From positions 22,073,839 through 22,137,838 of the forward strand of contig NC_089854.1 in assembly GCF_036373705.1 (NCBI RefSeq): DNA of 64,000 nucleotides, given 5' to 3'. The notes beneath the pieces were generated by a model, which did no database searches, had not been told where the DNA came from, and saw only the letters and a program-made list of their open reading frames with translations. The stretch's first letter is position 1, and the number at the start of each line of letters is the position of its first letter. Source of the DNA: Amia ocellicauda (lineage: Eukaryota; Chordata; Actinopteri; Amiiformes; Amiidae). Position numbers and translations under genes: made by a program. Of the stretch, positions 1 through 64,000 are shown piece after piece.

Positions 1-2079
1 CAGCTCGCTAAAGGTGTGAATGAAACTTCCTATGGTGCTGCAGACAAATTAATTAGAATATCCTGCTCAGAATCGACATTATTATAAAGAGTTGTTAACT
101 TCAAAATGCACAATCCTGATCAGCCAAATAACGATTAGTCACCAATTTAACACTAAGGAAACATCCTGTACAAGATTTTTGTATGTGACTCCAAACGGAG
201 GGGAGGAGGGAGTAAACAACATACTAAATCTTGAAAGCTGCTATCTGGGACTGAAATCATCAACAGCTTAAGGATCGAGAATCAAGAGAGAGAGAGGGAA
301 AAAAAAATGTAACAGGTCCAACTAAGCAGATAATTATTTCAATTAGGGAATTGAGAGGTTGAGTGGAAGGGAAAACAAGAGTGAGTGCATCCCGGGAGGA
401 CTGGAGCCATGCCCCCCGCCCGACACTGTTCTTGGCAGGTCTTCACAGGGAAGTGCGGCCAGCTGTTGTGTTGTCGGGCCATGGGGTTGCTCACGCGTTT
501 ATTGTGTGAAGTGTCCTGCTTGTATACTCAAAATTATAACACCGCCGGCCAGGCCTCCGTCTGTAACCGACAGCTCAGAAGAGTGCAAAACTGGCGAGAT
601 CAAGGCCAGGGAACGACATCTTTGTTAAAGCCGAGCTGTACGTCAGTGCAAGCAATCATTAGCAAATTATGCCTTATAACCATAGCAGACTGTGGTATGT
701 GGTGAAGGACGAATAAAACATACCCTCCGATCACGTGTCGGGCTATTTTAAACACAAATTTGTCAGAGAAGGAACTGACTTCAGCATTCAGTGCAAATGT
801 ATGTAGTTTCATGTGAAGCCAATAGTGTTTTAATACTTTAAAAGACTTCAGGTGGTGGTTTTGTGATCCGGCCCCCCGAAGAGACAGACAAACTCTCCCA
901 CAAGACCCCGCTTTGTCTGCTTCACAAGCAAGTTTCAGTACAGCTTTCTAAAATTAATTTCAGCAACTTTTCACAGTAGATAAACATAAAAAATATCAAC
1001 TACATGCATCCTTGCCATCTGGGTCTGAGATTAGAAGGAAGTAAATCACGTCCACTTTTCAAAAACCCTTCCTTAAACCACAGCCCCGTATATGTGATTT
1101 ATGGTATGAAGAGCTAATATCTGAATGCCACTAATTTCACTTCTTCTTTTGTTCCACTCTTCCCCACGCCTGAGAATCACTTCCGCCCCTTCTCTGAGCG
1201 ACAGCACCCCCCCCGGCCCTAGTGATTCAGCATAACCAGCACACGATCAAACAATCATCAAAGGTAAAACAATGCACATTTTCAGAAAAAAAAAACAGGC
1301 CAGGGAACCAATGTTATAAAAACTTTCTCGACAGTACTGATGATTAAGGAAGTCCTCTTCTAATGAGCAAAGGATCATATTCACTGTTAGAGTCCATTAC
1401 ACAGTCAGGTAAGGCAGTAAGCGTGTCATGGTCACCCGCCCACAACGGCCCCTGCCTTCTCATCCTCAGCCAGACTTAACACCCCCCTTGAACCTAGTGT
1501 TCTCCTCCTGAGCAGTGTTTTTACAACTGACTCCATTCTCCTCTTGGGAAGACTGGTTTCCAATGTTATACTTTTTATTTTGTACTCTCTTTTCTCCCAT
1601 GTTGTTCCTGTCTCCTCTCCTCGGCCTGTGACCCTTTGGCCTGTGAGCTGAAGATAAAGGTCTTCCTGTATGAAGAGGGATCCCCAGGGACCCGTGTGCC
1701 AGTGACTCACTCTCACATGAAAGCCACTCCCAGCATGCACTGTGCCGATCACAGCCTTCCACTGTGCTGTTTCAGCACAGAGGACACCGATATTAGCAGG
1801 ATGAATGTAACATGCATATCTAGAGTCTAGATCTTGGCATGCCTGGCGTGCTTGGAAGTATCGTGAGGGTCCGTGTTATAACGGACTTATAACGGACCTA
1901 TAACTTGTAATATTAGTCCTTTTACTCTCCTGTAAGATAGCACTTCACAACATTTTACCTTGCTTCTTGCGTTACTAATACTTGTATTTTTGATGTCCCC
2001 CTTGCTCCCTTTCCCGCACCCCTTGACTGTGACCTAACATCTTGACAGCACTTAGCTTTTACTTTCCAGAATGTATGAC

Positions 2080-2249
2080 CTCACTTACTGTACTTACCTG
2101 TGTACAATGGAAGTTGTAAAATGTATTATACTTTGAATTGCTTTGTATAATGTAAATTTGAATTTGTAACGTTTGATGCCTTGTACTTAACTGTATTCTT
2201 GCACTTTGTATTGCGCTTATGTTGTAAGTCACCCTGGATAAATAATATA

Positions 2250-2282
<33 letters not shown>

Positions 2283-2290
2283 TATAATAA
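2080..2290 (+). mobile_element. 3' end of an L2/CR1-type LINE or a SINE sharing its tail
   Basis: The sequence runs through an AT-rich untranslated stretch into GTAAGTCACCCTGGATAA and then an (AAT)n tail. This matches the conserved 3' tail of fish L2-type LINEs, where a GTAAGT..CTGGATAA block precedes a short repeat. No open reverse-transcriptase frame is seen upstream, so the copy is 5'-truncated. The left boundary is uncertain. Confidence 0.55.
2241..2290. repeat. (AAT)n microsatellite, LINE tail
   Basis: Near-perfect AAT/ATA triplets directly after the LINE-type 3' end. It is probably the element's own simple tail, expanded. Confidence 0.85.
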
Positions 2291-3932
2291 CAACACATGC
2301 TGTGAAATGTGACAGAGAGACAAAAAAGTGATACCTGTACAAAATGCCTCTTAACGCCCTGCCCTATTCGATACCTATTTCATTCCACTGTTGACATCCT
2401 ATCAGCGTTTCACTGTCCGATGTTTCACACAGCTGTGGCAAGTCTCAACATGTGTGTGGCGGTATTTTTGCACTGTATTGTTCAGACACCAAGACACAAG
2501 CCATTATTCTGTGCAGCCACCAGGTGTCATCAAAGCATACGCAAAGAGATGCTGACATTTTCTGTCGACAGCTGTCTGTCTTGTTCAAGAAATAAATGAC
2601 CGCAGAGAGAATCATGCAATGAACCCTGAATTCAGTAAGCACAGAAGCTCAAACTGCTCAGGTTCCCGGTGAATATCTTTAACTTCAGCTATTCTATCTT
2701 GCGATCATCAGCGGGTGTCAATTTCCCCATTAATGCGCCACCTCTAGTTTTCGAGTGAGTGTCAGGAATGTAACTGAGAACTGTTTGGGGCTCCCAACCC
2801 ATGCAGGCCTCCAAACTGGAGTAGCGGACATCTGCCACCAGCACAGAGTGCCAGCCATGCTGGGAATAACAGGAAGCAGGGACATCAGCGGAGCCTCCTC
2901 AACACAAGGAGCTCCTCTCAGCAGCCCCGAGGTCCCTCAGAAGTGACCAAAGGCGCCGTGTCACGGGAGCAGCCCTTACTGAGCATGTGAGCATTCTTGA
3001 GCAGTAAACAAGCAGGGATCCGTGACCTTCTGCCATCCGTGTTGCGCCACTGGCTACTCTTTCAAAAAAAGAAACCGCAGATGTTTAAAGGGATAATTAG
3101 AAGCGCGTGTATGGTTCCTCATCTTGTTCCCCTTTGTCCTGGTCACAGTGCGGGTTTACAATTGCAGCTGCGCGACGGTAGGACATACTGTTAAAAGACA
3201 TGAATGATACGCAGCCGTGATGAACAGCTTCAGTGGAGGGGGGAATGCATCGTGCCCTCACTACGGGCTGACCGCAGCCCCACACTGACCCAAATCTCAG
3301 GGAGGCTCTTCAGATTTAAAAATTGGCGGAGTGGCATCAGTATATTTTAATCAGCACAGAAACACAGACGCACAATGTGATTTAGGCTTTATTAAACTGA
3401 ACCCTGTAGCAGGCAAACTGAACACAGTAGCCGAAAGACTGCTTTTACCGTCTGAAGAGGATATCACCTGACTGTGCCATATTGTTGTCCCATTCCAGAA
3501 GATTTTGAGATCACTTTTTGTTATGCAGTGGTATGGGACGTAAAACCACCACAATGAGTCTCACACAGATTCTAATAACTAAGGATCTTCAGTCCTACAC
3601 ATAAACCACTTCAGCTGCAAAGACACTTAATCTCTTCACCTCCTCTGGGTCCCGCTTCTCCCACTTCCCCCCTCCCTGGTATCACCGATAGTGCAGACAC
3701 CAGGAATGTGAAATGTCTCTCAAAGGCAGCATCCAAAGGACCCGGCGCCAATGACTGCCCTTCCTTTAGATGAGAACCCGGCCTGGTGTCTGTACCCACG
3801 GGACGAGAGATTAATGTGACGGCATGGAGCGGAAACAGCTCTCGCTTCCACGGCCCCTCGCACAGCACAGTCTGCAGACGTCAAACCCTACAGCCTGCTG
3901 GGTAGGAAAACAGAGCTCATGACTGACACAGA

Positions 3933-3935
<3 letters not shown>

Positions 3936-3990
<55 letters not shown>

Positions 3991-3993
3991 AAG
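3936..3993. repeat. (GA)n microsatellite
   Basis: About 58 bp of GA dinucleotides with two AA interruptions near the right end, inside SEPTIN9 intronic DNA. Confidence 0.9.
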
Positions 3994-5884
3994 AGGCAGT
4001 CTGGGGGGATCTTTACCGAGATGGAAAGTTGAGTTAACTTTTTATGGGGCAGCAGGGAAGCTCAGTGTGTGTGGAGACAGCCAGGTACTGACAGCTGTGT
4101 ATCCTGCCATAATGTTGCACAGAATTGCATGTGACAGGAGAAGTCTCCTACGCTGGTTCTGCATGCCATTGCAAAAGCATCCGGGGGTCCTGCGAGCATC
4201 ATCCATGTTCTGATACTGTTTCACACTCGCTCCCTTGGTCCTGCAGCGCACAGAGCTCTTATTGTGGTTGTTGGCAGTCGGCTCACAGGACTGACATCCA
4301 AAACATCCTTAAGGTACAGCAAGTATAGTAATAAACAACCACTACAATCTAGCTACAAGGCCACTACATGTGTGGCACTTGCAGGGAATGTAATTATATA
4401 TGATGATACTATAACCACTGGGTTATGTGCTCTGTAACCCACGGCTTTGTAAAATAAGAAATTTAAAAACAAAACAGTCACCCTTTGTTGTACACAGTGT
4501 ATATAATTCAGATATAACTCCATTAGCAGTGCTATCATTTTAACCTGGAGGTGCATAAAACACAGATATAATTTCTATGTATGTACACATTAATGCTGTA
4601 CCATGTTATTGTACTACTACTGTGGGAACACCTCATTAGGAAAGGTATGTTAAACCACACTTCAAACCACTAAAAAACACTGCAAAGCATGAGAAAACAA
4701 TGTGGGCACCGTGAGAAGGCCCTGCAAATTTGCCTTAGTTCACCTTCAGAAGGCATTGGCTGGTGCAACATGTGAACTTTGGCAGTCGGACTTAAACATC
4801 TCATATGTTCCCAGCGTTCGGGAATTCAAATGTCCGAATAGCAGCAGAGTCTGCCCTGACAGACCCCATCTCTGCGGTGGCCGCCAACACTACCAACACC
4901 CTCCTGCGGGCGCGCCCGGGTCTGAAGTGTCTCCCACAGAGCCAACACAGAAAGAGATGCCAGTCTTACGTTCCCCCGCGCTGACAGAGTCCTGAGCCAG
5001 TGCCACTGTGGGGCTGTGAACGATACAAAAACAACATCGCCGAGAAGAACGGCAGCTGAAGCCACCCCCTCGCCAGCGTTCACAGCTACCAGCCATGTGC
5101 AGCAGATGGCCAGCTTGCTCCTTGCCGCTTGCTGCGGAGGGGTTTATGGAACCCACTAACAACTGCTTCTTTACTATCCTTTGTTGCCTTTGGCTTAACA
5201 GAGGCTGAGTCTATTATACACACAGATGTGCTAAACCACTCCATGACACGGCTCTAGTTTATGCATGGGTTGTGCCCATCCCTAGCTGCACCTCGTGGGT
5301 ACCATGTTCAAATCTGACCAAAGTAGGGTAACAAAGCACGTACAGAGAACACTGCACTATCGCTCTCTTCCCAAGTTTACAGGATCGTGCCGAATATTTC
5401 CAAGAGGGGCGGCCTCAAGTCCAGTGCCCCATGACGTCCTCCTCCTCAGAGCTCACTGCGCCTCGCCACAAACCCGTCTGCAGTTACACAAACTTAAAGG
5501 CACCACTTGAGATGGCAGACCCCACAAGCCCACGGTTATTTATTTATAGGACACAGCCATGCATTTTGGATTAGGGGCGCTCTCTGGGGGCTGGCTGCAT
5601 AATCACTTTCCCAAACAGCATCTGGAGAAAGCTCCCAGAAATAGCAGAGCGAAGCTTCGCAGCGACCATGTTGGAAAGCTCCGCGTGGGTCCAAAAAAGC
5701 TCAGAACAAACAAAACTGAACTGAAAACATAAAATAAACAATAGACAGACACGGGCCTAGGGAAAAAAAACACAGAGCTGCTTTCTCATGTCATGTAAAT
5801 GTTGGGCCAGGAAGATGCACCTGAGGGAAGGCTAATGAATGAAATACAATTCTTGGCACCGGCTCACAACATCTTGCCAATTAC

Positions 5885-5913
5885 TCCCCCCCCCCACACA
5901 CACACACACACAA
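5885..5913. repeat. C run followed by (CA)n
   Basis: About eleven C residues run directly into a short perfect CA dinucleotide tract. Confidence 0.85.
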
Positions 5914-6003
5914 CCCCTCCCTCCAGTCAAACCTCACACACCGCTCTCCAGACGCCAGGCAGGACCTGACTTCAACCGCTCCCTTCGCACCTTTTAACAC
6001 TCT

Positions 6004-6017
6004 GTTTACATGGCAAC
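6004..6017. promoter_or_regulatory. RFX/X-box-like palindrome
   Basis: GTTTACATGGCAAC matches the bipartite RFX consensus GTTGCC-AT-GGCAAC in its right half and departs from it at two bases in the left half. It lies in SEPTIN9 intron sequence. It is a motif match only and a single site can arise by chance. Confidence 0.25.
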
Positions 6018-7863
6018 CGGATGAGAAACACATGGGAAACAGCTTGTACCTCCTGGAAAGAGAACGGCTGAGAGACACAATAAAACACCAGGTGGTGCCG
6101 TTACAACATTCCCCCCCATGCCATTGTGTGCCAGCTTTCTGTTTTCTGCCATGCTCAGGCCAAGGATCTGATCAGCACTGGGATAGCACAGGGATTTAAT
6201 GGACATACTATGTGTTCATCCAGAGATTCCAGTCACTGGGTTTGTTTTTAATATATTTTAAAAATCATTACAAGCACATTATACTTTAGAAAAAAAATAG
6301 TTTCAAAGAGTCACTATATTAATAAATACCATTCAAAGCCTTTGAATCAGAAAGACTCTATCAAAAGTGCTTAAGCGTCACGCCTCTTCATTTCTTCCTC
6401 ATAAAGACATCACGTGCCAGTCTTGTGGAGAGACTTCAACAGCACAGCCCCACCGTGCAACTGCTGGGGCAGGAAGGAAGCAGTGTGATGTTTGAGTGGT
6501 ATCAGGGTGTGCGTACGGATCCACAGAGCAGCGCCATGCCATTCCCACGTGGCCCCCGGTTCCGCAGAGTCCTGGCAGCCGGGGGGATCTACCTGCTACT
6601 CCCTCGGACAAGAATAGTGGCAGCGAAACTAAGCTTTCCTTGCCAAAGGTGGGGCTATCAAGAACTCCGCACCCCAGTTTCCTGCAAAGTGAAAAAGCTG
6701 TTTCTGGAGGGCTTTCATCTGCTGAGAAATAATATTTTTAAAAATCAGTGTAGAACAAAATTATATATATATTAAAAATGGCTGCAATGCATGAGTCAAA
6801 GAGGAAATCCCCTAAATCACATAAATGGAAAATGGATAGCAACCTAATTTCTGACACCGCACCAGAATTTGAGAGTCTGAGAGCAGCTCTGCTGGGCCCC
6901 ACACACATCACGCAGAAGTGCACTTAGGAGAGCTAATTCACTTGCTTCAGGCGGCATGCTGTATTTACAGCAGATGAAAAGTCGGTGTGATGTTTCTAGC
7001 ACAGAGCGGATAAACGTGTCGGGCTTAGCAACGCAGGAAAACACTGATTTTGAGTTTTACATGGAACATAAGGTGAACTTTAATGGATCCTGTGAGTCAC
7101 TGGAGAATCCCCTTCCCTGATCTCCTGCCAGGCCTTTTCCAGCAACAGATGTTTCATCTCTCCGTTCATTTCCATCTGAGCCACAGTGGCTTGTCATCAC
7201 AACACGCTGCCCTGTTGCTTAGATGGACCGGTCACATATATACAACTACTGATTGGAAGGGAGGAGTTCTGGAGGACTTTCAGAACCAAATGGATTTCAT
7301 CTTCTGGTGTTGACTGACAAGCACAATGTTCCCTGTTTTACTGCTCAAGTGACTTGGCGGCGCTGCCATTGGCCAGGGTATATTTCAGTAAACAAGGAAA
7401 GCTATGCTGTTTAGTGTTCATATGACCGAGAGGGGACCAAACATGACACACAGTCCATTGCCATTTAATTTCCACCTTTGGAACCCAGTGTCACCGTTTT
7501 GGGGTGCAAGCTTTGCATTTTAGTTTTAGTTTTGTTGTTTCCAGGGGAAGCTGTGAGCCAGCGGACTGACTTGCAGGGGCGATGTACAAACCTCCTCCAC
7601 AGCTCTCCTGTCAGTTGCATCCCCAGGTACGCGATGTAGATGATGCGAATATATAATTGCATCACTTCTCCCAGTCGTGTACTGACAGCAGACAGAGGTA
7701 CGGTTTACTGGCTTGGCGTGTTCTTGCCATGTCTGAATCTTATATGAAGTCAGCCAAGACGCAGCGGCCATCATTCTGCAAGATGACAGGCCAGGACGCA
7801 GATAGATCTAGCAGAGATGCGGCTCTGTTTCTTGTTTGTCCCATGTTCTCGAATTGAGATCTA

Positions 7864-7877
7864 GTGGCCATGGAAAC
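7864..7877. promoter_or_regulatory. Second RFX/X-box-like palindrome
   Basis: GTGGCCATGGAAAC fits the RFX two-half-site layout with one mismatch in each half. It lies about 1.9 kb from the similar site at 6004-6017. There is no evidence of function beyond the motif. Confidence 0.25.
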
Positions 7878-10521
7878 GCACTCACAAACAAGAAGCCAGG
7901 AAGTTCTAACGAGACGCAGCGCTGCCCACGGTTTCCCCTGTACACGGGCTGCGTCTGAGCCCGAAACCTCCGACTTCAAGATCTCTGGGTCTGGAGACAG
8001 AAATCGTTCATCGCAAAGGCAGATAAAATCCCACAGCATCTTCGCAGGAGTCTGAAAAATCCTGTTACAGGATATCTCTCTAAGATACATTTATTGGAAT
8101 ACCTGCTGGAAAAGAAAGGGGAAAAAATAAAAAAGCAGGGCTGCATTTGAAGACCTGCAGGTCAACACTGCCACTGAGTGGTGTTGCGTTGCACTGCAAC
8201 TTTCTAAGCTTGGGATCTGGAGGCAATTACCTGTTTTATTTTGTCATCATTTTCTTTTGCTCCTCAGTTTGTCGGTTTGATTCAATCTGGATGTTAAACC
8301 CAATCGCAAGCCCTTCCCACCGTCTGCTCAATGAGTATTAACGCTATTTTAATGAAGTGAAGTTAAACTATCAGAGTTTAGGAGTCAGGGAATGAGTCAG
8401 CTCATGATTACAAGTTGGCTATACATACCTCATGTGGAAGGAATGGCTTTTTACTAGTCATTGTCTGTGTGACAAGAAGAAAGATGCGGTGAGCTATGCT
8501 TTCATGCTGAGGGGGTTTCTTGTTTGGCTTGGCTCAAAGCAGCACCTTGTGGTGGATTTACAGAACCAGATTCAAAGGCCCATTAGTATTATTCTCCGAG
8601 AGTTACACGTGATATGGATTATGTGAACATCTCAGAGGGACAGCCACTTGTAAAACACGTCCTCCCTCAGACGCAAAGCAGAAATTATTTATGATACAAA
8701 TGTTAGATTTATGTAGTTTATCGAGTATGCTGTCTGTGCAGTTTTGTGTACAATAACAACCCAAAGAAAAGTAGAAACAGTTTACATGTATGTTCACCCT
8801 TTTCCTACATTTTCTACTGAGGTAATAGAATGCCTCCAAAATAATGAACACTCCAAAAAAATAAAATAAAGGCAAGGTGGAGTGGGACTGTGTCTGATGG
8901 TAGGAGGACAACGTAGACTAACTCAGTAGCACAACTGTGCAAAAGCCTGGCTCTCTTGTCACAAGGGACAGCTGAGAATGTGTCTCAGTAACCGGAAGAC
9001 CCACACACTCCAGAGCGTGGAGATTAATACCACACATTTCTTTTTCTTTTTTCCCAGTCGCATTTCTGACATTCCCTCTACCCCCCCGCCAGCCATTTTC
9101 CCTGTCCAGTCTCTGTCCAACCGAGTCTCAATCTCTTAATTGATCCAACACTTTGTTTGGTGAACTTTAATCTGTGATACTGTCAAACTGTCCCCATTAT
9201 GCTAAATCCTTCTTGTGAGCCTAGAAATGACAGCTGCTTTGTTGAATGTGAGTCACTTCAGACTAAGGTTAAACTAAAACAACAAACCTAAAAATGCACA
9301 CAATCATCCAATCTTCACCAATTCAATCTCATGAAGACTACATGGGAATGTATCCAGTCTGGGCCCCAGCCTGTAGGAGCAGACTTCCTACAGGACACGA
9401 TAATTATCCTGATGCCAAGAAACTCCTGGGCCAATCACTGCATCCACATCCAACACAAGCTGCACAGACGCTAGTGGACGCTGGAGACGACTACACCTGA
9501 GACACCTGGAGACTTTTCACTGTGTGATGCTGCTCTCTGCTGGTGGACACACATTGTGTTTGAGATCTGCCTGACACTACACCTCACACACAAAACAATC
9601 AATGTGGATGTGCCCGGTTTGACAGGGCGTGACCTACCATTGATTTAGGTCAGTAAAAGCATGCTTTGCCACTGTATAAAAGCGTACCCAAGCCTGTGAA
9701 TGCAATTATCTGGAAGGCACTCCCTCATAAACACATCAGCAATTAATAATACCCAACTGTACTATACACTTGCAATGGTGCACAGAGACAAATTCACCAG
9801 GCATGTGAACTATGTGACAGCTATTGCGTTAAACCTTTTGTTCAGCACAAAAACACACACTGAGACAGAAAACAGCGCAGTACATAAATATCACTTCAAA
9901 CTCTTCTATTTTACAGCTTAAAACTGTTTAGTCACCATTACTTCAGTTTGCACTGACACAAGGAAGCAAATGTGTAACATATGTGCAAATACCCTTCTTT
10001 CCTGTCCACTCAAGTCTTTTTTTTCTCTCCACATAATGCAGAAGTTACGAGTCAAGCAAAAAGAAAAAAGGAAAGAAACAAACAGCACTATAGAGTACAA
10101 CGCAGACACTGCCAGCACCCGACTGAAGTATGTGAATCCTCGCCAGTGTGAAACACCAGTATGAGAGAGCCGTGAAATCCCAGTTAGCTGCCTCGGCTGT
10201 TCGCAGGCAGCCCGCCAGACAGGGCGCGCAAAGCCGGGTGTCTGCCTGCACACCGCAGCCAAAACACATCCTCAGCGACTGAGCGCTGGTCTGAGATGCA
10301 GGCAGTGCTCAGCTCTCTGCCCAGTGCAAATTACTGAGGAGCAAAAAAAACAAAGCCTTAACCATGAAAAAGCAACACCACAACTGAGAAAGTAGATGTA
10401 AGTAGATACACAACCTACCTGCTATTTTGTCTCCCTCCATAACTGGATCACACCCTTAAGTAGCCACATGTAATGTCTGTCTTTTTTTTCCTCTTTTTTT
10501 TTTTTTTGGAGACTTCCCCTT

Positions 10522-10560
<39 letters not shown>

Positions 10561-10610
10561 TTCCTCTCTCTCTCACTTGCTCTCTCTCTCTTTCTCTCTC
10601 GTCCCCTCTC
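10522..10610. repeat. (CT)n-rich microsatellite after poly-T runs
   Basis: Interrupted CT dinucleotides of about 90 bp, preceded by two long T runs. The minus-strand frames rich in Arg, Glu and Ser that cross it are products of this tract and not genes. Confidence 0.9.
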
Positions 10611-13090
10611 CCTCCTCCGTCTAATTCCTTCAATCTGTTGCGATAATGAATGCATCCAAAATTACCGCATTGCCATGTGCTGATCATATGGAGTTTCTGC
10701 CTGTTTTTTTTCTCTCTTTCTTTTCTGCCTTTGACACTGAAGCGGCATTGTGTCTTTGAAATGGAAACCGAGGCCATGTGACTCGAACTCCCCAGCCCAA
10801 AATAACCCACTCCACTCCTTGCCAGAGGGCTAAGAAAACTCAAGAGTTCTCCTGTTCGAATACCCAACTAGCCTCTCAATTTGACAAGCTCGGGGGCGTC
10901 CCGGTACTTGGAACAACAGCACCGAGCCAAAGGTACTTAATTCATGTGAGACAACTATCACCCAGACTTTTAATTCACTTGGAAAACAGGTTGAAATCAG
11001 GCAGTTTTTTATAACAAGGCACTAAGAAATGTAGGAAATCTAATTTAGGAATGTCCGCTGCTCTTAAGTCCTAAATGAATCACTGTAACCGAACAGCACA
11101 GTGCAGAATTGAGGGAGTGTAAAAGTACAAAGAGACAAAGATAGAGAGCGTTGGTGTTTGTTCATTTGTGTTATTCGTGTGAAAGGCAACACACACCAAG
11201 CCTTAGAATTTCCTTCATACTTCACCCGGGTTAAAGGTCACATAACAAGCCCTCTGACCTGAGACACATCCTCTAAGTAAAGCTTACAAAAGTGACCTTC
11301 GATGTCCAATTAGTGTGAGAAACAATACCCGTCCCATGTGCCACTCGGACCACACAATTTTTGTACATTTTCACTTCTGCTGAAAAAGGTTTTCACACCA
11401 CAATCAAAATCAATGGCTTTCTCTCCCTGCCAAGCCCTGGACAAATATAATACTATAGTCGTCTTTACCAAAGGGTGCTGCTAGAGTAAGACATGGGTCC
11501 TGGAAAAGGGTGCATGCTGTGATGTGTGTTGGGCACAAATCCAAATAATCAATGACTTGATGCCTCCTGTATCACATTACTCAGGCTCTCCACAAATGCA
11601 TCTTTTACCAAGATGTTTCTCTTGGTCAGGAATGAAACACAAACAACACTAATAAGACCAACACCGTGGAACATGTTTTGAACAGGCACGGACAAACGTC
11701 TCTGCCACTCTGATGATTAATAAAATCAAATAATGTAAACTCTTCAGGAAATTTCTGCCCTGCGTGTTTTGTGTGTGTGTGGCTGTTTTTATGGAGCAGT
11801 GACACTTGAACAACCTTACAAATTGAAATCTTTAAAAATCAAGGAAAAATGCATGAAAGGGAAAAAAAAAAACGGTACCAGAGTGTGATGTATTCAAACT
11901 GACAACGAACAAATGGTTCATTTTAAAACACATGATACGGATAGCCAGAGCCTCAACCCGGAGTGAGTGTGTTTATTTTAACGCAGCACAGTGTGCGGGT
12001 GTGTGTATGTATTCCTGCTCTTCTCTTGGATCAAGTAAGTGTCCACATATAGCTCTCTGTCCATATCTGACACAGGGCTGCAATTACTGGGCTCGCTATG
12101 AGCTTGTTTTCTCTACTCTGCGGTGCGTCGGATTCCTGTGGCGCGTCACAGACAGCTCCGCCGAACACAGAAGCAGTGATCTCGCATCTTCTCCTGACTT
12201 TGAGCAAACACACCCGGGGCGGTCTATAAAACTCAGAACAAAAGCCCCTACTATTAAAATCCACGTGAGGGCTGAGCGCAGAGAACCACTCAACTGCACA
12301 AACACTTTGCGATGTCACACTACAAGCCATCTCATCCTTTTCTTTTCTTTTTTTCTTTTTCCAAATTGGCTCCAGGATTCAATTCCCGTTGGAGAGTGGG
12401 CAGGAACTAGGAGGTCGGACCTCAAGCCGCCAAAGTGTCGGCCCTACGGGGTTGGAAAATCTGGCTACTCGGTTGGCATTACTTGGGCTGAAACATCTAT
12501 AGCGGCACAACAACTCAAACAAGCATAGCTCTGGTGACAGAAGACTAACTTGTCCATCAAGATTTCAACCAGCCCCAACGCTAGGTCTACTTATAGACTT
12601 ATGAATCTGACTTGGCTCCCCAATGTACCACCAACTAAAGCCATTAATCAAAAGCCAACTCTTTACTTTCTGGCTAGGAATACAACCTCAGTGGGCACAA
12701 AGACCAAATCTGTCATCTTTCCAAGACTGCTTCCCTCCTTTTGTGTCAGTTATAAAAGAAAGAGCCATCGCATCTCCATTGCATTCCTACGAGGGCGGCT
12801 GCACACCCTTCGTGTCGGGCATCTCACGCCCGTCCTCCCCTCACACAGGCAGACATTCCACAGAAGGTGTGTGGGAGAGACAGCAGGATTACCTCAGGCT
12901 TTTATCAGCATGGAGTCGGCCTCATTCATACCTCTCAACACCTCTGCCCAACCTGCCTGCCCCATCGGGCACCTCTCTCTCAGCTCTCCCCTGCCTGAGA
13001 ACAGGACCTGGGAACAGAAAGGCCCTTTGCGTAGCCAGATTCCAGGAACGTGAGAGAACAGCCCATAAGCGTTACTGGACACCAGAACAG

Positions 13091-13149
13091 ATACACACGC
13101 TGTACTTCTCATTAGTTGTGTTATACAGACTTAATAACTGACGTGCATA
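13091..13149 (+). repeat. Left copy of a ~58-bp diverged direct repeat
   Basis: It begins ATACACACGCTGTAC and ends in a CAGACTTAATAACT block. A similar sequence in the same orientation lies at 13563-13620. The two flank a foldback element at 13227-13502 at similar distances (77 and 60 bp). Confidence 0.6.
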
Positions 13150-13226
13150 CCAGAGAAGATAAAGAAAGGGGTACTTTTCATGTACAGCAGTCATATGGGA
13201 GATCATTTCCTTGTATGCCCTGCTTT

Positions 13227-13502
13227 CTTAATTACAGAAATTGGGGTTCATGTCAAGATTTAACTGTGCAAGAATAATTATGGATTTTCACAGATCTTAT
13301 TTTTGACACTGCCAAAGAAGAACACGAGTAAACTTTGATTCTGTGTAGCCTGCAATTTGTCTGTTTGACGCTATGTAGCCTAGAATTTGTCTGTTTGACT
13401 CTATTACCATCACAGTTAAAAAAGACAAATTGTAGGCTACACAGAGTCAAACTTTCACGTGTTCTTTTTCAAAAATAAGATCCGTGAATATCCGTAATTA
13501 AG
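13227..13502. mobile_element. Foldback/MITE-like inverted repeat (~276 bp)
   Basis: The left arm begins CTTAATTAC and the right arm ends with its complement GTAATTAAG. Matching internal blocks in opposite orientation are CACAGATCTTATTTTTGA, GAACACG, and TCTGTGTAGCCTGCAATTTG against its near-complement. The centre holds an extra copy of the TAGCC..AATTTGTCTGTTTGA unit. It has no coding capacity, so it resembles a non-autonomous foldback element. The family is not recognised. Confidence 0.6.
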
Positions 13503-13562
13503 ATGCGGCGCTTAAGGCGAACCGAAAACATGTGAGCTCCAAATGAAAGTATTGTTGAAATG

Positions 13563-13620
13563 ATACACACTGTACATTGCATCAGTTGTGTGTGATACAG
13601 ACATAATAACTAATGTAGAA
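13563..13620 (+). repeat. Right copy of the ~58-bp diverged direct repeat
   Basis: It begins ATACACACTGTACATTGC and contains CAGACATAATAACTAATG. It pairs with 13091-13149 across the foldback element, which suggests that a larger composite element or a local duplication surrounds the hairpin. Confidence 0.6.
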
Positions 13621-14412
13621 ACCGCCAAGCTGAACTTCAACGTCTATGTGCGTCGAATCAGCCGGCTACCACTCTCCTGTGAAGATGACGCCCTTGTGTG
13701 AAGATGACTTTGCGTGTGTGCCAAACACCATGCAGGCCAAACACCAAACACTGCAGATGTTTTTCTCACACAAGGCGATCGCTCTCATGCGGGGCTCGGT
13801 CACTGTACGGGCGCCGCCGTATCCGAAACGTGCGTTCAGTTTTATGATGCAACCACAGGAGGACAGACGGGGAAAACAAAGAAGCGGAGGCCTTCGGGAG
13901 GGCAGGCTGTCATTATAGCTCCAGCACATCTGGACAACCCCAGCCTCCCAATAATACACCCTGCCTTTCTGACAGAAGTGCTGATGGTGCAAGAAAGGGT
14001 TTGCCGCTCCCACTCAGAGAGATGTTCGCAATGAGCTGCGGCCACAGACTGTGACCCCATGCCAGCATTACACTCTCCACTTCAACAGCCCAAGTCTAGC
14101 ACTATCAGATAGGCTGCTTACAGAAATGTGATTTCTTTATAAGCTCTGCTCCCATGCTTACGGCTCAACGGCGACTGAAGCATGCCTACTTTGTAGAACT
14201 ATATGGTAGAACTATAGCTCAAATTATGTGTTGCCTGTTTATTTATGCCCTGCTTTTTTAAACAGATTTTAAATTTATATATATATATAGAATGAATTAA
14301 CTGACAGCTCAGGTGGAACAAAACCCATCAGACCCGGCAGAAAGCCCCCAGAAGAGGACTTGTGTATACCTGCTGTGGCACAACATGAAACGGAGAGCAG
14401 GACACCACTTAC

Positions 14413-14469
14413 TTGGGCTTGTGGGATCCTCGACTTTCCTCAGCCGCCCGCTGGCCGTCCTGGCGATAC
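14413..14469 (-). CDS. SEPTIN9: SEPTIN9 second coding exon (long-isoform N-terminus)
   Basis: This is a 57-nt exon with a strong pyrimidine-rich acceptor ending CTCTAG and a strong donor (CCCAA followed by GTAAGT). Both ends are phase 1. Read from phase 1 it gives IARTASGRLRKVEDPTSP. The human long septin-9 isoform has TRTSSGRLRRLGDSSGP at the same place, so the spacing and the TxSGRLR core match. Septin-9 is a filament-forming GTPase of the cytoskeleton; this basic N-terminal extension precedes the GTPase domain and belongs to its microtubule- and actin-binding region. The exon before it is at 26495-26516 and together they read through without a frame problem. The next exon is outside the window. 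Confidence 0.82.
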
Positions 14470-15983
14470 CTAGAGTTTTAAAAGAAAGAAACAAAAACAA
14501 AACATGAAGAATGATCCTGGGTTTCAGCACTCAGTTCAGCAGTGTTTTCATTGTGGCGGAGATCGGAAACACGGCGTCAACGGGATGGCGTTCACTCTGA
14601 CAGGCCTGTCGCCCGGCTCCTGCACTACGTCAACGGGAAGCATTCCTCAGTCTCTGGCGCACAGCAATTGTGATAAATAATGTTGACAACGTGACTTCAC
14701 CTCTCAGCACTCTACATTAACCTGTGGGCCGGGAGCGTCTGCAGGATTAGCCCAAGAACTGGAGGCAAGTCAAGGCCTCTTTACCGAGCAATCATCCAAA
14801 GGAGGCCATTTTTGGTTTGTTTTTCTATTCTGAGTGCTCTTCTCACAACACTTAAAGCTGCAAAGATAATTACGGGTATGCCTATCATAGCTTTGACTCT
14901 ATCAAAACCCTCAACACTAAATACAGCCCGTCACCTGGAATGTGTCTGTTATTGTCTGTTCAAGTGAGCTGGGAAAACTGGATCTATACTCACCTCTTAA
15001 AGCACATTACGGAAATAATAACCTTTTTACAAATAACAATAAAAAAGCAACATGCATGATTTGTACACCACAGGATCCCAACTCCCCATGAACTTCCCAT
15101 GTAGCTGTGGTTCGAGCTTAGCTTTATTTAACTGCAGTACTCGATGAGCTGGCTGACCACAAAGGTGTCGTTAGATATTTCCTCACCATAAGGTCCTCAT
15201 TAAACCTGAGAGGAAGCTGAGAGCAGAGTCAGTAAAATGGCATATCCTCAGTGCTACAAGTTCAGGCCTCGCTCCGCTCTCTCCAGCGAAGGACCGCCGT
15301 TGACGTCTCCAACATCTCAAGATTGCTCAACCCAGCCCTTTAAATACACAAATCTCCTTTCACAAGTTATCCACTTGTTTTCTTTTTTCCAACCTTGTCG
15401 TCCCCCGTTTCTTATCCTCCTGACCAAGACAGGAAGACAAGACATTGAGCCATCGTAAACCAAACAGAACACATCCTTTATTAACTGTTTTTCCTTCTCT
15501 CGGACTGCGGCATTGACGTCTGATTAATGTGTGTGTTTGTGTGTGTAAATATATAATGCTGAGGAAGACATGAACGGCATGCATCACTGTGAAGTCCTTC
15601 TCCTAATGACAGCGCTCAGTGACTTATGTCTCAATCTGCAATTCAAACCTCAAGGTCTCTCACCAGCGCTTGGCTTGGATTCCCAGAGACATGTGCGTTA
15701 AAATAACCTTTGCACGTGAGGAATTTCGGCAAACTAAGACTCTCAACTTGGCTTTGTGTGCAGCTAACTATTAGACCACAGTCATTAAAGGCAACATGTG
15801 GCTTTTAAACTGTAACTTGAAGAGTGTTTATTATATTACTTTTCAAAGCTTCAAATCTGGATCTTTAGCTGAATGTGTCGGAACAAAACCTTGTTCTGTA
15901 TTCGGACTGATTGTAATTTGCATCACAATTCGTCTTTGCAAATAACATCTGTTCTGCTTTTAGTTCGGCTTTTAAAATATTTG

Positions 15984-15986
<3 letters not shown>

Positions 15987-16017
<31 letters not shown>
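15987..16017. repeat. (TA)n microsatellite
   Basis: About 31 bp of perfect TA dinucleotides in SEPTIN9 intronic DNA. Confidence 0.9.
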
Positions 16018-16020
<3 letters not shown>

Positions 16021-17390
16021 CTATCATGTCAGTAGTTTTCTAGTTCCTTCTTTTCCATTAGTGGCTAACCATTACTGCATATTGATCACTATGATTTGTG
16101 GATTAAAGAGGACAGGAGTTGTAGGGTTTCAGAAAAAAACGACTAGCCAAAGAGCTAAAACTGACTCTCTGGGTTCCTTCAGAGAACGTCTGGATTTGAT
16201 TGTGGGATGGATTAGCTACTAAGCTTGATGGGCCAAGTGACCTTCTCTGGTTTGTACACTTTGCTTCGGTTCTTGGGCTGTGATTTTCTTACAACGTGAC
16301 AAGTTTGTATTTCACCTCCTGTTCTGTGTGCACAGGAACTGGTGATGACATCACGGCTGATGATGACAGAGCTCCGAAACTCTCAGAGAGATCACTGACA
16401 TCCGAAAGTCTCTCACTAACTCAGAAGCCCTCTAATATGGTACATGGCTGAAAATTGTGAATCACACACCCTTTCTTGCCGAAAAGGAACAAACCACAAT
16501 TGGGAGTTTTGAAAAGGGAATAGATTCGTTCTTGTTTTCGGACCAAAACAAAAGGCACAATGAAATTATACTACAGTAAGTGTATTAATAATTGCATTTT
16601 TTTTTTTAAATCATGCATCTGACAAATAAGTAATATGTTTTATAGACAGACAGACAAACATCTACCAGTAGCAATTCTGAGGAGGCAGCAGAAAATGACA
16701 TCACTGACATTGAGGAACTCCTTCACAACCACACAGGGATTGTTCCAACGACACCAGCTTCCTCTTCCAAAGGCAAATAGTGCAAAGCTGATATCAGTCC
16801 AAACTAACCGGTATGAATAAAGCAGTGAGTGACTTGAATTATTTGCCGACGGCCCCTCCTGCACCAGAACAGACTCTTCAGCTGTTATTTACTCATCTCC
16901 CACTAGAGGGAAATCAATGAGTAAAATGCAGCCAGGATTCTCAGACAAAACATACATCTCACAATGCATGGCTGAACATATCTTGCTGTTATTCTGAAAT
17001 AAAGCAGAAAGTGAGCAGTCCATGCATTGGGAGACGTCTTCTTCTTGCTTTGGTAATTTCATTTTAATAATTGTTGTCTGCTAGAGTTGATCTAAAGCAT
17101 CTGGTAACTAGGCCTTAAGATCACGGACAGGCATACATCACATTTAATAAGTCTGTTGTCATACCTCATGGAAAACCCTAATAATGTTGCTGAATAATTT
17201 CTTTGAGTCTCAATAGACACTGCAATACATTTAAAATGGATATGAAATGGTGCAATAAACTCACATTGGCGAGTCACGCAAGGCTGAATTTGCAGCGATA
17301 CGAAACAGAAAAGAGTGAGGCAGAAAACTCAGGGCACTTTGAGTTAATAACCTTTGCCCATTCACCCCCACTCCCAGAGTCACGAGGCAC

Positions 17391-17428
17391 GTGTGTGTGT
17401 GTGTGTGTGTGTGCATGTGCATGTGTGT
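17391..17428. repeat. (GT)n microsatellite
   Basis: Perfect GT tract followed by GCATGTGCATGTGTGT imperfect units. Confidence 0.9.
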
Positions 17429-19089
17429 CGGCTGCATTCATTTCTTTTATTGCTCCTTTCCTCTTTGCAAAAAAAATAAAAGAAAGAGACATTTGTTTGG
17501 AGTTACATTTACCCCTTTCTGAGCCTGATTTAGCGCCTGGATGAGGGAAGGCTGCTGGGCTGTGGCAGTATGAATCACAACCTGGGTATCTGAGCGCCAG
17601 AGAGCCATGTGTGTCGCTCCACAGTGTGGGACCCAGGCAGCTGGCGATTGGCTCTCGTTAGCAGCCGTTCTGGAGGAATTTGCTCTTGTGGCGAGGAGCG
17701 CATAGCTGCCGAGCCACACAGAGACTTCAGAAAGACCCAAACGCACATTTTCCAGCCCGGCTGCCAGGCCAGACGCAGGCCGAGCTCCCCCAGCCCTGCC
17801 ACGGAGTACTGCATGAGTCACTCCCCGCTCCCGCCAATCACCACCAGGCCCGCCCCCCAGGGGGACAGCCACGTACGGTGGTCTGACCCCTGTCGCGGTG
17901 GTGACGTAGGGCAGCGTCTGCTTCACTGACACGCTGGGCCAAGGAGGCGAAAGCCTACATCTATAGCCCTCTGATGTAACACAGTAGCCTTGAGTCATTT
18001 CCTGACAATGGGGAGTGTGTGTGGTTTGATTTGTTTTTGTTTGCTTGGAAACATTCAACCATTTTATGATTTTTTTCCTTTTAAATTGGTGAAGCGATGC
18101 AGTAACATTCACCACACGTAATGTGGTTTTCTAAATCTCTTAGACGTGGGGTGCTGACAAAACTCTAAGATTACTTTTTCCTGTTATAAATAAACATCTT
18201 AGTTTGTTCCTTCCTGCACTTACATCTGTGTGTTAAAACTGGTAAGTTCAGGTTTGTTTTTTGTTTGTGTTTTATTAAAATAAAGGGGTCAGACTGATAA
18301 AAAACAGAGAGTGGTTCCAATACCTTCCTGAACATTCACTGTGGCAGTTAATGCACTGAGGTCCGCACAGACTTAGATGGACGTAATTTAAGAAAAATAA
18401 TACTTAATCAGTCGTTTGACTACTACAGATTTTGCATTATGAAGAGACACAATTTCACCACACCTCAGTCTGTCATTCTCCCGATGCACTAGGGCACCCG
18501 GCCTCCATCTCTGCATCATGGCTGAAAAACAAACAAATGACAGAAGCTGTCTGGGCATTTGTAGGTCAACACGGGAAGTAAGATGTTTTACTCAAGCGTT
18601 TCCTCTGCCTTGCATAGGAAAAAAGCATTGTTCGCTTGGCAGTAACCACACCTGTTACTTTCAGCGGGTGAGTATATACACAGAACTGAGCTCAACGCAA
18701 ATATTTATCCTTGCACTTCAAGATCGGACTCTGGCGATGAAGGCCCTGGTCAGCTTTTCTGCCTCTCCTGGAGAGAATCACTGTTGGCTACACAGCACGT
18801 CAAATAAAAACAAGAAAGTAAAGTAGGACCAAGGAGCAGGACGCAGAGTTCTTGAATGTGTGGCACTATTTTTCTTTCCATACAAGCCATGGACATCAGA
18901 GTTTAATGATCTCCTGAGTTTTGCACAATTCATTTTCATATGTTGCTCCAGCACCTCAGCGAGTTTGCAAATTCTTGATCACTTTTTATCTCCAGTGAAA
19001 GCTTGAATTCTCCTATCAGCTTTTTAAGATTTTTGTTTACTCTTCCATAAGACATCCATTTAGATGATGCTTGTACACCTTTCAAATGA

Positions 19090-19092
19090 TTA

Positions 19093-19131
<39 letters not shown>

Positions 19132-19200
19132 CATTTATGCATTTGGTTGACACCCTTATCCAATGTGACTTACAGGGTTTACCAGACACAGAATACAATA
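19090..19200 (-). mobile_element. L2-type LINE/SINE 3' tail with (ATT)n
   Basis: Read on the minus strand it gives GTAAGTCACATTGGATAAG, then GTGTCAACCAAATGC and a run of AAT triplets. This is the same type of 3' end as at 2.2 kb and 33.7 kb. The triplet tract is at 19090-19130. The 5' extent is unclear and no reverse-transcriptase frame is seen. Confidence 0.6.
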
Positions 19201-21506
19201 CATTGAATCTATAACATTACAGATGAATATGGTTACCACAGACCACAGTGTCGTAGGGAACAGTAAATCCCAGGAATTTAGAGTCAATCCTCTCAATGAG
19301 GTCAAAGGCCATCCAGAGGACACACCATACCCCTCGCCCAACTGACAACATAAAGTGTGACAGGTGGCTTAAAAACACGGGGGGACATCGACCTTTTTTA
19401 AAAGAATATGTCCGGATGTGAAGTATTTCAAGAGAAATGACAGGGGTGTGACTGAGAGACATCTCAGTGCACAGGGGGGAAGTACTGTGTTTTTCAGATT
19501 GCTCTTTAAGCTCCAGGTTGCAGGAATAGTCAAAGGAAAGGATTAGCATAGGCTTTTTAAAACACAATACATGCCACTTTAGCTGGAAGCAAATGTGCAG
19601 TTAAAGCCATCCATTATGAAACCAGGGCGGCACAGACAGGTGACCGAGTCTGCTCTCAGACAGGACGTCCTCACGCACCGAAGGAAATGAAAAGACACTC
19701 GTTTGTTTCTTGGAAAGGCATTTCTTTGTATTTGTTTAAGAAGTTCCCCCTTTCAATTAGTAATATATGTGCCCTTTTCTTTCGGCAGATTAGAGCATGT
19801 GTCATCCTGCAGGGAGGCTGGGCTGCGGGCACAGGAAGTCCAGCGAGTCAGAGAGGCTCAGGAGTGGAGAAAAAGCTTGGAAGCACAGATAGACATGCAG
19901 ACTGGGCTGTTAGTGAAGAAAAGCACAAAAAGCACACATTTGTGCCCTATTGCAGTTCATTTTATTGTCAGGGGCTACTTTCTCCTACTGTAAATTAAGC
20001 CCCAACAAAAGTACAAGTGCATAATGTTTCATGCCCGGGTAGGAGAAAGTTGTGCTTTGTCCCAGTCCAAAGTGTCGCCCTGTCAGCCTTAAATTAGTTC
20101 CCCACCTCCCCGCGCAGTTATCTCACTCCAGACAGACAACAGGGCCCCGAGTTATAGGAGAAACATCGTGCTGCGCCCCAGTCATTCCAGAGACTCCAGT
20201 TTTGGTTACAGACTGAGCTGTTTCATACGGGGGCGTTTCTGTTTGACAAGGCGATGCATTGTTTACTCTACTTCTCTGTGATTATGCTTCCCCATTTTTT
20301 CACTCCCTATAAATGTTTCAACAGACGCTCTTTACATTCTGCTGAGGTATGAGGGGTTACCTTTCCTGCCTGGTCATGTCTGTGAGACAAAGACCCGCTC
20401 AAACAATGATACGACACAAAAAAAGAAGAAGAAGAAGGTCAATGAGAGCCCTGATTCTTCAGGTATTTCAGGTAAAGGTGTATTTCGGTGACTGTGTTTT
20501 AGAGAACAAATGGCTCTCTGAAAGAGTGGAGAGCCAATGGGATCCATGGGGGGGGCACTGGAAAAACTGGATGCTCGGCAATACGAGGGGATTGAGAAAG
20601 ACAAAACAATGCAGAAGACTTTACGATTACGAAATAGTCATCTACAGAGAAATGAAACGAGAGAGAGATTACTTCTGTGGCATATCATGACATGTTCCTC
20701 TATACAGTTAGCATGAACTGTTCTGTGATATGTGATCAAATGGAAATTGCAGGCGGTAACTAAATTCAACGTTAACTCTTACCGTTAACGTGAGTCACCT
20801 TAAACAAAAGCTGTCAGCCATCTTTAGCCATAACTTGATTAATACGTAATCTTGCCTTTAAAGTTGAATTATAGTCCATTACCCACGGCAGGATTAAATT
20901 AGATTAGTATCTTAACAATGCAGACAAGGTTAAAGATGCAAATATTAATTTCAAGTTTCTCAGCCGTTTTGTGACCTGGATGATAACTGATGACAAAATA
21001 AACACTATAAATGCTTGAACGAGTTTGGACAGCACAGAAAAAAAGCAAAAAACCCCAATCTGATTACAGAATCTGTTCTGAGGGTTTTCAAAAATAAAAA
21101 GGTATTACTACTCACGTATACTCATAGTATATGTGTTTTATTTTTTATTTGGTACTTCCTGTGCAGTCCACCAAACCCCTGATACACATTGACAGAAGCA
21201 TGGATGCTATGGTGCTAATAATGCTGTCTACTGTGTCACTTTTCTGTTGCTTCTGATCTTGATTGTCAGCATTTTTCTGTTCCTCATTAAAAATAATTTT
21301 GTAATTTTTGTTTCATTTTCTTCTGTGTTTGCAAAACTCTGCCCTCAACCAATTTATGCGAAAGTGGTGGGGCTTCAGAACCAAGAAGTTTAGTTTAGTT
21401 TACAATTATTGTTTAGTTTTGATACAGTCCGGGTTCCCGTTTCAAAAGAAAACAGGATAGTAAATAACATAAAAGTCAGAAATCAAACAAAAAGTGAATG
21501 AACATG

Positions 21507-23055
21507 TACAGTTAGGTCGATAAATATTTGGACAGTGACACAACAATCATCATTTTGGCTCTGTACACCACCACAATGGATTTGAAAGGAAACAATCAAG
21601 ATTGTAGACTTTCATCTTTAATTTGAGGGTAGTTATGTCCAAATTGGGTGAGCGGTGTAGGAATTACACCCATTTTTATATGTGGTCCCTCGAATTTTAG
21701 GAGCTCAAAAGTAATTGGACAAACTAACATAATCATTAATTAAATTGTGAGTTTCAATACTTGGTGGCAAATCCTTTGCAGTAAATGACTGCCTGAAGTC
21801 TGGAACCCATAGACATCACCAGATGCTGGGTTTCTTCCCTGGTGATGCTCTGCCAGGCCTGCACTGCAGCTGTCTTTAGTTCCTGCTTGTTCTTGGGGTG
21901 TTGTGCCTTCAGTTTTGCCTTAGCAATCAAAACAAACCAATCAGAGAGATAGCAAAAACATGAGGTGGCCAAATCAACTATTTGGTACATTTTTAAAAAG
22001 AAAGAACGCACTGGTGAGCTCAGGAACACCAAAAGGCCCGGAGGACCAAGGAAAACAACTGTGGTGGATGACAGAAGAATTCTTTCCCTGGTGAAGAGAA
22101 ACTCCACAACAGTTGGCCAGATCAAGAACACCCTCCAGGAGGTATCTGTGTCAAAGTCAACAATCAAGAGAAGACTTCACCAGAGTAAATACAGAGGGTT
22201 TACCACAAGATGTAAACAGGAAACAGGAAGACCAGATTAGAGTTTGCCAAAAAACATCTAAAGAACCCTGTACAGTTCTGGAACAACATCCTATGGACAG
22301 ATGAGACAAAGATCAACTTGTACCAGAATGATGGGAAGAGAAGAGTATGGAGAAGGGAAGGAACTGCTCATGATCCGAAGCATACCACCTCATCTGTGAA
22401 GCATGTGATGGCATGGGCATGTATGGCTGCCAAGGGAACTGGTTCCCTTGTATTTATTGATGATGAATTCTGAAGAGTTTAGGCCTATATTATCTGCTCC
22501 GATTCAGCCAGATGCTTCAAAACTCATTGGATGGCGCTTCACAGTGCAGATGGACAATGACCCGAAGCATACTGCGAAAGTAACTCAAGACTTTTTTAAG
22601 GTGAAGAAGTCAAATGTTCTGCAATGGCCAAGTCAATCACCTGACATGAATCCAATTGAGCAGCATTTCACTTGCTGAAGGCAAAACTGAAGGCACAACA
22701 CCCCAAGAACAAGCAGGAACTAAAGACAGCTGCAGTGCAGGCCTGGCAGAGCATCACCAGGGAAGAAACCCAGCATCTGGTGATGTCTATGGGTTCCAGA
22801 CTTCAGGCAGTCATTGACTGCAAAGGATTTGCCACCAAGTATTGAAATTCACAATTTAATTCATGATTGTTAGTTCGTCAAAATACTTTTGATCCCCTAA
22901 AATTGGGGGGGCACATATTAAAATGGGTGTAATTCCTACACTGTTCACCCTCAAATTAAAGATTAATTGTTTCCTTTCAAATCCATTGTGGTGGTGTACA
23001 GAGCCAACATGATGACAATTGTGTCACTGTCCAAATATTTATGGACCTAACTGTA
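21507..23055 (+). mobile_element. Tc1-family DNA transposon, copy 1, with very long inverted ends
   Basis: The element starts TACAGTTAGGTCGATAAAT and ends with the near-complement ATTTATGGACCTAACTGTA, with TA at each end as expected for Tc1/mariner target duplication. The ends are unusual: about 420 bp on the left (21507 to ~21928) is the inverted copy of about 385 bp on the right (~22672 to 23055), and this arm includes the last ~55 codons of the transposase. The outermost ~35 bp form the usual terminal repeat. The central part carries a broken transposase. It lies in SEPTIN9 intron 1. Length is 1549 bp, close to the usual ~1.6 kb. Confidence 0.9.
21965..22845 (+). pseudogene. Tc1-like transposase, disrupted
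   Basis: It encodes recognisable Tc1 transposase parts. First come helix-turn-helix and linker residues (TIWYIF..RTGELRNTKRPGGPRKT, with VVDDRRILSLVKRN). Then come the catalytic blocks: WTDETK (first Asp), QMDNDPKHTA (second Asp), and QWPSQSPDMNPIE (final acidic residue). The N-terminal ~30 codons are missing, replaced at ~21925 by the inverted 3' arm. Frameshifts separate the blocks. Relative to copy 2, ~26 bp are missing after 22463, and the GGGSV stretch before the MAWACMAA block is absent. The stop TGA is at 22843-22845. It is not functional as written. Confidence 0.88.
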
Positions 23056-23960
23056 TGTCGAATAAATCCTTGACACACACATTCAGCATCAAGAACTGTA
23101 GCATACATGTACATTATCAGTGTAATTATTCGGTTTTACATATCATTATGATCACGAGAGACGTTCCCATCGTGTCCATAGAGCCCCCAGACAAAACAAG
23201 GTCTGTACACTTCAGCCAGCAAACCATTTCCCATGTCATGATTGTCCACTGCTTAAAAAAAGTAAAAAAATAAAAAAGTAAATTATTGGCAACTCTTTCT
23301 GCTCTGGACCTGAGAACAAAATCCACCTTTTCACAAAGTCAGAAGTTATTCATTTGCAGAAACGAGACCGAACACATCGGGTCAAAGACACCCTTGTGGG
23401 GCACTTTTTCTCTTCCCCTGAATCGAGCACTGTTTGCGTTATGGGTTGGTTTCTGTTTAAGTAGCGGGGCAGGATCCAGGGAGATCACCGTGCGCCTGCG
23501 TCCATCAAGACAATTGTGCTTTATGGGGCTCAGTACACTTGTATGATTTACAGCACATACTGTTCCACTTTACTGCCATCCCATAAATTACGTTGACGGG
23601 GCAGTGGGAAAGTGAATGGCAAGACAGGACGTTTTTTTTCCTACATTTGTATATTCTACTATTAGTAGTAGTACTTTCTGACAATATCCTCACCTGCCAG
23701 CCTGCTTTCCGATTCATAGGTGTTCAGTAATGTGGCCAGGAAAGCAGCGATAAAGTAAACATCGTTACCAACGGCTGCAAGAATATGTTGATCATCAGCA
23801 AATATGCACAATGTTTGTTAATTTCTGAATAGCGAATGCTTATCGGGTACCAAGTGTTGCACAGCATTCTATTGTAGTTAATGAAAGAGAAGAAAAGGAA
23901 AGAGAGAGAACACATAGTGCAAGTAAACTGATACCACAAGAGTGACAGACTGAATGCACT

Positions 23961-23996
23961 TTTGTGTGTGTTTGTTTGTTTGTTTGTTTGTTTGTG
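23961..23996. repeat. (TTTG)n microsatellite
   Basis: Nine or so TTTG tetranucleotides in SEPTIN9 intron 1. Confidence 0.9.
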
Positions 23997-24140
23997 AGCT
24001 TGATTTTGGTATGGGGTTGGCAAAAACACATTCTCAAACCCAGCTGTACTTTAGGAATTTATTTAGACCTAAACACAATCACTTTGAAGTTCAGCTCCAA
24101 TTCTCAGTAAGTATGGTAACCAACAGGCAATTGGAATATA

Positions 24141-24142
24141 TC

Positions 24143-24194
<52 letters not shown>

Positions 24195-24205
24195 GCTTTC
24201 CTTCT
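24141..24205. repeat. (TTTC)n microsatellite
   Basis: About 65 bp of TTTC units, imperfect at both ends. The Phe/Leu/Ser-rich frame across it is an artefact. Confidence 0.9.
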
Positions 24206-26494
24206 TTTCTGCAGTCGTATGCATCATGCAGCGCTACCCACCCTATACAAGTTATTAAGTCAGCTTAATAACAGGGTCACAGATCACAGGGTCAAAATAT
24301 CATCTGGCGCCCGTGCAGAAATGCTTGACTTATCTTCATCATTTATATATCTATTTATTTTAAATTCAGTATTGTTTTACACCTCTCTGGAGATGAACAT
24401 TATCATGGCATTCCTGCAGGGTTACCCCGATAACACTCACTGCTGGGGGTCCTGGCCAGAGGAGGACACACGCGAGAGTGTTTGTTGGAATATCTCTTCG
24501 CTGTAGCTGTTGGATATTTGCCTGCTGTTTTATGGGTTTCCGGGAGAGACCGGGAGAAGATAAATGCCTTTTGATCTCCCTTACCTGTGAAGGCAGGTTT
24601 TTTCTAAGCTCATGTTTGCTGATCACTTTGTTGAGTTAAATATTTACTCGAGAACCAACGGGTATTTTTCACCAACACGAGACAACGGTTTACAGCGCAG
24701 GGACGTTAGGAGCTGAGTTTGCAAGACCCGACAAGAGGCAACACGAGCAGTTGAACACGAACCTCAGGCGAGTTCCCTTTTTCCATAGTTGGTAAACCTA
24801 TGCAGGGAAGCCAAAAGGAATATTAAGAAATGTTGGGAGAAGCATACACAAGGAATACCTTTTTTGTTTTTTTGTCCTTTTGTCAGAAGGACTCTGGACA
24901 GATGACATCACAACTCAAATGCTGCTACACCATGACAGGGCTGCAGCCGCATGAGCTACACGCATGAGGGAATGCCGTGCAAACATGTGGACCCAAGGCC
25001 TGATCGCCTCTGACAAGGACAGCTGTTACATCATCAGGCTGCTGACATCTCTGCCCCCGAACCCTGTTCCAACCTTCTATAAATACAGCCTGCCTCTTGG
25101 AGCTGTCGTGGATCGGGCACAGAAAGGGCATTGTCAAGCAATGAAAGCAAGGAGAACAGCCAGAGGGCCGTGGTACATGCCTCAAAGACATTGTGCTCAG
25201 TGATAGAGTGCATTAGAGGACTGTGCAGCTTCAGGAAAACCATGTCAACAAAAAGCAGCAAAACGGGGTCAATTAGCTGCATCATGAACCTCTTATTACG
25301 GCCCAGGAGCTCCCAGACCCCGGGGGGAGCTATTGCAGCGCACTCGCTCGTTTGCCACTGAAAGGCGGGAGGAAATGCTTGGGTTCTGTTTGTCTCTTTG
25401 TTTGTTTCGCTCTGGCTTCTGAAAGTAATGCATGCAAGCGTCTGCACTCGAGGCAGACTGACAGGAAAGGCATTTTGAGAGCCGCCGGTGGGGGAGAGAC
25501 CTGGCACATCAAGCATGGAACCGGGGCAGGACATGCGCTAGATAGAGGAGATGAATGCATGTGATCACGCTGTGGGCGGCATGCAGCGTTGTGCAAAGGA
25601 GAGTAGAGGTTTGGCCTGTGGTTTGAAAGAAGGGGCTGCAGCAACACCCTGGTTTATGAGTTAACCTTTATTATAGCTGTATGGAGAGCGAGCACTGGAG
25701 CAGCACCAGAGCAAGTCATTGTGCAACAGCAAACGCAAAAACATGACATGCCTTTGCTCCTTGCATGACATCCACTTCAGGTGCCTTCCTTGCAACCTTC
25801 AGACAGAAACTTAATATTTAGTCTCTTATATTATTATTGTTTTGATAATTATAATTATGATTATGACTGATGACATCTATCAACAACCACACATTAGGCA
25901 AGTTTAAATGATGGCAAAGCACTTTTCATTGCTGTATAACCAGACTTGCAATGTGTGAAGAGCTTATCTAAATTTGAAACTTGAAGGTGTGAGAACCACA
26001 GCCTAAAATTACTATTCTTAATATCTCAAAAGTCTTCACCAATTAATCTAAAATAACCACACCGAGAAAAACTCCCTTGATCAGAAAGGCGGAGTTCAGG
26101 GGGATATTTGCAACCTGGATAACGAGTTTGGCAGCTCATTTCACCCATTCAGACCAGCCTCACAGACAGTAAAAGCTCTCTTGGCATGTCTACACGCCTT
26201 CAAGCGGGGGCTCCCACTCCTCCACCTTCCTATACGCCCAACAAATACACAATCAAACATGCACATATACACAACTATCGCCTATGTATCTGCATGCAAT
26301 ATAAGTGTAACTGTATAAATAATCCACATGCATGGTCCTGGGAATACAAAGTGTCCTTCACTCATCATCCCACGTCAGTTCAAGTGTCAATAAGCAAGAG
26401 TGAAAGTGGAAATGTCAGGCAAGAGACCCCCTTTCAATGGTGCTGGGGTGCCTCTGTGTGAAAGTTTGCACACACGGTTTGAAAGGGTTTTTAC

Positions 26495-26516
26495 CTGAAT
26501 ATCCCGTCCTCCTCAT
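26495..26516 (-). CDS. SEPTIN9: SEPTIN9 first coding exon (start of the long isoform)
   Basis: ATG at 26516-26514 in a good context (A at -3, GATCTGAAC before ATG). The coding part reads M-R-R-T-G-Y-S and one base of Gly, then donor GTAAAA. Human septin-9 long isoform begins MKKSYSG and is also followed by the SGRLR-containing segment. Splicing to 14469 completes a Gly codon (G+GT) and gives MRRTGYSGIARTASGRLR, which aligns with the human start except for one extra residue. The exon alone would be too short to identify; the join to the matching second exon is what supports it. Confidence 0.8.
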
Positions 26517-26950
26517 GTTCAGATCCGCGGCTGCGCCTGGAAAAGGAGGAAAGGGTTTGGAGTCGCTCTTGTTCTTTCTTCTTCCCGACTATATTCCCTC
26601 CAATGTCTGCTATAGTTTTAGTCTCAGATCCGACTCCGGCTTCACTCCAGTTCAGGATGGAGCTGACCTGGTCCTGTGCTGTCCCGCTGTCAGTCCCCTG
26701 CCTGCGCTCTCTGCAGCCGATTCGCCTGCTTTAAGGACTCAACACAAAATCCCGGCACCTATTCCCTGTTTTGATTATTGTAATGATTTGTTTGTGTGCT
26801 TGTTTTCTGGATTATTTGTTGCTGGCATAGTGCGCGGTGACCCACAGCCCATCAGTGGGAGCTTTGCCTGGGACTGGATGCGCAGCCCGCCGCTAAGCCT
26901 ATGGGACAGCATTCCTTAAGCAAACTCCAAAGTCCATGAGGTTATTTTAA
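26517..26950 (-). promoter_or_regulatory. SEPTIN9: SEPTIN9 long-isoform 5' UTR and promoter region
   Basis: Sequence upstream of the SEPTIN9 start is richer in G+C and CpG than its flanks (for example GATCCGCGGCTGCGCCTGG just upstream of the ATG, and GCGCGGTG further out). No TATA box is evident. The transcription start cannot be placed. The 160-codon plus-strand open frame across this stretch looks incidental. Confidence 0.45.
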
Positions 26951-27418
26951 TCTGTGTGCGGTTGGGTGTGCATGTATGTCGTCATTGCTTCTTTAAAAAA
27001 AAAAAAAAAACGAAAGAAAGAAAGACAGAAAGAGAGAGAGAAAGACGAATATGCCCCTACTGTCAGTTATTATTAATTTGAATTTAATCTGATTGCTTAA
27101 TCAACTGTGTATTCCTTTTTTATGATAGGATGGGGGTATGTTTGAATATGATTTCATGTTTTCAGTTCAATGATGCATGTCCTGCTGTCTCATCTGACAC
27201 TGCTACCGTTTGAACTTTTTCCTGTTCATGCAGATAGGCAGACTGATAGGCTGATTAATGGCACACTCACTCGGTGCGCTGTGTGGCTCAGTTCTGTCGG
27301 GAAGTGTCCAGGGCATTTTAAGGGCATCATTCATCACCAAGAAATTGAATGGCATTCCTACCACCCACAAGCCAGAGCAGCACAACAGAGAAGTGAATAG
27401 ACTGGACTTAAATGGGAT

Positions 27419-27442
27419 TGTGTGTGTGTGTGTGTGTGTGTG
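27419..27442. repeat. (TG)n microsatellite
   Basis: Perfect TG tract about 0.5-0.9 kb upstream of the presumed SEPTIN9 promoter. Confidence 0.9.
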
Positions 27443-30205
27443 CGTGGGCTGGGGGGTATGGCTAGGCACTGATATAAAATGACAGTATTTCCTGCCCACA
27501 ATAATTGCATGCAATGCTAACCTACCAAACTGCAGTCATGTTCAGATCTCGCCAAGATCTCAGTCTTTGTCTGCAGTGAAACGGGTGCAACTCTTGCACT
27601 TTTCCAGGACAATAAATGAGTCACACTGTGTCATTCCCCAGTCATCTGCACCTCAGCAAGAAAACCCACGCACACGGTGCAGAGTCATGGAGCGGAGTGT
27701 CTTTGCAAAGGGATGGCAAGGGGCACCCTCTGGAGCTGGAGTTGAGCCTCCCTGCTTTAATCACTGTACATGGTGACGTCTGACACCCTTACAATGCAGG
27801 GCAATGATCTCGTAGGACCAGGAATGGTTCAACCCAATTAAGCCCTGTTTATTTACGCTGCGCTTGTTTTCTGATGCTGTGCGTGTCTCTGTCTGTGTAC
27901 TAACACCCTGCAGATGCAGAGGAAAGGAAACAGCTTTTCACTGGGTGCCTTGGAAAGGAAAATACGACACAGATGTGCAGCCAGCAGCGTCACGTCAGTG
28001 TCAGGGGTGAATGTGCCTGCTGGAGAACAGGACTGGGGGGCTGGGGCTCAGCCCTCTGGACCCCATTCTGTCCTGTCATCAAAAAGCACAAAACCAAGAG
28101 CAGCAAAAACATCAGACACCTACTGGAAAGTATTAACTGCCACACGGACTGCAGAGAACCTAAGCCAGCTCCTCAGTACTTAAAGAGATGGAAACAGGGG
28201 GTAATTTAGAATAATCTGGCTCAAGGACCAGAAGAGAGTATTGCTCCTGTTTAAGGGTGAAATATATATATTTATTTATTTTGCACCTGACTACCAAGAA
28301 GTATGTGACCTCAAAGGACACCAATGGACTGAGGCCACCACTTTTATTTTAATCAAAATCACATCTTTCTGTTTATTCACACACTTTCAACATCAAGAGG
28401 ACTGAGGAAAATAATGCAAACAACATTTAGGGGGGGCTGCATTTGCATGTAGACCAAACCGTCCGGCTGCAATTCCAGACCAACATCTGTGCCTTTTGTT
28501 TTTCAGTTGGGCACGGGATCAGATTTACATACCCCAACATCAACATCATGAAGGCAGTTGGCACCGTTATTCTCCACAGCTCTGTTTTTCTTCCCCCAAA
28601 CTGTTTAAAAAAGCAAAAAAAAGTAGCATATCAAGTAGTCTGAGGGGAACTGGAGAGTCACTGTTATGCCCATTGCCAGATTTCACTCCCAAGAACAAGC
28701 TTGATAAATAAACCTGTGGCCCCAGTCTCTCGCCATTGGCTTTCTCTTCACCGTGTTCATATGCAACAGGACCTCTCGCTCCACCAGTGTTTCCCCCCTA
28801 TTAGTTTAATTAATTTCTGAGTGGTGTCTGCAGCCCGGACGATCCACTGCAGGGGCACGGAGAGATGTCCAGCAGCTGAAACAGTCCAGAGAGTGTCTGG
28901 TGTTTAAAGCTTCCTTCAGGTTGTTGTGGAGGGTCAGGATCCAGTCATACCATACGGTGGGGGTTGTGTGTTTTGGGGCAGGGTGTTTGGGGGCTGGAAT
29001 CCAATGGCTAAGGGAGGTTTCTCCTCAGCTGTGAAGCGCTGACAGATCACTCGGAAATCCAAAACCAAAATGTGAAATGTTTTCTAGAAGATTAGGTCGT
29101 ATTACCTCGCTTACCCCCACCCACTTTCTCTTCTTTTAATTTCGAAGTGAATCAACCTAGGACTGCCAATTCTGCTTGTATGTCAGTTATTCCACAAAAG
29201 TAATACATCTTTTTTGGCCTGTAGTGTCTCTGGCCCACCCACCCCCACTAACCCTGCAGCCGAATTTAAACACAAAATGTCCTATCTGTCTTTAACAGAA
29301 GAGACACGGCGCCGTCACTGAACTTGCTGCACAGGGGAATCGGAGAGTTGCATCACTACTAGTACCAGTCCAAACATGCCAGTGTTTTGGCTGCATTCCC
29401 CTCATTTGCATGTTTTTGGCCCCAAGAGAACACACACACATCTCTGTTCTGTCTGCCGCAGTTACCGATCAGCTCGGCTGTCTCCTCCGCACATCTATAG
29501 AGCGGCCCACGGCTTCTGTGTTTTGTTCTGATGTTTAGTTCTGATCAGGGCTAGTTCTGGCAACTACCAGCAACACCATAAATAAACCTATAATAAACAT
29601 ATAAACACAGGCTAGTCCCCCCTCCCAAATGTCATATGTCATTGGGATAAATGCTATTGAGTTATTGACTCTAAATCTGGTCAAATTAACAGTAAATCGC
29701 AGTTACTGCATTATACTGCATTATAAATAGCCAGACTGACTTTTTGCAACTTGAAACTTCAGAATGACAGAACTCATATCTGCAAAACACAGGCAACTAC
29801 CTACTAGTTGAATAAATAAATACATATTGATTTTATTTTCTATTACAGCGATAAACAAAAATAACGCATGCAGTAAAATACCAATATAAATGTAAATTCG
29901 TGTTTAATCTCATAGTTGTAGGTTATGAACAGGACTCAGAACTGTTTCCATACAGTGGAGAGATTATTTAGTTTTTGTCCCCCTCTTGTGGCAGTCAGTG
30001 TCAGTCAGAATATCTGAGCAGAGGTGCATAGTGACTCGGGTGAAGTTTGCACTAAACCACATTTCAAAGCTTATTTTACTACTTGTTAATGACCGGAAAT
30101 ACTCTGTTAAAATGTGGTGCCATCTTTGACAAAACTTTCCTATTCGGTTTGCTTAATATCTTGCTGATCCAATGTTTTTTTTTTTTTTTTTACAGTCATA
30201 TATAC

Positions 30206-30209
<4 letters not shown>

Positions 30210-30268
<59 letters not shown>
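30210..30268. repeat. (AT)n microsatellite
   Basis: About 59 bp of perfect AT dinucleotides. Confidence 0.92.
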
Positions 30269-30269
<1 letters not shown>

Positions 30270-32599
30270 CACTAGCATACATATCACAATACTAAAACAT
30301 GTTTACAGTGTTACATAAGAGTACAATGTGGGGAAACACCTTAAATACGTAATACATGTTTTTTTCTTCTTCAGATTAAATATAATTAAATATAATTATT
30401 TAAGAAATTAATACTTTTAATCAGATTACCAATCTGGAGACACCGAGTGACTTTGAAGCACATTCTCTTTGATGTGGTGGCTCATTTCCACAGTTATTAT
30501 TATTACTCGCATTTTGCTTGGTTATTGGTTATTATTTGGCTTTCAGGTGAAATGCAATGTGTTTGTGTTCTCTTGTTTGTCTCTCACATCTCACAATAAC
30601 ATATAAATATATATATATATGTGTGTATGTGTGTGTTTGCTTTTTAAAGATGAGGAATGTACAGATTCTCATAAAGGAAGTGAAACTGACACTTTAACCA
30701 AATGATCAAAGTTGGCATCAAGCAGCAAGACAACAGATGTGCTTGTATATAAATCTAAACTATATTTATAACTATAGGTGTACATTTCAAAAAGCAAATC
30801 CACAGTAAATTATACAGACCACCCCTGTCCCTATGAACACAGTGATAACAGAGATACATGTTTAATTTCTTGAGTAACCCTTTAGGGCCCAGCACGACAT
30901 CATATTTCTTTTGTAGCCTGTTAATTGTCTGTGACATATACCCCACACTGGGTTCTTAAGCTAAAATTGACGTGACAGGTTTAGAACATCTAAAGCCAAG
31001 CGTTCCAGTCATTCACATTAGCAACACAATGCTTTTTGTTTTACATACTATCAAAAGAATCTGTGTTATAATAATAATAATAATAATATACTTTATGTTA
31101 TATAGCAAATAGACCAAAACACAGCCTTGAGGAACACTGGATGTTACAAAGGCAACCAAACCCACCCAGGGAGATTAATTGTTGGCATCTTGTCCTTTAA
31201 ACTATTCAAGGGTAGTGGCAGAGACACCAAATACCTCTCTCACCTGTCATGAAGGATATTAAGATTTTCCATGTCAAATGGGATCCAGAAGAATTCAAAT
31301 TGAGAGAGCACCTGAGTCTGGTACCATAAGAAGACCCTTAGGAACTTTAGACAATTTTGACAAACGTTGACATTTTTGCCTTTTTTTCATTCTTGTTCAG
31401 AGTAAAGCAGAACTGATGAATGACAGGGAGGGTTAAAAAATGATTTAAAAAAACAAAGCCATAATATTAAAAAAATAGAAAACATATACCATGATAATCG
31501 TGTTTCAGATTATGCTGTGGTCTTGTCAGTTTACCGTACACAGATAACCAGAACAAGCAAACACAAAATACCGGGTGTCAGCCTAGCCAGCAACACTTCT
31601 AAACCACAGAGAGCGTAGCCCATGCAAAGAGAAAACACTTTACTTATTTTTTAAGAAAGCCATACCAGACACAGGCAATATATATAGAGCTACTGATACA
31701 GATATATTTAAATTGTATTGCAAAGCATAAGTAGACCTGAACTATAGGAAATGTCTTGATACAAGCTTGAGGACGATCCTTATCATAGCTGAGCAGGCAA
31801 TCTGAAATCAGTTTCAGCTGATATTGAACCCAGAGGAAGTAATGTACAATATGACTCTGCATTGCCTGATAAACTAATTATCGGTGCAGTAATTATGTAG
31901 TGTAGTACTCATTATTTAGTACAGAACTCATAACACAAAGTGCATTCGTGCAGCACATTATATCATTTCAGCAGTTTTGTGGGAAATTTTGTGTCCTGGA
32001 TTGTATTAAATATATTTATTTAAAAAGGAGTAATCATAATTCACAGCAATTACACTGTAGGTATGAGCGTGGTAGTGATATGTTGACCTCGGGAAAATTA
32101 GCATGGTTCTGTTATTGCATGCTATTTATCCAAAAGTACAAGCTAACTACCTAAATAGATCAACCACATTGGCAGTGTTTGTAAGAGAACAACAGTGCTC
32201 TAACTAAACGGCTGAAAAAAGTGTTGATCAAGCAGCATGAATGGGATATACAAGTATCAAGTGGAAAAGAATGAAAGACAGCACTCCCTTGATGACCGAA
32301 GCATTTGTAACTCATGACAACACCCTGCATGGGGGATCTGGCGGCAGTCATGGTTCGACCCTTCAGCCCCTTACTAAGATGTGTCGATTAGTAAAGCACA
32401 GTTGGTGGTGAACGTAAGGTTCAGAAGAGCCTGCTGAGAAGAAGTGAGCCTTCTCACAGTGGTTATATATTAGAACCACACTTGTAACACTGCTGGCCAC
32501 AAAATGAAGGACAGCACAAGAAATCAACAGCAGTTGTAAGTATTAACTCTACCTACGTATGAACTCAATCTGAGACCTACCTTCTTTCTCATCTCTCAC

Positions 32600-33790
32600 C
32601 TCGCTCTGATTCTGAGCTCTCCTCTCGGTTCCAAGGCCACAAACCCACCATGTGTGTCCTCGACCCTCTCCCCACCCTCTTCCTCCAGGTGACTGCTCCT
32701 GATCTATTCCACTTCATCTCCTCACTCCTCAAGTCCTCTCTACTCTCTGGCTGTTTCCCTTCTGCTTTCAAACAAGCTTCTGTGATCCCATTCCTCAAAA
32801 AAAACCACCTTGGAGCCTACCACTCTTCAGAATGACCCTCCTTTCTCCCTCCTGCCTTTCCTCTTGACAACCCTTGAGCAGGCTGCTCACCATCAGCTCT
32901 CTGCATTTCCATCCCACCACTCACTCCTTGACCCTCTGCAATCTGACTTCTGCACAGCTCACTCCACTGAAACTGCTCTTCTGCGGGTCACTGACTACCT
33001 TAGCTGTGCTCAGGTGGCCTCCTCTCTTCTGTCCTGACCCTCCTTGATCTCTCTGCAGCCTTTGACACCTTCAATCACTCATTCCTTCTCTCTTCCCTTG
33101 CCAATCTTGGAATCTCTGACACTGCTCTCACCTGGTTCTCCTCACCTACCAGGTGATGTGACATGCATCTTCGTCTACGCCTCAACCTCTCCTCACAGGT
33201 GTGCCCCAAGGCCCTGTCTCTGGGCCCCCATCATCGTTTCCCATGGTTTCTCCTAGCACTTCAATTCAGCAGGTTCCCCCGATCTTCATGTCTTTTCCCT
33301 CTTCTGTCCCCCACAGCCCCGCTCACAATCTCTTCCTGTACCTCTGAAATCTGCCCCTGGATGTACAAGCACCATCTCAAGCTTAACCTGTCTAAATCTG
33401 ATCTCCTCTTCTTTCCCGTCTCCTCTTCACCATCTACAAATTTCTCCATCTCAATTCCCGTGGAATCGTCTGCACTCTCTCCCTCTTTTCCTGCTAAAAA
33501 TCTAGGAGTCACCTTCTCTCCTCCCAGCACATCACCACACTGACACGCCCCTGTTTTTTTATTTCTGAGCAACATACACAGAACCCACCCCTTCCCACCA
33601 GATACTTGACTCAGCTCCTTGTCCAGAAAATTGTTCTCTCCAGTCTGGACTACAGCTCTCCATGCCTTAATCTGCACATGCTACTCCACTACTACACTTA
33701 TTGTATATTGTATTGAATATGCTGCTGCATTTTTATAATGCTTATTGTGTAAACTGTCAGTCATCTGCTAATAAATAAATAATAATAATG
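32600..33790 (+). mobile_element. L2-type non-LTR retrotransposon relic (reverse-transcriptase fragment plus 3' tail)
   Basis: Broken plus-strand frames in order resemble the fish L2 reverse transcriptase: APDLFHFISSLLKSSLLSG..PSAFKQASVIPFLKK, then the SLLPFLLTTLEQA and QLSAF region, TETALLRVTDYL, VCPKALSLGP (degraded VPQGSVLGP), HHLKLNLSKSDLLF, and NLGVTFS, ending with SRLDYC-like remains. It has many stops and frameshifts. The 3' end reads TGTAAACTGTCAGTCATCTGCTAATAAATAAATAATAATAATG, a degraded form of the GTAAGTCGCCCTGGATAA..TCTGCTAAATAAATAAT tail, split here as two recognisable halves. It is dead as written. Confidence 0.8.
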
Positions 33791-34359
33791 TATTTTATAT
33801 TAATAATCATCATCATGATAAAAAAATATAATTTGAAATATTGACAATGATTGTAATTATTCTGACACAGCCTTTGACTGAAAAGAGTATTTATTAAATA
33901 AAATGTTTCTACTTTTTAGGATTATATACAAATAAGTCCCCTCAGAAAATATCAGGGACCCACAGTTGCCCAAAGGAGTCTATTCTAAAGCCATTTCAGT
34001 CTGGATTAGAGTTGGGTTCAAATTTGCTAATATAGGATAAATTACAGACCATTCGTTGTAATAGATGCAGTCGGCTCCTGGGTCTCAATCGGCCCTGTAA
34101 ACAAGGTGGAACAAACCAGGGCATTCTGACACACGCTTAAAACTACACACGAAAAAATCCCCATTCTGATAAGAATCATTCTTAAAGAAAGCAAAGAACA
34201 TGAAAGGACAGCAGTAGATGTGACCTTTTAAACAACATCCTCATGATTTCCGTTTACTTAGCCTTATTATGTTTTGATGATAACTTTCCGTGCAGTCGAA
34301 AGAAACCACAACAAAAGATATTTCCAGTTGAGCTGTTTCAGACCCTAAAATCATTTATA

Positions 34360-35860
34360 TACAGTTAGATCCATAAATATTTGGACAGTGACACAGTTGT
34401 CATCGTTTTGGCTCTGTACGCCACCACAATGGATTTGAAAGGAAACAATCAATATGTGCTTTAAGTGTAGACTTTCATCTTTAATTCGAGGGTAGTTACA
34501 TCCAAATTGTTTGAACCGTGTAGGAATTACACCCATTTTTATATGTGCCCCCCCCCCCCAATTTTAGGGGCTCAAAAGTAATTGCAGAAACTAACGTAAT
34601 CATGAATTAAATTGTGAGTTTCAATACTTGGTGGCAAATCCTTTGCAGTAAATGACTGCCTGAAGTCTGGAACCCATAGACATCACCTGATGCTGGGTTT
34701 CTTCCCTGGTGCTGCTCTGCCAGGCCTGCACTGCAGCTGTCTTTAGTTCCTGCTTGTTCTTGGGGTGTTGTGCCTTCAGTTTTGCCTTAGCAATCAAAAC
34801 AAACCAATCAGAGAGATAGCAAAAACATGAGGTGGCCAAATCAACTATTTGGTACATTCTTAAAAAGAAAGAACGCACTGGTGAGCTCAGGAACACCAAA
34901 AGGCCCGGAGGACCAAGGAAAACAACTGTGGTGGATGACAGAAGAATTCTTTCCCTGGTGAAGAGAAACTCCACAACAGTTGGCCAGATCAAGAACACCC
35001 TCCAGGAGTTGGCGTATCTGTGTCAAAGTCAACAATCAAGAGAAGACTTCACCAGAGTAAATACAGAGGGTTTACCACAAGATGTAAACAGGAAACAGGA
35101 AGACCAGATTAGAGTTTGCCAAAAAACATCTAAAGAACCCTGTACAGTTCTGGAACAACATCCTATGGACAGATGAGACAAAGATCGACTTGTACCAGTA
35201 TGGAGAAGGGAAGGAACTGCTCATGATCCGAAGCATACCACCTCATCTGTGAAGCATGTGATGGCATGGGCATGTATGGCTGCCAAGGGAACTGGTTCCC
35301 TTGTATTTATTGATGATGTGACTGCTGACGAAAGCAGCAGGATGAATTCTGAAGTGTTTAGGTCTATATTATCTGCTCAGATTCAGCCAGATGCTTCAAA
35401 ACTCATTGGACGGCGCTTCACAGTGCAGATGGACAATGACCAGAAGCATACTGCATATGAAGCATACTGCAATGACCAGAAGCATACTGCGAAAGTAACC
35501 CAAGACTTTTTTAAGGCAAAGAAGTGGAATTTTCTGCAATGGCCAAGTCAATCACCTGACCTGAATCCAATTGAGCAGCATTTCACTTGCTGAAGGCAAA
35601 ACTGAAGGCAACACACCCCAAGAACAAGCAGGAACTAAAGAGAGCTGCAGTGCAGGCCTGGCAGAGCATCACCAGGGAAGAAACAGCATCTGGTGATGTC
35701 TATGGGTTCCAGACTTCAGGCAGTCATTGACTGCAAAGGATTTGCCACCAAGTATTGAAACTCACAATTTAATTCATGATTACGTTAGTTTGTCCAAATA
35801 CTTTTGAGCCTCTAAAATAGGGGGGACCACATATAAAAATGGGTGTAATTCCTACACCGA
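34360..35860 (+). mobile_element. Tc1-family DNA transposon, copy 2, right end truncated
   Basis: Same family and orientation as the copy at 21507. It starts TACAGTTAGATCCATAAAT and carries the same inverted copy of the 3' coding part at its left end. Homology on the right stops near 35860, just after GGTGTAATTCCTACACC, so about the last 115-135 bp including the outer terminal repeat are gone. Without a right end it cannot be a transposition substrate. Confidence 0.88.
34832..35758 (+). pseudogene. Tc1-like transposase, disrupted (copy 2)
   Basis: It shares the DNA-binding region and the WTDETK, MDNDQKHTA and QWPSQSPDLNPIE catalytic-core blocks with copy 1. Independent damage: 19 bp missing after TACCAG near 35200, and an internal partial duplication at about 35440-35490 that repeats the GAAGCATACTGC unit and doubles the QKHTA motif. 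It keeps the ~26 bp (VTADESSRM region) that copy 1 lacks. The stop TGA is at 35756-35758. Confidence 0.85.
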
Positions 35861-36678
35861 ACCTCTTGTGTGCTCTGAATTTGGCTCTCCGGGAAGATTA
35901 ATTCTTAAAATATATAATATTTGCATCAATAAATATGCATCAATATAACAACTTGATGTGTTGTTATAATGAATATAACTCAGTTTGCTTATTAACTGCT
36001 ATAGGTGTTTCTGATTGATTTAAACTAGTTTTGTTGTTTTCTGAGATTACTTTTTTTAAAGCACCTGTTAAAGAGATAAGATACAACACAAAACTCAAGT
36101 GTTATGTGATACACTTTTTTCTAGCTCTGTAGCACAGGAAGTGGCTCTCTCTTCAAAGCCTCTGAGCTTGTTTTTCTTGAGACCACTCTTACCAAGCCAC
36201 AGTTACAAGGATGCACAAATAAATGCAAACAGTACAACAGTAACATGAACAAAATCAGCTACAAAATGTTGTGTGACATGTTTCACAAACAGACACCTAA
36301 CAAACTACCCGACTCTACTAGTTAAAACTAAACATTAGTCATTAGTCTGTGTTAGGGGAGAATGCATTCCCATAGTGTTAATTTCATGTTTTAAATCAAT
36401 GTGAACTCTGCCCCAAAGTGTCAATCAGACAGACCTTTTCACTAAAATGAAAGCGTTCATGTCCCCTGCTCTACCCTGACATTTAAACCCAATAAATCTC
36501 TTCAATACTAATCCAAAACTGACCACAAATGTATGCTGGTGTTATCTGAGAGATCGGTAAAAGCAGTGTGTCACGGTGTTCAACATCAAATGCTGTCCTC
36601 GAGCCCTGGAGTTGTGTAAGAGTTGTTTTGCTTAAGTAACTCTTTTATTCATTAAGGATAACTAAAAGTGTATATGTA

Positions 36679-36681
<3 letters not shown>

Positions 36682-36737
<56 letters not shown>
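36682..36737. repeat. (TA)n microsatellite
   Basis: About 56 bp of TA dinucleotides. Confidence 0.92.
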
Positions 36738-36739
<2 letters not shown>

Positions 36740-38548
36740 CTCTATTAAATGTTTATTTCCTTTACCTTACATTTCTTTCATACTTTTCTTTCATTAAAAG
36801 TTTCCGTTGCATAAAAGGAAGAGCCCCAGTAGGCAGCATGTCTTATAATCTAGGCCTTCAAAAGGTGTCGCAAAAACAAGCAAAAACTGACTCACCTCTT
36901 GCATGTTCCAGTAACACTCAGAATAAAAACATTTACAATAAATGAGACTGTTTTCACCTCTGTGTAAATTACAGAAGAAAAAAATAAAAATATGATTATA
37001 TTATTTTTACAGACCTTATTTCCCTTTAAACTGTCACTCCTAGATCTCTCTCTCAGATTAGATGGTTTGAAATTAAAGGGCCAGGTCCATATTTCTTAGG
37101 AATTAATTACCAAAAATAAAAAACACAAAAACATGTATATTTATATTCAATTTTTTTATTCAAAATATATTTAAAAAATAAAGAGGTTGGATCAATATTG
37201 TAACATAAACAGGAAATCATTATATGTACACACATTTATTTATAACCAAAATAAAAAGGTATGAAAATGAATCAGCTTTATATACATAAATAGTTCAAAC
37301 CTCATAATTGAAGCCTAAAAGAGTTAGGTTTTCTCATCTGCACAGAGGTTAGTCAAGTAAATGTGATTTTATAAGAATCTTCTTATACCTCCTAAATGCC
37401 CCACACCGGTCAAACATCGTTGCCCTGCACTTTGTCTTCAGTCTGTAAATGTGAGCTTCAAAACAAATCTACAAAAAAAGGAATGTGGCGTTCCAGAACC
37501 ATAGGTGCGTTTACACTGCCATTTCTGATCCGAATCAAAAGCATTTGTAGCACATGGTCCTGACAGCAGACAAGCAGCCTTTGCATTAGTGGAGCAGATA
37601 AAAGCACACTTACCTACTTCCCTTATTATAAATAAAACATTGTTAAAAATAGCACTAAATGCTTTGTCATTTCATGTTAGAATATAAATATATAAATGTA
37701 TTTATATTTAAAATGCTTCGGTCTCGAAAAAATAGTCAAGTGAGTTGGTTTTACTTGTTAGACTAATTCATATCAGTGAGTTTGGACATCCGTGCTAGTG
37801 TGCATGCGAAGACCCTTGCAGCGGCTGACAGTTGATGGCAGTGTAGACGCGATACCACTGATCCACAAATGTACCGATGCATTTGATCCGGATCAGAAAA
37901 AGTGCCTAGTGGGCCTCTCAAAAAGCAAGGAATACGACACAAAGCAAGTCAGTGCAACTTCTATACAACACACAAAGCAGTACAACCACAACTCGGTCAG
38001 TAGACGGGTCTAATAGACAGCCAGCACAGAAAACCACACCAATGTGAAAAACATAAAGCCTCCAGTATTAGACTGTGACTCATTATCTCTTCCCGCTCAC
38101 TGTGACATACCTGTGCTAAAGGTGGTGACTTATTTGTAAGTATTTGTAACAGCATACTGGGGGCCCTGCTACTGTCTGTCTGAGGGCCCGCTGTTTGCCT
38201 TTGGAGGAGGGCAGAGTGCAGAGGCAGTACCTTGATCTTCATCATTTCAGCCATGTGTGAGAAGAAAGACTCAAGGAAATTCCTGTTACTCATTTGAAGA
38301 GAAAAATAAAACCATATACTTCAATATTTCTGACAAACACCATAAATTATATGAATGTTATTTGTATGTACAGACATAGAAGGATTTCATGAACAGTTTG
38401 TCTGAAGTACCATAATGACTCTAAACCATCGCTCAAGCTTTTTCACTGTACAGTATAGCACCAGTATAGCTTGCCATCACTGTGTGTTATTTTTACAGTC
38501 TTCTGCCGTGTTTGTTCACGCCCACACACTCGCTGGTGCAAAATCCTG

Positions 38549-38635
38549 TTATTTGTGTTGCCGCATGTCCTCATACACCATTTCGTGGGATTTCCTCTGC
38601 CTTGGAGACCGGCGCTTTGCAAAGAATTTCTTAAT
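38549..38635 (-). CDS. CD7: CD7 exon 4: cytoplasmic tail with YEDM motif
   Basis: The acceptor is CTTTTCAG. It encodes 28 residues beginning IKKFFAKRRSPRQRKS and ending VYEDMRQHK, then TAA. The Lys/Arg-rich start is the stop-transfer side. The Tyr in VYEDM is the expected phosphorylation site for PI3K docking in this family. Confidence 0.9.
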   Translation of the reverse strand: MKKFFAKRRSPRQRKSHEMVYEDMRQHK

Positions 38636-41600
38636 CTGAAAAGGAAAGAAGTTCATGATGTATAATTGTACCACAACAACTATGACAACAACAACAATAA
38701 GGTCACTCAGGCCTGGAGCAAATCACACACCACTCACCAACCCAGGAACCACAAATTACAAAACGCGCTCCCTCAAAGGTCTGATGGGTCCCAGGTCCAA
38801 TACTACTAAAGCTACTACTGCTGCCCTGCTTCTACTACTGCTTCAATCATAACAAATACGTTGAACGTCAGTTGGATTGGCGGAAATGTTTAGTCAGTTT
38901 AAAGAGATCTGTCTCCTCAGCACCCATGTGTTGCCTGCTGTGGAAGTGGGCTGTCTTATTGACATGCACTTCAGAGCAGGTTGTCTAGTTGTGCTTAGCA
39001 ATCGTCTTTGAAATGCATTTTCAGCAGCTTTCAGGACGATCTACACAGGAAGCGTTATCTTGTTTATTTTGTCTGATATAGATTTTCTTTTCCTTCCGTC
39101 AGTTACTTAAATCAAATATCCAACAGTGAAAATAAAAATCTGTTGTCATTTCTGCAGTTAAAGGTTAGCGCATATTAAAACTAGTCTAGTTATGAGTAAT
39201 TAAACCTATTTAAAGAAACAATAACATCCAGTATTAATGCTGTAAATATTCTCTCTGTGTATAGTTTTACCCTTCTTCTCTATTACACCTTTATGAATAT
39301 GTTTGGTAGCAATGGTAGCGGGGGTGGTATAATTTGGCAAATGTCTGTTGCCATTGGTGTGATTATCAGACTTAATGTGTATCACAGAAGTATAGCATCA
39401 AAACTGTGCTTGGTTTCACGTATAATGACTCATAACTGCTTTCATGTCGAAGTTGTAGAATGTGCTAACTGTTCACTGCAAATCTGGAGAGATGGAAATT
39501 TTGGGTGTCTCTCTGCTGTCACAACACAAATAACACTCAAACTGCCACCGAAGCCTCCGCTCTAGAAACCAGACCCAATGCCCTTAAACCCTCACCCATG
39601 CTTACGAGAACAAAACTACAATTACGTACACTTTAAGGATACAAAGTTACCATTAAAGTGTACTTAACTATACTTTGTCATAAGGGCACTCTACTTGGTA
39701 CCTGAGAACTAAGGCTGGAATTAAATAAACCCACATGCTAATCATGAATCAGAAAGCAGTACTTAATGTTTTCTTTTTTAGTTTGTCTTTGTATTTTAGT
39801 TTTTTCTTTCTTCTTCTCATTACAAAACTGACATCAAATACTTGGGTGTAAATTGCAGGAAATTATGTACTACTAACAGGAAGCTGTACTTCTTTAGACC
39901 CGAAAATGGATTTGGGATTCTCACCTTGGGGAACTGCCAGATAATGATGGCCATGACACACAGCAGGAACACGGAGGCTGCTGACAGGGCGGTGATGAGC
40001 ATCAGGGTGGGGGTCAACTCCAGGGGCTTGCTTTGTGTGCATTGTTCACCTGGAGCGACGTCAACTGTGCGGGACAGACACTTCATCACAAATCTGGACA
40101 CAAACCCTGACACAAGCATGCTGTGTGTGCAAGAAGCATCCCTGTGTGTGTGTTCGGTGTGGCCTGTTACTCAGCATGCTTTATAAAGGGTTCTGGCCCA
40201 CTATGTGTCTCTGCAACAGCGTAGCCACCCGAGGTGTGTTCAGTCATGCTGTGCTGAGGCTCAGAGAGGCTCAGCGTCGCACCTGAGCACTGTAATGAGG
40301 AAAATGCCACAGAATGTATGAGCCGTATCTCCTACAATTAAAGCCTTTTCAAAAAGAAGCTGCACATCTACCTACCTTTGACCAGAATCAGAGTGCCATT
40401 GCATTTAAATTCCTCCATTTGTGCCGTTTCCATATTGAGGTGTCTGTAGTCACAGAAGTACACCCCAGAGTCGTCCTCCTTCAATGCGCTGAATGTGAGG
40501 GTGATATTGTTCAATTTCCCGGTAACCTTCACTCGCTCTTTGTAGTCTTCCGCTGGTGTCAATCTCATGTTATTGGCGACGTAAAGCACCTGACCTTCTT
40601 TATAGAATATCCTTCTCAAATACATGCCATCAGGACTCTTCAGGGTTGTGGAGCAAGTGATCTTCACAGTGTCTCCCAGCTTCGCTTCCAGGAACAGAGG
40701 AGACTGAGACACTGTGGATTAATGAAGGGAAGCACACTGACTCAAACACTGTCAAACTGAACCCGTGTGTAGATAAGAATACAATCAGCACACCTACAGA
40801 TCTACTCAGGATGCATTAACACACCATCTGCTGTCCCCAGTCTTTATTTATAAGTGCTGGTCTATAGGAGCAAAAGTCTCCTGGATTCACGGCAGCAGAC
40901 CGGGACAATGTGGATTAATAAGGGATGCACGTTGACATGATACATATGGTAAGAGCTGACAGAAAACCTTGATACATTGTAAGGCAGGATGAGTACAACT
41001 TTTAATACAGTACACGTTTAACTGGAAATAACTAATATTGTTCTTATATAATAATAACTAATAATATAACTAATTGTGCTAATGCTTCCTGCCGTCTGCC
41101 GGTATCATTGTGTGTAACTGTGTAATGATAATTATTAGACAGATAGGGGTAGGTCTTATGTAAGGATATTTTATAAGAGAAAAAAAAACAATTATAAAGA
41201 TGGACTTTCACTTCACATATTTGATAGTAAAGAAATCGTATTGTATACATCTTAAAATGATAAAGATCAGACCTTATACAAACAGAGGATCTTAGTTCTT
41301 AGGATCTTAGGATATTAGTTTTAAGTTTTCGTAACATTTCTGGAAATATATCTAAATGGTCCACAGTGATGTCCAAACTCCAGTAGAAAAGCACAGAGGC
41401 AAAAGATCAGTACCTTTCTAATGTATATTATTGCTATCTAGAATACTGCAATAAACACAGAGAAACAGAAGGAGTTTAGGGACAGGAGATACCAAACGTG
41501 CTGTGTATCTGAGGTAAATGTATCCCAGTGCCCCGCTGGACACGTCTCCTACTGACAGCAATGAAGTGACGAGAGGATGAAGACACCTCACTGGGGGGTC

Positions 41601-41694
41601 TCTGGCGCTTACCTGCAAAGGAACCTTCTGAACCCCACATAGTGGCGCTCAACAGAGCGGTGGAGACGAGTACACAGCGCAGAGACAGCGGCAT
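38549..41694 (-). CDS. CD7: CD7-like T-cell surface receptor, complete four-exon gene
   Basis: The exons are 41613-41694 (signal peptide), 40376-40711 (IgV), 39925-40064 (stalk and membrane segment) and 38549-38635 (tail). They join in phases 1, 1 and 0 to give 214 residues. The mature start reads VSQSPLFLEAKLGD, like human CD7's VQQSP. The V domain has VKITC and DSGVYFC cysteines. The usual core Trp is replaced in GMYLRR, as in mammalian CD7 (GIYLRQ), and the domain ends GTLILV. The membrane segment is LMLITALSAASVFLLCVMAI. The tail starts IKKFF and ends with VYEDM, the same YxxM motif that recruits PI3K p85 in human CD7 (IKK..VYEDM). Four exons with this division is the mammalian CD7 layout. 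CD7 acts on T and NK cells as a costimulatory receptor. Human CD7 has 240 residues; the difference is mainly a shorter stalk. Confidence 0.92.
39615..39665. repeat. Short inverted repeat in CD7 intron 3
   Basis: GTACACTTTA and its complement TAAAGTGTAC lie about 18 bp apart and would form a 10-bp stem. It may be a remnant of a small foldback element. Confidence 0.45.
40376..40711 (-). CDS. CD7: CD7 exon 2: IgV domain
   Basis: 336 nt, phase 1 at both ends, acceptor ..ATCCACAG and donor GTAGGT. It differs from the V exon at 44627-44965 by nine substitutions and one codon. The surrounding intron sequence is nearly identical from 40357 to 40849, beyond which similarity ends abruptly. Confidence 0.92.
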
Positions 41695-41742
41695 CCTGTG
41701 CAGTTCAGCAATCTCCTCTGTCTGTCTTGTCTGTCTCACTCT

Positions 41743-41748
41743 TTTATA
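41743..41748 (-). promoter_or_regulatory. CD7: TATA box of CD7
   Basis: TATAAA on the minus strand (CTCTATAAAAGAG), with its 3' end 48 bp upstream of the CD7 start codon. A TATA element there predicts a transcription start about 20 nt before the ATG, hence a very short 5' UTR. Confidence 0.55.
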
Positions 41749-41749
41749 G

Positions 41750-42426
41750 AGCAGGAAATATGACGAAGTTGTGCACCCCACATACATGTACCATAGACTA
41801 GCTTAACCTGTAATGTTATTACTGCTATTAGTACTACTAATAGTAGTATTTGTGCTAGTAGTGTTTTTTGTTGAAACAGATTTTACAGCATTTCCTTGGA
41901 ACAGAAAAAAAAATAGACTAAGAACTAAATTCAAATAGGGAGACACAGACAGCAGTGATTTTAGTTTAGAAAACGTCCAACTCCTTTAGAAAGCACAATA
42001 CCAGTATAAAGGTATGGGAAAGAAAAATAACTAAAATAAACTAAAATAACGATGACATCTCACAGCTTGAAGTTTATTGTGATTTAATGTGATTTATTGA
42101 GCACTAAAACCACCTGTATTTGACATTTGACTAAAGGTGAACTAATATAACAAAACCACACTGCCCTCTTGCAGACAAAACTTGAATAGCTCTGTGGGGG
42201 GGGGAAAGTCAATACAATATAGTGCAGCATAGGCTGGCTTTAAAAGTGCAGAAACACCACCAGACCCCAGAAAAATTACTCAAAACAAATATATATATAT
42301 TTGACAGATAGTAAATCCAAGTCAATTTGCTGGAATGAAAGGTAAACAATAGTGATTTGTAGTAAAATGCAAGTAAATGTTTTAATTGTTATACTGTGAG
42401 TGCACATCTTCAGTGAAGGAAAATTA
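41750..42426. other. Spacer between CD7 and the CD7-like paralogue
   Basis: AT-rich DNA with no supported exon. It contains a G run near 42198 and a short TA tract at 42291-42301. Confidence 0.5.
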
Positions 42427-42432
42427 TTTATT
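42427..42432 (-). terminator. Polyadenylation signal of the CD7-like paralogue
   Basis: AATAAA on the minus strand, about 136 bp beyond the stop codon of the tail exon at 42568. It is the first canonical signal after the gene. Confidence 0.5.
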
Positions 42433-42567
42433 GCAGCTCTTGATTGCCAAGTCATCTACAGCATGTCTTTAGCTGATAAGTGATACTACAACAGGTCTGC
42501 GTTATCACAGGAGGGAGGTGTATTAATGGGACATGCTTCTGTGTCACCAGCAGAGTTGCAGAAGAGG

Positions 42568-42666
42568 TCATATCTGATCTCCCCGTCTGTGTTCAAGACT
42601 GCGCGCACACTTCTCTCTCAGTGGCTTCCAGTCCTGTTTCCTTTGCTTCATGAAGAAGTTCTGGAG
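42568..42666 (-). CDS. CD7-like paralogue exon 4: tail without YEDM
   Basis: Acceptor TTTTGTTCAG, 32 codons, stop TGA at 42570-42568. The opening LQNFFMKQR aligns with CD7's IKKFFAKRR, and the remainder (EKCARSLEHRRGDQI) has diverged and holds no tyrosine. It would not be translated if the TGA in exon 3 is real and always included. Confidence 0.6.
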   Translation of the reverse strand, partial: LQNFFMKQRKQDWKPLREKCARSLEHRRGDQI

Positions 42667-45600
42667 CTGAACAAAACAGAAAGGTAGTGATTTAGAAGGA
42701 GGAAAGGGTTGGAAGAAGAACAACAAAAAAACACCTGCACTCCTCTTCCTCAAGGCCAGTTTGGACTGAAACAAACACAGATTAGTCAGTTTCACATCTG
42801 CAATGAGAAGATATGGACTTTGCATCCATAAGAGTTTTATTAGCACAGAGGCACAGAGGAGCACACAGACTGCATGGACAAGATCCTCCATCGAAACAAG
42901 ACAGTCAACATGGGAACTTCCATCTAAGCCGAAGCAGTGCATGGTGGGATTGAAAGGAGTTCTGGTGATGCTTCATTTCATAGTCCAAGGCTATATATGA
43001 ACCCGTGATATTTGCACTTCACGGACACGACCAGAGATCCTCGATCAAGGAGGCGTAGTTTGTTCATGAAAGACAAGCACTATAAAGTCTAACGCCTATG
43101 AGTCGCAGAAGGAGGAGAAATACCTGAATAAAAGAAAGAAATGAATTTGTCCAGCTGAACTCAGAGGCACTGTTGCACTTCATTCGGTGCCATGTGGGTC
43201 GCATCTGCCCCCTTGTGGTGGACTATGGAAATACTCACGCAGGGGAACTATGGGAGGCTCTCTCATATGTAAATCAATTAAAAATAGCTATAGTGGGTGG
43301 TATGGACTCTATGCACAGCCTACAGCCTACGTATTTCTGATTCAATCTCAGGCAGCTCATTTACTTCGTGATTGATATTGTAGCTGGCAAAATTGTTTAC
43401 TAACACTGCTTGGTTTAACACAAACATTCAATTTAAACATATTTATATTATTAATCTTTCAAATTACCCTTCTAGCTGATGATACCAATTCTGTACAACA
43501 TGACAAACAACATATTTTTTCTTTTCTTCAATATCCACTGTGCTGTCACCTAAACTGTAGAGCACAATGAGGCGAAACGGTATTGTAGATTCAGGAAGAG
43601 AAAAAGGCTTAACTATGTTGCTTAATTAAACATTTTACCGGAAATACTTATTAGCAATAACCACCAGAATATAATGAAGTATGGAAGTGCGTTTTAATCT
43701 TATAATGACTAAGGATCTGAGAAAAAAAATCATAAACAACATGCAATCACAGGTGAAAGACCCCCAGTAACACTGGCTCTCACTATACTAAATCTCAGCA
43801 CACTGTTCTACATAGTTCTTGGTATTTTGATGTGCTGATCCTGAATCTCACCATAAGGTTAGAGGCGATGTATCTTGAAATAAACATTTTGAAACCCTTC
43901 TCCTTTTTGCTTGATGAAGTGACAGTTGATGCTCTTACATACGATGGACGTCATTCACAGTCATCCTGGGGAGCTCTTGTAGGCTAGGGGTGTAGAAAGT
44001 AATTTTCACCTGAACTTATACTGACAGCAGTTGCTTCCGGCGCTACACCGGAAGTCTTTGGGCTGACTGAGATCAAATGTGGAAGTGGCCATGCATAGAG
44101 CATATGAATAATCAGAAATGTCATATTAAACTGCAAACCATGCTTCACGTTGTTCGGGTAGGAGGCTCTGAGGAACAGCGCTGAGTGCAGATACTCACCC
44201 TTGGGACCAGACAGATAGAGATGGCTGCTCACAGCAGGAGCATGAAGGCAGCGGACAGAGCTGTGATGAGCGTCAGGGTGGGACTCAGATGCTGGGCTCT
44301 ATTCTGCTCACACGGCCCAGTCTGCACAGCACCTGCACGACAGCATCCCTGCGTCACACATCTGCACAGACGCCCTGACACAAGCACGCTGTGAGAGCAG
44401 CTTGAAAATCCCTGCCCTGCGACTCTGTCAGTCTGGGTTTATCTACATCCTAACCCCCTGCGGCACCGTTTTTCTTCTGGCGTTGCCGTGTGCTTACAGG
44501 AAGACACAGCGATGCTCTTCTGCACAGTCTGGCACACAGTGTTTCACAGGTGCGAATTAATGCACAAAAGGACCTGACAGCATGTACAAGTCTCATCTAT
44601 TTTTGGCAAGCTGCACATCTACCTACCTTTGACCAGAATCAGAGTGCAGCTGCTTTTAAATTCCTCCATTTGTGCCGTTTCCATATTGAGGTGTCTGTAG
44701 TGACAGAAGTACACCCCAGAGTCGTCCTCCCTCAATGCGCTGAATGTGAGGGTGATATTGTTCAATTTCCCGGTAACCTTCACTCGCTCTTTGTAGTCTT
44801 CCGCTGGTGTCAATTTCATGTCATTATTGGCAACGTAAAGCACCTGACCTTCTTTATAGAATATCCTTCTCAAAAACATGCCATCAGGACTCTTCAGGGT
44901 TGTGGAGCAAGTGATCTTCACAGTGTCTCCCAGCTTCGCTTCCAGGAACAGAGGAGACTGAGACACTGTGGATTAATGAAGGGAAGCACACTGACTCAAA
45001 CACTGTCAAACTGAACCCGTGTGTAGATAAGAATACAATCAGCACACCTACAGATCTACTCAGGATGCATTAACACAGTCTGCTGTCCCCAGTCTTTATT
45101 TTGGATAGACATAATGGGTGAGCTCTGTGGAAAAGCGCTGGTGTGACTGTTTTCTGTGCACTGACTGGCACACCTTCAGGGACTAAAAAACAGGCCCATT
45201 ACAAAGCAAATTTAAGTATCAACTGCCCCCACTGACCACAAAGCACTAGGAATAAAATTAATTGGTGCAATTTCACATCAGTACAGCGCTGACAAGACTT
45301 GAAGAAAACATGTCATGTAAGACCTTCAGAGAAAGTGTTGGGCACACTTGTTGGTTCAAAGTCACAGTCACAATAACACTTACGCAATTATTGTTTTAAG
45401 TCAGCAAATCCAAATTAGAGAAGTCAGAAAATAGAGCATAGAGATCAAAACTCACAGTGCCTTTAGATAATTAAAACTCATTCACACAGGAATCATGTTT
45501 GTTTGTGTGTTTATATAAGATTACGAACTCCTGGAAAAAGAGGACTTTATTCTGGACAACCTTTGGTCGTGGGCGCGTCAGACCACACACAGCTGCAGTC

Positions 45601-45964
45601 CTGTGTGTATTGGTATTGTCTGGACCAGCAGGCAGCTTCACTACTTTTTACTACACTTTAAAGGACTCATTGTGCATTACAACACAAAACAATGTGCATT
45701 TCTAAAATATAGATGACACTATGCAAAGCATCAAGTTGAAACAGAATGGCAGCTGTTGCTTTATATGAATCAAATCACATCCTGTATCAACTGATACAAA
45801 AATTAGAAGACCCTCCTACTCTAAGAAACAGGACCCTACTGTGAGCTCTCCGGTTTCTTCTACTCTGACATTGATTTATCTATGATCTGCTTTAGTTCCT
45901 TACCTAGAAATGCAGACGCAACTGCACACAGAACGTACACTGACAGCACTGCCCTCACTGCCAT
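42568..45964 (-). CDS. Second CD7-like receptor gene, membrane exon interrupted by TGA
   Basis: The exons are 45904-45964 (signal peptide MAVRAVLSVYVLCAVASAFLG), 44627-44965 (IgV), 44199-44332 (stalk and membrane segment) and 42568-42666 (tail). Phases are 1, 1 and 0 as in CD7, so the gene structure is intact. Exon 3, read in the frame set by exons 1-2, gives LSPTLTLITALSAAFMLLL and then TGA (44229-44231). As written, the product is 167 residues and ends inside the hydrophobic segment. The tail exon is still open (LQNFFMKQRKQDWKP...) but has no YxxM. It could be a recent pseudogene, a polymorphic null allele, a secreted form, or a GPI-anchored form. The V domain keeps both cysteines and DSGVYFC. 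Confidence 0.75.
44199..44332 (-). CDS. CD7-like paralogue exon 3: stalk and truncated membrane segment
   Basis: Acceptor GTCGTGCAG, donor GTGAGT. After the stalk (AVQTGPCEQNRAQHL) the segment matches CD7's LTPTLMLITALSAA. The in-frame TGA falls where CD7 has TGT (Cys) in FLLC, next to a 3-nt gap. Open sequence continues after the stop (AAISICLVPR), matching CD7's AIIIWQFPK in placement. The alternative acceptor 11 bp further in also reaches a TGA, earlier. Confidence 0.75.
44627..44965 (-). CDS. CD7-like paralogue exon 2: IgV domain
   Basis: 339 nt. It differs from the CD7 V exon by Y/F in GM[YF]LRR, an added Asp with R/K in the next loop, K/R before EDDSG, D/H after YFC, and CNG/SSC before TLILV. 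It lies in a copied block at 44608-45101. Confidence 0.9.
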
Positions 45965-46629
45965 CTCTTCGACTCTGAGCCTCTGGTGAAGTGAAAGAGA
46001 AAAGCGGAACAACGCCTCAGACGTCTCAGCCAAAACAGCTAACACTTCATTTTTTAAGAAAGAAAAGTGAAGGAAGAAGTGATTCTGAATATTTAACTCC
46101 ATGTTTGCTTTGAAGTGATTTTACTTAGTTTACTTTTAATTTAAACATTGTGAAATGTAAAAAAAAAAAACACAGTGGCCAACAGAGGGGATCTTGTCTC
46201 TGTTTCCCAAAACCAGAGGAATGTCATTAATTCATAACAGGGTTTTCTCCCTCCCTCCTAGAGGCTGTGTGCTGGATATCAAATACATTAATACAATACA
46301 TCGACAAATACATAAGGACCAGTTCACATCATTCATGAAACAAACTCCCCTAGAGAGCCATGGAATCTGTGCATTGTAAAGATAGGTGCCTAATAGCTTG
46401 GGTAAGATTGTGATGAAAACTTTCAATATAATTTTCCATCCATTCCTAATGGTATGGATTAAAGGCTTGTTACTCCAAACATGTATTTATTGTTCCATCC
46501 TTTTGTATCCCACAGTAATTCTTACACCTGCAGGGATACCTTACCTGAAATGATCAATGAAAACCAGAAGAGACAGGAGCAAGGAGTGAATGCACAAAAC
46601 TCAGTCTAGACTATAAATTAATTTATATC
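45965..46629. other. Spacer upstream of the CD7-like paralogue
   Basis: It contains the IRF-type element at 45993-46002 and further purine-rich GAAA/GGAA sequence near 46055-46080. No supported exon. Confidence 0.5.
45993..46002 (+). promoter_or_regulatory. IRF/ISRE-type element upstream of the CD7-like paralogue
   Basis: GAAAGAGAAA is a perfect GAAANNGAAA core, set in GTGAAGTGAAAGAGAAAAGC, 29-38 bp upstream of the start codon. This is the classic interferon regulatory factor layout. CD7 itself has a TATA box at the matching place and no such element. Confidence 0.45.
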
Positions 46630-46635
46630 TTTATT
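46630..46635 (-). terminator. Candidate polyadenylation signal of the B7-family gene
   Basis: AATAAA on the minus strand, about 460 bp past the B7-like stop codon. It is plausible as the end of its 3' UTR; a nearer variant signal cannot be excluded. Confidence 0.35.
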
Positions 46636-47098
46636 AATAATTTGCAAAAAATTTAAACATGATGTTATGTACAAAACAAATAATCAACCTCAACTCATTC
46701 TCCCAACCAGCAACCCCCCTCCCCGAACCCAAAGTCATTCCAGTAATCACAATTCCTGATCACTCCGGCAGTAGGTAAGACATTCAAATGGAAGTAGGTT
46801 AGCTTGCAGGGATAATTCAAACATAACTGACAGGCAAAGTGTGAAGTGGTTATAACCCTTGTGTGCTAAGAGTATATTCCCAGAGTTACCAAAGTTGTGG
46901 GCAGGTAAAAAATCTAAAACAGAACAATACATTGGAATTCATTGGAAGCACATACAAAAATATGCTGTGTTATCTGTGTTTACAATTGAAAAAAATGTCA
47001 AATGAGAAAACTACGCACACTCTAGCACAGCCTTGTTTCTTAATTGATGTTCAGTTATAAAGCTGATTCACAGATGCTGAGTCATTGATACACTTGTA

Positions 47099-47157
47099 TT
47101 ATTTGGTTTCTACTTCTAATGGTTCCTCTGTCTCCACTGGATGTGAAAGGGGTGGAC
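47099..47157 (-). CDS. B7-family gene exon 5: short cytoplasmic tail
   Basis: Acceptor CTTGTTTTAG. It encodes GPPLSHPVETEEPLEVETK and then TAA. It was accepted because the phase fits exactly and gives a whole number of codons. It has no homology by itself. Confidence 0.6.
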
Positions 47158-48307
47158 CTAAAACAAGAGGAAGAGGAAAAAACTTCACTCATACTATTCT
47201 GATGGTTGGCATTCCTTTGCTAAAGCGTAAGCACCGTCAAGAGAGCAGTAATCTGCAGGATGCACGACAGCGATCCCAAGCTGGCCAGGACCCCTGTTAT
47301 TCTTGGCCAGAAAGCCTAGACTTAAGTTTTGTTTCGAAACAGCAGATCGTTTTCCCATTGTGTGCGCCAAATTCAACAGAATAAAACAATTTCAATGAGT
47401 TACAGTTTTTACGAAGAGAAGAGAAACTAAAAGGTATCGTTAAGCTAACAACCATGGAAAGGATGCTAATCTTAAATCATCATTATAATTTTTGCAGATG
47501 TCACATGAGAATAATTATAATAGTAATTTGGGGGAACTCACTCAGTCATCTCTCATGCAGTTCTGTGCCATTTCCCTATTACAATTAAATCATGCAACCC
47601 TTGGAAACTGGCCAATTCACCCACTGCTTACTTCTCGGTTATCTTCCTGAATATATTCACAATTTGAATTGCATATCAGACTTGAGAAGAATTTCCCAGT
47701 TCCATATTTGTCAGATTATTAAGGATTAAGGTTATTCTGCTTCAGAGAGATTAAAGTACAGAGGGAAAGGAAACTCTTATCCCAAAGGCATTAGAATCAA
47801 AGTGCAAAGATAATTTGCAAGCTGAATAAATATTAAACATCATACCCATCATTGGTAGGGTAGATTCCCTTCAATCTGTTAACAAAATAACCCGCACGCA
47901 CAGACACTCGAAGAGCCAATAAAATCTAATCAAACCCTTCATAAATAACTTACTAAGCCTGAGTCTGTTCCACCTTAAAAATAAACATATTTCTCAATCT
48001 GTAATTCCCCACTTCTGCCACGTAGTCTGTCTGCTGCTGAGCTGCAGTTATTTGTTTCTGGTGCTTGCGAGACATTTTCAGAGACAACACACAGCTTTAT
48101 AGATTCTGAATATCATAGAATTAGCTTCTATTGGATAGATTATTTGTATCTTCCGCTCACCTCTTAATCTCCTGCGCCGAAGTAATGCCAAGACCAAAAT
48201 CCCGCTGGCCAGAGCTCCCACCACCACGAACACTGCGGCCACTGCGGTGGTGTTGCTATCTCCTTCTTGCTTGTCAGGCCCTGCAAGGCACGACACACAT
48301 AGAGACG

Positions 48308-48345
<38 letters not shown>

Positions 48346-50139
48346 AACATCTCCAATAGTTTCTATTTGTTAACTACTGCAATCAGTTGTAGAAGGAAAA
48401 TCCCCCCCAAGGCCAATAAAGGTAGTTTATATAACACCATTAATACCAAGTTAATTAGTTACAGGCATGCCCAAACACATCCTTCAGCTACGAAAGTAAC
48501 AAATTCAGGTAAAGGACTTTAGACTTTAAAATCCAAGACTACTATATATTTCACATCAAGTGACACAACAGGAAGGAGTGGCTTCATATAAATAATAAGA
48601 GATAAGGAATCAGCTGAGTGTTTACTAAATCACCAGGAAGCAACTTATTACCGCAGGCCTTACTAAGTACTACTCCTGCAAACACCTAGGTTTCTGAGTC
48701 TAGGTATTTATACATATATACAGAGAGAGAGACAGAGAGAGACTTCTTTGAAACGGATGCTTTATAGTTACAATAATCAGGAGCATTAAGAAAAGCGTAA
48801 AAGCGTGGTTTGTTTTTTTCTTTACCAAACATGAGATTCAATTCTTGTTCTCCTTCTTTGAGGTCATCCGAGTTGAAAACAGAGCAACTGTACTGCTTGG
48901 TTGTAGACGAGGCTGTCACAGTGAATGTGCTGGTCAAGTTGTACCGTCTGTCCTTGGTTTGCACGGATTGGGTCTCTGAGCTCCGGGTCCAGTCCGTGTT
49001 ATACTCGTCATACCACTGGATGCGTCCCTCTGGGTAGCCCCCCGACACGTTACAGAACATCGTCACCGTCATGTCGTCTCTGATGTTCTTTGCTGGCATT
49101 GAGCTCATGACGGGGTTTGTGTACGGAGCTGTGATAGAAAAGGAAAGTAATTAAATCAGATATCAGGAATCAGAAATCAGTGGATTAAAGAGACTGCATT
49201 CCCTGTTGTGACACTAGCAGTAATTCCACTGGATTGGGCTGGCGTCCTGATTATATCTGTAAGACACTGTGTGGCCAGTAAGGAAGGTGTGAATCACGCC
49301 CTTCCTTGCTAACTACTGTGATTATTATTTGTTCTTCAGACAGGAAACAGTAAACAGGATTGTTAATGTTATTCAGGGACTGTATTTGACATGTGTTTGT
49401 TTATCTCCTCCTCCTTCCTCCAATCTGGTACTAATAGTTGCTGTTTTTCACTGGCTGCCACTCTCGCTTACCTGAGACTGATAGGATTGTTTCCGCAATG
49501 GCATGGCCACGGTCAGTCACTGCAAGGCATGTGTATTTCCCTTCGTCTGTTATCTTGGTGTTTTTCACCAACAACGAGACGTCCGTGCAGTTCCCCGGTT
49601 GTAAACGTTCAAATCGGGGATCATTGCCTGGATCTGCCATTCCTGAGAAAAACTTAAACAGTGCATCTTCTGTGTTCTCCTTCTTCCACAGCAGCTTTAT
49701 GATTGTAAATTCATTATAGGGGGACTTCAAAAAGCACTCCAGTTTTGTATCTTGGCCAAACACAGATTTGTGTTGACCCTTGCACTCCATTTTCAACAGA
49801 TCTGCAAAGAAATCGGAGAAGACAGCAGTCAACGGCTGCAAAGGTATTTCAGAAATGTAAATATGACTGATCTAGACGTTGCAGTACCATTCAGTTATTC
49901 AGGTAAACAGTAAAAAATAAAAGGAATATCTTGTGGGTGAGTGAGCGTTTGCGGCAGGAGTGAACAAGGTGAATTTTAGTGCTGTTTAAAGTTAATCAGA
50001 TTGGAGCAACCTGGTAACTACACACAACAACAACAATAACAACAACAAGAATAATTATAATCTACTTACGGTCAGTAGAGAACGATAATCTGATGACAGC
50101 AATAAAAGTCACACAGAATTGCCAGGCAGCTGGAGCCAT
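47099..50139 (-). CDS. B7-family immunoglobulin receptor/ligand, complete five-exon gene
   Basis: The exons are 50070-50139 (signal, MAPAAWQFCVTFIAVIRLSFS), 49472-49801 (IgV), 48826-49128 (IgC), 48161-48280 (membrane) and 47099-47157 (tail and TAA). All introns are phase 1 and the total is 882 nt, 293 residues, close to ICOSLG (302). The V domain has LEC, a core Trp in LLWKK, and DEGKYTC. The C domain has MFCNVSGGYPEGRIQWYD, the B7/butyrophilin-type C..GGYP..W pattern, and YSCSV. Sequons are NCT, NVS, NLT and NTT. The membrane segment is AVAAVFVVVGALASGILVLAL, followed by RRRRLR and a short acidic tail (VETEEPLEVETK) with no tyrosine motif. B7 proteins are cell-surface ligands of the CD28 group and related receptors. 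Which B7 member this is cannot be settled by eye. An upstream noncoding exon is possible (acceptor-like CTTTTCATCAG just before the start codon). Confidence 0.85.
48161..48280 (-). CDS. B7-family gene exon 4: membrane segment
   Basis: Acceptor CCTTGCAG, donor GTGAGC. A short acidic stalk (PDKQEGDSNTT) is followed by about 21 hydrophobic residues and the RRRRLR stop-transfer cluster. Confidence 0.85.
48309..48341. repeat. (CA)n microsatellite in B7-family intron 3
   Basis: Perfect CA tract 29 bp upstream of the membrane exon on the gene's strand. It sits where the polypyrimidine and branch region of the intron would be, so length change could affect splicing. Confidence 0.9.
48826..49128 (-). 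CDS. B7-family gene exon 3: IgC-type domain
   Basis: 101 codons. It opens APYTNPVMSSMPAKN, contains MFCNVSGGYPEGRIQWYD and TKQYSCSVFNSDDL, and ends LNLMF. Both disulfide cysteines and the core Trp are present. Confidence 0.88.
49472..49801 (-). CDS. B7-family gene exon 2: IgV-type domain
   Basis: 110 codons. Cysteines are in KLECF and GKYTC, and Trp is in LLWKK. An extra Cys (MECKG) near the N-terminus and another in GNCTD could form a second disulfide; the latter is also an N-glycosylation sequon. Confidence 0.88.
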
Positions 50140-53100
50140 ATTTCAGTGTTCACGGTTTCAACATAAACCTGATGAAAAGTAAGTAATTAATATGTTTAAA
50201 AAAAAATGAAATGGTGATATTCACACAACATGAGCAATGCAGTCAATTTCTTAGTTGCTTTCTTTGTGGCTAACTGTATCTTTTCTTGGACACTGCAGTG
50301 GGGCCGTGGCAGATTGTCATTTTACCATCTGGGTTCAAAATAAGACCCAGATTAAGTTTTGAATACACAGCCAAGTGAGATTTTCTTATTTTTCTTTTGC
50401 TCTAGGGAGAATCGAATCAAGAATGTGCATGCGGGAATGGTCCACAGGAAGTAATTTGTTTAGTTCAGCAACAATACAACAACAATAAATACTGGCTATA
50501 CTAGTTGGCAAAGCTCATACTTATTTAAATATATATCTATTCCTATTCCCAAGGATGCGGATCCAGAGTCCCAGAGTTACATTAGACAGGAAAATCTGCA
50601 AGCAGCTAAAAATGCTCATTTTGAACACGTTAACATATTGTATGGTTTGTTTATTTTGTAAAAGACTTTTGATGATTTCAGTCTGGTCTTGATATTTTGA
50701 TTGGAATTATTATAACTATATATAATTAAGTTAAGTTTTATCAGCAGATTCAGTTAAAGAAAATAATCCTTTTTCGGTAACTGAATTTCAGAAAGGTAAG
50801 AGTACATATTACATTACAATCCCACTTTGACACTCATATCTATCATAGTTACCATCATCCAGCTCATACAACAGCAAAAAGAAACTGAGTTAAGCAGTGA
50901 GTTATCCATTAACCTATCACAGTTGTGTTTCATATTTAAGAATACCTTTCCTGGGAAGCAATAGGAGCATCAAACACTTCATAACCTTAAAAAACTCAAA
51001 TAAACCAATCACTTTTTATATCCAGATGCTTGTTAATCACAAATTCCATATAGATCAGACTGAGTTTGGGAATTTGACTAATCCTATGCAAGAGCTTGCC
51101 CAAAAATGGGTCACTAAGCGCCACACGTTGACTGTGTCTTACCCTCACTGGCCAAGTTCAATTTTTTCTTCTTCAACAAGACATTTGAGGTCAGATTCCG
51201 ATTCAATCCTCCAAATATGACGGAACTAACTTCTGTGGATGGCTTTTCAGCTCAGTATCTTGCAACATCGCCAAAGTACTCAGTTTACTCGGATTGAAGG
51301 TGTCCGCGGGAAACCTCTGTCAACCAATCAACCAATCGCACACACATGCCAACAATGCACAGTAGACCTGCCCCTTCTGAGAAGTTGTCACTGTGGTGAT
51401 TAAAACTCTTGGGTAACCTGGATCTCATACGATATTTAGTTACTCTCAGCCTGCGTCCAGCAGAAATAGAGGGGCCAGGCCCTTCTGTCTCAACATCCTG
51501 AAACAAGCCTCAATGCCGCACTGTGGATGTCAGCAATGAAGGATGCCAGTATTCATGTGGTTAGTGCCACCCTTTACACTCTGCCATCTCTGAACTGATA
51601 AGAGAATACCAGAAAATAGTAGCAGAACCAAGAACAGTTGAGGCTCACGGCAGCCTGTAAAATTATTGCTTATTCTCTTTGATTGGTGGATTATCCCCAG
51701 TGTATTCCTGGAACAGTACTGGAATAAAACTGCGTCATGAACACAGCTGTTTGTGATGTATTAGTCTTCACGGATCCAGCTTTCTGCAGACATATCCCCA
51801 TGGGGACTGTCGGGAAATAAGAAAACTGAGAGAGCCAAACTCCGATTATCAGCATGGGAGAGTCATGACATTATTAAATGATCCTCTCTCATGGCTATTG
51901 TCTAGCAAGTTCTATATCTCTCTGCTCAAACCGGTATTTCAGGCTGAAATACTTTTTAAATGGTGTTGTTTTTCTAAACAATTTCCTCCATCCGAATAAG
52001 GAAGTAAATAAGTTTGGTGTGGAAGTTTCAGTTTATTGTACTTTCCCCATTTTAAGACACTGTGCTTCCTTCTCACATTTGCATGAGTCCTAATCCAGGG
52101 GTTCTCACTATAAATGTATTTGTGGCATCAGAGTACGGCCACCAAATTTCTCCCCCCGAAAAACCAATGCACATATAACAGATTCTAATCATTGTACCAC
52201 TGTTTTTGTCTTCTTGGAAAAAAAAAATGTAAATCCAAAAGTCTTATGCCGTACTTTACTGAAATTTCTAATTTCAACAATAGTACGGTAAATGTTTTGC
52301 ATAACAGATTATATTTCATTTCTGCAACATCTTATTTCAAGTTAACTGCATGGCGCCTGACATATTCCACATCACAGCACCCCCTACCTCTCTAATGAAG
52401 TATGCAGCGACTGATACGACTCATTTCCCCTTTTAGTGGAATCTTTTGTATTTTAAGAAGGAAATAAAATTATAAGGAAACAAACTGTTCTTTGTTCAGC
52501 TTTTCACTTGAATTTCAAGAAGTTGAATTCCTCTAAAGCTCTTTCCTAATTTATTTACTGAGACCATGGTGTCAATTTCTCCTGCGCACTCTTTAATGAA
52601 GTTTCCCAAACAGCTGGTCTCCTTATGCTTTGGCTTCTCCTCTCGCACTGCATAGCTCTGGATCTGAACTGGGGGACAGAGCTAAAGGTAATGTGTTCTA
52701 GGAATTACATAACTTCACACACAATTCCTTGGTCCTCTCCATTTGTGTTCTCTCACTGGACATTCAGAGACCATCTTCACATTCAGATATCCTAATACAC
52801 ATATCACCTTACTCAAAGATTGAGATTTTAGCTCTCCTTTCTTGTGTTTGAATAGAGTTCGGACTTGATAGGTGTCACAGTCTACTGCTATGAAGTTCAG
52901 CTTAGTGTTAATTTTTTGACCGCACACGAGTTCAAAGGGAGATGTGTGTGGTACAGCCCCGTACTAAAGTATATATGTAAGCGCAGCTCATTTACAGTAT
53001 CTGTATTGTCTTTTCTCTTTCAATATGAAGGATGCTTTCATAGAGCATTCAACTGTATCTTCTGCAGCAGTCTTGGCCTGTAGATAATATATGCACAACC

Positions 53101-54996
53101 AGCAGTAATATTTATAGCATTCCACTAGTGGTACTGTAATGTGGTGATAATCCCCTGGCTCCCCAACTGCAAGGTCCCACTCCACAACGAGAGGAAGTTC
53201 ATGTCAGGGTCACTCTGGCAGCTGAATGGGTAAAAAGCAGGCCAGAGGAGCTGTGCCTTAGGTGTGAGGTTTGTTGCTTTGATTTATTTGACTGTTTCAC
53301 CTAGACAGATAGACAAAGACATGTACTGTTCTTTTAAATAACCAATTCTATTTGGTAGACCATATCCTCTGCTTTCTAAAAGATAATTGCAGGCTTCAAT
53401 GGCAACTTTTCCCTTCGTATCCAGATTGTGGCATGTGTAGCATGCTGATCTCACTGCATTTCGCCCTCTCCCGTGCCCATATTTGATAATGAGACATTTC
53501 TTTTCATATTTCCTGGTCCGAAATGGGTGTCCTCTCACTGACTAACTAATTAATTAGCCATGTATACAATGGTCCTGGAAAGTCCAGCAGTGTGTGTAAA
53601 CTGAAAGTAAAGTCTCTTCAACTTTTCTTTTTTTAATGTTCAGTTTTGCATGCTGTTTTCTTTTATTTTCAACCACACAAACAAGCCTTACATTTGTCTG
53701 ACAAACACATCTTAACCCCAATAAGGAACCAATTACTTTCATATTTCACCATTGGCCATTGTGTAAGCACCCTTCAAATATGCTTGTATCAGCTGCCTAC
53801 ATATCACACCTGACTGGCTTACACCAACACAGCCCCCATATAGTTTATAACAATCTTGATCTTGAGGAAACGCAGGGGGAGGAAATATATGACCAGTGCA
53901 AACATTCTGACCTAGGTTTCAAGCATCCCACAAAAATTCCCTACATAGTAAGACGATGATTCTTGCCTTTCTCAAAAATATCGACCTAGGTCATATCAGT
54001 TCCCTTCCCAAAAATATAAGGGATATTTTGTTCAGACGCCTTAGTGATTCTATTGCTATTGTTATCTTTCTAATGCTATTCAAATTACTAATTTCCTTTT
54101 GAGAGCTTTATGTAGCCTCTACTAACACTAGTTATTAGTTATTATTATTATTAAACTTAACCTCAAAATGTTAAGGCAATCTCTATTTTGTACCTCCCAA
54201 ACCAGTAACCTAAACAAAGGCTCAGGTTAAATGTTAACATTGATAAATGCAGTCATACACTCTGGAATTACAAGACACTATGTAGCTAAACAAATGTATA
54301 TTTTAATGACTAATATAGATAGACTGATATTACTTGTCTATCTTCTCTCTGGTCTTTTGTGAACAAATATACTTCCATGGTGCCACAGATATCGATTAAA
54401 ATGTGTCGTCGATGTAGATCCTCATCAAACCACCGATTAGTTGCCACCCGAAGGAGCTGTGCAGTCTGAGGGACCTTGTGGATCTACTGAGGACATGAAA
54501 CACAAGTGACAACCTACCAGCGAAGTGTTGACGCCGCCGATCTGCTCTACCCGTCTCACGTCTATATTACTATAGGCTGTAAACATGTCCTTACCCGAGT
54601 CCAGCTGACAGCAGTTTATAATTGAACTTTATGTTTTTTTCCAGAATGCTATCCGTGCACATCCCGAGAGAACCAAAACAAGAAGTGAACGTTACAAATA
54701 CTTTCACTTTCGATCTGAAGGGGAATTCTGAAGCCGCCTACTAGATTAACAACATGAACACTTCAGCACCAGCAGTTTATTATATTCAAGGACTGGTGCA
54801 CCGATGTGTGTATGTATATTATATACCCTATATATATTCACCCCCTTTGGATTTTTAACCTGCTGTTGTTTTGCAACCTGAAAGTTTGGTTGCATTTAAT
54901 TAGTTAATGACCTTCAGTAACCCAGAGCGAGCTGCGCAGGGGGTCTCTGACGTCACACGCATCTCCTCCGCACAACCCCTGCCTCAGTCTTTTACA

Positions 54997-55134
54997 GGGG
55001 GTGATCAGTGCCAAAATTAAGATGAACATGATTATGAAGATGAACATGAAGAGGATTATGAACGTGAACATGAAGATGATAACATCTTCATGTTCATAAT
55101 CACGTGCATCTTAATTTTGGCATTAATCACCCTC
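54997..55134. repeat. 137-bp imperfect palindrome with internal GAACATGA/GAAGATGA units
   Basis: The left arm is GGGTGATCAGTGCCAAAATTAAGATG and the right arm is its near-complement, CATCTTAATTTTGGCATTAATCACCC. Between them are repeats of ATGAACATGAAGATGA type, themselves matched in opposite orientation. The whole could fold into one long hairpin. Confidence 0.75.
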
Positions 55135-55379
55135 CACAGTCTTCAGTCGCTGTGAGATCTAACGTGGCGCTTTTCAAATTTGTATTATTCATTTGGAATC
55201 GCCGAGCACTTAGATTACATCTTAATTATGCATCACATATTTATATTAGGTGTGCTGAAGTAATTGATGTCCTTATTTCATAAAGTCCACGGCTGCATTG
55301 TGTGTATTAATGATACGTGCAGTTTCGCCTCCGCTGACAGGGGGGCAGCAGTAGTTTTAGCGGCAATTTGCATTAAATG

Positions 55380-55920
55380 AACACGTCCCTCTGTACGTGA
55401 ACGCGGCCAACCCACCCTCCCAGCCGGCCTGTTTGCTGGGTGATGCTGGGTGATGCTGGCGGCTCAGCGGTGTGCGGTGACGCCACATCCGGGAATAGAC
55501 CAACGCGCGTTCCACTTCCGGGACGCGAAACAGCGAGACGGCTTGTTTCAAAATAAGAGTCCCGTCGTTCGCGCCTATGGGGTGTATACGTGTGTAATCC
55601 CCCTAAAAAAACTAAGGCCTGTGCTCCCTGCGCAGGTGGGTGAAATGTCCAGACCGCGGCTGAGTGGAGTAAGGCCTCGGATGTGCCGGGTGTGCTCATG
55701 TGCGCAGTAGGCCGGGCAGGCGCTTCAGCTGGTGCGCATCTCCTGCTGCGCCGACCCGAGCACTGAAGCCGGGATCCGGAGTGCGCTCCCCTGGTGCGCG
55801 TTACTGAAGGTGCTCCTAGTGGCTGTGGATGGGATTGAAGGCAGTGTGAGCCCCCAGCACTGCAGGCTCTGTGCTCCCCCTGCTGAGGGTGCAGGACATG
55901 CCATTTCACTGGTTTAATTT
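55380..55920. promoter_or_regulatory. Orphan CpG-rich region
   Basis: CpG dinucleotides are frequent here (for example AACGCGGCCAACC, CCAACGCGCGTTCC, CCGCGGCTGAG) against a CpG-poor background. No exon is recognised on either strand. It resembles a CpG island without an assigned gene. Confidence 0.4.
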
Positions 55921-56905
55921 CCACCTCAGATTGAAACCCAGAGCACCTGTTATTGTCAGTCAAGGTGTAGTCAATTTAAAAAAGAAAATAAAGAAAAATC
56001 CCCATTTGAGTTCAATAAAACTTGGCAATTAATTGTTTGATAATCTACAGGCTGGCTTTAAAAGGTTTCTGGGGTCAAGACATCCCAATCATTGCATACA
56101 AAGAAAGAAAAATTGGGATACTGCATTTCAGTTCCAAAAAGAGACTATTCATTGCACACCAGTTACATCAGTGGGTTATAGGGATGTGCATTTTTGGGTG
56201 ATTGTGTGAATGTTTAAACTAATCAAAAATGTTTAAATTAAAATCATATTTTATGAGGGAAGAGAAGGCAAATCAATCTGCAGTAATTGAACTCGAGTGA
56301 CTTGCCATCAGGCCTACTATACAGTAATGCCAGTGCAAATATTTGCATTTGCACAACTCAATGAAACTAAACTTACATTCTCAGTTGTCATTAGACAATG
56401 TAATGAGGGGCTCCTGTATGAAAATATGCATTTTATTTTAAATTCACAATAAGGAAAAATCAACCATTTTAAAAAAGTACCTTGTAAAACAGTGCCACCC
56501 TATGGATGATTCTTTAAAACTGTACTGGATTTACCTAGCCAATTAAAATTCCTAATACGGGGGTGGGGTTGGAAGCAGGAGGAAAACAATTTTTTAGAAA
56601 GGTAAAAAACTGTTGCAGTGCATCTACAATTCAAATATGTCACCACCTTTCAGAAGCAGTGGATTTGCTTAATTGCTTACAAAACCTAGTATCGCAAAAC
56701 TGGAAATTTGCAGAATGCACCAGTGTGGAAAGTGCATCGGAAAATTAATTGTTGGCACAAAAACCCTGCAATGCAATCCTAAATTTATAGTTGCGTCAAA
56801 GCAAATTGAGCCTCTACTACAAAAGGCTAACCACCTCCAGGACCCAGACCACAAATAATTCAATTCAGGCAAGAAAAACACCACAGTGGCAACTTCATAT
56901 CAATC

Positions 56906-56911
56906 TTTATT
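56906..56911 (-). terminator. JPT1: JPT1 polyadenylation signal
   Basis: AATAAA on the minus strand, about 272 bp past the JPT1 stop codon. Confidence 0.6.
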
Positions 56912-57063
56912 GTATTTAGAAACTCACGCATCAAATCCTTTACCATTTACATCAGGGAGAATGAGAGCAGTTAAACCTCATGCCTTTTCCAGCAGGCCTG
57001 ATGCACTACAGGATGGGCTGAAATGAAAAGATACATAAAGTGCTTCGGTTGATGCTTTCGAAA

Positions 57064-57087
57064 AAGAAAAAAAAAAAAAAAAAAAAA
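57064..57087. repeat. Poly-A run in the JPT1 3' UTR
   Basis: Interrupted A tract of about 24 bp on the plus strand, hence poly-U in the JPT1 mRNA. Confidence 0.85.
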
Positions 57088-57182
57088 GTCAAAAACAATG
57101 AGAAACTGGACTGAAGTTCCATGGCTCACACAGATAAGGGGGGATAAAAAAATAAGCATGAAAGAGTTCAAAGAAAGCAAGC

Positions 57183-60100
57183 TCAGCCCAGGATGAGACT
57201 GGACTTTCCCCCAGGGGGGTTTCTCCGCCCGCCTGGCGCGGCAGCAGGTACTGTGGGTGCCGAGGGCTGTGGCGCCTCCTCCTTCTGTTCCGGGATGATT
57301 TCGACCTCCTCCGAATTTTCTATGAAAATAAAGACCGTTGTGGATCTCCATTCATAATGACAGACAACAGCAGCTCATTTACAGTCAGACACTGAATTGG
57401 GGACCGTGTGCAGGTTTGTTACAACCAGACTAACATCCACTTGTTGTTCCCCAAAATGGTCTTCAGCTTTAGGAAACTTTACTTTAGGATGTTGGTGGGC
57501 CACATCTCGGAGATGCCGACACTGTACGTGAAAGCGAGGGGGAGTTAAGCAGCTTGTAATTAACCAAGTCCAAACTCCAGCTTGTGCACTTACCCTCAGA
57601 GGAGGTGAAGTGCCTTATGGTTAAGACTCACACTGCTGAGTACAAGATGATTTCCTTTTTAAACCACAGCCGAGCAGCACATTTCATTTGTGCATGTACG
57701 TTTTTACAGCTTAATGATTAGTCAAGCATGAGGTTTCCCCCCCAAAAAAAAAAAAAAAAAATCTAAATGTCGAACGTTTAAATGGGAAAAATCTTGACAT
57801 GACTCCATTTCCAAGAACCCAATTTGTGGTAGCCCATGTCTCATGCACATCAGCTTGATTTATCTCCTGTGCATGTATACATTACAAGCTTGTAAAAGAC
57901 TATGGGAGTGAAAAAGCAAGTTTTTAAACTGCGGACCACCTACCACCAGAATATTTAAGGAGAATATAAAGACCACTGAAGGGATGACTAGCTTAATATA
58001 TAAATAACAGGATAAAGGTTTTTTTTAAATAGCTTGTCAAAACTGAAAATGGAAGCAAATGCTCCACGTTGAAACACACCCCAGTCTGTTTGCTCATATG
58101 GCATTAAAATAAATACTAAAGGCTATAGTTTGATAGCAATCAAGGTTTAAACCTCAAATCTGTATGAGGAGTAATAAGCCAGTAGCAAGAGCCAGCCATT
58201 CCCCATTACTGAAACTGTTGAACTGTAGCTACACCCTCCCCACCCCCTATGAAACAGTGATTGAGATCTTAACACAATGCTCTTTTGACATGAAAATAAA
58301 AGGAATATATATAAAAGATCAAACAGCTGATTTACAAGATTAATTTAAGGATGTTTATTAATCCTGAAGGGGAATGTTCGACTTCCCCATTATCAATACT
58401 TGACAAGAACCTGTAACAATGGCATTGCAACATTAGATGCACCTGACTGACTTTTATCCCTGTGTATTGTATGGATTAAGGACAATCGCATAAGAAAAGG
58501 ATGAGAATGTGTAGACAATGTGAAGCCACCTGGAGCTGCAGAATAAATGCGTTTTCACTGCTGATGTATTTGGAAACCCTAAAGTGCAACGAAACCTATA
58601 ATGTATTTTAGGTTACACTGGATTATATAGAGCTATTGTGCAGGAATTTTAAAATTGATACAAATGCACCCAATCCTCCAATTAAAGGTTTAATAAAAAT
58701 GGTAAAGTAATCCAGGCAATTAACAATCGAATCACAAATTAGTTTAAAACTAGCAACAAAAAAGCTATATAGATATACATCTTCCACCTCCTTAAACCTA
58801 AGAGGCCAACGACTCCAGGAATTAATGCATGTGGTTTGGACCTTTTCAATCTATATTGTATATTCATTAATCCAGTGCTATACACATTTAAAATACTTGT
58901 CAAACCACACAATTGCATGCTATGTATGAGTATACATATAAAAATGAGTAACTTACCAATAATTGCCCTTTCCATTTCACCATCCTGCAAACAAATGGAC
59001 AAGCATTAAGACTAAACTCTTAAAAAGCTTCAGAGTTTTGACAACTGCAAATCAAATTCTAGTAACCGTTCATAGTGTCCAGTATTTGTTCACCAGATGT
59101 TCAAAGGGTTTTAGAGTAAAATATAGTTTTGGAGTAATTGAGACCGAATGACAGATTAAATTGTTGCATTAGACTGTGTACCATATAATCCAGTGAGATA
59201 CTCACTCCGGTTTTTGCTTCCTCGGAGACGCTGTTGGACTGCACAGCAGGCTGGGTGTGACATCGTCTGAGGGGAGCGGAGGGCTCGCCACTAAAGATAC
59301 CAGAGGGCTTTCCACCTGCAAACAAGGACAAATGTGCGTTTACGCCAAGTGTAGTAAGTAGTTTTGGGTTCCGACTTCAAGTGTCAAGTGAATTACAAAT
59401 AAGGGAATCTGTTTTAATAGATCAAAAGCCTCAGAAAGCAGAAGTTAATTTAAGGATTATAAATGCATAAAGATTGGAAAATCTAGGTACACTATTCAAA
59501 CGTCATACAGGAAGTGAGGAAACCATTTGCATTGTTCTGAATTCTGGCAAATGGCTTTTGGCCTCCATTAACACCCAAGACAAAAAAAAGAGGGGGGGGG
59601 GTTATAACTACACAAGCCTTTCAATACAACTTGCTGTTTGACAAGTTCATTGTAATGTAATAGAAAAAACAAAAAACAAGAGCAGGCTTAGAGATTGATT
59701 CCAAGCAAGCACAAGAATGCTTTAGTGAATGGCTACTGAAACTTCAAACTATCTGAATGAACTTATTACGCAACAAGTGACTGTCCACAGATTTAAAGAC
59801 TGTTCTAAAGCAGGGTCTCAAGGGGTGTAAAATGCTCAGATATTTTGAACCCCCAAAAATGCATTTATCAATGTAAATCAATGTAGAGGCTCTGTAAAGC
59901 AACAGGAATTGCTAAAATCTATTGTACATTTATACAATACCTTTAAAGCAAAACTGACATTTTCTAATAAAATTCTATATAGATTAAAAATGATCTAAAT
60001 AGATCTGAAATCTGGGGAAAATGTCACCCCTCGTCAATTTCCCCTCACTTTACAAGTAACAATTTGCATCTTACTGAGGCCATATCTTCAGAAGTTGAAC

Positions 60101-62782
60101 ATCTGAAAATTGCTATTCAATTTCTCAGTCTGTTGACCATGCCTTGTTACCATGCTATACACAAACACTGCCGATTCTTACATTTTAAGCAACCGAAAAA
60201 CACAAAGTGGGGGATTTATGAATGATCAGTCATGTCCCTGAATAGTTCACAGCAAATAACTGCCTAATCCAGGCACTGGTTATAGTACATATGAAATATC
60301 TGCTGGGTAAATGCTTCTTAATCCAGCCAGACAGACATTGTGCAATCAAACACCAATCCCCCTGATCATACATTTAAAATCAAATACAACTTAAACTCCA
60401 GCAAGAAACTAAATGGGGAAAACTGCAAGATTGCCTTTTAGTCTGTTGTGACCATCAAAAAACAGATGGAAGGGCAGGGGGCATCTAGTTTGCTTCAGTT
60501 TCAGATTAAATCTTTGCTCATGCAGAAGGATGGGGAAGATCTAAGGAACCCACAGGATGTAAAACTGGTTTATTGGATTCAGAAACTGGTTGAGGATTTA
60601 AATCCCTACAGCTAACCACTAATAATCTAGAACTCCCAACACCATGGAGGAACATCCAGCCAAGATTTAGGAATCGGTGCACAGCCCATTTTCTGCAAAT
60701 GCTTGAAGTACAGACACTGGCTGTCTGGCTGAAGGGAAGGTCAGTTGGTGTGAGAGCTGGGAACCCAATTAATTGGGGCTGTGGCTGGAGGGACCTTTGA
60801 GAAACCCTGTGCTACCTTAACATGAGCTGTGAAACAATAAGGGCGGCAGTATCTACCCGGTGGATTGTTCCTCCTGTGAGCGTGGGGGTCCTCCGGCTCC
60901 GCGAAGATGTTGGAGGCGGTTCTGTTCTTGCGGGTGTTCTGGGCTTTGCCTTCCTCGTCCCCATTGCCAAAGGAGATGTTGGAGCCTCCGCCCGGGGGCC
61001 GCAGCACCCTGTGAAAGGCCAGCGGTGAAGCCATCAGTGAGGTCCGCACACAAGCACTGCAGCACCACCCTGCTGCACACAGCCTACAACAGTCATCTGA
61101 AATGAGGGGGTTTCATGCACCGGTGCAGGGTGGGCAGAACACTGAGGCAATCTCATCCTGCAGCACCAGAGTTGCCTTACACCCTGCTGCTTTGTCTAAT
61201 CTAATTCATAGCAGTACAAAAAAGAAATGGTGAGAAAAATAAGGGTAGGTTATAGCCAGGAATCTGCTCATGCAAACAAAAGGTTTTTAAATGCATTGGT
61301 TAAAACAAAGGCTATCAATCTTCCAATGGAAGTGTTGACTTATATTCGTTAAAGCATCTCCATTTGCTTTGTTTCACAAATGAAGCACATCTAACTCACA
61401 GGTTTAAATACAATGCCAGGTATGCGTCGTTCACCTACTAGTTTCATAAACGAGATTAATTTCCAGAAAAGACAGGATGCCTCTGCAGACACCCGGTAGT
61501 GCTCAGAAAATGGATGGATCTGTAACTCCCTTCTCCGACCCCCTCCCTTTTTCCCTTCTTCATGGAAATACCAGTCTACCAGCTGACTCCCAGCAGCTGT
61601 TCCAGTCAAACAGCCTCCGAAATCAAGTTACTAGGCTCGCAAGTAAAAAAAAAAATACATATACATATTCATAAAACCGATACACCCACACAGCACACAA
61701 GGCGGACGGCAAACCCGATTGTTAATGGCGTGCGGATCTCGGTGGGTTCATGCTTGAACCAGACTTCACCCTCCGCGCAATGAGCTCATGCTTTTCCACA
61801 CACGGGCTGCAGAGATGTACAAAGGCTCTTTAAAGAGACCCCACCCATCAAGAAAAAGATATAATATAAAATATGTCAAGAATCAACACTCCCCGCATTG
61901 CAAACAGGACATCTAGAAAGACGAGACGGGAAAATGTCGAAAATTAGGGTTTTGATCAAGCTGGTCTGCAACACCAGCCATCATGATAAACTGTTGGATG
62001 GATATATCCATCAATAACCCTTTTCACGGCATGGCGAACCCATGGAAGAGAATATTGGTTTGGCCAGGAAACACCCCACCAACAATGACGCCACGGCACA
62101 ATCTCCAAAATATCCACTGCGTGATGTCGGACAAAACGTGATCAATCAATTAAGTCAATTAAAATGCAAACCGTCAGATCAATTAAGCAGTGGGCAGATG
62201 CCTTCCTGTCAGTGGGTCTGGAAAGGCACGCATGCGGCTCAGACGGCGGTGTCGTGCAAATAAAGCAGAGGTCTTAACCAAAAAAAGACCAGTGAAGGGG
62301 AAAGATGGGGTATCAATGGGAATACAAGTGCAGCACGGCGACACGGAGGCCATGGAGGCGGAAACGGCCCAGGTCTGGATCCAGTCTATGGGATTGAGTC
62401 AACCGGACCCAGCGGACTATTTCTCAGATCACGAAGCCTCCCCACAATGGTGTCCAAACTGCGCCCATATGCTCGGGCGGCACATGTTTCCCCCCCTCTG
62501 TAAAACAAAGTTAGTTAGCAACCGTAATTGCTGCACTAAAATGCAGAGATTTCCTGATAATGTCAATTTCCGGGACCGTGCATCTCCTCTATCGCGACAG
62601 ACGCCCCCCGGCCCGGCCCCGGCCCCCCACAGGCCCCGCTCGGATTAAATCTCGGTCATTAATAAGATAACGGGGGTCCATGTTTCTTTTGTCTGTCCCC
62701 GTCCTGTATTTATTTATTTTTATTACCTGGAACTGTTTTTTGAACCCGGGTCCATCCCTTGGAAAGTGGTCGTCGTCGTCAT
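57183..62782 (-). CDS. JPT1: JPT1 (HN1), Jupiter microtubule-associated homolog 1, complete
   Basis: The exons are 62727-62782, 60857-61008, 59206-59315, 58957-58984 and 57183-57319. They join in frame (483 nt) to give 160 residues; human JPT1 has 154. The start MTTTTTFQGMDPGSKNSSR matches human MTTTTTFKGVDP. It is followed by VLRPPGGGSN, RTASNIF, NNPPGGKPSGIF, a variable middle including the 28-nt exon (DGEMERAII), and the C-terminal RRNPPGGKSSLILG. PPGG and SNIF boxes are the family signature. The product is a small, largely disordered protein linked to microtubules and to cell-cycle and growth signalling in mammals. All donors are GT and all acceptors AG. The start is the only ATG fitting the conserved MTTTTTF end. 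Confidence 0.95.
61009..62726 (-). other. JPT1: JPT1 intron 1
   Basis: Intron between the start exon and the PPGGGSN exon. It is CpG-rich towards its upstream end (62.2-62.7 kb), continuing the promoter island. The 152-codon plus-strand frame here is not supported as a gene. Confidence 0.7.
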
Positions 62783-63000
62783 GTCGAGACTCCTTATTAG
62801 ATAATGTCCGTTGATAATAAATGTTTTGTAATATCCTTTTATTTTAATTTTGTGCGGCGCTCACTCCCTCTACTGCTCCGCCCGGCTCCGACTGAATTGA
62901 ACCCGCTCCGCCAGGGAGCGTCGCTTTTATCGTTTAATCCCCACCCCGCTGTGACGTAGCGCAAAAAGGGCGGCTCCTAGGTTGTGATTGGCTGTTGTCT
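62783..63000 (-). promoter_or_regulatory. JPT1: JPT1 CpG promoter with CCAAT and CRE-like elements
   Basis: G+C and CpG rate rise from about 62.55 to 62.99 kb. Upstream of the start codon are GTGATTGGCTG (an inverted CCAAT box, 62985-62991 area) and GTGACGTAGCGC (a TGACGTA half-CRE). No TATA box is seen. This is a typical housekeeping layout. Confidence 0.55.
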
Positions 63001-64000
63001 GGATCGTCTCGCTTCTGATTGAACATCAGCGCTGTCCATCACTGTCAATTGTAGCGAGGCTGCCTTTTCATTGATTTTTGAAAAAAAAAGAAAAAAAGAA
63101 GGGTCTAACGGTTTCCACCCCTTGCAAATGCCTGTTTTTCTGTATATTTCGCAGTTACGAAACGGGGCCCAGCGTTTAAATTTAGGGCACTAACTACACA
63201 AATATATGCACTTTGTTTCCCAGTTAGTTAGTCATCAAAGGGATTCTTTACAAGGAATATTTTGTGAAGCTAATACACCAGAATGCACCACAGAATTTTA
63301 TTTTTTGCCAGCATTACAGTGCTTGATTTTGTGTATATTTTGTGTACGTTTTATTTTCTAAATAGTTGAATATTATTTGGTCTTTCAGAGCACCGATTCA
63401 TTTTCTGTTTATTGCCAACAGACCAAAAAACAACCAAGCAGTCGATGGGCAAACAAGTAGGCCCAAACAAACCAATTTAATGTTGTTTTAAAAACACTTT
63501 TGGGGAAATGTTGGGGCAGGGACGACAGCTATTTAGTGTGGTAATTATTCAATAACTAACTGATATTGAAAATAAACCTGAGAGGGAACATTTAGATGGA
63601 AATGTAAGAGTTTAAGTTTCAAAGAAACTAAATATTTTCAAGAAGAAAAGATCCAGTGTTCTCCACGTCTCGTCGTGCTCGTACAATAGGCCCAGTGTGG
63701 ACATAGCCTCCACTCCAGCTGTTTACTCACTACTAATCATCTTTAAGCTCATGCATCAGTCTGCAAGAACAAGTCTGCTTCCCCAGGCCAGTACTTTGGT
63801 ACATAATCGCACATCAGTAAGCTGGATGGCAGCCTACTGTAGTCCTGGTTCAATCTGTATTAAAAACATGGGATAAATCAGTCATCCTCCGTTTACCCAG
63901 ACTTCTGCATGTCCAGCCAGCACACCTCCAACATCACAATGTCTTAGACACTGACTCAGTTTTATTCAAGAATTCCTACATCATTTTGAGGTTGTTCTTG
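63001..64000. other. Upstream flank of JPT1
   Basis: AT-rich sequence without a supported exon, RNA gene or repeat. Confidence 0.5.

Follow-up and report, generated by a model that had tools for sequence, protein, structure and literature searches.

CD7 serves as a standard marker of T cells, and cell therapies are aimed at it. Galectin-1 is a second, general CD7 binder alongside its best-known dedicated ligand, SECTM1, which we take to be encoded upstream of CD7 in the same orientation. In excerpts of one study (PMC4603632), SECTM1 is described as adjoining CD7 in human, mouse and rat and as binding CD7, as the first-pass annotation of this DNA stated for mammals. The same excerpts report it from placental mammals only and give it as missing from zebrafish, chicken, platypus, wallaby and opossum. 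A link from SECTM1 through CD7 to PI3K in monocytes is mentioned in part of a review (PMC13223139). Among the literature matches listed, none stated a dedicated CD7 ligand in other vertebrates, and none announced a B7 gene linked to CD7 in its title or abstract opening; the main text of two papers on CD28-family and PD-1 evolution does not mention CD7.

In this study, we describe a window of 64 kb (the whole stretch of DNA that was analysed) that appears to hold the CD7 locus of a vertebrate outside the mammals, probably a fish, and in which a B7-family gene adjoins CD7. This gene is a concrete candidate for a CD7 ligand outside placental mammals, and its sequence favours such a role no more than chance linkage. 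The joint explanation that we consider probable is a working CD7 gene (CD7A), a damaged tandem copy (CD7B) and an intact, diverged B7-family ligand with two immunoglobulin domains and a separate receptor. Protein sequences used for comparison were unverified versions, except for the SECTM1 ectodomain and part of CD276.

CD7A and its tandem copy

Three immunoglobulin-superfamily genes were modelled in tandem on the minus strand, from 50139, the initial base of the B7 start codon, to 38549, the final base of the CD7A stop codon. Their order along that strand is B7-family gene, CD7B, CD7A, and splice sites were consensus (AG acceptors and GT donors in the modelled introns). The one-strand tandem proposed in the first-pass annotation is thus borne out by gene models. 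Its count of two genes with the CD7 exon plan stands for CD7A, with four exons; CD7B proved to be an incomplete copy, with an in-frame TGA and loss of the YEDM motif. No further copies of the B7 V domain, B7 C domain or CD7A protein were detected above noise by tblastn in the 64-kb window.

CD7A (38549..41694, minus strand) has splice sites and an open frame of 214 aa in four exons: a signal exon (41694-41613, 82 nt), a V-domain exon (40711-40376, 336 nt), a stalk and membrane exon (40064-39925, 140 nt) and a tail exon (38635-38549, 87 nt), in which the YEDM of the cytoplasmic tail is present as VYEDM. A Pfam V-set domain was found above cut-off (E 1e-10). This single V domain is closest to that of CD7: its score against human CD7 was 118, which was reached by 0 of 2000 shuffles. 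The tail gave a short match to the human CD7 tail (score 28, reached by 17/2000 shuffles). When the whole protein was compared with PDB, human CD7 (12hp_C, 36.4 bits) came eleventh and was outranked by antibody chains, such as Fab light chain 8w86_B (41.4 bits); the V domain alone is therefore no proof of CD7. Taken together, the V domain, membrane exon and VYEDM tail make the predicted CD7A product a convincing CD7. Structure prediction for its V exon from the single sequence was too poor to use (mean pLDDT 35.2). By analogy with known CD7, the protein would be a receptor of T or NK cells with a single V domain, and the YEDM motif observed in its tail may recruit PI3-kinase.

CD7B (42568..45964, minus strand) also has four exons with AG/GT borders. 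These comprise a signal exon (45964-45904, 61 nt), a V-domain exon (44965-44627, 339 nt), a membrane exon (44332-44199, 134 nt) and a tail exon (42666-42568, 99 nt) without YEDM. An in-frame TGA (44231-44229) lies in the membrane segment, 30 nt before the end of the third exon, and both a complete membrane segment and a YEDM tail, which characterize CD7, are absent. The CD7B tail matched the human CD7 tail at chance level (1906/2000 shuffles scored as high) and the CD7A tail hardly better (309/2000). Given the stop in the membrane exon and the missing YEDM, the CD7B protein is truncated at best. Its product would end inside the membrane segment and would not signal via YEDM, and CD7B may be decaying; as it stands, the gene would yield either a V domain that is secreted or held loosely at the membrane, or no product at all. 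The single stop could be an assembly error.

The two CD7 genes share 97% identity over a 496-base tract that includes the V exon; outside this tract, alignable stretches were short, with identities of 79 to 83%. This difference fits an old duplication followed by gene conversion that made the two V exons alike. CD7B may accordingly be regarded as an old tandem copy in which the V exon was recently converted, or was retained by recent duplication, while the remainder drifted. The V exons differ by seven codons with an amino-acid change, two silent codons and one additional in-frame codon, numbers so small that no claim about selection is possible. An additional cysteine close to the V-domain end is placed differently in the two genes, within KCNG in CD7A (40376-40711, minus strand) and KSSC in CD7B (44627-44965, minus strand).

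For CD7B as a plain pseudogene without a useful product, we see the chances as evenly balanced. The TGA that interrupts the membrane exon and the loss of YEDM point to it, whereas the signal and V exons are open and the splice sites are retained. In addition, nonsense-mediated decay would not be expected, because the stop is merely 30 nt from the exon end, and the leftover hydrophobic end might act as an anchor signal.

The B7-family gene and its relatives

The third gene (47099..50139, minus strand) encodes 293 aa in five exons, and every intron is in phase 1. It has a signal exon (50139-50070, 70 nt), a V exon (49801-49472, 330 nt), a C exon (49128-48826, 303 nt), a membrane exon (48280-48161, 120 nt) and a short tail exon (47157-47099, 59 nt). 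Pfam V-set (E 4e-8) and CD80-like C2-set (C2-set_2, E 1.2e-9) domains were both above cut-off. V and C immunoglobulin domains, which mark B7 proteins, are thus accompanied by a signal peptide and a membrane segment, both judged by eye, and the V-C-membrane plan read from the letters in the first-pass annotation is confirmed. The gene is predicted to encode an intact V-C-membrane protein of the B7 family. Structure prediction for its V exon, again from the single sequence, was too poor to use (mean pLDDT 48.6). As in other members of the family, the protein would be a surface ligand, most likely on antigen-presenting or tissue cells, with a V domain that would engage a receptor on T cells, probably one other than CD7.

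CD276 (B7-H3) was the best match of the protein in the PDB search (single V-C chain 9lme_A, E 1.2e-16) and BTN1A1 the second best B7-type match (E 4.1e-9), with ROBO2, titin, DSCAM and others ranking between them. When exons were searched separately, ROBO2 and contactin-2 ranked above CD276 for the V exon, for which single-copy CD276 equalled VTCN1 at 20.0 bits, and two antibody chains (34.6 and 32.9 bits) ranked above single-copy CD276 (31.7 bits) for the C exon. Plain identity to human sequences was slightly higher for CD80 (53/185) than for CD276 (56/204). In a tree that included ten human sequences, the gene was nearest to CD276 by path, on a branch of 3.22 and in no supported group; one of the eight inner branches was starred, that joining CD274 with PD-L2. 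CD274, BTN1A1, ICOSLG and VTCN1 matched CD276 better than this gene did, and HHLA2 matched it about equally. Judged by sequence, the gene appears to be a diverged two-domain member of the B7 family to which CD276 is nearest, with B7-H3 as a candidate identity only.

Linkage of the B7-family gene with CD7

Upstream of the B7-family gene and on the same strand, we detected a JPT1 (HN1)-like gene (57186..62782, minus strand). At least three of its exons were recognised by tblastn with human JPT1 (62782-62726, about 61010-60879 and 57287-57186; E 5e-5, 1.4e-9 and 4e-6, respectively), and others were probably missed. The middle exon scored 47.4 bits with JPT1 and 40.8 bits with JPT2, and a Pfam JUPITER match (E 2.4e-5) was below cut-off. 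Human JPT1 and CD7 both lie in 17q25, some 7 million bases apart; the presence of a JPT1-like gene in this window fits descent of the block from the same arm. This proximity is not tight synteny. Other candidate neighbours (CSNK1D, a FOXK domain, RAB40, SUMO2, GRB2, H3-3B, ATP5PD and KCTD2) gave no credible tblastn match, the best being a 19-residue H3-3B stretch (E 0.094).

A shallow search of positions 1-38000, the 38 kb below CD7A, found no nameable gene; pieces of Tc1-type transposases were present. Pfam analysis of 20 chosen from 85 listed open frames of the whole window left 16 without a match; among the 20, a DDE_3 transposase was above cut-off and Tc3-type, HTH_32 and JUPITER matches were below theirs. 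Two broken Tc1-type transposase copies lie at 21953-22237 and 34820-35590 on the plus strand (HTH_Tnp_Tc3_2 and HTH_32 below cut-off, DDE_3 above), and open frames at 32563-33540 (plus strand), without a Pfam match, resemble pieces of a LINE-type reverse transcriptase by eye. An exon scan of the window yielded eight stretches above cut-off, two in CD7A, one in the B7-family gene, one in the JPT1-like gene and four unsupported; known exons were missed, including the B7 V exon, so the remaining window is not thereby shown to be empty. ARAGORN (bacterial code) predicted no tRNA in the window, and no Rfam family reached its gathering score.

Is the adjacency of the B7-family gene and CD7 meaningful? 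The gene may belong to a set of CD276-like or butyrophilin-like genes scattered through this genome and lie next to CD7 by chance, a reading to which we give somewhat less than an even chance. The rank of CD276 as its nearest solved relative and its position outside any supported tree group are consistent with this, as is the number of CD276-like and butyrophilin-like genes in fish, which we take to be large. However, tblastn with the B7 V and C domains revealed no second B7-like exon above noise in the 64 kb, so the gene does not belong to a local array. On present evidence, chance linkage is likelier than a CD7-ligand role.

That the B7 protein is the ligand of CD7 is, in our view, unlikely. 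In such a scheme, the gene pair would be an old receptor-ligand cassette in which V-V binding triggers YEDM signalling, CD7B would be a soluble or lipid-anchored decoy, and mammals would have lost the B7 gene or reduced it to the V-only SECTM1. The two genes are adjacent in the same orientation, with the B7 gene upstream as SECTM1 presumably is, and CD7B has kept its V exon intact while its membrane and tail parts were lost. The binding of SECTM1 to the adjoining CD7 in human, mouse and rat, reported in the excerpts cited above (PMC4603632), also speaks for such a cassette. Against it, the likeness of the gene to SECTM1 is no better than to PD-L2 or BTN1A1, motif residues of SECTM1 differ, a second immunoglobulin domain is present, and a single window is too little to establish conserved linkage; the reported absence of SECTM1 from the five species named above (PMC4603632, excerpts) argues in the same direction. 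Moreover, part of a report on mouse SECTM1A and B describes their signalling effects as CD7-independent (PMC3769348). Still more doubtful is the further proposal that a two-domain, B7-type CD7 ligand long predates SECTM1, which would be a replacement at the same spot or a reduced remnant, with CD7B as a natural decoy in that circuit.

The first-pass annotation noted by eye a weak match to SECTM1, an IKL stretch in the V domain, a resemblance that did not hold up. PD-L2 scored higher than SECTM1 with this domain and BTN1A1 about equally, and the IKL stretches of the two proteins were not aligned to each other in either of two alignments; aligned identical runs of at least three residues occurred in 55/78 V-domain pairs from a panel of 13. 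According to excerpts of the SECTM1 study (PMC4603632), an invariant motif G-x-Y-x-W-x-L-x-G-x-Q is present in that protein. The B7-family gene has GKYTCLAVTDR at this position, which agrees at 2/6 residues without gaps and 3/6 in the gapped alignment, so that at least 3/6 invariant residues differ. Identity of the gene with SECTM1 finds no support in sequence, as other V domains score alike or higher and the motif is mismatched.

Comparison with known systems

CD7A resembles human CD7 in having a signal peptide, one V domain with YLR replacing the C-strand Trp, a membrane exon and a YEDM tail. It differs from the human sequence in its short stalk, which is without proline-rich repeats, and in the additional Cys near the V-domain end; the locus differs in the presence of the tandem copy CD7B. 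Like SECTM1, which adjoins CD7 in human, mouse and rat (PMC4603632, excerpts), the B7-family gene encodes a membrane protein with an Ig-like V domain. However, SECTM1 has one Ig domain, an atypical disulfide and its own G-Y-W-L-G-Q motif, whereas in the B7-family gene a C-domain exon follows the V exon. Unlike BTN1A1, to which its match is weaker than to CD276, the gene ends in a short last exon without a B30.2 tail. With the two-Ig form of CD276 it shares the V-C-membrane-tail plan and, in the C domain, the stretches PY-P-M-P-K-R-TVT-C and GYPE, but only 56/204 aligned residues are identical to the human protein, its branch is long and without tree support, and its V domain is as close to those of VTCN1 and BTN1A1 as to that of CD276.
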